43,621 nucleotides of DNA, taken from the NCBI GenBank assembly GCA_003576755.1, contig QEVT01000015.1, forward strand, positions 1-43,621, read 5' to 3'. Both the position numbers and the translations under genes were made by a program. Origin of the DNA: a bacterium (lineage in GTDB: Bacteria > Chloroflexota > Anaerolineae > Epilineales > Epilineaceae). Positions 1 through 43,621 of this stretch are shown in pieces. The notes beneath the pieces were generated by a model. It ran no database searches and was not told the origin of the DNA. It was given only the letters and a program-made list of their open reading frames with translations. Each line of letters begins with the position of its first letter. Position 1 is the first letter of the stretch.

Positions 1-196
1 CCGCCGCCCGGGCGGCGGAGCCGGCGCCGTCCGCCACGGCCGCCACGAGCGTGCCGTCCGGCAGCACCCGGAACGCGTGGGCGTCCTGGCACGGGAGCCC
101 GGAACGGACGTGCCCGGTGCCGGCCACCGAGGCGCCGACCACCCGCCAGGCCGATGCCGGGCCGCCGTCCGCGGCCGGCGCGACCGTGCCCTGCAT
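1..196 (-). CDS. PP2C-type serine/threonine phosphatase, N-terminal fragment
   Basis: Only the first 65 codons lie in the window; the gene runs off the left edge. From an ATG at 196 the reading frame gives a short Ala/Gly leader, then WRVVGASVAGTGH, SGLPCQDAH and LVAAVADGAGSA. The arrangement of a GxSxxGxxH segment, a PCQD segment and an ADGAGSA segment matches the N-terminus of PP2C-like phosphatases found beside TerY proteins; the Asp residues of QDAH and ADGAG would be metal ligands in such enzymes. It begins 8 bp after the vWA gene on the same strand, so the two are probably co-transcribed and translationally coupled. No strong ribosome binding site is visible. The family call is good; the substrate and the presence of a third (kinase) gene beyond the edge are inference. 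Confidence 0.75.
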   Translation of the reverse strand, partial: MQGTVAPAADGGPASAWRVVGASVAGTGHVRSGLPCQDAHAFRVLPDGTLVAAVADGAGSAARAA

Positions 197-204
197 CGCC
201 CGGG

Positions 205-927
205 TCAGCCGGCCGTGCCCCAGCCGACGGGGGGCAGCGGCGTCTGGTCCCCCGGGCGCGACTGCGACACCGCGGCCAGGCTCTGCGACAGCCACTGGAA
301 GAGGTCGCCGAAGGCCAGGCCCTTGAGCTTGAGCGGGGCGCGCTCGGCGCTGAACCGCGCGAGCTTCTGGAGATCCGCCCCCTCGACGCCGACGGCGTAG
401 AACGACACGCCGCGACGCCCCTCCTCGGCCTGGACGTCGGCCGCCGCCGACTCCCAGTCGCGGTCCGTGGGATGGCCGTCGGTGATGAGGAACATCCACG
501 GCCGGAAGTAGTCGATGCCGTTGGCGCGGTAGAGCGCCTTGCGGCCCCGGACCAGCGCCAGCCCTTGGCGGACGGCGTCGCCGAGCGGCGTCTCGCCGCT
601 GGCGTGCAGCTCGGGCGGGTGGAAGGCGTCGAGCGTGACGAAGGCCGTGTCGGCGTCGGCGGCGATCTCGCCGCCGCCCGGCGTGCGCACGTCGAGCGCG
701 CGGGCATGGCCGCCGAAGGCGATCACCGCCAGCTCGACCCGCAGGGCGGCGAGCGGGTCGGCCTTGAGCGCCGCGTCGAGCACGCGCAGCCCTTGGTTGA
801 GCTCGGCGATGCGGCGGCCCTGCATCGAGCCCGACGTGTCGAGGAGCAGCACCACGGCGCAACGCGGCTCGGGGTTCTCGGCGAACTCGACCGCGTCGAG
901 CGCGCCGTACTCGGGGGTTTCTTCCAT
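205..927 (-). CDS. TerY-like von Willebrand factor A (vWA) domain protein
   Basis: This is a 240-residue cytoplasmic protein made of a single vWA domain. The metal-ion-dependent adhesion site is complete: DTSGS (D30, S32, S34), a Thr in GETPLG (T113), and the Asp of FLITDGHPTD (D150). The C-terminal segment LKGLAFGDLFQWLSQSL followed by SRPGDQ is the usual ending of TerY proteins. TerY homologues occur in TerY-P triads with a PP2C phosphatase and a protein kinase and are thought to act in phosphorylation-based stress signalling; the downstream neighbour here is a PP2C gene, which fits. The start at 927 is chosen over an upstream in-frame ATG at 975 because AGGAGG sits 7-8 bases before it. A candidate -10 box lies at 966-971, within the extra codons of the longer version. 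Confidence 0.85.
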   Translation of the reverse strand: MEETPEYGALDAVEFAENPEPRCAVVLLLDTSGSMQGRRIAELNQGLRVLDAALKADPLAALRVELAVIAFGGHARALDVRTPGGGEIAADADTAFVTLDAFHPPELHASGETPLGDAVRQGLALVRGRKALYRANGIDYFRPWMFLITDGHPTDRDWESAAADVQAEEGRRGVSFYAVGVEGADLQKLARFSAERAPLKLKGLAFGDLFQWLSQSLAAVSQSRPGDQTPLPPVGWGTAG

Positions 928-965
928 GGGGGATCCTCCTGGCGTCGCGGGCCGGCCCGGCCCGC

Positions 966-974
966 ATGTTAGCA
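966..974 (-). promoter_or_regulatory. Candidate extended -10 box for the vWA-PP2C operon
   Basis: On the minus strand the bases read TGCTAACAT, an extended -10 of TG-N-TAACAT type, about 40 bases before the vWA start codon. No convincing -35 hexamer is seen. The same general form occurs before several other genes in the window. Confidence 0.4.
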
Positions 975-1006
975 TACGCGGCCGCGCGCGGAAGGCGCGG
1001 CCGTTG

Positions 1007-1015
1007 GGCTACAAT
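1007..1015 (+). promoter_or_regulatory. Candidate -10 box for the Smr gene, possibly leaderless
   Basis: GGCTACAAT ends only 7 bases before the Smr ATG at 1023. With a normal 6-8 base spacing the transcript would begin at or next to the start codon, giving a leaderless mRNA. No Shine-Dalgarno sequence precedes the ATG, which agrees with this. Confidence 0.45.
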
Positions 1016-1022
1016 ATCGCCG

Positions 1023-1505
1023 ATGTGCACCGAGATCGACCTGCACGGCTGCTCCGTCGTCGAGGGGCTCGCGCGCTTCACGCGCGCCTACAACGACGCG
1101 GTCGCGGCGAGCGACGCCGAGATCCGCGTCGTCCACGGCCACGGCGCCTCGGGCGGCACGAGCAAGATCCGCCTGCGGCTGCGCGAGCTGCTCTCCGAGC
1201 ACCCGGACTGCCTCGACTTCCGGCCCGGCGAGGCGTGCGTCGACCCCAACCCCGGCCTGACCGTGGTCTTCCCGCGCCGGCGACTGCCCGAGCCGGTCGA
1301 CCGGCTCGGGAACGCGATCGTCGCGTTCTGCGCCGCCCCGAAGACGCGCGACAAGATCGTCGTCGCGTTTCGGGACCACGGCGAGCCGGCCATCCTCGCG
1401 GCGCTCAGGACCGAGCAGCGCCGCGGGCGACTGACCGTCCGCCAGAAGGGTGCCCACCGTGTCTTCGCGGCGACGGCAGGAGAATCGCCCGCCGGGCGCG
1501 CCTGA
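1023..1505 (+). CDS. Smr-domain protein
   Basis: This is a 160-residue protein whose N-terminal half is a small MutS-related (Smr) domain. It has the DLHG motif at residues 6-9 and a VVHGHGASG stretch near residues 38-46, which corresponds to the HGxG motif that forms the nuclease/nucleic-acid-binding site in this family. Smr domains act as endonucleases or RNA/DNA-binding modules, some in rescue of collided ribosomes. The C-terminal half (from about residue 85) holds a charged region I do not recognise. The start at 1023 places DLHG right at the N-terminus; an upstream ATG at 966 would include the promoter. The gene is divergent from the vWA operon and 109 bp upstream of the M42 peptidase. 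The cellular role is not evident from context. Confidence 0.75.
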   Translation: MCTEIDLHGCSVVEGLARFTRAYNDAVAASDAEIRVVHGHGASGGTSKIRLRLRELLSEHPDCLDFRPGEACVDPNPGLTVVFPRRRLPEPVDRLGNAIVAFCAAPKTRDKIVVAFRDHGEPAILAALRTEQRRGRLTVRQKGAHRVFAATAGESPAGRA

Positions 1506-1523
1506 CGCGCGCCGCGGGCCGAG

Positions 1524-1540
1524 TCGCGATGTCATCGCGA
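1524..1540. promoter_or_regulatory. Perfect 17-base palindrome between the Smr and M42 genes
   Basis: TCGCGATG-T-CATCGCGA is a perfect inverted repeat with 8-base arms and a one-base centre, 19 bases after the Smr stop codon. It could be an operator, or a hairpin with a six-base stem and five-base loop ending the Smr transcript, although no T tract follows. On the minus strand an extended -10-like box (TGCTACAAT, 1544-1552) lies just 3 bases away, so the palindrome would overlap the start of an antisense transcript if that promoter is real. Confidence 0.4.
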
Positions 1541-1614
1541 ACCATTGTAGCACGGGCGTTCTAGATCCCGAACCCATCCCATCCATTCACCTCATGCCAT
1601 CGGAGCTGCCCCAC

Positions 1615-2679
1615 ATGAACATCGACCTTCTGCGGCGCCTGTGCGAGACGCCGGGCGTGCCCAGCCGCGAGGAGCGCGTGCGCGACCTGATCCACCACGA
1701 GGTCGCCGACCTCTTCGACGCGGTCACGGTCGACCCGATGGGTTCGCTGATCTGCCGGCGCGACCCGCGGCCGGCCGGCGGGCGCCAGCCCGCCGACCCG
1801 CCCACGCGGGTGATGCTGCTGTGCCACATGGACGAGATCGGGTTTCTGGTCTCGCACGTCGACGAAAAGGGCTGGCTGTGGGTCAACCCCGTCGGCGGCT
1901 TCGACGCCCGCAACCTGTTCTCGCGCCGCGTGCTGGTCTGCACCGACAACGGCGACCTGAAGGGCGTGATGAACCCGGGCGGGCGCCCGGTCCACATCAG
2001 CTCGCCGGAGGATCGCAAGAAGGTGCCGGAGGTCAAGGAGTTCTTCGTCGACCTCGGCCTGCCGGCCGACGACGTCAAGGCCAAGGTGCAGGTCGGCGAC
2101 TTCGTCGTGATGGACGAGCCGCTGATCGAGATCGGCGACAAGCTGGTCAGCAAGGCGATGGACAATCGTGTCGCGTGCTGGCTGGGCATCGAGTCCGTTC
2201 GCCAGCTCGTGGCGTCCGGCAACGGCCACGCGTGTGAGATCCAGGTGTCGTTCACGGTCCAGGAAGAGGTCGGCCTGCGCGGCGCCCGCACGTCGGCCTA
2301 CGCGGTCAAGCCCGACATCGGCCTCGGGCTGGACGTGACGCTGGCGTGCGACACCCCCGGCGTGCCGGAGGCCGAGCGCGTGACGGTGCAGGGCAAGGGC
2401 TTCGGGCTGCACCTCAAGGACTCGTCGTTCATCGCCGACGTCGGCCTGGTCCGCGAGATCGAGGCCCTGGCGAAGGCGCGCGGGATCCCCTACCAGCGCA
2501 CGATCCTGGCGGCCGGCGGCCAGGACGGCGCGGCGGCGCAGCAGGCGGCGGCCGGCGCGCGTGCGGTGGGCATCGTCGTCGGCACGCGCTACATCCACAC
2601 CGTCACCGAGATGGTCCACAAGACCGACCTTGCGGCGGCACGCGACATCCTGGCCGCGTACCTCGAGACGGTGGCGTAG
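1615..2679 (+). CDS. M42-family zinc aminopeptidase (glutamyl aminopeptidase/endoglucanase M type)
   Basis: This 354-residue enzyme is a cytoplasmic dinuclear-metal aminopeptidase that probably removes N-terminal residues from peptides released by protein turnover. All expected ligands are visible: His71 in CHMDEIG with catalytic Asp73, bridging Asp183 in AMDNR, the Glu217-Glu218 pair in QEEVGLRG, Asp240 in LDVT, and His328 in IHTVTEM. The length is normal for M42 enzymes, which usually form dodecameric shells. The start at 1615 has GGAG nine bases upstream and gives the family-typical N-terminus (LLRRLCETPGVPS), so the longer in-frame version is rejected. It follows the Smr gene at 109 bp and converges on the membrane protein gene. 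The exact substrate preference cannot be read from sequence. Confidence 0.92.
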   Translation: MNIDLLRRLCETPGVPSREERVRDLIHHEVADLFDAVTVDPMGSLICRRDPRPAGGRQPADPPTRVMLLCHMDEIGFLVSHVDEKGWLWVNPVGGFDARNLFSRRVLVCTDNGDLKGVMNPGGRPVHISSPEDRKKVPEVKEFFVDLGLPADDVKAKVQVGDFVVMDEPLIEIGDKLVSKAMDNRVACWLGIESVRQLVASGNGHACEIQVSFTVQEEVGLRGARTSAYAVKPDIGLGLDVTLACDTPGVPEAERVTVQGKGFGLHLKDSSFIADVGLVREIEALAKARGIPYQRTILAAGGQDGAAAQQAAAGARAVGIVVGTRYIHTVTEMVHKTDLAAARDILAAYLETVA

Positions 2680-2754
2680 GGCGGGAGGTGAGGGCCGGGG
2701 CGCCGTCGGCGGGCGCCGGATCGCCCGACCCGCGTGGGCCGACGGAGGCCGGCG

Positions 2755-4392
2755 TCAGGCCTCCTTGGCCGCGCCTCCCCGCTCGGCGTCCGGCGCCGCC
2801 CCGCCCTCGTCGGTGAAGCGGTCCACGTCTGCTGCCTGCACCGGGTCGCCGTCGTCGTCGCGCCCGGCCGCGGCCTCGGCCGCGGCTTCCCCGGCGACCC
2901 CGCCCGTGTCCGAGGCGACGGCGCGATCGCCGATGTCCGCCGCCGGTGTCGGCGCCTCGTCCACCGTCGGGAGCATCGCCCATCCGGGCGCGTCGTCCGC
3001 CCACGCCGCCTCCGGCGGCTCGGGCGCCGCTGCCGGTGCGCCGAGATCGCTCGGCACCCACGTGTCGGCATCCGGCGAGGCTTCGGCTTCCACCGCGAAT
3101 GCGTCGTCCGACGATTGCGAGGCGATCGGCAGCGCGGACCACGGCGGCTCGGCGGGCGGCTCGGCGGGCGGCTCGGGCGTCTCGGGTGGTTGCGTGTACG
3201 ACCATGCCAGGTCGATGTCGCGCATCCGGGCGATCTCCTCGGCATCCGGCGGGCGGGCGGGCGGCATGTCCGACACCGCGGCCACGTCGACGCCGGGCGG
3301 CGCCGGGATCGCCGCATCGCCGCTGGCCATGCCGGCTCCGGCCGCCATCGGGAGCGCCGTCGGCGCGTCGGCCGGAGCCGCGGCGCCGGTCCGATCCGCC
3401 GCGGGGCCGACCGCACCGGCGTCCTCGCGGGCTCGCGCGTCCCAGTACAACGCCGACCAGACGCTGACGACCCACAGCGCGATGCCGAGCATGCCCGCCA
3501 GCACGGCGGCGTTGACGCCCATGGCCAGCGCGACGGCAGCCGAGTAGCCGACGTCCGGCCCGCGGCCCAGCGCCGCCGCCAGGCGCAGGCCGGCGTCGGC
3601 GATCATCCCGTTGGCCACGTCCGGGGTGAGGCCGAGCGTCCGGATCAGGGCGATCGCCCCCGCGAAGAGCAGCGCGATCGCCACCACCACCACCGCCGCC
3701 GTCGCCGCCAGCTGCAGCGTCCGCCCCCGCGTCAGCGCCCAGCTGCGCTCGACGGCGCCGATCGGGCCGCGGTCCTCGTGGATCACGGCGAACGGCGTGA
3801 ACGACAGGCGGAGGTGGACGTGGACGAGCCCGGCCAGGATGATCGGGAACGCCACGGCGAACGGCACGGCCAGGAGCTGCAGGCGCGGGTCGGCGTCGCG
3901 CGCGCCCAGCGCGTAGAAGAAGCCTGCCGCCAGCAGCGCGAAGTAGCCCGGCAGCCAGACCAGCAACCGGATCACCTGTGTGACGACGGCGCCGCCGACC
4001 AGCGGCAGCGCCCGCTGCAGGCCGGCGCCGTAGGCCGCCGTCGCGCCTTGCGGGCGCCCGGTGACCGCCGCGCCGACGGCCGCGATGACCGCGCCGGCAC
4101 CACCCGCCACCCACACCACGAAGAACGGGATCGCCAGGATCCCCAGCACCACCGTGAGCGCACCGGCCAGCCACCGCACGTCGGGGCCGGCCGCCGCGGC
4201 CGCCGGGATGACGGCGCCCGCCGCGACCGCCGGCACCACCACCGCCGCCACGCCGAGCAGCGCGCCGAGCGCCCCGATGATCACGACGAGCGCCAGCGTC
4301 AACCCGTGCCCGAAGAGCACGCCGAGGCCGGCGCGCGCGCTGCCAAACGGCCCGCGGGGAGATCGGGCCACCGTCGGCGGATCTAGGATCAT
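2755..4392 (-). CDS. Multi-pass membrane protein with long acidic, proline-rich C-terminal tail
   Basis: This 545-residue protein has about six to seven hydrophobic segments in its first 320 residues (roughly 30-70, 73-108, 128-162, 173-194, 227-250 and 285-318). A loop, FAVIHEDRGPIGAVERSW, lies near residue 210. That loop and the spacing of the helices resemble the membrane domain family related to glycerophosphodiester phosphodiesterase membrane domains; no catalytic domain is attached. The last 220 residues are low complexity, rich in Ala, Pro, Asp and Glu, with short PPAEPPAEPP repeats, and are probably disordered and cytoplasmic. A GAGG sequence five bases upstream supports the ATG at 4392. 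It is followed on the same strand by nothing else; the NHL gene ends 78 bp upstream of it. Function unknown. Confidence 0.7.
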   Translation of the reverse strand: MILDPPTVARSPRGPFGSARAGLGVLFGHGLTLALVVIIGALGALLGVAAVVVPAVAAGAVIPAAAAAGPDVRWLAGALTVVLGILAIPFFVVWVAGGAGAVIAAVGAAVTGRPQGATAAYGAGLQRALPLVGGAVVTQVIRLLVWLPGYFALLAAGFFYALGARDADPRLQLLAVPFAVAFPIILAGLVHVHLRLSFTPFAVIHEDRGPIGAVERSWALTRGRTLQLAATAAVVVVAIALLFAGAIALIRTLGLTPDVANGMIADAGLRLAAALGRGPDVGYSAAVALAMGVNAAVLAGMLGIALWVVSVWSALYWDARAREDAGAVGPAADRTGAAAPADAPTALPMAAGAGMASGDAAIPAPPGVDVAAVSDMPPARPPDAEEIARMRDIDLAWSYTQPPETPEPPAEPPAEPPWSALPIASQSSDDAFAVEAEASPDADTWVPSDLGAPAAAPEPPEAAWADDAPGWAMLPTVDEAPTPAADIGDRAVASDTGGVAGEAAAEAAAGRDDDGDPVQAADVDRFTDEGGAAPDAERGGAAKEA

Positions 4393-4470
4393 GGGAGCCT
4401 CGCCATCGTGGGGTCGGGATGCACCGGGCCGGGACGTCGGGGCGGCCCGCCGGCTATCCTAGCGCAGCGG

Positions 4471-6903
4471 TCAGGGGGCGTCAATCGCCGTCCACGGCAG
4501 GAACGCACGCCGGCCGATCGGCCATGGCGTCGCCGTCGGCGGCGGGGCCGGCGTGGCGGTGGGCGCCGCCGTGGGCCGCGGTGTCGACGGCGCCGGCCGC
4601 GGCACGACGTCGACCTCGGCCGGCGGCACGGCCAGCGAGCCGAAGTTGAACCACCCGTCGAGGTAGTCCAGCCGTGCGTCGGCCGGCCAGGCCGCCGGCC
4701 CCGGGTCGCGCGCCGTCACCGCGTAGCGGACCCGGGTGCCCGCCACACCGACGTCGGCGAGCGCCCACGTCAATCGTCCTTCCGACAGGTGTGCCGGTGG
4801 TTCGACGCTGCCGGCGAGCGGCACGGCGCCCGGCGGCAGCGACAGGGCGACGCGCGCCGACCGCAGCAGCACGGCCGGCCGCTCGCCGGAGCGGCGGTGC
4901 GGTGCGCACGCGCCCCCGATGGTCAGGGTCACGGTGACCGCGGCGCCGACGAGGGCGTGCTCGGGCGCGGCCGCCGCGCGGACCGTCGGCAGGCATCCCA
5001 GGCTCCCGGGCGGCGGCAGCGCGGCGCCGGCCGGCGCCCCGCCCGGTTCGAAGCGGTACAGCGCCGCGGCGGCCTGGTCGAGCACGAACACGTTGCCGCC
5101 CCCGTCGACCGCCACGTCGCTCGGCGGGTCCGGGCTGCCGGCCGCCGGCGGCGGCAGGGGCCACACGTCGACGGCGCGGCCGGCGCGGTCCAGCCGCCAC
5201 ACCCACCGGCGGGCGGTCGGGACGACGAGGTGCCCGCCCCGGTCGACGTCGATGCGCCACGGGAACTCGGGCAGCGCGACCGACCCGTCCGGCCTGCCGT
5301 CGGGGGCGAAGCGGAAGGCGCGGCGGGCAGCGACGTGCAGGGCGTAAAGCGTGCCGTCGGGCGCCACCGCGACATCGCCGTAGCCGGGCAGGCCGGCATC
5401 GACGACCGGCAGGTCGACGGTCGGCGCCGCCCGCCCGTCGGCCTCGACCCCGACGATGCGCGGGCCGGCGGCGTCGAGCACGAACGTCCGCCCCGAGCGC
5501 GCGTCATGGGCCATGCCGATCGGCCGCGGTGCGTCGGCCGCGTCGACCGCCGCCTCGCGCCCGACGCTCCACACCGTGGCCGGCTCGGCCTTGAGCGTCT
5601 CGGGGGCGATCGGACCGCCCAGCGCATAGCGTTCGAGCCGCGTCCGCACCATGCCCGGCGCGGGGGCGTCGAGGTCGTCCGGCGCCTGGTCGCTCGACCC
5701 GTACCGAATCCGCCCGACGACGAGGTCGTGCCCCGCCGCGGCGACGGCGTCCTGGAGGCCGGCGAGCCGCCATTGGCCGAGCGCCGCGTCGAGGCGCGGC
5801 GAGAAGCGCTGGACCCGCCGGAGCTCGTCGACGACGTACAGGTCACCGTCGGCGCCGACTTGCAGCCGTGTGGGCTGGTTGAGCCAGCCGAGCACGGTCT
5901 CGGGGATCCCCCAGCGCCGGACCTCGACCTGCCGCGCGCCCTGGAACTTCCGCATCACCACCCCGGCCGGCAGGTCGCGCGAGGCGGGCACGATCAGGTA
6001 GAGCGTGTCGCGGTCGCCGGCGGCGATGGCGCGCACGCCGCGCCCGACGGAGGTCGATGCCAGGTCGCGCGGCCCGTCGGTGTAGGTGACGCGGCTCTCC
6101 TCGAGGACGAACATCCGCCCGTCGCCGCCGAACGTGACGTCGCGGGTGACCGGCGCGCCGCCGGGGAACTTCACGGTCTCCTTGAGGGCCCCGTCGGCGC
6201 CGTAGACCCGCACGCCCAGGTTCATCGCCACGAAGATGTCGCCGCGACGGTCGACGGCCAGGCCGCTGGCCACGCCGGGCTCGCGCAGGACGAACGCCCC
6301 GATGGCGAAGTTGACGATCTCACCGCCGCCGGGCTGGAAGACGTGGATCCGCCCGCTGCGGCCCGCGTACAGGTAGAGCAGCCGGTCGGGGCCGAGCGCC
6401 AGGGCTTCGGGCGACTCGAACGGGCCGCGGTTCTCGATGAAGGTGCCGTCGAGCGCGTGCACCGACAGCCGGTCGTTGCCGGTGTCGGCGATGTAGACCC
6501 GGTCGTGGGCCACGTCGGCCGCGATGCCGGACGGACGGTACAGGTGGCCGGGATCGTTGCCCGGTCGCCCGTACTCGGCGAGCGGCACGCCGTCGGCGGT
6601 GAAGCGCTGGACGCGGTGCAGCTTGGCGTCGGCGACGAACACCGAGCCGTCGCTCGCCACGTGCAGGCCGGTGGGGTTCTCGATCACCCCGAGCGGCGCG
6701 CTGACGGTGGACTGGTACACGGCGGCCAGGTGGTAGCGGCCGATGTCGGTGGGCGACGGGGCCGACTGGGCATATGTCGGCGGGGGGGCGGCGGACGGCC
6801 GTCCCGGCGGTGGAGGGATGGCGACGGCCGTCGCCAGCACTGCCGCCGAAGCCAGCAGCAGCGGACGTGCCCGTCGCCCGTGCCCGAGGTGTCGTGGTCG
6901 CAT
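4471..6903 (-). CDS. Secreted NHL-repeat beta-propeller protein with Thr-Pro tail
   Basis: This 810-residue exported protein starts with a basic stretch and a hydrophobic signal segment ([15 protein letters not shown]). Then come many NHL-type blades, for example [16 protein letters not shown] and [16 protein letters not shown] near residues 65-130, [14 protein letters not shown] in the middle and [15 protein letters not shown] near residue 620. A beta-sandwich-like region of about 130 residues follows. The protein ends with a Thr-Pro linker ([17 protein letters not shown]) and a short terminal IGRRAFLPW segment. NHL propellers bind proteins or ligands; no catalytic residues were recognised. 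The start at 6903 is chosen because the longer frame (to 6969) would cover the TACAAT promoter box. It is divergent from glnS, with which it shares a 200-bp promoter region. Role probably extracellular; partner unknown. Confidence 0.8.
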
Positions 6904-6959
6904 GCTTCGCCCCGCGCTCCGGCGCTGCCGCGGGCCGCGGCGGCGATCCGGCGTGTGGG

Positions 6960-6968
6960 ATTGTACCA
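6960..6968 (-). promoter_or_regulatory. Candidate extended -10 box for the NHL gene
   Basis: The minus strand reads TGGTACAAT, an extended -10, about 57 bases before the chosen NHL start codon. It is back to back with the glnS box at 7016-7024. Confidence 0.45.
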
Positions 6969-7015
6969 TCGATCCGCTCTGTGCGCGCTGGCGTGCGCGC
7001 GGCGGCGCCCCGCCA

Positions 7016-7024
7016 GGCTATAAT
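7016..7024 (+). promoter_or_regulatory. Candidate -10 box for glnS
   Basis: GGCTATAAT contains a consensus TATAAT hexamer (7019-7024). A start point near 7031 would give a leader of about 75 bases before the glnS ATG. A clear -35 box is not seen. Confidence 0.5.
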
Positions 7025-7105
7025 GCCGCGCGCCGCGCCGGTTGCCGGGGTTTGCCGGCGGCGGACGCCGAGCACACCGTGACCGCCAACAGGGGATCGC
7101 CACTC

Positions 7106-8794
7106 ATGACCGCCACCGATACCAGGCCCGCCGACTTCATCCGCGCCATCGTGGCCGAGGACCAGGCGACCGGCAAGTGGGGCGGCCAGGTCGTCACCCG
7201 CTTCCCCCCCGAGCCCAACGGCTTCCTGCACATCGGGCACGCCAAGTCGATCTGCCTCAACTTCGGCATCGCCGCCGAGCTCGGCGGCCGGTGCCACCTG
7301 CGGTTCGACGACACCAACCCCAGCAAGGAGGAGCACGCCTACGTCGAGGCCATTCGCCGCGACGTCGCGTGGCTCGGCTTCGACTGGGGCGCGCACGAGT
7401 ACTTCGCGTCCGATTACTTCGAGCAGCTCTACGCCTGGGCCGTGACGTTGATCCAGGCCGGCAAGGCCTACGTGTGCGACCTCGCTCCCGACGAGATTCG
7501 CGCCCATCGCGGCACGCTCACCGAGCCCGGCCGCGACAGCCCGTACCGCGCGCGCGGCGTCGACGAGAACCTCGACCTGTTCGCCCGGATGCGGGCCGGC
7601 GCGTTCGCCGACGGCACGCGCGTCCTGCGTGCCCGCATCGACATGGCGTCTCCCAACCTCAACCTGCGCGATCCCGTGCTGTACCGCATCCTGCGTGCCA
7701 CCCATCACCGCACCGGCGACGCGTGGTGCGTCTACCCCTTGTACGACTATGCCCATCCCCTGTCGGACTCGATCGAAGGCATCACCCACTCGATCTGCAC
7801 GCTGGAGTTCGAGGACCACCGCCCGCTCTACGACTGGCTGCTCGATGCGCTCGGCATCCACCACCCACAGCAGATCGAGTTCGCCCGGCTCAACCTCTCG
7901 CACACCGTCATGAGCAAGCGCAAGCTTCTCAAGCTGGTCGCCGAGGGGCACGTTCGGGGCTGGGACGACCCGCGCATGCCGACCCTTGCCGGCATGCGGC
8001 GGCGCGGCTACACGCCGGCCGCCATCCGCGACTTCTGCGACGCCATCGGCGTGGCCAAGCGCGACAACACCATCGAGATGGCCCGCCTCGAGCACGCCGT
8101 GCGCACCGACCTCAACGCCGTCGCGCCGCGCGCCCTGGCCGTCCTGCGCCCGCTGCGGGTCGTCATCGAGAACTACCCGGCGGGCCAGGTCGAGTGGCTC
8201 GACGGCGCCAACAACCCCGAGGACCCCGCCGCCGGCACTCGGCGGATACCGTTCGGGCGCGAGCTGTACATCGAGCGCGACGACTTCATGCTCGACCCGC
8301 CGCCGAAGTACTTCCGGCTGGCGCCCGGCCGCGAGGTCCGCTTGCGGTTCGGCTACTTCGTCACGTGCGTCGGGGTCGAAACCGACCCGGCCACCGGCGA
8401 GGTGACCACCGTGCGCTGCACGTTCGACCCCGCCACGCGCGGCGGCAGCGCGCCCGACGGCCGAAAGGTCAAGGGCACCCTGCACTGGGTGTCGGCCGCG
8501 CACGCCGTCCCGGCCGAGGTCCGCCTGTACGGCCACCTGTTCGCCGTGGCCGATCCCGAGGCCGACGCCGGCGACTTCCTCGACCTTCTCGACCCGCACG
8601 GCCTCGAGATCCTCGCCGACTGCCGCGTCGAACCGTCGCTGGCGGCCGCGCGGCCCGGCGACCGCTTCCAGTTCGAGCGGCTGGGCTACTTCTGTGTCGA
8701 CGCCGACAGCGCCGCCGACCGACTCGTCTTCGACCAGACCGTGGGACTGCGCGACAGCTGGGCCAAGACCCAGGCCGGGTCGGGCGGTGTGTGA
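7106..8794 (+). CDS. glnS: Glutaminyl-tRNA synthetase
   Basis: This 562-residue class I aminoacyl-tRNA synthetase charges tRNA-Gln with glutamine in the cytoplasm. The HIGH signature is at residues 42-45 ([15 protein letters not shown]), preceded by the GlnRS-typical TRFPPEPNG, and the KMSKS loop appears as VMSKR at 268-272. RFDDTNP and the C-terminal beta-barrel anticodon-binding region ([28 protein letters not shown]) are all present, so the length and order match bacterial GlnRS. The start is supported by AGGGGA nine bases upstream; the frame extends further upstream across the promoter and that part is excluded. The metallophosphatase gene follows at 57 bp. Bacteria that carry GlnRS may or may not keep GatCAB; that cannot be judged here. 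Confidence 0.97.
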
Positions 8795-8851
8795 CCGCCG
8801 GCGGCGCGACGGCGTGAGACGGCCGGCCGGAGCCGGCGATCGGAGGTGGGC

Positions 8852-10180
8852 ATGACACGCGCGATTGGCCGGTCCGGCCGGCGGTGGGCGACGCTGTGCG
8901 GTGCCGCCGTTGCCGCCACCGCCCTCTTGGCCGGATTCTCCCGGTGCGTGAGCGCCGAGACCCCGCGATCGATGGGCGGCGATCGGCCCACGGCCCCGGA
9001 TCACCCGGCATCCACGGTCACGCTGGCGGTCATCGGCGACTACGGCACGGCGGACGCGAACGCGCTCGCGGTGGCGACGCTGATCGGGGGGTGGAACCCC
9101 GACTTCATCCTCGCGGTGGGCGACGACTACTACGGCGCGGCAGGCGAGCCGGACCCGGCGAAGCGGTACGACCGGAGCACCGGGCAGTACTATTGCGCGT
9201 TCTTGAAGGACGTCACCACCACCGGCAGCTTCTGCCCGAGCGGCCTGGCCGCCGTCAACCGCTTCTTTCCCGCGCTCGGCAACCACGACTACAGCGACGC
9301 CGGCGTGGGTGCGTACCTCGGCTACTTCAGCCTGCCCGGGGCCGGCATCCCGGGCAGCGGGTCTTCCGGCAGCGAGCGCTACTACGACTTCCTCCGCGGG
9401 CCGGCGCACTTCTTCGTCGTCGACAGCGACGAGGCGCTGCGCAACGCCACCGACAGGGCCGCACAGCAGGCATGGCTGCAGGCCCAGCTCGCGGCGTCGT
9501 CCGCCAAGTGGAAGGTCGTGTACTTCCACCACCCGCCGTACTCGTCGAGCAGCTTCCACGGCAGCACCCCCGGGATGCAGTGGCCCTTCGCGGCCTGGGG
9601 CGCGGACCTCGTGCTCGCCGGCCACGACCACACCTACGAGCGCATCCAGCTCGGCGACGGCGTGACGTACCTCGTCGCCGGGTTGGGGGGCGCGCCGCCC
9701 TACGGCTTCGGCGCGCCCGTTGCCGGCAGCCAGGCCCGCTACAACAGCCTCCGCGGCGCGTTGCGGCTCACGGTGACCGATGCGGCCGTCGACGGCCGGT
9801 TCGTCTCGGTCGACGGCGTCGAACAGGATGCCTTCCACCTCGACGACACGCCGATGGCCGTGGTGCTCGACCGCCTTGCCGGCCGGCGGCTCGGGGCAGC
9901 GGTCGAGGTGAGCTGGTCGACGGCGGCGGAGATGGATCACGCCGGCTTCCGGGTGATCCGGCAGCCCGCCTCCTCCGGCCCCGAGGCGGTCTTGACCCCC
10001 GTCTTGATCGCCGCGCGCGGCACGGCCGTCGCCGGCGCCCGCTATCGGTTCGTCGACCGCGACGCACCGGCCGCGGCGGTTCGATACTGGATCGACGCGA
10101 TCGACACCCAGGGCCAGACGGAGCGCCACGGCCCCGTGGCCGTGCGGGCGGCGCCGGCGGGGCGCGCGGCGGGCGAGTGA
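8852..10180 (+). CDS. Secreted metallophosphatase (purple acid phosphatase-like)
   Basis: This is a 442-residue exported calcineurin-like phosphoesterase. A basic N-terminus and hydrophobic segment (residues 12-30) form a signal peptide. The metal-binding blocks are in order: GDYG (D63), GDDYY (D91/D92), GNHD (N144, H145, D146), YFHHPPYS (H226/H227) and AGHDHTYER (H258, H260). This set matches tartrate-resistant/purple acid phosphatase relatives that cleave phosphomonoesters outside the cell. The last 110 residues form an Ig/FN3-like module with VEVSWSTAAEMDHAGFRVI, a type often appended to secreted proteins in this kind of genome. The ATG at 8852 is chosen over a GTG six bases earlier because GGAGG lies five bases upstream of it. 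It may be read through from glnS. Confidence 0.88.
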   Translation: MTRAIGRSGRRWATLCGAAVAATALLAGFSRCVSAETPRSMGGDRPTAPDHPASTVTLAVIGDYGTADANALAVATLIGGWNPDFILAVGDDYYGAAGEPDPAKRYDRSTGQYYCAFLKDVTTTGSFCPSGLAAVNRFFPALGNHDYSDAGVGAYLGYFSLPGAGIPGSGSSGSERYYDFLRGPAHFFVVDSDEALRNATDRAAQQAWLQAQLAASSAKWKVVYFHHPPYSSSSFHGSTPGMQWPFAAWGADLVLAGHDHTYERIQLGDGVTYLVAGLGGAPPYGFGAPVAGSQARYNSLRGALRLTVTDAAVDGRFVSVDGVEQDAFHLDDTPMAVVLDRLAGRRLGAAVEVSWSTAAEMDHAGFRVIRQPASSGPEAVLTPVLIAARGTAVAGARYRFVDRDAPAAAVRYWIDAIDTQGQTERHGPVAVRAAPAGRAAGE

Positions 10181-10185
10181 GCCTC

Positions 10186-10208
10186 GGCATGCCCGCCGAC
10201 GGCATGCC
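10186..10208. terminator. Candidate bidirectional hairpin between convergent genes
   Basis: GGCATGCC occurs at 10186-10193 and again at 10201-10208. Because it is self-complementary, the two copies can pair as an 8-bp stem with a 7-base loop on either strand. It lies between the convergent metallophosphatase and DUF2723 stop codons. There is no T tract, so it would be a non-canonical terminator. Confidence 0.45.
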
Positions 10209-10235
10209 TCCGCGCCATCCCGCGGCCCGCGCGCG

Positions 10236-13200
10236 TCAAGGCCTCTCAGGCACGTCGATCTCGAAGGCGTCACCGCCGTCGGCGCGCGGGAGCCGCGCCC
10301 CGGTCGCCAGATCGTACCATCCCACCGCCAGCCGATAGCGGCCTGGCGGCCGCTCCGGCGGGACCGCCAGCGTCACCGGCAGGTCGATCGGCAGGCCAGG
10401 TGGCCAGAGGCTCGTCGGGAAGGCGCCGCCGAACGGCTGGCCGTCCCATTGGGCGACCAGAGACGCCCGGCCGCCGGAGTCGACGTGGACGAGGTGCACG
10501 AAGAGCGTGCGGTCGTCCGCGAGCGGCCGGCGTGCCGCCCAGCGCAGCACCACGTGCATGTCGCCGCCCTGCTCCGCCGGCGCCCCGCCGGTGATGGCGT
10601 AGCCCCGGAGCGCGAGCGCGTCCCCGAAGCCCACATCGGTCGCGTTCGCGATCGGCCGGACGGCGGTCGGGGCCACATAAGCCCCCTCGAGCACGCGCGT
10701 GTCGGCCGGCCGGCCATCGCCGTCGAGGACGGCGAGCGGCTCGCGCGTCGTGCCGTCGTAGAGCTGGACCTGCAGCCAGTGACCGCCGGCGGGCGCATCG
10801 GCCGGGACGTCCAGCGGGAACCAGTCCCGCACGAGATCGCCCTGCCGCCAGGTGTTGGTCGGGCGGGCCCCGTGCAGGAGCTCGCGATCGACGTTGACGA
10901 GGCGCCCGTGGTCGGCGCCGAGAAGCTGGACGGAGAGCTTGTAGCGCCCCTGCGGCGCCTGGCGGGCCTCCCACGTCAACCCGATCCATGCGCGCCGGCC
11001 CGGCGTGAGCACGCGATCGGCGCGGAGCCCGACGAGGCGGATGCCGTCGGCGAACGCCCGCGGGGCGTCCAGCCCGGGCGAGCCCGTGCGCACCGTCACG
11101 CTGCCGATCGGCAGCGGCGACGTGCGCCAGATCAACCCGTGCAGGCCCCGCCGAGGCAGCCGCGTGCCGCCCGCCGACACCGTCAGCGTGATCGGCAGCC
11201 GGCCCGCCCGGACGCCGGGCGGGACGACGAAGCGGTGCCGGGTCGCGGTCACGGCCCCGGTCGGCCAACCCTCCGTGCCCGGCAGGCCGACCTCGACGCG
11301 ACCGGCCGTGCCGGCGCCGACCGCGGCGGTCATGGCCGCCGCCGTGTCGCGGTCGGCGGTCCCGGCGTGGGCCAGCCGCTGCCAGTACAAGACGACCTCG
11401 ACCGGATCGCCCGGCCGGACCGCTGCGGGCGCGTCGCAGCCCAAGAGCCGCACCCGCCCATCCCAATCCGCCACGACCGGGCGGCCGACCCGTGCCGCCA
11501 GACCGCTGCCGGCCGGCCCGACCGTCACCGTGCCGATCCGGGTCGCGCGCGTCCGCACGGCATCGTCGGCCTCCCCCGGCGCCGCCACCGCCGCCACGAG
11601 GTCGTAGCGGCCCGGCGGCGCCGTCACGTCCACCGTCAGGCGGCGGCGGTCCGACACGACCTCCCCGGGGCCCCAGCGCGCGAACGGGAAGAGGCCATCC
11701 ACCGGTTCGCCCGCGTCGAGCGCCACGGGCACGCCGCCCGCGGCGGTCAGGGCCAGCCACACGCGATCGCCGGCGCGCGGGGCCGGCGTTCCGCCGCCGG
11801 CCCCCGGCGCGTGGCGCTGCCACACCAGCGTGACGTCGACGTCGGCGCCGGCCACGAGACCGCGTCCGGGATCCAGCGCGAAGCCCACCAGCGTGACGGC
11901 CGGGCCGCCGGGCAGCGGGTGCCCGACCGGGTGCGGCACCGTGCCGGGGGCCTGCCAGGGCGATTGCCCGAGCTCGACGAGCGGCCCCCAGCTGCGCAAG
12001 TGGTAGGCGCCCTCCGCAGGCGGCCGAACGCCCAGGAGGAACACCGGCGCCGCGCGCGTGGCCGCGGCCGCGAGCGTCTCGCGGCCGGACGGCGTGTCGA
12101 GGTAGGCCACGGCGACATCGGGCCGCACGCCTTCGATCAGCTGGGGGTACAGCAGGGCCGAGCCAAGCTGCGGGTCGACCACGATCGCCGATCCGGACCA
12201 CCCGGCGCTGCGGTCCAGCTCCTGACCGTGCGACCAGAGCTGGGCGACCGGCACCGCCAGCGCGGCCGTCCACGCGAGCGCGACGCCGGCCGCGTGTGCC
12301 GTGGCGGCGAGACGCGACGTCGCCCGTTCCGCCGCGCCGGCCACGGCCGCGAGGCCGGCCGCGATCCACACGCCGAGGATCGCTTGCGCCGGGAGCAGGA
12401 CGACCCAGCCATCCCACGCGTGGTAGCCGGCTCGGAACGCGGCATACGCCAGCCACGTCGCCGCCCACGCGGCGGCCCAGCCCGCGCTGCGTCGGCCCAG
12501 CCACGCCACGCCCACCGCCGCCAGGACGATCCCGATCGGACCATACTGTGTGACGACGTCGATCGCCACCATCCACAGCCGCGACGCGTCGCGCCACGGC
12601 CACGCCGGGTCGAAGAGCCCGCCGTAGTCACTCGCGGTGACATAACGCAACACTTCGCCGACCGTCGCTGGCCGGCCGTACACGGCCGGCCAGCGCACGA
12701 AGAAGTACAAGAGCGGCGTGAGCCCGAGCCCGAACGCCGCCGCCAGGCGGGCGACGCGGCGCGGCTGGCGCACGAGGCCGGGATCGCGCCACAGCACGGT
12801 GCCGGCGGCGAGCGGGGCCGTGAAGACGATCGTCACGTGGTGGCAGGCGCCCAGGCCGGCCGCGAAGGCCGCGAGGGCGAGCCGTCCGTCGCACCGCCGG
12901 ACGCAGGGCGCGGGCGCGGCCCACCACGTCAGGCCCGCGAAGACCGCGGTCACGATGAGGACGTTGAGGGCGTAGACCTCGGTGATGACCGCTTGCGACC
13001 AGAACGCCGGCGAGAACGCGAACGCCAGCGCGCCGGCAAGGGCCGCCGGCGCCCGGCCCGTGAGCCGAGCCGCCACGAGGTAGAGCACGGCCACGGCGGC
13101 GCCCGCCGCCACGGCCGACAAGAGGTTCATCCGAACCGCGATGTCGCCGATCGGGATCGCGGTGAAGCCCCTTCCCAGCAGGGTGTACAGCGGATAGCCG

Positions 13201-13568
13201 GGGGGATGGGCGAACCGCAGCAGATGCGCCACCACCTGGAGCTCCAGGCTGTCGGCCACGTCGGTGGTCGGCGACAGCGTCCGCGCGTAGACGGCGAAGG
13301 CGAGGGCGCCCGTGCCGGAGGCCAGCGCGGCGTGGGCGCGCCAGCCGGCCCGCGCGTCGAGCGCCAGGGCGACAGCGCCCAACACGCCGATCCCCGCGAT
13401 CGCGGCGCCGATCCACGGGATGACCTGCGGCTGGGCGACGTAGGAGGCGGTCAGCACAAGCGGCACGACGGGCCATGCCAGGCCGGCGCGCTGCGCGGGG
13501 GCCGTCCCCCGCGCGTCCGGCGTGGCCGAGGCGGCCAGCGTCCCCGGCGGTGCGCCCGTCACCCGCAT
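10236..13568 (-). CDS. DUF2723 (GT117-like) membrane glycosyltransferase with large extracytoplasmic region
   Basis: This is a 1,110-residue integral membrane protein. The N-terminal 450 residues contain about ten or more hydrophobic helices. Between the second and third is the DUF2723 signature: TTDVADSLELQVVA followed by RFAHPPGYPLYTLLGRGF. This family is related to GT-C fold protein O-mannosyltransferases such as TMEM260; the acidic residues of the first loop are the expected catalytic site. Residues about 550-1110 are soluble and consist of several repeated beta-sandwich-like units (recurring VxVxLxWxR and PPGRYxLxV patterns), probably outside the membrane. It could glycosylate exported proteins, and the window encodes several large Thr-rich ones, but that link is inference. 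A GTG at 13592 is an alternative start; neither has a good Shine-Dalgarno sequence. Confidence 0.82.
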   Translation of the reverse strand: MRVTGAPPGTLAASATPDARGTAPAQRAGLAWPVVPLVLTASYVAQPQVIPWIGAAIAGIGVLGAVALALDARAGWRAHAALASGTGALAFAVYARTLSPTTDVADSLELQVVAHLLRFAHPPGYPLYTLLGRGFTAIPIGDIAVRMNLLSAVAAGAAVAVLYLVAARLTGRAPAALAGALAFAFSPAFWSQAVITEVYALNVLIVTAVFAGLTWWAAPAPCVRRCDGRLALAAFAAGLGACHHVTIVFTAPLAAGTVLWRDPGLVRQPRRVARLAAAFGLGLTPLLYFFVRWPAVYGRPATVGEVLRYVTASDYGGLFDPAWPWRDASRLWMVAIDVVTQYGPIGIVLAAVGVAWLGRRSAGWAAAWAATWLAYAAFRAGYHAWDGWVVLLPAQAILGVWIAAGLAAVAGAAERATSRLAATAHAAGVALAWTAALAVPVAQLWSHGQELDRSAGWSGSAIVVDPQLGSALLYPQLIEGVRPDVAVAYLDTPSGRETLAAAATRAAPVFLLGVRPPAEGAYHLRSWGPLVELGQSPWQAPGTVPHPVGHPLPGGPAVTLVGFALDPGRGLVAGADVDVTLVWQRHAPGAGGGTPAPRAGDRVWLALTAAGGVPVALDAGEPVDGLFPFARWGPGEVVSDRRRLTVDVTAPPGRYDLVAAVAAPGEADDAVRTRATRIGTVTVGPAGSGLAARVGRPVVADWDGRVRLLGCDAPAAVRPGDPVEVVLYWQRLAHAGTADRDTAAAMTAAVGAGTAGRVEVGLPGTEGWPTGAVTATRHRFVVPPGVRAGRLPITLTVSAGGTRLPRRGLHGLIWRTSPLPIGSVTVRTGSPGLDAPRAFADGIRLVGLRADRVLTPGRRAWIGLTWEARQAPQGRYKLSVQLLGADHGRLVNVDRELLHGARPTNTWRQGDLVRDWFPLDVPADAPAGGHWLQVQLYDGTTREPLAVLDGDGRPADTRVLEGAYVAPTAVRPIANATDVGFGDALALRGYAITGGAPAEQGGDMHVVLRWAARRPLADDRTLFVHLVHVDSGGRASLVAQWDGQPFGGAFPTSLWPPGLPIDLPVTLAVPPERPPGRYRLAVGWYDLATGARLPRADGGDAFEIDVPERP

Positions 13569-13670
13569 CGGGCCCGCGCGCGGGAGCCGCACGGGTGGGC
13601 TGCCTGGCGCCGCAAGGTGTCAGAGATCGTGCCGGTCCTCCCGGGCAGCATCCGTTGGCATCGCGGGCGG

Positions 13671-13679
13671 ATGTTACCA
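13671..13679 (-). promoter_or_regulatory. Candidate extended -10 box for the DUF2723 gene
   Basis: The minus strand reads TGGTAACAT about 100 bases before the start codon and just after the stop codon of the XRE gene, so the glycosyltransferase may have its own promoter. Confidence 0.4.
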
Positions 13680-13703
13680 CGGGCCGGCCGGCACCTCCAA
13701 CGC

Positions 13704-14168
13704 TCAGCTCCCGCGCGCCTGCCCTTCGGCCTCCGGCGTATGGCCGTTGCGATGCGGTGCTGCACGCCCGCGCGACTCCTCGATGGCGTGCAGGTTGTCG
13801 ATCAGGCCCTGCACGGCTTCCATCGAGGTCGGGCTCAGCCCACGGATCTTCTCGCTGACCAGCCGGGCCGACGGGTCCTGCAGCAGGGCCGCGGCCGCGG
13901 CGAGCTCGGCCGCACGGCCCTGCCCCGAATCGCCCTTTTCGAAAAAGTACTCGGGCGGCACCCGGAAGAACTCGCTCATCGATTCGATGACATCGAGGCT
14001 CGGGTTGCGGTTTCGGCCGTGCCGCAGCTTCCAGACGTACGAGCGCGAGACCCGGCCCTCCGTGCCGCGCTCGACGTCGTCGTAGGTGAACTCGCGACCG
14101 TCCGCCCGGCGGACGGTGCGGAACAGGTGATCGATCTTTTCGGATACGGTGTCGCGTGCGCGTGTCAT
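13704..14168 (-). CDS. EspR-like XRE-family transcriptional regulator
   Basis: This is a 154-residue DNA-binding protein. The N-terminal half carries a helix-turn-helix (about residues 14-65: KIDHLFRTVR, RVSRSYVWKLRHGRNRNPS, SMSEFFRVPPEYFF). The C-terminal half (RLVSEKIRGLSPTSMEAVQG) is a short helical region followed by a hydrophilic tail. This layout, with RxNPS after the recognition helix and FFxVxxxYF next, closely resembles mycobacterial EspR and its actinobacterial relatives, dimeric nucleoid-associated regulators of secretion and surface genes. The ATG at 14168 is chosen because GGAGGAG lies eight to nine bases upstream; the ATG at 14192 would bury that site in the coding region. Its upstream region has several symmetric elements that may be autoregulatory sites. 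The targets are not known. Confidence 0.8.
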   Translation of the reverse strand: MTRARDTVSEKIDHLFRTVRRADGREFTYDDVERGTEGRVSRSYVWKLRHGRNRNPSLDVIESMSEFFRVPPEYFFEKGDSGQGRAAELAAAAALLQDPSARLVSEKIRGLSPTSMEAVQGLIDNLHAIEESRGRAAPHRNGHTPEAEGQARGS

Positions 14169-14210
14169 CTTGTCTGCTCCTCCATCTCCCACATCGTCGA
14201 ATGCCGGGCA

Positions 14211-14224
14211 ACCGCCCCGGCGGT
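14211..14224. promoter_or_regulatory. Perfect inverted repeat upstream of the XRE gene
   Basis: ACCGCC-CC-GGCGGT has 6-base arms and a 2-base centre, 43 bases upstream of the XRE start codon. It is a plausible operator; GC-rich palindromes also arise by chance in such DNA. Confidence 0.3.
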
Positions 14225-14319
14225 CGGCGAATCCCAGAAGCCTGCCGCCCGCAGCTGCAGCGCGCTGGCACCACCGCCGGCAATGAGCATAGCTGACTTC
14301 ACGGGCATGACCCTGTATC

Positions 14320-14350
14320 CATCGGTAAATGTCTGGTAACGATGATCATC
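14320..14350. promoter_or_regulatory. Cluster of direct and inverted repeats, candidate operator
   Basis: GGTAA occurs twice, at 14324-14328 and 14335-14339, exactly 11 bases (about one helical turn) apart. They are bracketed by CATCG (14320-14324) and CGATG (14340-14344). The last arm runs into the perfect 10-base palindrome GATGATCATC (14341-14350). Two in-phase repeats inside a palindrome are typical of a dimer-binding operator; the XRE regulator next door is the obvious candidate ligand. Confidence 0.4.
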
Positions 14351-14412
14351 GGCGCAACGGTGCTTGCCCCGAGATGCCGCATGTGCTCGCCCGCGGCGCC
14401 GGGCCGAACACG

Positions 14413-14442
14413 TTGGTCGGATTGCCCTTCGGTCGGTAGAAT
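14413..14442 (+). promoter_or_regulatory. Candidate promoter for the zinc-ribbon gene
   Basis: TTGGTC (14413-14418) and TAGAAT (14437-14442) are 18 bases apart and lie about 70 bases before the ATG at 14511. This is the only putative promoter in the window with a reasonable -35 partner. Confidence 0.4.
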
Positions 14443-14510
14443 CACGGTTCATGCCGGCCGAGATGGCGGCGCACGCCGCGGAACGTCCGACCGGTCCGAG
14501 AGAAGGCAAC

Positions 14511-15209
14511 ATGTCGCGCACCAGACTCCTGTTGGATCTCCAAAAGCTCGACCTGACTCGGGATGCCGCCCTCGCCCGCCTGAGCCGGGTCGCCGCGGCG
14601 CTCGCCGCCAGCCCCGCCATCGCCGAGGCCGAGGCGGCGATCCGCTCGGCGGAGGCGGCGCTCGCGGAGGCGGACCGCATCCTGCGCGCACGCACCGCGG
14701 AGCGCGAAGACCTCCAGGCGCATGTGCACGCCGAGGAGCAGAAGCTGTACGGTGGCGCGTTCAAGAACCCTCGGGAGGTGCAGAACCTCCAGCGGGAGAC
14801 CGATTCGCTCAAGCGGCGCCTGGCCACGGTGGAAGATGCCGTGCTCGAGGCGATGCTGGCCCGCGACGAGGCGGATGCCGTGCTGACGCAGGCACGCCAG
14901 ACGCTGGCGGATGCCGCGCGTGACGGCGCCGCCCGGCACGCCGAGCTCGTCGACGAGCGCGGCAAGCTGTCTGCCGTGGTCCGCAAGGTCGATGCCCGGC
15001 GCGCCGTCTTGCTCGGCGCGATCCAGCCGTCCGACCACGCGGTCTACGAGCGGTTGCGGCGTGCCAAGGCCGGGCGTGCGGTCGCCGAGCTCGACGGGCG
15101 CGCATGCGGCACATGCGGCATGGAGATCCCGGTGGAGGAGGCGCATCGGGCTGCCGAAGGCACCGCGCTCGTGTACTGCTCGGGTTGCGGGCGTGTGCTC
15201 CACGGCTGA
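14511..15209 (+). CDS. Coiled-coil protein with C4 zinc ribbon (CT398-like)
   Basis: This is a 232-residue cytoplasmic protein. Residues 1-180 form a long antiparallel coiled coil rich in Ala, Glu and Arg. A characteristic turn, GGAFKNPREVQNLQRE, lies at about residues 81-96. The C-terminus is a zinc ribbon with CGTC (Cys199, Cys202) and CSGC (Cys223, Cys226). This is the layout of the C4-type zinc-ribbon family (PF02591), whose members are widespread and poorly understood; the chlamydial member CT398 interacts with sigma-54 and the secretion ATPase region. AGAAGG lies six bases before the ATG at 14511. A winged-helix gene follows after 15 bases and is probably in the same operon. No specific function can be assigned. 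Confidence 0.85.
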   Translation: MSRTRLLLDLQKLDLTRDAALARLSRVAAALAASPAIAEAEAAIRSAEAALAEADRILRARTAEREDLQAHVHAEEQKLYGGAFKNPREVQNLQRETDSLKRRLATVEDAVLEAMLARDEADAVLTQARQTLADAARDGAARHAELVDERGKLSAVVRKVDARRAVLLGAIQPSDHAVYERLRRAKAGRAVAELDGRACGTCGMEIPVEEAHRAAEGTALVYCSGCGRVLHG

Positions 15210-15224
15210 GCGGGGCGGTGCGGC

Positions 15225-15587
15225 GTGACGGATGCGCCGGGCACCCGCCTGACGTGCGGATCGATCGTGCTCGACACCGAGCGGCGGCTGTTGACGTGCC
15301 GGGATGGACCGCACCATCTCACGCCCAAGGAGAGCCAGCTCCTCGAGGCGTTCCTCCGGCACCAAGGCCAGGTGCTTTCGCGCCAGTTCCTGATGAAGCT
15401 CGTCTGGGACACCGACTTCGTCCAGGACACCCGGACCCTCGAGGTGCACGTCCACTGGCTGCGCCAGAAGATCGAGAGCGGCACCGGTGCACCCCACATG
15501 ATCCACACCGTGCGCGGCGTGGGCTACGTCTTCAGGCCCGACGGTGCCCCGCCCGAGGGCTTGGCCACGCCGTCGGACCGTCAGTAG
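15225..15587 (+). CDS. Stand-alone OmpR/PhoB-type winged-helix DNA-binding protein
   Basis: This 120-residue protein consists almost wholly of a transcriptional regulatory C-terminal (Trans_reg_C) domain. It has the N-terminal beta strands (GSIVLDTERRLLTCRDG), LTPKESQLLEAFLRHQGQ, the recognition helix segment TRTLEVHVHWLRQKIE and the beta-hairpin IHTVRGVGYVF. There is no receiver domain, so it is not controlled by phosphorylation in the usual two-component way. It starts with GTG 15 bases after the zinc-ribbon gene. Its last 7 bases overlap the 3' end of the convergent yggT gene. It may be a constitutive or partner-controlled regulator; the zinc-ribbon protein is the natural suspect as partner, which is inference. 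Confidence 0.85.
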   Translation: MTDAPGTRLTCGSIVLDTERRLLTCRDGPHHLTPKESQLLEAFLRHQGQVLSRQFLMKLVWDTDFVQDTRTLEVHVHWLRQKIESGTGAPHMIHTVRGVGYVFRPDGAPPEGLATPSDRQ

Positions 15588-15856
15588 CCCTGCATCTGGA
15601 GGAGGAGCCGCTCGATCAGCTGGAGGATGATGAACGCCGCGATGGGTGTGATGTCGATCATGCCGATGGGGGGAATCACGCGTCGAAGCGGCTCGAGCAC
15701 GGGATCGGTGATGGTGAAGAGCAGTCGCTTGAGTGCGTTCGTGGGGTACGGGTTGGGGTCGACCCACGACAGCACGACACGTGCCAGGATCGCGAACCAT
15801 ACCAGGCGGAGCACCAGGATGAGCGCGACGACGATGCCTCCCAACGGGTCACTCAT
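15581..15856 (-). CDS. YggT family small membrane protein
   Basis: This 91-residue protein has two hydrophobic helices (residues 6-28 and 66-85). They are separated by the family signature WVDPNPYPTNALKRLL followed by TDPVLEPLRRVIPP, as in YggT/YlmG proteins. Relatives are linked to membrane distribution, nucleoid or chloroplast division, and osmotic stress; the precise role is unsettled. The gene overlaps the end of yggS by 8 bases, and the yggS-yggT order is a common bacterial arrangement, so they are coupled. The 3' end overlaps the convergent winged-helix gene. Confidence 0.9.
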   Translation of the reverse strand: MSDPLGGIVVALILVLRLVWFAILARVVLSWVDPNPYPTNALKRLLFTITDPVLEPLRRVIPPIGMIDITPIAAFIILQLIERLLLQMQGY

Positions 15857-16580
15857 GATCTTGTCCTAGTCCTTGGGGTCGCGCGGGTGAGGCGTCGACG
15901 CCGAACAGGGCGTGCCCGATGCGGATCTCGGTCGCGCCCTCCTCCACCGCGATCTCGAAGTCGCCCGACATGCCCATCGAGAGCACAGGGCGATTCATCG
16001 CCGGCACGCGGCGGCACACGGCCTCGGCCAGGGCGCGCGTCTGGCGGAACACGGCCCGTGCCGCGTCCGGTCCGGCGTCGGGGGCCAGCGTCATCAGGCC
16101 GAGGAGGTCGAGGTGCGCCAGCCCCGAGATGGACTCCGCCGCCGCGACGACCTCGACGGCGGGCAGGCCCGTTCGGGCCGCGGCGCCGGTCCAGTCGACC
16201 TCGATGAGCACCGGCAGGCGGCGGGCCGCCTCGGCGGCCGCCCGGTCCAGCGCCTCCGCCAGGCGCCGGCTGTCGACGCTGTCGACGCGATCGAAGCGTG
16301 CGACGGCGCGTCGGACCTTGTTGCGCTGAAGATGGCCGATCAAGTGCCAGATCGGAACGGCCGACACGTCGGGAAAGACAGCGGCGCGCGCCTCGGCCGC
16401 CTGGACTCGGTTCTCGCCGAGGTGCCGGACGCCGGCCGCCACCATCGCGGCCACGCGGCCGTCGCTCACACCCTTGGTGACGGCCACCACCGTCACCTCC
16501 CCGGGGTCGCGCGATCCGCGAGCGGCGGCCGCGGCGATGCGCGACCGCACGGCGCCGAGCCGAGCCGCCGTCGTGCTCAA
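15849..16580 (-). CDS. yggS: YggS/PLPBP family pyridoxal phosphate homeostasis protein
   Basis: This 243-residue cytoplasmic PLP-binding protein maintains vitamin B6 and amino-acid balance and has no known enzymatic turnover. The PLP lysine is K36 in VAVTKGVSD; GVRHLGENRVQ, WHLIGHLQRNKVR and LSMGMSGDFEIAVEEGATEIRIG complete the family signature. The start is a TTG at 16580 that overlaps the nusB stop (TTGA). This gives the standard number of residues before the VRSRI helix and places the lysine at 36, the same as in Escherichia coli YggS. A GTG 30 bases downstream would remove most of the first helix. Translational coupling to nusB is likely. Confidence 0.93.
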   Translation of the reverse strand: MSTTAARLGAVRSRIAAAAARGSRDPGEVTVVAVTKGVSDGRVAAMVAAGVRHLGENRVQAAEARAAVFPDVSAVPIWHLIGHLQRNKVRRAVARFDRVDSVDSRRLAEALDRAAAEAARRLPVLIEVDWTGAAARTGLPAVEVVAAAESISGLAHLDLLGLMTLAPDAGPDAARAVFRQTRALAEAVCRRVPAMNRPVLSMGMSGDFEIAVEEGATEIRIGHALFGVDASPARPQGLGQDHE

Positions 16581-17173
16581 GCGCCCGGCGCCGCGGTGAT
16601 GTCTAGCCGTAGGCCGGCGTTGACGAACGCGCCCAGCGCCCCGTTGACCATGCGCCGTGCGCCCTCTCCGCTGTAGCGCCGCGCCAATTCGACGGCTTCG
16701 TTGATCGCCACCCGCAGCGGCACCTCTCCGAGACCGATCTCCCACAGCGCGATGCGCAGCACGTTGCGGTCGATCGGCGCCATCTGGTCGACCGGCCACT
16801 CGGGTGCGATCTGGCGGATCGCCTGGTCGAGCCGCTCGCGATGGCCCACCACGCCCCGAATGACGGCCGCGCCGTAATCCGCCTGTTTTCGCAAGCCTCG
16901 CAGCGGGGCCAGCACGTCCGCGACGCGGTTGGCGTCGACGGCGAGCTCGCGGGCCGCGTCGGCGATGTCGATCGCCTCCAGCCCGCTCGCCGCATACCGT
17001 CGGACGAGCGACAGCGCCAGTGGGAGGTCGGCCGGGTCGAGCGTGGCGCGGGCAGCGCCCTCGTACAGATCGACGATCCGCCCCGCCACCACCCAGTCCA
17101 CGGTGTGCGTGCTCTGATCGAGCTCGTACAGCGCCTGAAGCGCCATCTCTCTCGCACGCCGTCGGCCTTTCAT
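16577..17173 (-). CDS. nusB: Transcription antitermination factor NusB
   Basis: This 198-residue protein belongs to the NusB family, which binds boxA RNA with ribosomal protein S10 to prevent early termination in rRNA operons. The N-terminal RRRAREMALQALYELD helix and the C-terminal PIDRNVLRIALWEI, VAINEAVELARRYSGEGA and VNGALGAF segments are characteristic. It is longer than most NusB proteins (about 140-160 residues) because of extra sequence around residues 25-80. The gene starts 6 bases after fabG and its stop codon overlaps the yggS start. Confidence 0.93.
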   Translation of the reverse strand: MKGRRRAREMALQALYELDQSTHTVDWVVAGRIVDLYEGAARATLDPADLPLALSLVRRYAASGLEAIDIADAARELAVDANRVADVLAPLRGLRKQADYGAAVIRGVVGHRERLDQAIRQIAPEWPVDQMAPIDRNVLRIALWEIGLGEVPLRVAINEAVELARRYSGEGARRMVNGALGAFVNAGLRLDITAAPGA

Positions 17174-17179
17174 CGGCGG

Positions 17180-17926
17180 TCAGATGATCATCCCGCCGTC
17201 GACGCGCAAGACCTGTCCGGTGATGAACGAGGCGTCGTCGGAGGCCAGGAAGGCGACTGCGGCGGCGACGTCGTCGCACGTGCCGAGGCGGCCGAGCGGG
17301 GTGAGGCGGCGGACATCGTCGAGAAGGCTGTCCGGGAGGTCGCGTGTCAGGTCGGTGAGCACGTAGCCGGGTGCCACGGCATTGACCGTGATGCCGCGCG
17401 GGCCGACTTCCTTGGCCAGGCTCTTGGTGAAGCCGACGATGCCGGCCTTGGCGGCGGCGTAGTTGGTCTGGCCGGCGTTGCCGCCCAGGCCGGCGATCGA
17501 TGTGATGTTGACGATGCGCCCGGAGCGCTGCCGGACCATCAGCCGGGTCGCGGCGCGCGAGACCACGAACACGCTGCGCAGGTTGGTGGTCAGCACGGTG
17601 TCCCAGTCCTCGTCGCGCATCTTCATCAGGAGCGTGTCGCGCGTCACGCCGGCGTTGTTGACCAAGATGTCGAGGCGCCCGAAGCGATCGATCGCCGCCT
17701 TGACGAGCTGTTCGGCCGCGGTGCCGTCAGCCGCGTCGCCTCCGACGGCGATCGCGTCGCCGCCGGCGGATCGGATGTCCGCCAGCACGGCCTCGGCCGC
17801 AGCGGCGTCGGAACGGTAGTTGACCACGACCTTGGCCCCGTCGGCCGCCAGCCGCGTGGCGATCGCGCGGCCGATGCCGCGCGAGCTTCCGGTGACCAGC
17901 GCCACCTTGTCGGTCAGGTTCCGCAT
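17180..17926 (-). CDS. fabG: 3-oxoacyl-[acyl-carrier-protein] reductase
   Basis: This is a 248-residue NADPH-dependent short-chain dehydrogenase that reduces beta-ketoacyl-ACP in each round of fatty acid elongation. The TGSSRGIG nucleotide motif is at residues 12-19, NNAG at 90-93, and the catalytic set is N115, S143, Y156 and K160 (NYAAAKAG). The C-terminus (SFITGQVLRVDGGMII) is the standard FabG ending. GAGAGG precedes the ATG. The gene lies directly downstream of fabD and 6 bases before nusB. No acpP follows, unlike many fab clusters. Confidence 0.95.
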   Translation of the reverse strand: MRNLTDKVALVTGSSRGIGRAIATRLAADGAKVVVNYRSDAAAAEAVLADIRSAGGDAIAVGGDAADGTAAEQLVKAAIDRFGRLDILVNNAGVTRDTLLMKMRDEDWDTVLTTNLRSVFVVSRAATRLMVRQRSGRIVNITSIAGLGGNAGQTNYAAAKAGIVGFTKSLAKEVGPRGITVNAVAPGYVLTDLTRDLPDSLLDDVRRLTPLGRLGTCDDVAAAVAFLASDDASFITGQVLRVDGGMII

Positions 17927-17972
17927 GCGGCCTCTCGTCGGTCAGGGGAGGATAGGGTCGGGCCCGGTGATG

Positions 17973-18896
17973 TCAGGCGGCTTCATCGTCAGCCGGCGGC
18001 ATGTCGAGGCTGATGACGACCGGGTCGGGGCCGGGCCGCGCGGCGAGGATGCGCTTGACCAGGCCGCACAGGACCTTGCCGGACCCGACCTCGTAGAAGG
18101 TGTCGACTCCCGCGGCGGCCATGGCCTCGATGCTCGCCGTCCATCGGACGGATGCGGTCAATTGGTGGGTGAGCTCGTCGCGGATCGCGCTGGCCGTGCT
18201 GATCGGCGTGGCGGTGATGTTCGCGACGATGGGGATCTGCGCGTCGGAGATCGGGGCCGACTGCACGACGGCCGCGAACCTGTCGGTGACGGATGCCATG
18301 AGCGGCGAATGGGCGGCGATGGTGATCGGCAGCGGCATGATGCGCTTGGCCCCCGCGGCCTTGAGCGCCACCGTGGCCCCGTCGACCCCCTCGAGCGTGC
18401 CCGAGATCACGACCTGGCCCGGGGAGTTGAAGTTCGCCACCTGGACACCGTCGATGGCGGCGCATGCCGCGATGACGGTGTCGTCGTCGAGGCCGAGCAC
18501 GGCCGCCATACGGCCGGGAGCCTGCTCGCCGGCGAGCTTCATCAGCCGCCCGCGCTCACGCACCAGGCGGAGCGCCGCCGGGTAGTCGATGGCACCGGCG
18601 GCGACGAGCGCGCTGTACTCGCCCAGGGAATGGCCGGCCACGTATGCCGGCGACGGCAGCGTGTCCCAAGCCGCGCGCAGGATCGCCACACTGGCAGCCA
18701 GCAGCGCCGGCTGCTGGTTGAAGGTGTCGGCCAGCACGGCCTCGGGGCCGTCCGCCATCACGCGCGGCAGGTCGAAGTCGAGGACGTCCGCCGCCTCGGC
18801 GAGGGCCTTGCGCGCGCAGTCGGACCGCCGGGCCCATGCCGAGGCCATGCCGACATACTGCGACCCCTGGCCGGGGAACAGCCAAGCGGTGCTCAC
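17973..18896 (-). CDS. fabD: Malonyl-CoA:ACP transacylase
   Basis: This 307-residue enzyme moves malonyl groups from CoA to acyl carrier protein. The active-site Ser90 is in GHSLGEY and the catalytic His196 in IAAHSPLM; FPGQGSQ at the N-terminus, NFNSPGQVVISG and YEVGSGKVL near the C-terminus complete the signature. The length is normal. Translation starts at GTG 18896. The gene is 55 bases after rpmF and 46 bases before fabG; plsX, fabH and acpP, which often lie between or beside these genes, are absent here. Confidence 0.96.
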   Translation of the reverse strand: MSTAWLFPGQGSQYVGMASAWARRSDCARKALAEAADVLDFDLPRVMADGPEAVLADTFNQQPALLAASVAILRAAWDTLPSPAYVAGHSLGEYSALVAAGAIDYPAALRLVRERGRLMKLAGEQAPGRMAAVLGLDDDTVIAACAAIDGVQVANFNSPGQVVISGTLEGVDGATVALKAAGAKRIMPLPITIAAHSPLMASVTDRFAAVVQSAPISDAQIPIVANITATPISTASAIRDELTHQLTASVRWTASIEAMAAAGVDTFYEVGSGKVLCGLVKRILAARPGPDPVVISLDMPPADDEAA

Positions 18897-18951
18897 GCCC
18901 GAGCCTCCCGGTCAGTCGCGCGGCGCGGACGGGTAAGCGCCACCGACGCGC

Positions 18952-19140
18952 TCAGTCTTCCTCATCGACCCGCACCACCTGCATGCCCCGATAGGTGCCG
19001 CAGGCAGGGCAGACGTGATGCGGCTGGCGGTACTCGTTGCAGTTTGCGCAGCGCACGATCGCGACCGGGCTGAGCTTGTAGTGCGTGCGGCGCTGTCGCT
19101 TGCGCCGCGGTCCGACCTTGCTCTTGGGTACGGCACCCAT
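18952..19140 (-). CDS. rpmF: 50S ribosomal protein L32
   Basis: This 62-residue ribosomal protein begins with GAVPKSKVGPRRKRQRR and carries a zinc-binding ribbon (CANC at 31-34, CPAC at 44-47), so it is the zinc-containing (C+) form. AGGAGGAG lies a few bases before the start codon. The preceding gene encodes a DUF177 protein, a very common pairing in bacteria. Confidence 0.96.
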   Translation of the reverse strand: MGAVPKSKVGPRRKRQRRTHYKLSPVAIVRCANCNEYRQPHHVCPACGTYRGMQVVRVDEED

Positions 19141-19173
19141 GGCATCTCCTCCTGAGACAGTTGGTTGATTGGG

Positions 19174-19704
19174 TCAGCGTGGCCGCTTGAGGTCGAGAAG
19201 CGCCTGCCAGCGCGGATCGGGCGCCGGCGCGCAGTCGCAGGCCTCGATGTTTCGGTTCCGGCCGCAATGCGGGCACAACCCCGCGCAGTCCGGCCGGCAC
19301 AGCGGATGCATCGGCGCGGCCAACAAGATGTTCTGCCACAGCACGTCCGACAGGTCGAGCATATGGTGGATGTCGATCTCGGTGGCGGCCTCGTCCTCTT
19401 CTTCCGGATCCTTCTCGATGGGCGGGCCGCTCTCGATCGCGACCGTCGGGCGAAAGTGCTCCGTCAGCGCCACGGTCAGCTCGACGTCCGTCGGCTCGAG
19501 ACACCGGGCGCACGGCATGCGCGCCACCGTCGTCAGGCGACCATCGACCAGGATCCCGCCGGGATCCCGGATCAGGCGCAGGACGCCGCGGACCGGAGCC
19601 ACGAGCGCCAGGTCCGGCTCACCGAGCTTGAACGGCTCGTCGACCTCGACGGTCCGTGCCGCACCGGTATTCGACTTGAGCAAGCCTGCCACGTTGTAAC
19701 GCAT
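19174..19704 (-). CDS. DUF177 (YceD-like) protein
   Basis: This 176-residue protein has the CARCLEP motif in its middle and a C-terminal cysteine-rich segment (CRPDCAGLCPHCG followed by CDC) expected of the DUF177/YceD family. Members are encoded next to rpmF and are implicated in 23S rRNA accumulation and large-subunit assembly. An acidic stretch (residues about 98-108, DPEEEDEAAT) lies between the two motifs. AAGGGGG precedes the ATG at 19704. A possible -10 (TATAAA on the minus strand) lies about 70 bases upstream, in an unusually AT-rich patch. Confidence 0.92.
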   Translation of the reverse strand: MRYNVAGLLKSNTGAARTVEVDEPFKLGEPDLALVAPVRGVLRLIRDPGGILVDGRLTTVARMPCARCLEPTDVELTVALTEHFRPTVAIESGPPIEKDPEEEDEAATEIDIHHMLDLSDVLWQNILLAAPMHPLCRPDCAGLCPHCGRNRNIEACDCAPAPDPRWQALLDLKRPR

Positions 19705-19765
19705 GCTGGCGCCCCCTTGGACGAGCGCCGCGCCGGCGCGCCATGCTGGCGGTCGAACGCCAACC

Positions 19766-19778
19766 ATATATTTATACT
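19766..19778 (-). promoter_or_regulatory. Candidate -10 region for DUF177-rpmF-fabDG
   Basis: The minus strand reads AGTATAAATATAT in an otherwise GC-rich region between the coiled-coil gene and the DUF177 gene. It contains a TATAAA hexamer and could start an internal transcript for the ribosomal and fatty-acid genes. Confidence 0.4.
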
Positions 19779-19795
19779 GTCGATCGGAGCCGCGA

Positions 19796-20323
19796 TCAAA
19801 CTCTGCGCGGTGCTTCCCGGGGGCGGTCGGCATCGCCGCCCCGTGGCTCGGCCTTCTCGTCGGCCGGCGTGCCGACCGGGCTGCCGGCCTCGAGGAGGCG
19901 GATCCCGTTGCGCACGGTGCGGTTGAAGCCGTCGAGCTGCGCCGCGATGCGCTGCAGCACCTCGAGCGCGTACGCGTCCGCTTCGCCGCGGATCCGGGCA
20001 GCCTCCTGGTAGGCGTTGCCGAGCACGTCGTTGGCACGCTCCTCGGCTTGACGCAGCACCACGTGCTCCGCGGCCAGCTCGCCGGCCTTCTGCCGGGCGG
20101 CCTCGATCATGGCCTCGGCTTGCGCCTGGGCCGCGGCGAGAAGCGCCTCGCGCTCAGTCTCGATCTGGCGGGCGTTCTTGATCTCCTGCGGCACGCTGAT
20201 GCGCATCTGGTCGATGAGCCGCAGGTACTCGTTCTCGTCGATGACGATCCGTGTGGTCATCGGGACGCGGGTCCCGCGGTCGAGCAGCTCTTCCAGCCGT
20301 TCGATCAGGTACTCGAGGTCGAT
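19796..20323 (-). CDS. Coiled-coil protein (V-type ATPase subunit H-like), probable AUC start
   Basis: This 175-residue cytoplasmic protein has an N-terminal helical segment (DLEYLIERLEELLDRG) and the conserved block IDENEYLRLIDQMRISVPQE. A long Ala/Glu/Gln coiled coil to about residue 125 and a hydrophilic tail follow. Similar proteins are common in Chloroflexota and usually labelled hypothetical or ATPase subunit H-like; from memory, they begin with an MDIxYLIxRLE-type sequence. No ATG, GTG or TTG is in the right place: the first in-frame ATG (20260) deletes the conserved first 21 residues and has no ribosome site, whereas an ATC at 20323 follows AAGGAG by 8 bases. I therefore propose initiation at AUC. 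Its role may be in septum or membrane organisation, by loose analogy with DivIVA; this is speculative. Confidence 0.7.
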   Translation of the reverse strand: MDLEYLIERLEELLDRGTRVPMTTRIVIDENEYLRLIDQMRISVPQEIKNARQIETEREALLAAAQAQAEAMIEAARQKAGELAAEHVVLRQAEERANDVLGNAYQEAARIRGEADAYALEVLQRIAAQLDGFNRTVRNGIRLLEAGSPVGTPADEKAEPRGGDADRPREAPRRV

Positions 20324-20349
20324 GGCGCACGCTCCTTCTGTCTTCGCGG

Positions 20350-20880
20350 TCAGATCATCGGCGCGCGCACGGCGCGTCCGGCAAGGCTGATCTCATGGAC
20401 CTTGGCGACCAGCGCGGCAGCCACCGGGGGGGGGACCAGGCCGCGGACGTCGCCGCCCATGAGCGCCACCTCGCGCACGATGGACGCGCTGACGAACGCA
20501 TGGGCCGGGTCCGAGATGAGCAGCAGCGTCTCGATCTCGGGAGCGAGGTGGCGGTTCATCATGGCCATCTGGCGCTCGAACTCGAAGTCGTCCGCCACGC
20601 GAAGCCCGCGCACGATGGCCTGTGCCCCTTCGGTGCGGGCGAACTCGACCGCCAGGCTGTCGAAAGCCCGTACGCTCGCGTTGGCCACGTGCGCGATCGA
20701 CGCCCGCACGAGCGACACGCGCTCGTCGTCGCTGAAGAGCGGCTGCTTGTTGCTCGACCCGGCATGCGCGTACACGCCGATGACCAGCCGGTCGAACAAC
20801 CGGGCCGCGCGCTCGGCCACGGCGACGTGGCCGTTGGTGATCGGGTCGAAGGTGGCTGGGAATACCGCGATGCTGCTCAT
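20350..20880 (-). CDS. coaD: Phosphopantetheine adenylyltransferase
   Basis: This 176-residue enzyme transfers AMP from ATP to 4'-phosphopantetheine in coenzyme A synthesis. T10 and H18 of ATFDPITNGH form the nucleotidyltransferase active site; AIVRGLRVADDFEFE and the C-terminal VSASIVRE loop bind substrate and ATP. The length is slightly above the usual 160. It is followed after 26 bases by the coiled-coil gene. It has its own TATAAT-like box in the 50-base gap after recG. Confidence 0.95.
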   Translation of the reverse strand: MSSIAVFPATFDPITNGHVAVAERAARLFDRLVIGVYAHAGSSNKQPLFSDDERVSLVRASIAHVANASVRAFDSLAVEFARTEGAQAIVRGLRVADDFEFERQMAMMNRHLAPEIETLLLISDPAHAFVSASIVREVALMGGDVRGLVPPPVAAALVAKVHEISLAGRAVRAPMI

Positions 20881-20901
20881 GGGGTCGGCTGCTGGAAGGG
20901 G

Positions 20902-20910
20902 ATTATATCA
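20902..20910 (-). promoter_or_regulatory. Extended -10 promoter box for coaD operon
   Basis: The minus strand reads TGATATAAT: an extended TG motif, one base, then a perfect TATAAT, 21 bases before the coaD ATG. This is the strongest looking promoter element in the window, between the recG stop and coaD. Confidence 0.6.
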
Positions 20911-20930
20911 GACGGACGACGAGATGCCGC

Positions 20931-23450
20931 TCAGATGCGTCCCGCGCCCGCGCTGAACGCTTCGACCTCGGCGCGGAGGGCGGCGAGGTCGGGGCGCGCG
21001 AGCTCGGGGTCGTCGGCCATCAGCGTTCCGGCCACGCGCTGGGCGCGGGTCAACGGGTCGCCGGGCACCAGCCGCGCGAAGCGGAAGCGGTCGACGATGC
21101 CGGACTGCTGGACACCGAAGTAGTCGCCCGGCCCGCGGGTGGCCAGATCCTTCTCGGCGAGCACGAGCCCGTCGCTGGTCTCGGTCATCAGGCGCAGGCG
21201 CGCCGCCGCCGTCTCGGATGGATCGTGGGCCATGAGGAGGCAGACGCTCTCGGCCGTGCCGCGGCCGACGCGGCCCCGGAGCTGATGGAGCTGCGCCAAT
21301 CCGAAGCGATCGGCGCCGTCGATCAGCATCACCGTGGCGTTCGGCACGTCGACGCCGACCTCGATGACCGTCGTCGACACGAGCACCTGGATCCGGCCGG
21401 CATGGAAGTCCGCCATCACGGCTTCCTTCTCCGCGGGCCGCATTCGGCCGTGAAGGAGGCCGAGCCGAAGGTCGGGGAACACCTCGGTCCGGAGGCGCTC
21501 GTACTCCGCGATCGCGGAAGGGGACGCCAGCCGCTCGGACTCCTCGACCAACGGGCACACGACGTAGGCCTGCTCGGACTGCCCCACCCGGTGACGGATG
21601 TACTGGTAGCCGCGCTCCCGCTCTTGCGGGCCGAGCCAATAGGTCTTGACCGACTGGCGGCCGGGCGGCATCTCGTCGATCACCGACTGGTCGAGGTCGG
21701 CGTTGATGACCTGCGCCAGCGTGCGCGGGATGGGGGTGGCGGTCATGATCAGCATGTGCGGCACGGCCGCGGAGGCCGGCGACGTGCCGGCTTGCAGCTC
21801 GGCTCGCTGCAGCACGCCGAATCGGTGCTGTTCGTCGACGACCGCCAGCCCCAGACGCTCGAACCGGACCGCGTCCTGAATCACGGCGTGGGTGCCGACG
21901 ACGATGTCGATCTTCCCGGCGGCCAGCGCGGCCGCCACGGCTGCCTTGTCGCCGGCCTTCATGCCGCCGACCAGCCGCGCCAGGCGGTGACCGCCCGTGT
22001 CCGGGGACGCCGGGTCGTATGCGGTGAAGCCGTCGGCGGCGAGCAGCCTGCACAGATTGGCGAAGTGCTGCTCGGCCAGGATCTCGGTGGGCGCCATGAG
22101 GGCGGCCTGGTGGCCCGCCCCGACGCACATGGCCATGGCCGCACCGGCGACGGCGGTCTTCCCGCAGCCGACGTCGCCTTGGAGCAGCCGGCTCATCGGT
22201 TCCGACCGGGAAAGGTCGGCCGCGATCTCGTCGATGACGCGCACCTGGGCGCCGGTCAGCGTGAACGGGAGCGCCGCGACGAAGGCGTCGAGGGCGGGCC
22301 GGCCGTTCGAGAGGTCGATCCCGGGCCGCGCACGGGCGGTTCGCCGACGGCGCATCAGCCAGAGCTGCAGGACGAGGAGCTCGTCGAACGCCAGACGTGC
22401 GCGCGCGGCGTCGAGCGCCGCGGCGTGCTCCGGGAAGTGCAGGTCGCGCAGCGCGGCGGGCAGCGCGACGACGCCGGCGCGCTGCCGGAGGTCGCGCGGC
22501 AGCGGGTCCTCGACGTGCGGCGCCCACTCGTCCACGGTCTGCTTGATCTGACGGCGCAGCCAGCGCTGCGTCACGCCCTGCGTCAGCGGGTAGATCGGCA
22601 CGAGGCGGCCGGTGTGCACCAGGTCGCGCTCGAGGCGTTCCCACTCGGGCGCGCGGAAGACCAGCCGCCCGGCCCACACGTCGACCTTGCCGCTGACGAC
22701 CAGCTGATCACCGATCGAGAACTCGCGCTCGAGGTAGGGCTGGTTGAAGAACGTGCACTGGACGTTGGCGGTGGTGTCCGACACGACCACCGTCAGCATG
22801 TGGCGGTTGCCGGCCGGGATGCGTCGCTTCTTGACGTCCCATACGGTGCCGACGACCGTGGCGTCCTCACCCGGGCGGAGCTGGTTGATGCGCGACAGCC
22901 GGCTGAAGTCCCGGTATCGGCTCGGCGCGTGGTAGAGGAGGTCGCGCACGGTGCGGATGCCGAGCACGGCCAGGTGCTCGGCCTGGCGCGGCCCGATGCC
23001 GCGCAGGATCGTCACGGCGTCGTCGAGGCGCTCGGCGGAGGCCCGTGCGCCCGGCCGACTGCCTGGATCGGCAGCGGTCCGCGCCCAGGCGCCCGAGCGC
23101 TTGCGCTGGGCGCCGGATCCGCGAGGCTCGGCGTCGCCGGCGACCGTGGCCGGGCCAGCGTCGGGCGTGTTCGTCCCGGCGGCTGGCGCTTGCGCCGGCA
23201 TCGGCCGACCCCGACCGACGAGCCTGCGCACGGCGTCGATGCGGGCGGCGCGATCCGCGGCGTCCAGGTTGGCGTAGCCCGCAAGGGTGCCGGCGACGGC
23301 ATCCACTGCATCCTCGGCGAGGCCGGGGCCGGGTTGCGCCCGCCAACGGGCCACGAAGCCTTCCAGCCCGCCGATCACGGCACGGTCGGCAAATCCCTGG
23401 CGGGCCTCGAGATCGAGGATCTTCAGAAGCTGGTCGACGGGCGACGTCAT
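20931..23450 (-). CDS. recG: ATP-dependent DNA helicase RecG
   Basis: This 839-residue superfamily 2 helicase reverses stalled replication forks and processes Holliday junctions. An N-terminal helical region (1-75) is joined by an Ala/Pro/Gly/Arg-rich linker (about 76-140) to the RecG wedge domain (ILRGIGPRQAEHLAVLGI, then the OB-fold from FSRLSRINQLRPGEDATVVG). The helicase core has Walker A GDVGCGKT near residue 425, APTEILAEQH, DEQHRFGV (motif II) near 540, MTATPIPRTLA, and LHGRMRPAEKEAVM with STTVIEVGVDVPNA and QLRGRVGRG. The protein is longer than Escherichia coli RecG (693) because of the N-terminal extension, as in other RecGs with an extra helical domain. It is the most upstream gene of this minus-strand block. 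Confidence 0.96.
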   Translation of the reverse strand: MTSPVDQLLKILDLEARQGFADRAVIGGLEGFVARWRAQPGPGLAEDAVDAVAGTLAGYANLDAADRAARIDAVRRLVGRGRPMPAQAPAAGTNTPDAGPATVAGDAEPRGSGAQRKRSGAWARTAADPGSRPGARASAERLDDAVTILRGIGPRQAEHLAVLGIRTVRDLLYHAPSRYRDFSRLSRINQLRPGEDATVVGTVWDVKKRRIPAGNRHMLTVVVSDTTANVQCTFFNQPYLEREFSIGDQLVVSGKVDVWAGRLVFRAPEWERLERDLVHTGRLVPIYPLTQGVTQRWLRRQIKQTVDEWAPHVEDPLPRDLRQRAGVVALPAALRDLHFPEHAAALDAARARLAFDELLVLQLWLMRRRRTARARPGIDLSNGRPALDAFVAALPFTLTGAQVRVIDEIAADLSRSEPMSRLLQGDVGCGKTAVAGAAMAMCVGAGHQAALMAPTEILAEQHFANLCRLLAADGFTAYDPASPDTGGHRLARLVGGMKAGDKAAVAAALAAGKIDIVVGTHAVIQDAVRFERLGLAVVDEQHRFGVLQRAELQAGTSPASAAVPHMLIMTATPIPRTLAQVINADLDQSVIDEMPPGRQSVKTYWLGPQERERGYQYIRHRVGQSEQAYVVCPLVEESERLASPSAIAEYERLRTEVFPDLRLGLLHGRMRPAEKEAVMADFHAGRIQVLVSTTVIEVGVDVPNATVMLIDGADRFGLAQLHQLRGRVGRGTAESVCLLMAHDPSETAAARLRLMTETSDGLVLAEKDLATRGPGDYFGVQQSGIVDRFRFARLVPGDPLTRAQRVAGTLMADDPELARPDLAALRAEVEAFSAGAGRI

Positions 23451-23790
23451 GGACGGACACGATAGCCACGCGGGGGTGGCGAGTCAACCCCGCGCGAGGA
23501 CGCGGCGACACCCGACGGCGCGCTGATTTTGCGACGACCAGTATCCTGGGGGCCGTTTTCTCGTTTTAAACATCCGGGCACTTAAGCGTCGCTTAATGTG
23601 TTCCGTTCGGCGGTTGCTGGGCAGCGGGGGTCACCCGCAGCCGCGATTGGCGATTTGGACGACACTGGACGCTCGAGTTGGTCGGAAGCGTGGCGCGGCA
23701 TGCTGCGCGCCGCCGCCGGTCATGACCAACAGCAGCCACGGACGCACGTGCCGGGGGCGTGGCGCGGCTCTGACGGCAGGGGGAAGCCAG
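23451..23790. other. Intergenic region upstream of the giant-protein operon
   Basis: This 340-base region lies between the divergent recG and the beta-helix gene. The stretch 23,525-23,600 is markedly AT-rich compared with its surroundings and contains a perfect palindrome at 23582-23596. The remainder (23,600-23,790) is GC-rich. The beta-helix frame is open back to 23596 but has no signal-peptide-like sequence there, so it is probably leader; an in-frame ATG at 23722 is a possible longer start. Confidence 0.5.
23582..23596. promoter_or_regulatory. Perfect 15-base palindrome, candidate operator
   Basis: TTAAGCG-T-CGCTTAA has 7-base arms and a one-base centre and lies in the AT-rich island about 195 bases before the proposed start of the giant-protein operon and 130 bases from recG. 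A well-defined operator for a dimeric regulator is the simplest reading. Confidence 0.45.
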
Positions 23791-26700
23791 GTGCAATTGC
23801 GTTTTACGACGGCGCTCGGGGTGGCGGCCGCCTGCGTCATCTCCGTGCTCGCCGCCCTCGGCGTGCCGGCCTGGCAGACGACCGGCTCTGACGATCGAGG
23901 ACCATCGGCGCCCGTCGGCGCGCCTGCTGCGGCGCGCCAGGTCGGCGCGGGCCCTCGCCCGTTCGCCCCACGTCCGGTCGACGCAGCGCCTCGCGCCGAC
24001 CTCGACGCGACGGATGCCTTGCCGATCACGGGCGCCACGTTCACCGTCAACACCACCGACGACGCCGATGACATGACGTGCGACGCGGCGCACTGCAGCC
24101 TCCGTGAAGCCATCAACGCGGCGAACGCGACGCTCGCCACCCGCGACTACGTCACGTTCGACATCACCGCGTCGCTGACCGTCCCGTACGGCGGCGCCAC
24201 GCCGCGGCACGTCATCACACCGACGTCCGCGTTGCCGCTGATCACCGGCCCCGTCTTCATCGACGGCTTCTCCGAGCCCGACTACGCCGGCATGGCCGTC
24301 GTCGCGCTGAACGGTGCGGGCCTGACGGCCGACGGCCTCCACTTCTCGGCCGCCGACGGCAGCGTGGTCCAGGGCCTGATGGTGTACGGCTTCGACGGCC
24401 ACGGCCTCGTGTTCGACACCGCGGGCGGCAGCTTCATCCTCCAGAACACCGTCGGCACCGACGTCGACGGGGCGGCCTCGCTGGCCAACACCGGCGACGG
24501 GATCCGCGTCGTGGGGGTGATGAGCAACACGCTGGGCGGCAACACGGTGGCGGGCAATGGGGGCGCCGGCGTGCGGATCAGCGGCGCCGGAGCGAACGGG
24601 AACCTGCTGCAGAACAACGCCATCGGGGCCGCCTACCAGAACGGCGCCCGTCCCGGCAACGGCGGCGACGGCGTCGCGATCATCGACGCGCCCGGCAACA
24701 CCCTGGACGCCAACACCGTCGGCGGCAACGCGGGCAGCGGGGTGCTCATCAGCGGCACGCTGGCCGTCAGCAACGTGGTCAAGGCCAACACCATCGGCAG
24801 CACGGTGCCGGTCGGGCTCGACGGGTCGTTCGGCGCCGACCTGCCGAACGGCGGCGCGGGCGTGCAGATCACCGATGCCGGCGCCAATCGGGTGCTCGGC
24901 AACACGGTGACGCGCAGCGGCGGGCACGGCATCGCGATCACCGGGACGCTGGCCGTCGGCAACGCCGTCTACGGCAATCGGATCGGCGCCGACGACACCG
25001 TGTGGCCGGGCGGCGACCTCGGCAACGGCGGCGACGGCGTGCGGATCGAGGGCGGGGCCAGCGACACCTGCGTCGGGGGCAGCGCCGGCTACCCGCGCTG
25101 CCCCGGCGATGCCTCGCTGCCCACCAGCGGCAACGTCATCGCCTTCAACGGCGGCGACGGGGTCGCCGTGGCCGCCGGCACGGGCAACACGGTCCGGTTC
25201 AACGCCATCTACACCAACGACGGCCAGGCCATCGACCTCGACGCCGACGGCCCGACCCCCAACGATGCCGGCGACCCGGACGGCGGCGCCAACGACCTCC
25301 AAAACTTCCCGGAGATCACCCGGCTGTCGGTCAACTGCACGCTGACCGGCACCACCGAGCTGGTGATCGTGCTCGACGCCCCGGCGGGGCTGTACGACGT
25401 CGACATCTACAGCAACGCCACGGGCACGTTCGCCTACGCCGACGGTCCGGAGGCCCGGCACCGCATCCAGTCGGCAACCGTCCCCGCCGGAACGTCGACG
25501 ATCCCGCTGCCCCCCGCCGACACCGAGAACCTCTCGATCACGGCCACGGACGCCAACGGCAACACGTCCGAGGTCGGCTTCCGGCTCGGGGCGCTGCTCG
25601 AGGTGAACGACGACACCGACCCGCTCCTCGACAGCTACGAGTTCAAGGACAGCAACGACCTGGGCGGGCCGACGTTCGCGTTCGTCGACATCTCGGGCAC
25701 GGGCATCGACGTCGACGCCGGCGACGACACGGTGACCGGCACGCTTCCGATCACGTTCACGTTCGAGCACTTCGCCGTGCCGTACACCGACGTGTGGCTC
25801 TCGTCCAACGGCTGGCTCGCGTTCACGGACCCGGCGGGCGACGCCGACCCGACCAACGACTGCCCGCTGCCCAACGCGGCCGGCGTCGACGGCGTGATCG
25901 CGGCGGTGTGGGACGACCTCGATGCGAGCGTGGCGGGGGCCGGGGTGTTCTACCAGTCGTTCGCCGCCGGCGCTTGCCCGTACGGTGCGTATCCCGGCGC
26001 GTGCTTCATCGCTCAGTGGAACGACGTCGTCCACCAGGGCACGTCCGACGACCTGACCTTCGAGATCATCCTCTTCGACGACCACACGTTCCTGATCCAG
26101 ATCCTGGACGCCGGGAACGAAGCCGGGTCGGGCTCGACGACGGGCACCGAGAACGCCACGGCCATGGTGGCGGTGAACTACGGCTGCGATCGGTCCGGCG
26201 CCATCGCCGACAACCTCGCGATCCGCTTCACCCCCGCGCTCCTCGGCGACGCCGCCACCGGCGACGGCCTTTGCGAGATCGTGGTCGGCGGCGGCGTGTG
26301 CACGCTCCGCGCCGCCATCGACGAGTCCAACGCGCTGCCGGGGTACGACACCATCACGTTCGACGTTCTTCCGGCCGGCAAGCACACGATCGCGCCGACC
26401 TCGACCCTGACCATCGTGGACCCGGTCACCATCGACGGCACCACCCAGCCGCCGCCGAACGGCACATCGCTCCATCCCGAGCCCCAGATCTACCTCGACG
26501 GCGGGGGAGGCGTGGGCGACGCGCTGCGGATCGAGTCCGGCAGCAGCACGGTGCGCGAGCTCGGCTTCGTGAGCTACAGCGGGCACGGCATCCATGTGGT
26601 GGACCGGGGGTGCAACTCCCTCGTCGAGAACGTCATCGGCACGATGCTCCCGGCCATGGGCGGCATGGGGCTCGGGGGCGACGGGATCCACATCCAAGGC

Positions 26701-29700
26701 GTGATCAGCAACTCGCTCGCCGGCAACGTCATCGTCGGCAACGCCGGCAACGGCGTGGCCATCCGCGGCGCGGGAGCGATGTTCAACACGCTGCGCGACA
26801 ACCTCATCGGCATCGTCGGGGACTACACGACCTCACCCCCCGACCTCCTGCCGCCGTCGCCGCCCGTGCCGCTGTCGTTCGTGGCGCTCGGCAACGCGGG
26901 GCACGGCGTCGTCGTCGAGGACGGTTCCAAGAACAGCATCGGCACGGTGGTCACGGCCACCACGGGCAGCAACGTGATCGCCGCGAGCGGGGGCCACGGC
27001 GTCCTCATCACCGGAACGCTGGCGACCAACAACCGCGTCATCGACAACCGGATCGGCGTCGACTACGACGGCGACGATCCGGTGGGGAACACGCTCGACG
27101 GCGTCCGCATCGAGCGGGTCGACGGCGTGACCGGCGACCCGGCCGTCGAGGGCACGATGGTCGAGGGCAACACCATCGGCGACAACGGCGGGTACGGGGT
27201 GGCGGTGGTCGGCGTGCTGGCGCGCGGCCACGTCATCGACGGCAACACCATCGGCACCAATGCGGCCGGGACGTCGGGTGTGACCAACACGCTCTCGGGC
27301 GTCCTTGTCGACGCCGGCAGCTTCAACGAGGTCACGGGCAACCTGATCTCGAGCAACGGCCTGCCGCCGAGCATCGGTCATGGGATCGAGGTCCGCGGCG
27401 CCACGGCCATGTCCAACACGCTGGCAGGCAACACCATCGGCACCAACCGCGCCGGGACGATGGCCTTGGCGAACGTCGGCAACGGCATCGACGTCGCCGG
27501 GGCCTCCAAGACGGCGATCTTCGGCAACCATGTCGCCGGGAACGGCGATCCGGTCTCGGGAGTCGGCGGCTTCGGCGTGCGGATCTCGGGAGCCTCCGCG
27601 ACCGGCAACGCGCTGCGCGGCAACTTCATCGGGGTCGACGTCGGCGCGAGCACTGCGATCTCGAACACCCGCAGCGGCATCCTGATCGACGGCGCGCCCG
27701 GCAACGCCGTCGGGATCGCGACCGGCAACGTGGCCGACGTCAACGTCATCTCCGGCAACGGCCTGCCGGCCTTCCCCGGCGACGGCCACGGCATCGAGAT
27801 CCGCGGGGCGGCGGCCACGGGCAACGTCGTCCAAGGCAACGTGATCGGCCTCAACTACGAGGGCTTCGGCAGCGTCATCGACACCCCGATCCCCAACCAG
27901 GGCAGCGGCGTGTACGTCAACGGCGCCCCCGGCAACACGTTGGGCGGGCTCGCGGACCTCGCGTACAACACCATCGGCGGCAACGGGGCGCACGGGGTCC
28001 ACATCGCCGGGGCCGGGGCGACCGGCAACGCCGTCCAGGGGAACACCATCGGCAGCGACCCATCGGGCACGGCGACCGGCCTCGGCAACACCGGCAGCGG
28101 CATCCTGGTCGACGGCGGCGCCTCCGGCAACTGCATCGGCGCCGAGCCCGGCTTCGCGCCGTGCCCGGCGCCTCCGGGCGAGTCGGGCTTCAACCGGATC
28201 GTGCTGAACGGCGCCGCCGGCATCACGGTCACGACCGGCACCGGGAACGCGATGGTCGGCAACGAGATCGCCGACAACGCCGAGCTCGGGATCGACCTCG
28301 GCAACGACGGCGTGACGGCCAACGACGGCGCCGGCGACGGCGACGGCGGGGCCAACAACCTCCAGAACTTCCCGGTGCTCACCAGCGCGCAGAGCCTCGG
28401 GGCGCCGTTCGATCCGCAGACGATGATCGCCGGCACGATCCCGAGCAGCGGCGGGCCGTTCAGGCTCGACTTCTACCGCAACACGGCGTGCGACCCGAGC
28501 GGCTTCGGCGAGGGGGCGGTCTTCATCGGCGCCGAGAACGGCCTGGCGGCGGGCCCGTTCATGGTCACGCTGAACCTCCAGGTGCCGGTCGGCGAGCTCA
28601 TCACCGCGACGGCGACCGACCCGAACGGCAACACGTCGGAGCTCTCGGCCTGCCTCGAGGTCGAGGAGAAGCCGACGCCGACGCCGACGTCGACCCCGAC
28701 CTACACCCCGACGCCGACGGCGACCAACACGTTCACGCCGCAGCCGACGCTGACGCCGTCGAACACGCCCACGCCCTATCCGCCGGACCCGACGGTCATC
28801 CTGGCGCCGATCGCCGACGCGCGCGTCCAGAACAGCAACCCGACCACCAACTACGGCACGTCCAACCAGCTCCGGGTGCGCGGTGGCACGACGACGTACA
28901 ACACCTACCTGCGCTTCGAGGTCGTCGACGTCCTCGGCCCGGTCTACCGCGCCCGGTTGCGGCTGTTCGCCTACGACGGCTCCAACCTCGGCGGATCGGT
29001 GTACACCACCGCCACCGACTGGGGCGAGGCCACGATCACGTGGAACAACGCGCCGGCGATCTCGGGCTCGCCGATCGACACGCGCGGCCCCGTGGCCAAC
29101 AACACCTGGGTGGAGTACGACGTGACCGCGGCCATCACCGGCAACGGACCGATCGGCTTCGCGATCAAGACGACGTCGACCAACTCGCTCTACTTCAACA
29201 GCAAGGAGGCGTCGGCCAACCGCCCCGAGCTCGTCATCGACTACCTCGGGCCATCGGCCACGCCGTCCCCGACCGGCACCGGTCCGACCGCCACGGGTCA
29301 GCCGACCGCCGGCGCGAGCGCGACGGCGACGCGCACGGCGACGGCGGTGCCGACGACCGCCGCCTCGGCGACGGCGACCCGGACGGCGACGGCGGCGGCG
29401 ACGGCGACGCCGGCCAGCGTCGTGGTGGTGACGCCCGTGCATGACGCCCGGGTCAAGAGCGACAGCCCGACCGGCAACTACGGCGCCGACGCCGTCCTTC
29501 GCCTGCGCGCGGGCACGCCGGCCTACCGCACGTACGTCAAGTTCACGGTGACCGGGCTGCAGGGCACGGTGCAACGCGCCACGCTCCGGCTGTACGCCAC
29601 CGACGGCGGCGACGACGGCGGGTCGGTGTACGCGGTCTCCAACACCTACGACGGGACGTCGAATCCGTGGCTCGAGAGCGGGCTCACGTGGGGCAACGCT

Positions 29701-30681
29701 CCCGCCATCGCCGGCTCGCCGCTGGCGACGATCGGCACGGTCGGCAACGGCCAGTGGGCGGCGTGGGACGTGACGGCGGCCGTGGCGGGCGACGGCACGT
29801 TCAGCTTCGGGCTGAGCACGGGCTCGACCAACAGCGTGTACTTCAACAGCAAGGAAGCGTCGTCGAACCGGCCCGAGCTCGTGATCGAGCTGGCGCCGGG
29901 CACGGCAGGGGCGACGCCCACGGCCGCCGCATCGTCGACGGCGGCGGCCACCCAGACCGCGGCCGCGTCTGCCACCACGGCGGCGACCGCGACGAGGACG
30001 AGCACCCCGACCAACGCCCCCACGCAGGCCGCGACGCCGACCCACACGGCGACCGCGGTCGCCACCCACACGGCGACCCGGACGCCGACGCCGGGGACCA
30101 CGCCGACGCCCGCAACGCTGGTGCTCGCGCCGGCGCACGACGGTCGCGTCAAGAGCGACAGCCCGACGACGAGCTACGGCACATCGAACTACCTCCGGCT
30201 CCGGTCGACCGGTCCGACGTACGACAGCTACCTCAAGTTCGAGGTGACGGGCGTGACGGGCCAGGTGCAGCAGGCGACCTTGCGGCTGTGGGCCTACGAC
30301 GGCGCCGACACGGGCGGCTCGGTCTATGCCGTCTCCAACGACTACCGCTCGACCTCGACGCCGTGGCTCGAAACCGGGCTGACGTGGGACAGCGCGCCCG
30401 CGATCTCGGGATCACCGCTCGACACCGTCGGCTCGGTGGCCAACAACGCGTGGGCGGAGTACGACGTGACGGCGGCCGTCTCCGGCAACGGCACGGTGTC
30501 GTTCGGTCTGCACACCTCGTCGACCAACAGCATCTACTTCAACGCACGCGAAGCGGCGACCAACCGCCCGCAGCTCGTCATCCAGGTCGGCGGCGGGGCG
30601 CCGCCGGACGCGGCCCGGGCGTCCAACCGCGGCCGCGCCGGACCGGACCGCTGGCGTCGCGTTCCCGGGAGGTCGGAATGA
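23791..30681 (+). CDS. Giant secreted CSLREA/beta-helix protein with three DNRLRE domains
   Basis: This 2,296-residue exported protein has several parts. Residues 1-28 are a signal peptide. A CSLREAI motif at 102 opens the first right-handed beta-helix (about 180-515, recurring GNGGDGVRI and NTVGGN turns), which closes with NDLQNFPEI. A beta-sandwich module follows (614-817; VWLSSNGWLAF, AVWDDLDA, FIAQWNDV). A second CSLREA-like motif (CTLRAAIDESNA, 837) opens a second, longer helix (910-1527) ending in NNLQNFPVL. Then come a Thr-Pro linker (1628-1669) and three DNRLRE domains (1670-1822, 1878-2037, 2110-2269) separated by Thr/Ala linkers, and a basic tail. DNRLRE domains are adhesion or carbohydrate-binding modules. 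GTG 23791 is chosen for its AGGGGGA ribosome site and the signal peptide. The stop overlaps the next ATG. Role: probably surface adhesin or fibre. Confidence 0.85.
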   Translation: MQLRFTTALGVAAACVISVLAALGVPAWQTTGSDDRGPSAPVGAPAAARQVGAGPRPFAPRPVDAAPRADLDATDALPITGATFTVNTTDDADDMTCDAAHCSLREAINAANATLATRDYVTFDITASLTVPYGGATPRHVITPTSALPLITGPVFIDGFSEPDYAGMAVVALNGAGLTADGLHFSAADGSVVQGLMVYGFDGHGLVFDTAGGSFILQNTVGTDVDGAASLANTGDGIRVVGVMSNTLGGNTVAGNGGAGVRISGAGANGNLLQNNAIGAAYQNGARPGNGGDGVAIIDAPGNTLDANTVGGNAGSGVLISGTLAVSNVVKANTIGSTVPVGLDGSFGADLPNGGAGVQITDAGANRVLGNTVTRSGGHGIAITGTLAVGNAVYGNRIGADDTVWPGGDLGNGGDGVRIEGGASDTCVGGSAGYPRCPGDASLPTSGNVIAFNGGDGVAVAAGTGNTVRFNAIYTNDGQAIDLDADGPTPNDAGDPDGGANDLQNFPEITRLSVNCTLTGTTELVIVLDAPAGLYDVDIYSNATGTFAYADGPEARHRIQSATVPAGTSTIPLPPADTENLSITATDANGNTSEVGFRLGALLEVNDDTDPLLDSYEFKDSNDLGGPTFAFVDISGTGIDVDAGDDTVTGTLPITFTFEHFAVPYTDVWLSSNGWLAFTDPAGDADPTNDCPLPNAAGVDGVIAAVWDDLDASVAGAGVFYQSFAAGACPYGAYPGACFIAQWNDVVHQGTSDDLTFEIILFDDHTFLIQILDAGNEAGSGSTTGTENATAMVAVNYGCDRSGAIADNLAIRFTPALLGDAATGDGLCEIVVGGGVCTLRAAIDESNALPGYDTITFDVLPAGKHTIAPTSTLTIVDPVTIDGTTQPPPNGTSLHPEPQIYLDGGGGVGDALRIESGSSTVRELGFVSYSGHGIHVVDRGCNSLVENVIGTMLPAMGGMGLGGDGIHIQGVISNSLAGNVIVGNAGNGVAIRGAGAMFNTLRDNLIGIVGDYTTSPPDLLPPSPPVPLSFVALGNAGHGVVVEDGSKNSIGTVVTATTGSNVIAASGGHGVLITGTLATNNRVIDNRIGVDYDGDDPVGNTLDGVRIERVDGVTGDPAVEGTMVEGNTIGDNGGYGVAVVGVLARGHVIDGNTIGTNAAGTSGVTNTLSGVLVDAGSFNEVTGNLISSNGLPPSIGHGIEVRGATAMSNTLAGNTIGTNRAGTMALANVGNGIDVAGASKTAIFGNHVAGNGDPVSGVGGFGVRISGASATGNALRGNFIGVDVGASTAISNTRSGILIDGAPGNAVGIATGNVADVNVISGNGLPAFPGDGHGIEIRGAAATGNVVQGNVIGLNYEGFGSVIDTPIPNQGSGVYVNGAPGNTLGGLADLAYNTIGGNGAHGVHIAGAGATGNAVQGNTIGSDPSGTATGLGNTGSGILVDGGASGNCIGAEPGFAPCPAPPGESGFNRIVLNGAAGITVTTGTGNAMVGNEIADNAELGIDLGNDGVTANDGAGDGDGGANNLQNFPVLTSAQSLGAPFDPQTMIAGTIPSSGGPFRLDFYRNTACDPSGFGEGAVFIGAENGLAAGPFMVTLNLQVPVGELITATATDPNGNTSELSACLEVEEKPTPTPTSTPTYTPTPTATNTFTPQPTLTPSNTPTPYPPDPTVILAPIADARVQNSNPTTNYGTSNQLRVRGGTTTYNTYLRFEVVDVLGPVYRARLRLFAYDGSNLGGSVYTTATDWGEATITWNNAPAISGSPIDTRGPVANNTWVEYDVTAAITGNGPIGFAIKTTSTNSLYFNSKEASANRPELVIDYLGPSATPSPTGTGPTATGQPTAGASATATRTATAVPTTAASATATRTATAAATATPASVVVVTPVHDARVKSDSPTGNYGADAVLRLRAGTPAYRTYVKFTVTGLQGTVQRATLRLYATDGGDDGGSVYAVSNTYDGTSNPWLESGLTWGNAPAIAGSPLATIGTVGNGQWAAWDVTAAVAGDGTFSFGLSTGSTNSVYFNSKEASSNRPELVIELAPGTAGATPTAAASSTAAATQTAAASATTAATATRTSTPTNAPTQAATPTHTATAVATHTATRTPTPGTTPTPATLVLAPAHDGRVKSDSPTTSYGTSNYLRLRSTGPTYDSYLKFEVTGVTGQVQQATLRLWAYDGADTGGSVYAVSNDYRSTSTPWLETGLTWDSAPAISGSPLDTVGSVANNAWAEYDVTAAVSGNGTVSFGLHTSSTNSIYFNAREAATNRPQLVIQVGGGAPPDAARASNRGRAGPDRWRRVPGRSE
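28798..30597 (+). repeat. Three tandem DNRLRE domains with Thr-rich linkers
   Basis: Three homologous units begin near 28798, 29422 and 30118. Each starts with a APxxDxRVxxxxPTxxYG pattern, has LRLxAxDG, W..APAI.GSP and YDVTAAxxGNG, and ends with SLYFNSKEA/SVYFNSKEA/SIYFNAREA then NRPELVI or NRPQLVI. Units 2 and 3 share more with each other (HDxRVKSDSPT, GGSVYAVSN, PWLE) than with unit 1, pointing to a later duplication. The linkers are ATRTATA-like. Confidence 0.85.
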
Positions 30682-32963
30682 TGCATCGTCCGCGCGGCGG
30701 TCGCGGCGGAAGGGCGACGGTGGCGGCCGCGTGGGCGATGCGGCTGGCCGTGGCGGTCGTGCTGGCATCGATCTTGAGGAACGCCGACGGCGCCCTGATC
30801 GAGCCGGTCCGGGCGCAGCCGTCGCCGCCGGACTTCAACAGCCTGCGCAACCGCGAGCTCGAGTGGGGGCAGTACGGCGACGACAACGAGGAGTTTCACC
30901 TCCCGCGCGGTGCCGACACGTCTTCGGTGGTGCGCTACTCCGAGTCGTTCTCGCAGCTCAATGCCCGGCCGTCGATGCCCGGACAGGGCGGGGGACTGCC
31001 GAGCACCGGCGGCGTGACCGGGGGCATGCTCCCTCCGGGTTGGGAGATCACCAACTGCGCGGTGTCGGTGTTCAACCAATGGCACCTCGAGCGGTCGCCG
31101 GCCAACATCCCGTGGCTGGCCACGACGCGCGGCACGATGCCGGACCCCGAGATGGAGCCCGAGCTGACGTTCATGACGGTGCCGGCGATGTGGTACGGCA
31201 CGACCCCGCTGGCCGACCCGCAGCCCGACATCCCGCCGCCGGAGGGTCCGGGCCCGACCCCGCCGTGCGACCGCCTGCTCGGCACCAAGTACCCGCCCAA
31301 GTACCCGATGGGCGACCTGTGCACGGCCGAAGGCGGCGGCCTGGTGCCGACGTGCGGCAACATCGTGTCGCCGCGCATCAGCTTGTTCGACGTGCCGACA
31401 CCGATCTCGTTGACGTTCACCAACCTCATCGACAAGATGCCCGGCATCCACGTGGCGCGGGTGGAGATCTCGGTCAACGGCAGCGAGTTCGTCGTCCTCA
31501 AGGACTACACCGCCATCGCGGGCGGGGGCCTCGGCACGCGTTCAGGCATCCCGCCGGTGTACCAGAAGGAAGAGATCGACCTCTCGGACTACGCCTACTC
31601 GGTGATCCAGCTGCGGTGGTTCTTCCTCAACAACAACCCGTTCATCTCGACCAACTTCTACGGCTGGGTGGTCGACAACATCGAGATCCGCGGCGGGATG
31701 GGCACACGGCGGCCCGGCATCGGCAAGCCGCCGGGCCCGCCGCCGCTCGCGCCGCCGTTCCCGCCCGATCCGCTCAAGGAGCACCTCGACTTCCGATGCC
31801 TCGGTGAGGTGCTCTTGCCGACGGGGATCCAGCCCCCGCTCGAGCAGCCGCGCATCTACATCGCCGACACCGGCAACCACCGGATCTCGGTGTTCCGCTA
31901 CAACCACGACCGGAACATCCCGGATCCGCAGCCCTGCAACGTGTCGCTGACGCCGCCGCGCAACTGGTTCGGCAGCTACGGCGACGACGACGAGCACCTC
32001 AACAGCCCGCACGACGTCGTGGTGGGGCCGGACGGCTACATCTACGTCGCCGACACCGGCAACCACCGCATCATGCGCTTCAAGCAGAGCGGCAAGCCGG
32101 CGCCGCACCTCGGATTGCACGGCGGTGGCGCGCTCAACGCCTATGGCAGCTACGGCGCCGGCACCGGCTTCGACGGCTCGCCGGAGTTCAACTCGCCCAA
32201 GGGCGTGGCAGCCAGCGGCTGGCACTACTTCAACGCCGGGTTGGGGCTCGTCGCGCGCTACTTCTACCTTTACGTCGCCGACACCGGCAACCACCGGATC
32301 CAGCGCCTCGCGATCGACAAGTTCGGCCGCCTGGTCAGCCTCGAATGGCGCGAGTTCGGCTCGTTCGGGGTGGGCGACGAGGAGTTCAACCAGCCGGTCG
32401 GCATCGACGTCAACCCCATCGACGCGCCCACCGTCCTGGCGCCGCCGCTCTTCCAGCTCCCGCTGGTCGGGAGGCCGATCCCGGCGTGGTCCGGCCGCGT
32501 CTACGTGGCCGACAGCACCAACCACCGGATCAAGGTCGCCGACCTCGACGGCAACTTCCAGACCACCGAGTCGTTCGGCCGCTACGGCGACGACTACCCC
32601 GACTTGACCAACGTCGTCGAGCTGCACTCGCCGCAGGACGTCGAGGTCGGGATCCGCCTCGAGAGCGTCAGCGGCACCGCCAGCCGGGAGGTCGACCTCT
32701 ACGTCGCCGACACCGGCAACCACCGGGTCTTCTACCTGATGTGCGGCGGGGTCACGCCGCCCCGCCCGTGCTCGACGCCGCTGACCGCGTTCACGGCCGT
32801 GTTCGGCCGCTACGGCGACGCGTTTGGCCTCTTCAACAGCCTCGCCGGCCTGGCCGCGGACCGCCTGCAGCCCGAGACGTACCCCGACAGCGTCGGGACC
32901 GGCAGCGACGTCTTCGTCATCGATACCGGCAACCACCGCGGGCAGAGGTTCGGGCATCCATGA
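30678..32963 (+). CDS. Secreted NHL six-blade propeller protein with inserted jelly-roll domain
   Basis: This 761-residue exported protein starts with a basic region and hydrophobic signal (LAVAVVLASIL, then a probable cleavage around VRAQ). The first mature strand, WGQYGDDNEEFHLP, has the form of an NHL blade end. A domain of about 300 residues (75-380) follows, ending in LRWFFLNNNPF and FYGWVVDNIEIRG, which resembles the jelly-roll of MAM/immune-inhibitor-A type proteins. From residue 393 come six NHL motifs: IYIADTGNHRISVF, IYVADTGNHRIMRF, LYVADTGNHRIQRL, VYVADSTNHRIKV, LYVADTGNHRVFYL and VFVIDTGNHRGQRF. GGGAGG lies 5 bases before the ATG, which overlaps the previous stop (ATGA); its own stop likewise overlaps a following in-frame ATG. 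No membrane anchor is visible. Binding role likely; ligand unknown. Confidence 0.82.
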   Translation: MMHRPRGGRGGRATVAAAWAMRLAVAVVLASILRNADGALIEPVRAQPSPPDFNSLRNRELEWGQYGDDNEEFHLPRGADTSSVVRYSESFSQLNARPSMPGQGGGLPSTGGVTGGMLPPGWEITNCAVSVFNQWHLERSPANIPWLATTRGTMPDPEMEPELTFMTVPAMWYGTTPLADPQPDIPPPEGPGPTPPCDRLLGTKYPPKYPMGDLCTAEGGGLVPTCGNIVSPRISLFDVPTPISLTFTNLIDKMPGIHVARVEISVNGSEFVVLKDYTAIAGGGLGTRSGIPPVYQKEEIDLSDYAYSVIQLRWFFLNNNPFISTNFYGWVVDNIEIRGGMGTRRPGIGKPPGPPPLAPPFPPDPLKEHLDFRCLGEVLLPTGIQPPLEQPRIYIADTGNHRISVFRYNHDRNIPDPQPCNVSLTPPRNWFGSYGDDDEHLNSPHDVVVGPDGYIYVADTGNHRIMRFKQSGKPAPHLGLHGGGALNAYGSYGAGTGFDGSPEFNSPKGVAASGWHYFNAGLGLVARYFYLYVADTGNHRIQRLAIDKFGRLVSLEWREFGSFGVGDEEFNQPVGIDVNPIDAPTVLAPPLFQLPLVGRPIPAWSGRVYVADSTNHRIKVADLDGNFQTTESFGRYGDDYPDLTNVVELHSPQDVEVGIRLESVSGTASREVDLYVADTGNHRVFYLMCGGVTPPRPCSTPLTAFTAVFGRYGDAFGLFNSLAGLAADRLQPETYPDSVGTGSDVFVIDTGNHRGQRFGHP

Positions 32964-33067
32964 GCCACGACCCGACCGGCACTGCCCGACCACGCGCTTC
33001 TGCTTCGCCCATCGACCGGCCGGCGCCCGCGTCCGCCGCGCACCCAACCCTCTCGAGGACAAACGCC

Positions 33068-36000
33068 ATGAACGACCACGCCCCCATCCACGCGACGCCC
33101 GCCCCGACCGCCGCCGCGGACGGCGCCGTGCCGGCGACGTGCAGAGCGCGCAGATGCTGGGGTCGGCGTTTGCGCCGAGCCGTGCTCGTCGCGTGCGTGG
33201 CCATGGCGTCGCTGCTGACCAGCCGCAGCGCGACCGTGCACGCCTTCGGCGACCTCAAGGTCGACATCGGTGGCGTCAGCCCCTCGGTTCCCAACAGCTG
33301 CCTGTCGTGCGCCGCCGTCCCGCCGACGCTGCCCGACCCGTTCCACCCCGACGACAAGATCATCGCGGGCGCGCAGACGCTCATCCCGCTGGTCTTGCCG
33401 GCCAACCGGTCGTCCGCCCAGAACCCCGAAGACGCCTTCATCGTGACGGTGCGCAACACCGACGTCAACGTCACGAACCCGCCGTCCGAGCCCGTGGTGT
33501 TCGAGTACCGCGCCCCGCAAGGCGTGACGATCACCGGCATGCAGATGAACGGCATCAACGCCAGCGGGCCGATCATCAACCTCCCGTGCGAGATCGGCAC
33601 CGAGCTCGACCCGCCGGAGCCGAGCACGTGCGAGATCGGCCAGCTCCCGCCGGCGGTGGGGGCGGTCACGATCCAGATCGAGTACTACGTCGACCGCGCC
33701 GTCCTCCGCGAGACGCTGCTCGACCACGACGTGCGGGCCTACCTGACGCCGATCGGCACCGATGCCAACGAGGCCGACAACCAGGACCATGCGTTCACGA
33801 GCGTCGAGACGCTGGCCGACCTGTCGGTGCTCAAGAGCGGCCCGAGCTGTCCGTTCCCGTTCTTCCCGAACAACATGAAGGCCGGCACGTGCGACATCTT
33901 CAAGCTGGCCGTCAAGAACAACGGCCCCTCGGTGGCGCGCCACGTGTTCGTCGGCGACAGCTTCCTCCTCGACCCGCGCGGCGGGCTGACGATCGAGGAG
34001 GCCCGGGTGGTCGAGACCGAGGGGACGAGCTGCAGCGTGCAGACCACGTTCGGCGAGAACACCGGCATGCTGTGCGACCTTGGCGACATCATCACCGGCG
34101 ACGTGCGCTACGTCGAGGTCAAGGTGTGCGCGTCGTCCGACATCCCCGACGGCAAGAACTTCCTCAACTTCACCGCGGTCGGCAGCGGCAGCCTGCCGCC
34201 GCCGCTCGGCATCAACCCGCTGATCCCGGCGGGCATCGTGCCGATCCTCGGCCTCGAGTTCCCGTTCACGCCCGAGCCGTGCCTGTCGCTGACCGGCGCG
34301 CTCAAGTGCCTCAACAACGTCAGCGTCCTGCCGATCACCGTCAACTCCGAGGCTGACCTCGACATCGAGAAGAGCGTCGAGCCCTCCAAGGTCAACGCCG
34401 GCGAGCAGAACAAGTACACCATCAAGGTCACGAACAACGGCCCGTCGGACGTGCTCAACCCGATCGTCAAGGACACGCTGCCGCAGGGCGTCGACTACGA
34501 GGTCGACGACGACACCTGTCTTGTGCGCGACCGCAACGCCGCGGGCCCCGACAAGTACGGCTACTTCACCGAGGACAGCGGCCGCGACCCGTTCCTGCGG
34601 CGCGACGGCCCGCAAGAGGGCCACGACATCGACAACGGCGACCCGCCGCCGCTGCCGCTGCCGTACGACGTGTCCGATCCCGGCGCGCCGTTCTTCGACA
34701 TCTCGACGACCGGCACCGCGATCGGCGCCTTCGCCGGCGGCCCCGACGACGGGTCGGCCAGCGTGCCCATCGGCTTCGACTTCACGTTCTACGACGAGGT
34801 GGTCAACAGCGTCTGGGTCAGCACCAACGGCTACCTCAAGTTCGGCACGGGCGGACCCGACACGACCGACCCCAACAACGATTGCCCGTTGACCGAGTCG
34901 ACGCCCAACCGCGCCATCTACGCGTTTTGGGACGACCTCGACGTGTCGACCGGCAGTGTGCGGTACCGCGTCGTCACCAACCCGCAGGACACGTCGCTCG
35001 ACGTCTTCATCGTGCAGTGGAACGACGCGACCGTGAAGAGCTCGGGCGATCAGATCTCGTTCCAGGTGCAGCTCTTCCAAGGCACCAACCAGGTCCGCAT
35101 CGTCTACGGCCCCGGCGTCGACGCCAGCGCCGCCGCCGGCGGCGCGTCGGCGACGGTGGGCATCGAGCCGCGCATGGAGCTCGCCGACGCGGGCGGCGGC
35201 GTGACCTTCGGCTGCGGCGACGATGCGAACCCGTCGGCGCCGTTCCTGGACGAGAACCAGGTGATCGCGTTCACCCCCGACCTGCCGGCGGGCGACGAGC
35301 TGATCTGCCGGGTCGGCGAGCGGGTCAAGCCCGGCAGCGTGCCGGCCTACATCGACGGGGCGTTCACCGGCTACCCGAACATGGGCTGCATCGCCGGGTT
35401 GCTCGACCTGAGCCTGCCCTTCGACAACTTCCAGGTCACCAACGACAAGATCTTCGCCTTCCGGGACGGCTCGACCGTAACGCACGTCATGAAGCCGGGG
35501 GAGATGCGCACGATCGAGGTTCAGGGGCTCGTCGACCCGTCGATCAAGCCGGGCACGCTCATCACCAACACGGCGGTCATCACCGGCTACACCACGCTCG
35601 GCGACCCGACGACGATGACGATGCCCGACAACTTCTACCCGTTCGGCGGCAACAACACGGGCGACACCAAGAACCTGGTGCTCCAGAAAGCCGACCTGCG
35701 GGTGACGAAGTTCGGCAAGCCCGACAGCGCCGTGCGTGCCGGCGAGGTGCTGACGTACACCATCGTCGTCGACAACTACGGCCCGAGCTGGGCCGACGAC
35801 GTCGCGATCAAGGACGTGCTGCAGGCGTCGAAGAACTTCGACCTCATCGACATCCACTCCGACCGCCGTGCGGTGTGCAACGGCCTGCCGGGCCCGCGCA
35901 ACGAGCTCATCCGCCCCAGCAAGTGGCCGCTCGACGAGCCGCCGCCGGCCTTCGGCGTCGACAACGACACCGGCGTCGAAGACATCAAGCAGCGCCTTGA

Positions 36001-39000
36001 GCTTGACTGCACGCTCGTCGACGACCCCGACACGCCCGAGGGCGACGAGATGGCGTCCGAAAACACGATGGAGAACCGCCTCGAGGTGCTGGCGGCGGAC
36101 GGCCCGCCCAACAGCGGCCGCTGGATCGTGACGCTGCGCGTCCGGGCGCGCGACACCCAGAGCATCAACAACGTCGTCGACGTCCTCAGCCCGGTGGCGG
36201 CCGACCCCGACCGCGCGAACAACCACGACGAGGTCGAGCACGAGATCACCGACGTGGCCGACCTCGAGATCAGCAAGACCGACTCCGGCGACCCGTTCGT
36301 GGCCGGCACCGAGTTCGAGTACTACATCGACGTCCACAACGACGGTCCGTCGGTGGCGCAGAACGTCGTCGTCGTCGACACGCTGCCGCTCGAGGTGTCG
36401 GTCGTCAGCATCTCGCAGCCCGGCGCGGGCTCGTGCGCGACGGTGCAGGGCACCGACGGCAACCTCCGGGTGCAGTGCAACCTCGGCAACATCGGCGCCG
36501 ACGAGGACGAGCGGATCACGATCCGCGTCAAGGCCGACCCCGACATCCCCGACGGCACCATCCTGTTCAACCAGGCCGTGGTGACCAGCGACATCTTCGA
36601 CCCGACCAACCACGACAACATCACGCGGGCGCGCTCCGTCATCATCGCCCGGGTCGACCTCGGCGTGACCAAGGTCGACGACCCCGACCCGGTCCTCGCC
36701 GGGCAGGTGCTCGAGTACCGCATCACCGCCGTCAACAAGGGGCCGTCCAACGCCCGGGACGTCGTGGTGCGCGATGCCCTGCCGGCCGACGTCACCTTCG
36801 TGTCGGCGAATGTGGTCAGCGGGCCCGGCGTGTGCCTGCCGGCCCCGATGGGCTACGTCACCTGTCAGCTCGGCAAGCTCGGCGTCGGCCAGGTCGTCGA
36901 GATCGCGGTCAAGGTGCGCGTGAACGAGGACGCCCCGTGCGGCACCGACATCGTCAACGACGTGACGATCGAGAGCACCACCGACGAGGTGTCGCCCGAC
37001 CCCACCGCCAACGCCGACCAGCGCCGGACCCGCGTCAACTGCGATGCCGTGCTCGCGATCACCAAGACCGTCTCGGACCAGACCCCGGTGGCGGGATCGG
37101 AGTACCGCTACACGATCGCGGTCACCAACAACGGCCCGTCACGGGCGCTCGACGTGCGCGTGACCGACGACCTCCCGTCCGACGTCGTGTACCGGCTCGA
37201 CACGTTCGGCTGCGGCGCGAGCCTCTTCGGCGCCGGCTGCGCCCTCGGCGACCTCGCGGTCGGCCAGACCGTCCGTTTCGACGTCATCGTCGCCCTGGAG
37301 GCCGACGCGACGTGCGGCACGACGCTGACGAACGTGGCCTCGGTGGACGCCGACAATGCCGCACGCGTCGACGCCGCCGCGGACATCGTCGTCGACTGCG
37401 CGTCCGACCTGTGGATCCGGAAGTTCGGCAAGCCCGACGACACCGTCCAGGCCGGCGAGGAGCTCACGTACTACGTCGCCGTCACCAACCTCGGGCCGAG
37501 CGACACCGTGCCGGGCGAGGTCTTCTTCCGCGACCTCCTGGCCTCGGATGGGTCGTTCACCGTCACGCGCATCGCCAGCGACCACGCTGCGACGTGCGAC
37601 CCCGACAACGGGCCGGCGTTCCCGCTGCCGTTCAACGGCGCGATCCAAGGCAACCAGGACCTCGAGATCGTCTGCACGCTGGCCGACGACCTCAACCCGA
37701 ACGCGCAGTGGATGGTCGAGATCGACGTGACGGCCGACCAGGCCCAGACGCTGAACAACACGGCCGACGTGTTCCACGCCCGATCGCTGGATCCCAACCG
37801 TGCCAACGACCATGCCGAGGTGGCGCATGCCATCACCGACGTGGCCGACCTGTCGATCGTCAAGAGCGACAGCGACGACCCGGTCACCGCTGGCACATCG
37901 TTCGACTACAACCTCAACATCGTCAACCACGGACCGTCGCCGGCAGAGAACGTCGTCGTCCGCGACACCCTCCCGCTCGGGCTGCGGGTGACCGGCCTGA
38001 GCAGCCCGGTGGGCGGGTCGTGCGGCCTCGACCAGCCTGCGGACGGCGCGGCCAGCGTGGTCTGTCGCCTGGGCGACCTCGACCCGAACGAGCAGCACAA
38101 CATCACCATCGAGGTCGAGGTTCCGGATTCCTTCGAGGACGGGAGCACGCTCTGGAACGCGGCCACCGTCGACAGCGACGTGCTCGACCCCGAGCGCGGC
38201 GACAACCTCGACCGCACCCGCACGCGGGTGGTGGCCGAGGCCGACCTCGAGGTGCAGAAGGTCGACGATCCCGACCCCGTGGTGGCCGGCGAGCGCCTGA
38301 CCTACCGTGTGAGCGTGGTCAACCACGGCCCGTCGCGGGCCCGCAACGTCGTCGTGACCGACGACGTGCCGGACGGCTTCAGGGTGACATCCGCGGCCGT
38401 GTTGACCGGCGACGGCGTGTGTCAGGCCTTGCCGGCCGGCTTCGTGACGTGCGACCTCGGGAGCCTGCCCGCCGGCGCGGGCCACCAGATCGTCGTCGAG
38501 GGCGTCGTCGACCCGGCCTTGGCCTGTGGGACCGCGCTGGTCAACACCGTGCGCGCCGGCAGCGACACCGCCGAGCCAGCACCCGACGTGTCGCCGAGCA
38601 CGGCCAGCCAGACGACGACCGTCGACTGCCGGGCGGTGCTCCGGGCCTCGAAGACGGCCTCGACCCGCACGCCGGCCGCCGGCACCGAGTTCGCTTACAC
38701 GCTGTCGGTGCACAACGCCGGCCCGTCGGTCGCGGCCGACGTCGTCGTGAAGGACATCCTGCCACCGTCGATGACCTACGTGCTCGACACCCGTGGCTGT
38801 GGCGTCGACCTCCTGGGCGTGGGCTGCGACCTCGGCGATCTGGCGCCTGGGCAAACGGTCACCTTCGACGTGGTCGTGCGCCTCGCGCCGGACGCTGGCT
38901 GTCGGACGGTGCTGACCAACACCATGCTGGTCACGTCGGCCACCGCCAGCAGCGTCGTCGCACGCGCCGACGTTGCGGTCGCCTGCGATGCCGACCTCCG

Positions 39001-42000
39001 GGTTCTCAAGTTCGGCAAGCCCGACAACATGGTTCGGGCGGGCGAGATCCTGTCGTACACCGTGGTCGTCGACAACCTTGGCCCGAGCTTCGCCGAGGGC
39101 GTCTTCATCAAGGACATCATGCAGTCGTCGGGAACGTTCACCGTCCTGAACATCACCTCGGACCGCGACGCGGCCTGCGTCACCGACCCCGCCGGCTGGG
39201 CCGACATCACCGGCCACCTCGAGATCGGGTGCACGCTCGACGACCCGCTCGGCGTGCTCGACGAGAACGGCTCGTTCCCGAACCCGGGGCGGTGGATCGT
39301 CAGCATGACCGTGATGGCGAACGAGGCGCAGAGCATCAACAACGTGGTCGACGCCGCCGCCAGGTTGGCGCATGACCCCGACCGGGGCAACAACCGCGCC
39401 GTCGTCGAGCACGCCATCACCGACGTGGCCGACCTGTCGATCACCAAGACGGACTACGACGCCGGCGAGCCGTTCAGCGCCGGCACGACCTTCACGTACG
39501 ACATCACGGTCAAGAACGACGGGCCGTCCGCTGCCGACAACGTCGTGGTGGTCGACACGCTGCCGATCGGCCTGGACATCGTGGATCTCGCGGACGGTTG
39601 TGCCGCGACGACGCTGCCGACCGGCGCCCGCAAGGTCACCTGCAACCTCGGCACGCTGGACCCGGGCGCCGAGCCGGTGATCACGCTCGAAGTGCGGGTG
39701 GCACCCGATGTCGCCGACGGCACGGTCCTGTGGAACCGGGCCATCGTGTACAGCGACGTGTTCGATCCCGACAATCGCGACAACATCGCGCAGACGCCGT
39801 CGCGCATCGGCGCCGTGGCCGACCTCGAGGTCACCAAGGTCGACGATCCCGACCCGGTGACGGCAGGGGCGCAGCTGCAGTATCAGATCAGGGTGACGAA
39901 CCACGGCCCGTCGCTGGCGCGCGACGTCGTGCTGACGGATGACATGCCCGCCGGGGTGACGGTGGTGTCGGTGGTGCCGCTCGGCGGCCACGGCACGTGC
40001 CAGCCGCTGCCGATCGGGCACGCCACGTGCCACTTCGACACGCTGGCGCCGGGCGCGAGCGAGACCGTCGTGGTCGTTGCCGAGGTCTCTCCGGCGGCAG
40101 CGTGCGGGGTGGACCTCGTCAACGTCGTCTCCGCCGCCAGCGCGTCCGCCGAGCCGCAGGCCGATCCGCACCCGAACACGGCCAGCGCCGTGACGAGCGT
40201 GGTGTGCCGCGGACGCCTGGTCGCCGCCAAGGTGGCCTCGACCTACACTCCGGTGGCCGGCGGTGACCTGGTATACACCCTCTCGGTTCGCAACCTCGGC
40301 CCGTCGGTCGCCCGCTCGGTGACGGTGACCGATACGCTGCCGGCCGGGATGACGTACGTGTTCGACACGCGCGGGTGCGGGGCCGACCTGTTCGGCGCCG
40401 GCTGTGCGCTGGGCGACCTCGCTCCGGGCGACGCGGTCGCATTCGACGTCGTGGTCCACGTGGCCCCGGATGCGGCGTGCGGCGCCGTGGTGACCAACGT
40501 GGCGCGCTTCACGTCTGCCACGGCGGACCCGGTGACGGTCGCGGCCGACACGCGGGTGGACTGTGCCGCCGATCTGCGCGTGCTGAAGTTCGGCAAGCCC
40601 GACGGCGCCGCGCGCGCCGGCGAGGTGCTGACGTACACCGTCGTCGTCGACAACCTCGGCCCGAGCTACGCGCCAGGCGTGGCGATCAAGGACGTGCTGC
40701 GTGCCAGCGGTGGCTTCGACGTGCTGTCGATCAGCAGCGACCGCGATCACACGTGCCTGGCGGATCCGGTGGCCACCGGTGGGGGCGGCCCGCTGGACCC
40801 GTGGCTGCCCAACGCCATCGGGGCCGTCAACATCGACTGCACGCTCGACGAGCCCTTGGGAGTCCTGCGCGCCGACGGCTTCCCGAACCCCGGACGGTGG
40901 ACGCTGACGATGACGGTCCGCGCGCGCGAGGGCCAGAGCATCAACAACGTGGCCGACGCGACGTCGGCCGCCGCCGACCCCGACGCGTCCAACAACCGCG
41001 CGCGGGTCGAGCACGCCGTCACCGACGTGGCGGACCTCGAGATCGCGAAGACCGACAGCGGCGGGCCGTTCCGGGCAGGCACGGCGTTCGAGTACCGCAT
41101 CGCGGTCGCCAACCGTGGCCCGTCGACGGCCGAGAACGTCGTCGTGGTCGATACCTTGCCCCTCGGCCTCAGCGTGGTCGACATCGCCGAGCCGGTCCCG
41201 GGCTCGTGCAGCGCGGTGCAGGAGGTGACCGAGAACGTCGTGGTCACCTGCAACCTCGGCACGCTGGCCGACGGCGACGAGCGCGACATCACGATCACCG
41301 TCCGCAGCGCGCCGAACGTGGCCGACGGGACCGTCTTCTGGAACCAGGCGATCGTCGTCAGCGACATGTTCGACCCCGACAACCAGGACAACGTGTCGCG
41401 GGTGCGCTCGACGATCGTCGGTGAAGCCGATCTCGGGGTGACGAAGTCCGACACGCCGGACCCGGTCACGGCCGGCCAGACGGTCGAGTATCGGATCGTG
41501 GTCACGAACTACGGCCCGTCGACCGCGCGCGACGTCGTCGTCAGCGACGACCTGCCCGACGGGGTTGCCGCGGTGTCGGCGGTGACGCTCAGCGGGCGCG
41601 GCATCTGCCAGGCTCAGCCGGCCGGCTTCGTCACGTGCCACTTCGACGGCCTGGCGCCCGACGGCAGCGAGGAGATCGTGGTCACCGGCATGGTCGACCC
41701 GGCCGCGAGCTGCGCGACCAGCCTCGTCAACCGGGTGACCGTGTCGAGCACGACCGCCGAGCCGGCCGTCGATCCGCATGGGAACAGCGCGGCGACGACG
41801 ACGGACGTCGCATGCCGTGCCGAGCTCGAGCTTTCGAAGGTGGCCGCGACGTACGCCCCGGTGGCCGGTGGCGACCTGATCTACGCGCTCACCGTGCGCA
41901 ACCGCGGGCCGTCGGTGGCCCGTGCCGTGGTGCTCGACGACACGCTGCCGGCCGGCATGAGCTACGTGCTGGACAGCCACGGCTGCGGCCCCAACCTGGT

Positions 42001-42796
42001 TGGCGCGGGCTGCGCCTTGGGCGACATGGCGCCCGGCGCGGTGATCCGCGTGGAGGTCCTGGTGCGCATCGCCGCGGACGTCACCTGCGGCACCGTGCTG
42101 CGCAACGTCGCCGAGGCGCGGTCCACGACCGCCGCGCCGGTGTCCGACGTCGCCGATACCCTGATCAAGTGTGAGAGCGACCTCCGCGTCGTCAAGATCG
42201 CCAAGCCCGACGGTGACGTGTCGGCCGGCAAGGTGCTGGAGTACACGATCACGGTCGACAACTTGGGGCCGAGCGTGGCGCCCGGCGTGGCCATCCACGA
42301 CCTCCTGCAGTCCAGCGGCACGTTCGACGTCCTGTCCGTCGCGAGCAACCGGCCGGCGACGTGCGGCTCGCTGCCCGATGCCGACGGCGGCGACCCGTTC
42401 GCCCCGACCGGCGGTGCCGTCACGGGGGTCGACCGGCGCTACCAGCTCGACTGCACGCTCGACGAACCGCTCGGGGTGCTGGCGGCCGACGGCCCGCCGG
42501 ATACCGGGCGGTGGATCCTCACGGTCACGGTCACGGCCGACGCGAGCCAGGATCTCAACAACGTCGCCTCGGTGCAGACCGGGCAGGCGACGGATCCCGA
42601 TGCATCCAACAACCAGTCGCCGGTCGTCCAGCGGCGCTTCGTCGACGTGGCGAACCTGTCGATCAGCAAGACCGACCTGCCGGACTGCGACCCGGGCGAC
42701 GCCTGGCCGGGCAACTTCTGCGACATGATGGGCAACGGCGACACCGTGGCCAGATCGAGAACGAGGGCCCGAGCGAGGCATCCAACGTGGTGGTGA
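33068..42796 (+). CDS. Giant DUF11-repeat surface protein, interrupted by a frame break
   Basis: The frame encodes 3,242 residues up to a stop at 42796. A basic leader and hydrophobic segment (about 38-58, AVLVACVAMASLL) direct export. Two DUF11-like repeats start near residues 251 and 430. A beta-sandwich module (531-738; VWVSTNGYLKFG, AFWDDLDV, FIVQWNDA) is embedded in the second. From residue 875 the chain is a string of DUF11 repeats of four subtypes in fixed order. DUF11 repeats are Ig-like beta-sandwiches of surface proteins. The ATG at 33068 has GAGGA eight bases upstream; an in-frame ATG at 32960 overlaps the previous stop as ATGA and is the alternative. After about 42,748 the homology moves to the -1 frame, so the last 15 residues before the stop are not genuine. 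Confidence 0.8.
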   Translation: MNDHAPIHATPAPTAAADGAVPATCRARRCWGRRLRRAVLVACVAMASLLTSRSATVHAFGDLKVDIGGVSPSVPNSCLSCAAVPPTLPDPFHPDDKIIAGAQTLIPLVLPANRSSAQNPEDAFIVTVRNTDVNVTNPPSEPVVFEYRAPQGVTITGMQMNGINASGPIINLPCEIGTELDPPEPSTCEIGQLPPAVGAVTIQIEYYVDRAVLRETLLDHDVRAYLTPIGTDANEADNQDHAFTSVETLADLSVLKSGPSCPFPFFPNNMKAGTCDIFKLAVKNNGPSVARHVFVGDSFLLDPRGGLTIEEARVVETEGTSCSVQTTFGENTGMLCDLGDIITGDVRYVEVKVCASSDIPDGKNFLNFTAVGSGSLPPPLGINPLIPAGIVPILGLEFPFTPEPCLSLTGALKCLNNVSVLPITVNSEADLDIEKSVEPSKVNAGEQNKYTIKVTNNGPSDVLNPIVKDTLPQGVDYEVDDDTCLVRDRNAAGPDKYGYFTEDSGRDPFLRRDGPQEGHDIDNGDPPPLPLPYDVSDPGAPFFDISTTGTAIGAFAGGPDDGSASVPIGFDFTFYDEVVNSVWVSTNGYLKFGTGGPDTTDPNNDCPLTESTPNRAIYAFWDDLDVSTGSVRYRVVTNPQDTSLDVFIVQWNDATVKSSGDQISFQVQLFQGTNQVRIVYGPGVDASAAAGGASATVGIEPRMELADAGGGVTFGCGDDANPSAPFLDENQVIAFTPDLPAGDELICRVGERVKPGSVPAYIDGAFTGYPNMGCIAGLLDLSLPFDNFQVTNDKIFAFRDGSTVTHVMKPGEMRTIEVQGLVDPSIKPGTLITNTAVITGYTTLGDPTTMTMPDNFYPFGGNNTGDTKNLVLQKADLRVTKFGKPDSAVRAGEVLTYTIVVDNYGPSWADDVAIKDVLQASKNFDLIDIHSDRRAVCNGLPGPRNELIRPSKWPLDEPPPAFGVDNDTGVEDIKQRLELDCTLVDDPDTPEGDEMASENTMENRLEVLAADGPPNSGRWIVTLRVRARDTQSINNVVDVLSPVAADPDRANNHDEVEHEITDVADLEISKTDSGDPFVAGTEFEYYIDVHNDGPSVAQNVVVVDTLPLEVSVVSISQPGAGSCATVQGTDGNLRVQCNLGNIGADEDERITIRVKADPDIPDGTILFNQAVVTSDIFDPTNHDNITRARSVIIARVDLGVTKVDDPDPVLAGQVLEYRITAVNKGPSNARDVVVRDALPADVTFVSANVVSGPGVCLPAPMGYVTCQLGKLGVGQVVEIAVKVRVNEDAPCGTDIVNDVTIESTTDEVSPDPTANADQRRTRVNCDAVLAITKTVSDQTPVAGSEYRYTIAVTNNGPSRALDVRVTDDLPSDVVYRLDTFGCGASLFGAGCALGDLAVGQTVRFDVIVALEADATCGTTLTNVASVDADNAARVDAAADIVVDCASDLWIRKFGKPDDTVQAGEELTYYVAVTNLGPSDTVPGEVFFRDLLASDGSFTVTRIASDHAATCDPDNGPAFPLPFNGAIQGNQDLEIVCTLADDLNPNAQWMVEIDVTADQAQTLNNTADVFHARSLDPNRANDHAEVAHAITDVADLSIVKSDSDDPVTAGTSFDYNLNIVNHGPSPAENVVVRDTLPLGLRVTGLSSPVGGSCGLDQPADGAASVVCRLGDLDPNEQHNITIEVEVPDSFEDGSTLWNAATVDSDVLDPERGDNLDRTRTRVVAEADLEVQKVDDPDPVVAGERLTYRVSVVNHGPSRARNVVVTDDVPDGFRVTSAAVLTGDGVCQALPAGFVTCDLGSLPAGAGHQIVVEGVVDPALACGTALVNTVRAGSDTAEPAPDVSPSTASQTTTVDCRAVLRASKTASTRTPAAGTEFAYTLSVHNAGPSVAADVVVKDILPPSMTYVLDTRGCGVDLLGVGCDLGDLAPGQTVTFDVVVRLAPDAGCRTVLTNTMLVTSATASSVVARADVAVACDADLRVLKFGKPDNMVRAGEILSYTVVVDNLGPSFAEGVFIKDIMQSSGTFTVLNITSDRDAACVTDPAGWADITGHLEIGCTLDDPLGVLDENGSFPNPGRWIVSMTVMANEAQSINNVVDAAARLAHDPDRGNNRAVVEHAITDVADLSITKTDYDAGEPFSAGTTFTYDITVKNDGPSAADNVVVVDTLPIGLDIVDLADGCAATTLPTGARKVTCNLGTLDPGAEPVITLEVRVAPDVADGTVLWNRAIVYSDVFDPDNRDNIAQTPSRIGAVADLEVTKVDDPDPVTAGAQLQYQIRVTNHGPSLARDVVLTDDMPAGVTVVSVVPLGGHGTCQPLPIGHATCHFDTLAPGASETVVVVAEVSPAAACGVDLVNVVSAASASAEPQADPHPNTASAVTSVVCRGRLVAAKVASTYTPVAGGDLVYTLSVRNLGPSVARSVTVTDTLPAGMTYVFDTRGCGADLFGAGCALGDLAPGDAVAFDVVVHVAPDAACGAVVTNVARFTSATADPVTVAADTRVDCAADLRVLKFGKPDGAARAGEVLTYTVVVDNLGPSYAPGVAIKDVLRASGGFDVLSISSDRDHTCLADPVATGGGGPLDPWLPNAIGAVNIDCTLDEPLGVLRADGFPNPGRWTLTMTVRAREGQSINNVADATSAAADPDASNNRARVEHAVTDVADLEIAKTDSGGPFRAGTAFEYRIAVANRGPSTAENVVVVDTLPLGLSVVDIAEPVPGSCSAVQEVTENVVVTCNLGTLADGDERDITITVRSAPNVADGTVFWNQAIVVSDMFDPDNQDNVSRVRSTIVGEADLGVTKSDTPDPVTAGQTVEYRIVVTNYGPSTARDVVVSDDLPDGVAAVSAVTLSGRGICQAQPAGFVTCHFDGLAPDGSEEIVVTGMVDPAASCATSLVNRVTVSSTTAEPAVDPHGNSAATTTDVACRAELELSKVAATYAPVAGGDLIYALTVRNRGPSVARAVVLDDTLPAGMSYVLDSHGCGPNLVGAGCALGDMAPGAVIRVEVLVRIAADVTCGTVLRNVAEARSTTAAPVSDVADTLIKCESDLRVVKIAKPDGDVSAGKVLEYTITVDNLGPSVAPGVAIHDLLQSSGTFDVLSVASNRPATCGSLPDADGGDPFAPTGGAVTGVDRRYQLDCTLDEPLGVLAADGPPDTGRWILTVTVTADASQDLNNVASVQTGQATDPDASNNQSPVVQRRFVDVANLSISKTDLPDCDPGDAWPGNFCDMMGNGDTVARSRTRARARHPTWW
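35690..42175 (+). repeat. Four copies of a four-domain DUF11 super-repeat, about 1.6 kb period
   Basis: Type A units (DLRVxKFGKPD, AGExLxYTVVVDNxGPS, then CTLDxPLG) begin near 35690, 37403, 38990 and 40568, with a fifth at 42176. Type B (ADLxIxKTDSG, VVVVDTLPLGL, then CNLGTL) begin near 36257, 37844, 39428, 41030 and 42650. Type C (ADLxVTKVDDPDPV) begin near 36653, 38240, 39818, 41426 and, in the shifted frame, 43078. Type D (KxASxxTPVAG, GCGxxLxGxGCxLGDL) fall between C and the next A. Spacings are 1713, 1587, 1578 and 1608 bases between A units, all multiples of three. The DNA copies are diverged, so this is old, selected architecture rather than assembly collapse. Confidence 0.85.
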
Positions 42797-43621
42797 CCGA
42801 CAACCTGCCGAAGGAGGTCGAGGTCACGCGCATCCGCAAGGAGCCCGACCAGGGGGCGTGCTCGACGGTGCAGGGCGCCCAGGGCCAGCAGGTCGTCACG
42901 TGCAACCTCGGCACCGTCGCCGAGGGCGACAAGGTGCGGATCGACATCTACGCGCGGGTGCCGTCGGACGTGCCGCACGGGACGATCCTGTGGAACGAGG
43001 CGTGGGTGACGGGCGACGCCGTGGAGCCCGACAACGACGACAACCGGACGCGGGCGCGGACGGACGTCATCGCGGTGGCGGACGTCGGGATCACCAAGGC
43101 CGACGACCCGGACCCGGCGTTCGCGGCCGGCGGCGAGGCGACGTACACGCTGAACGTGATGAACCACGGGCCGAGCGTGTCGCGCGACGTCGTGGTGGTG
43201 GACGACCTGCCGACGGGGATCGACGGGACGAGCGTCGACGTGATCGGCGTGACCGACGAGCGCTGCTCGATCGGACCGGTGCCGGGGTCGTCGACGGGCC
43301 GGGAGCGCGTGACGTGCGAGCTCGGGGACCTCGAGGTCGGGGACCGACGGACGATCCTGGTGCGGGTGAAGGTGGCCGAGGACATCGTGCCGGCCAACGA
43401 CGCAAACCAGTGCGTGGGCACCCGGAACGCGGCGAAGGTGTCGGCGGCGACGAAGGATCCGGACGACGACAACAACGAAGCCGTCGAGTCGCAGGACGTG
43501 TGCGCGACGGCGGACCTGAAGCTGACGAAGACGAGCGAGCCGGAGAAGGTCAACGCCGGGGAGCAGAAGCGGTACCACATCGAGGTCGAGAACCTGGGGC
43601 CGGCGGACGCGACGGGCGTGA
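42751..43621 (+). CDS. Continuation of the DUF11 protein in another frame, open to the right edge
   Basis: From 42751 the frame reads QIENEGPSEASNVVVTDNLP and continues without a stop for 290 codons to the window end. It completes the fifth B repeat (CNLGTVAEGDKVRI), then a C repeat from 43078 (VADVGITKADDPDPA), then a unit beginning KTSEPEKVNAGEQKRYH. The last resembles the earlier DUF11 unit with SVEPSKVNAGEQNKYT near residue 433 of the upstream part. There is no start codon or ribosome site at the junction, so this is not an independent gene but the rest of the same protein, separated by a frame break. Codon choice here looks shifted to G-ending codons (ACG, GCG, GTG, GGG). Confidence 0.75.

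Follow-up and report, generated by a model that had tools for sequence, protein, structure and literature searches.

The locus considered here raises a double question: is the DUF11 protein encoded at the end of this contig an ordinary string of similar domains or an array built from an ordered block of distinct subtypes, and, in the second case, what does it form and why is the order kept? The window, i.e., the whole stretch of 43,621 nucleotides that was analysed, is contig C38 of a genome assembly of 4.41 Mb (489 contigs, 81.67% complete). The original prediction was that four subtypes, A, B, C and D, recur in a fixed order with a period of about 530 residues, four times in full and a fifth in part. 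Our reading, to which we give a probability of roughly 0.7, is that this array forms a cross-linked stalk, grown by the copying of four-domain blocks, in a giant secreted surface protein of the fibrillar-adhesin type from Ardenticatenales/Anaerolineae (Chloroflexota).

The gene is longer than the range 35690-43621 that had been proposed for it. One frame of the + strand runs from an ATG at 33068, the inferred start codon (an earlier ATG at 32960 is possible), until 42796, and a signal peptide (by eye) and ~870 residues precede A1. The second of the two DUF11 domains found in this N-terminal part is apparently split by an insert of ~200 residues, for which no match was found in Pfam. Near 42745 (42720-42790), within B5, the reading frame changes, and B5 and C5 run on in another frame to the contig end. 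A codon-position check showed third-position G rising to 0.54 past this point, which is suggestive rather than decisive; the change may be an assembly error or a real indel. The features of the gene, all on the + strand, are the following.

33068..33244, +, start of the DUF11 gene with a Sec-type signal peptide (RRLRRAVLVACVAMASLLTSRSATVHA), by eye
33815..35689, +, two DUF11 domains on the N-terminal side of the super-repeat
35690..36256, +, A1
36257..36652, +, B1
36653..37042, +, C1
37043..37402, +, D1
37403..37843, +, A2
37844..38239, +, B2
38240..38629, +, C2
38630..38989, +, D2
38990..39427, +, A3, first domain of the block modelled by AlphaFold
39428..39817, +, B3, in the AlphaFold block
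39818..40207, +, C3, in the AlphaFold block; aligns with the CLIPPER structure 9IFR
40208..40567, +, D3, in the AlphaFold block
40568..41029, +, A4
41030..41425, +, B4
41426..41815, +, C4
41816..42175, +, D4
42176..42649, +, A5
42650..43077, +, B5, with the frame change near 42745 inside
43078..43509, +, C5, in the second frame
43510..43621, +, beginning of one more DUF11 domain, truncated where the contig stops

As the contig stops there, the window gene is seen without its C-terminal end. Two other contigs of the same genome, C362 and C105, were considered as carriers of the 3' end of the gene, but not one 15-mer is common to them and the final 300 bases of the window, so that no link between them and the window gene is claimed. 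The first 99 bases of these two contigs (L154:1-99; minus-strand start of L155) are identical and lie inside the ends of giant genes that carry the C-terminal module described below. This shared segment suggests that the window's genome has paralogous giant genes and that its assembly broke at them.

Pfam recognizes PF01345 (DUF11) in 18 stretches of the window protein (915.7 bits for a curated cut-off of 24.6, E 1e-281), and all of the repeat domains are DUF11, with no mixed Ig/FnIII composition as in titin. Four full A-B-C-D blocks occupy 35690-42175 and are followed by A5, B5 and C5; the last domain (43510..43621) resembles the N-terminal DUF11 domain at 34352 more than D. Counted in the protein starting at 33068, A1 to A5 begin at residues 875, 1446, 1975, 2501 and 3037, i.e., at spacings of 571, 529, 526 and 536, in agreement with the period of ~530 residues that had been put forward. 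The domain map and these spacings bear out the four subtypes, their fixed order and the number of blocks.

One alternative would be an ordinary DUF11 string in which the subtypes are an illusion created by duplication of neighbours, and many of the other long DUF11 proteins compared are indeed most alike at lag 1. A repeat phylogeny in which neighbours group together, rather than subtypes across blocks, had been set beforehand as the refuting outcome. In the tree of the 19 window domains, A, B and D each form one clade (support 100, 99 and 99) and C1-C4 cluster at 90; C5 is unresolved, and a tree holding all C domains together is not rejected (p 0.24). On the other hand, trees that keep block 1, 2, 3 or 4 together are all rejected (p 8.6e-36, 7.6e-4, 4.3e-74 and 1.9e-46, respectively). 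The most alike pairs of domains are found at lag 4 (50% identity versus 35-37% at lags 1-3 and 5-7), and, against permuted domain orders, lag 4 stands out with z 7.9 and lag 8 with z 4.7, every other lag being negative. The A-B-C-D order in the window protein is thus confirmed. With block clades rejected at p 7.6e-4 or lower and a period of four found in five proteins (see below), the probability left to an ordinary string is negligible.

How the array differs from other DUF11 proteins can be seen from a comparison set that was gathered with a block query and is not a random sample. In this set, neighbouring domains are 34-38% identical in five super-repeat proteins, whereas 43 other DUF11 proteins average 44%, and the largest neighbour identity is 42-52%, versus a mean of 58% in the others. 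Other unit lengths also occur: a DUF11 protein from Acidimicrobiales (L082:5828-20815, +) repeats every three domains (z 8.9 at lag 3 and 6.5 at lag 6), and one from Chloroflexi (L098:1-15816, +) repeats a block of 20 domains (z 8.7 at lag 20). In the papers searched for DUF11 in Ardenticatenales/Chloroflexi and for bacterial super-repeats, no description of the four-domain architecture was found, and one elsewhere is possible.

Relatives sharing the order were located by a search with window block 3. Two of them come from genomes of the same family, G001 (JADYYS01, Ardenticatenales bacterium SJ541) and G002 (JAJCYU01, Anaerolineae bacterium OFTM155). Contig 65 of G001 carries a frame of 5410 residues with a partial block followed by seven full ones. 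Contig 209 of G002 carries a frame that is 11,555 residues or longer, as it reaches the contig end, and encodes 18 full blocks and a partial one. Further copies exist in the relatives, for example one with five blocks on contig 44 of G002. As profiles built from the window alone label B, C and D of the relatives poorly, each position was assigned by counting on from A, and the assignment was checked with a tree. Successive A domains of contig 209 are four apart in 18 of 18 steps, and the 75-domain tree labelled by phase requires three changes, which is the minimum. Later phase profiles were trained on the same proteins, so that independent evidence from them comes only from L054 and other untrained loci. 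L054, from another family of the same class (Chloroflexi bacterium S1bins96, G118), shows an A spacing of four domains four times (z 7.1). Over the five super-repeat proteins, z at lag 4 is 7.9, 10.6, 11.1, 9.2 and 7.1.

The tree of the 161 domains from these five proteins, encoded by four genomes, contains 7 changes of position label where 89 would arise by chance; all 41 A domains fall into a single clade (support 100). These data show that the four subtypes predate the split of the compared genera and families. They also strongly support the proposal that the duplicated unit was a four-domain block, both in the window and in relatives from other genera and one other family. The number of blocks changed by lineage, with a fifth begun in the window and 7 and 18 full ones in the relatives. 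At E 1e-15, the A profile matched 28 of the class's 396 genomes, in several cases weakly; among 400 genomes sampled from the phylum, a single one that does not belong to the class was matched (86 bits). Certain relatives have just one or two A-B cassettes, or other spacings.

Does the order need a function of its own to persist? A block might have been copied once, after which unequal crossing-over between copies four domains apart would maintain the period; the period would be self-maintaining because recombination needs similarity. The copies four domains apart are indeed the most alike in the window protein (50% versus 35-37%). Moreover, the blocks cluster by protein, as lineage-specific copying or gene conversion would produce: the four window blocks, whose identity to block 3 is 52-61%, fall together in a separate clade (support 100), a pattern that fits separate multiplication in the window's lineage, or gene conversion. 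The units of three and 20 domains that arose in L082 and L098 also speak for a process of this kind. However, not a single gain or loss of one domain is seen in 36 consecutive A-to-A steps of the five proteins, despite divergence to 35-40% identity, and the subtypes remain distinct across genera. An order without function is thus a serious candidate, to which we would give somewhat less than even odds.

The array of contig 209 of G002 has a second level of organization. Its block tree contains the clades 5/8/11/14, 6/9/12/15 and 7/10/13/16 (support 100, 99 and 100), lag 12 has z 20.6, and block identity at a block lag of three is 50.6% versus 42.7% expected, a value reached in none of 20,000 block permutations. 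Therefore, blocks 5-16 consist of four copies of a three-block, 12-domain unit, which shows that this array grew partly by the copying of that unit.

Such nesting could instead reflect a functional register as in titin, in which each A-B-C-D period, or the 12-domain period of the relative, would dock onto a single repeat of a partner, for instance an S-layer, a sheath or a matrix polymer. Titin super-repeats of 7 and 11 domains provide a precedent (PMC10665226), and the register is strict in arrays as long as 18 full blocks plus part of another. Once in every block there is also a cysteine loop of 8-43 residues, in A, and a variable loop near the N-terminus of B. Yet these loops differ between blocks, unlike a conserved docking site, no partner is known and the nested unit is found in one protein only; we therefore regard a register of this kind as unlikely. 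Harder still to credit is that the protein would be a counterpart of titin in both architecture and role, a hierarchical fibre of 4-/12-domain units serving as ruler or scaffold, every period of which would engage a single repeat in a surface lattice or matrix.

Whatever maintains the order, the composition of the domains bears on the nature of the stalk. DUF11 has been renamed CLIPPER after a crystal structure (9IFR) in which an isopeptide bond involves Lys 715, Asp 748 and Asn 806 (PMC12617251). In 32 blocks, i.e., 128 domains, the lysine is present in 128, the aspartate in 126 (2 Glu) and the asparagine in 122 (3 Asp, 3 other). The triad is also present in 78% of 684 other DUF11 domains; being general to DUF11, it therefore does not explain the A-B-C-D order. 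Cysteine pairs had been placed chiefly in D and the end of B, which proved wrong: a pair occupies the equivalent place of each domain (254 of 256 positions in the 32 blocks), and in the window, C and D have a second pair, giving exactly 2, 2, 4 and 4 cysteines in A, B, C and D in all four full blocks. The suggestion of regularly spaced disulfides was right in spirit, but the pairs are denser than claimed and not confined to B and D. The common pair is found in 89% of all domains of the five super-repeat proteins versus 50% of other DUF11 domains, and none of the aligned related proteins has the second pair seen in C and D of the window. Each domain thus retains the Lys-Asp-Asn triad, which forms isopeptide bonds in DUF11, and at least one cysteine pair; isopeptide bonds and disulfides are predicted here from these residues.

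The junctions between domains are also regular. The asparagine of B and the lysine of C are separated by 34 residues in 32 of 32 blocks, and the spacing from the last conserved core residue of a domain to the lysine of the next one hardly varies at the A-B and B-C junctions. Tandem Ig-like domains span ~4-5 nm per domain. The chain would be a stiff rod of roughly that length per domain, since the core-to-core spacing is nearly constant. An AlphaFold model of block 38990-40567 (pLDDT 93.7, pTM 0.73) is compatible with an extended rod, of which a block might, as had been suggested, be one turn or one binding period. In this model, which is not an experimental structure, domain C superimposes on 9IFR with Z 15.3 and an rmsd of 2.5 over 120 residues, and the Ig domains of the integrin alpha leg rank first among the closest solved folds; the predicted fold of the window domains is thus Ig-like, of the E-set/CnaA-like type. 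A PDB search with the block profile gave weak integrin alpha matches, and a PDB sequence search with domain B alone gave no meaningful match.

Taken as a whole, the preferred reading, a self-cross-linked and block-copied stalk, can be drawn as follows. The stalk is a chain of DUF11/CLIPPER domains in fixed A-B-C-D order, for which the model indicates an Ig-like E-set fold. Each domain would lock itself covalently, and unequal recombination between the most alike copies, four domains apart, would lengthen the rod by whole blocks. Unlike domains placed side by side might also lower mispairing or misfolding of self-cross-linking neighbours, as has been proposed for tandem Ig-like domains (PMC4660218); as a reason for the order, such protection rests on analogy with that work. 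Recombination mechanics, avoidance of misfolding and a partner period as in titin are the candidate reasons for the order.

The window protein shows some features of a fibrillar adhesin, namely great length, a signal peptide (by eye) and a repetitive stalk. No adhesive or anchoring domain was recognised in it by Pfam, and most predicted fibrillar adhesins are without a known adhesive domain (PMC9210967). At the ends of related giant genes lies a conserved segment of ~275 residues that is 69-79% identical between genera, compared with ~40% for the repeats, and that has 17-18 matches in each family member, on many proteins. This C-terminal module of the relatives has no Pfam match and no evident LPxTG motif or membrane segment, and its AlphaFold model (pLDDT 39.6) is unusable. 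It probably attaches or exports the protein and may be a candidate sorting or anchoring domain. It was seen at L051, L052, L056, L057, L059, L142, L154 and L155.

The neighbour gene at 23596-30681 (+) encodes another large surface-type protein with a CSLREA start, right-handed beta-helix regions and three CBM96/DNRLRE domains, and an NHL-repeat protein is encoded directly upstream of the DUF11 gene (30678-32963, +). The same stretch also encodes a TMEM260-like protein O-mannosyltransferase (10239-13592, -).

Among known systems, the closest are the DUF11/CLIPPER stalks of fibrillar adhesins (PF01345; 9IFR), with which the window protein shares the domain, the Ig-like E-set fold, the triad, the signal peptide and a tandem stalk in a long secreted protein (PMC12617251). 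It differs from them by its four strictly ordered subtypes and whole-block expansion, to which one relative adds a 12-domain unit. An alternation of DUF11 and DUF7507 has been noted, and the available part of that report describes no longer ordered block (PMC12617251). The giant adhesin of Mobiluncus mulieris is likewise a giant bacterial protein (7651 residues), with 51 Ig-like domains and intramolecular cross-links in each; it is, however, another protein from an unrelated bacterium, and no ordered block is mentioned in the abstract of its description (PMC10619420). In the periscope proteins Sgo_0707 and SasG (PMC8201768, PMC9210967), the number of repeats sets the length of the stalk, as it may here, but those repeats are highly identical and vary between strains, whereas the window blocks are 52-61% identical, short of the high identity that characterizes periscope repeats, and block counts differ between genera.

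In the A-band super-repeats of titin, as in the window protein, a domain resembles its counterparts in the blocks before and after more than it resembles the domains beside it, and blocks were duplicated recursively (PMC10665226). Titin, however, combines Ig and FnIII domains, works inside muscle cells and has units of 7 and 11 domains with known thick-filament partners, whereas the window system is made of one bacterial domain family, is extracellular and probably self-cross-linked, and has no known partner. The likeness is architectural only, and the window protein is not to be filed as a relative of titin. Nested super-repeats, from domain to four-domain block to twelve-domain block, are best known from titin, and a case from the bacterial surface, made of one probably self-cross-linking domain, provides an independent case for weighing partner period, misfolding protection and recombination mechanics against each other. 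As the number of blocks varies widely between related genera, the question can be addressed by comparison.
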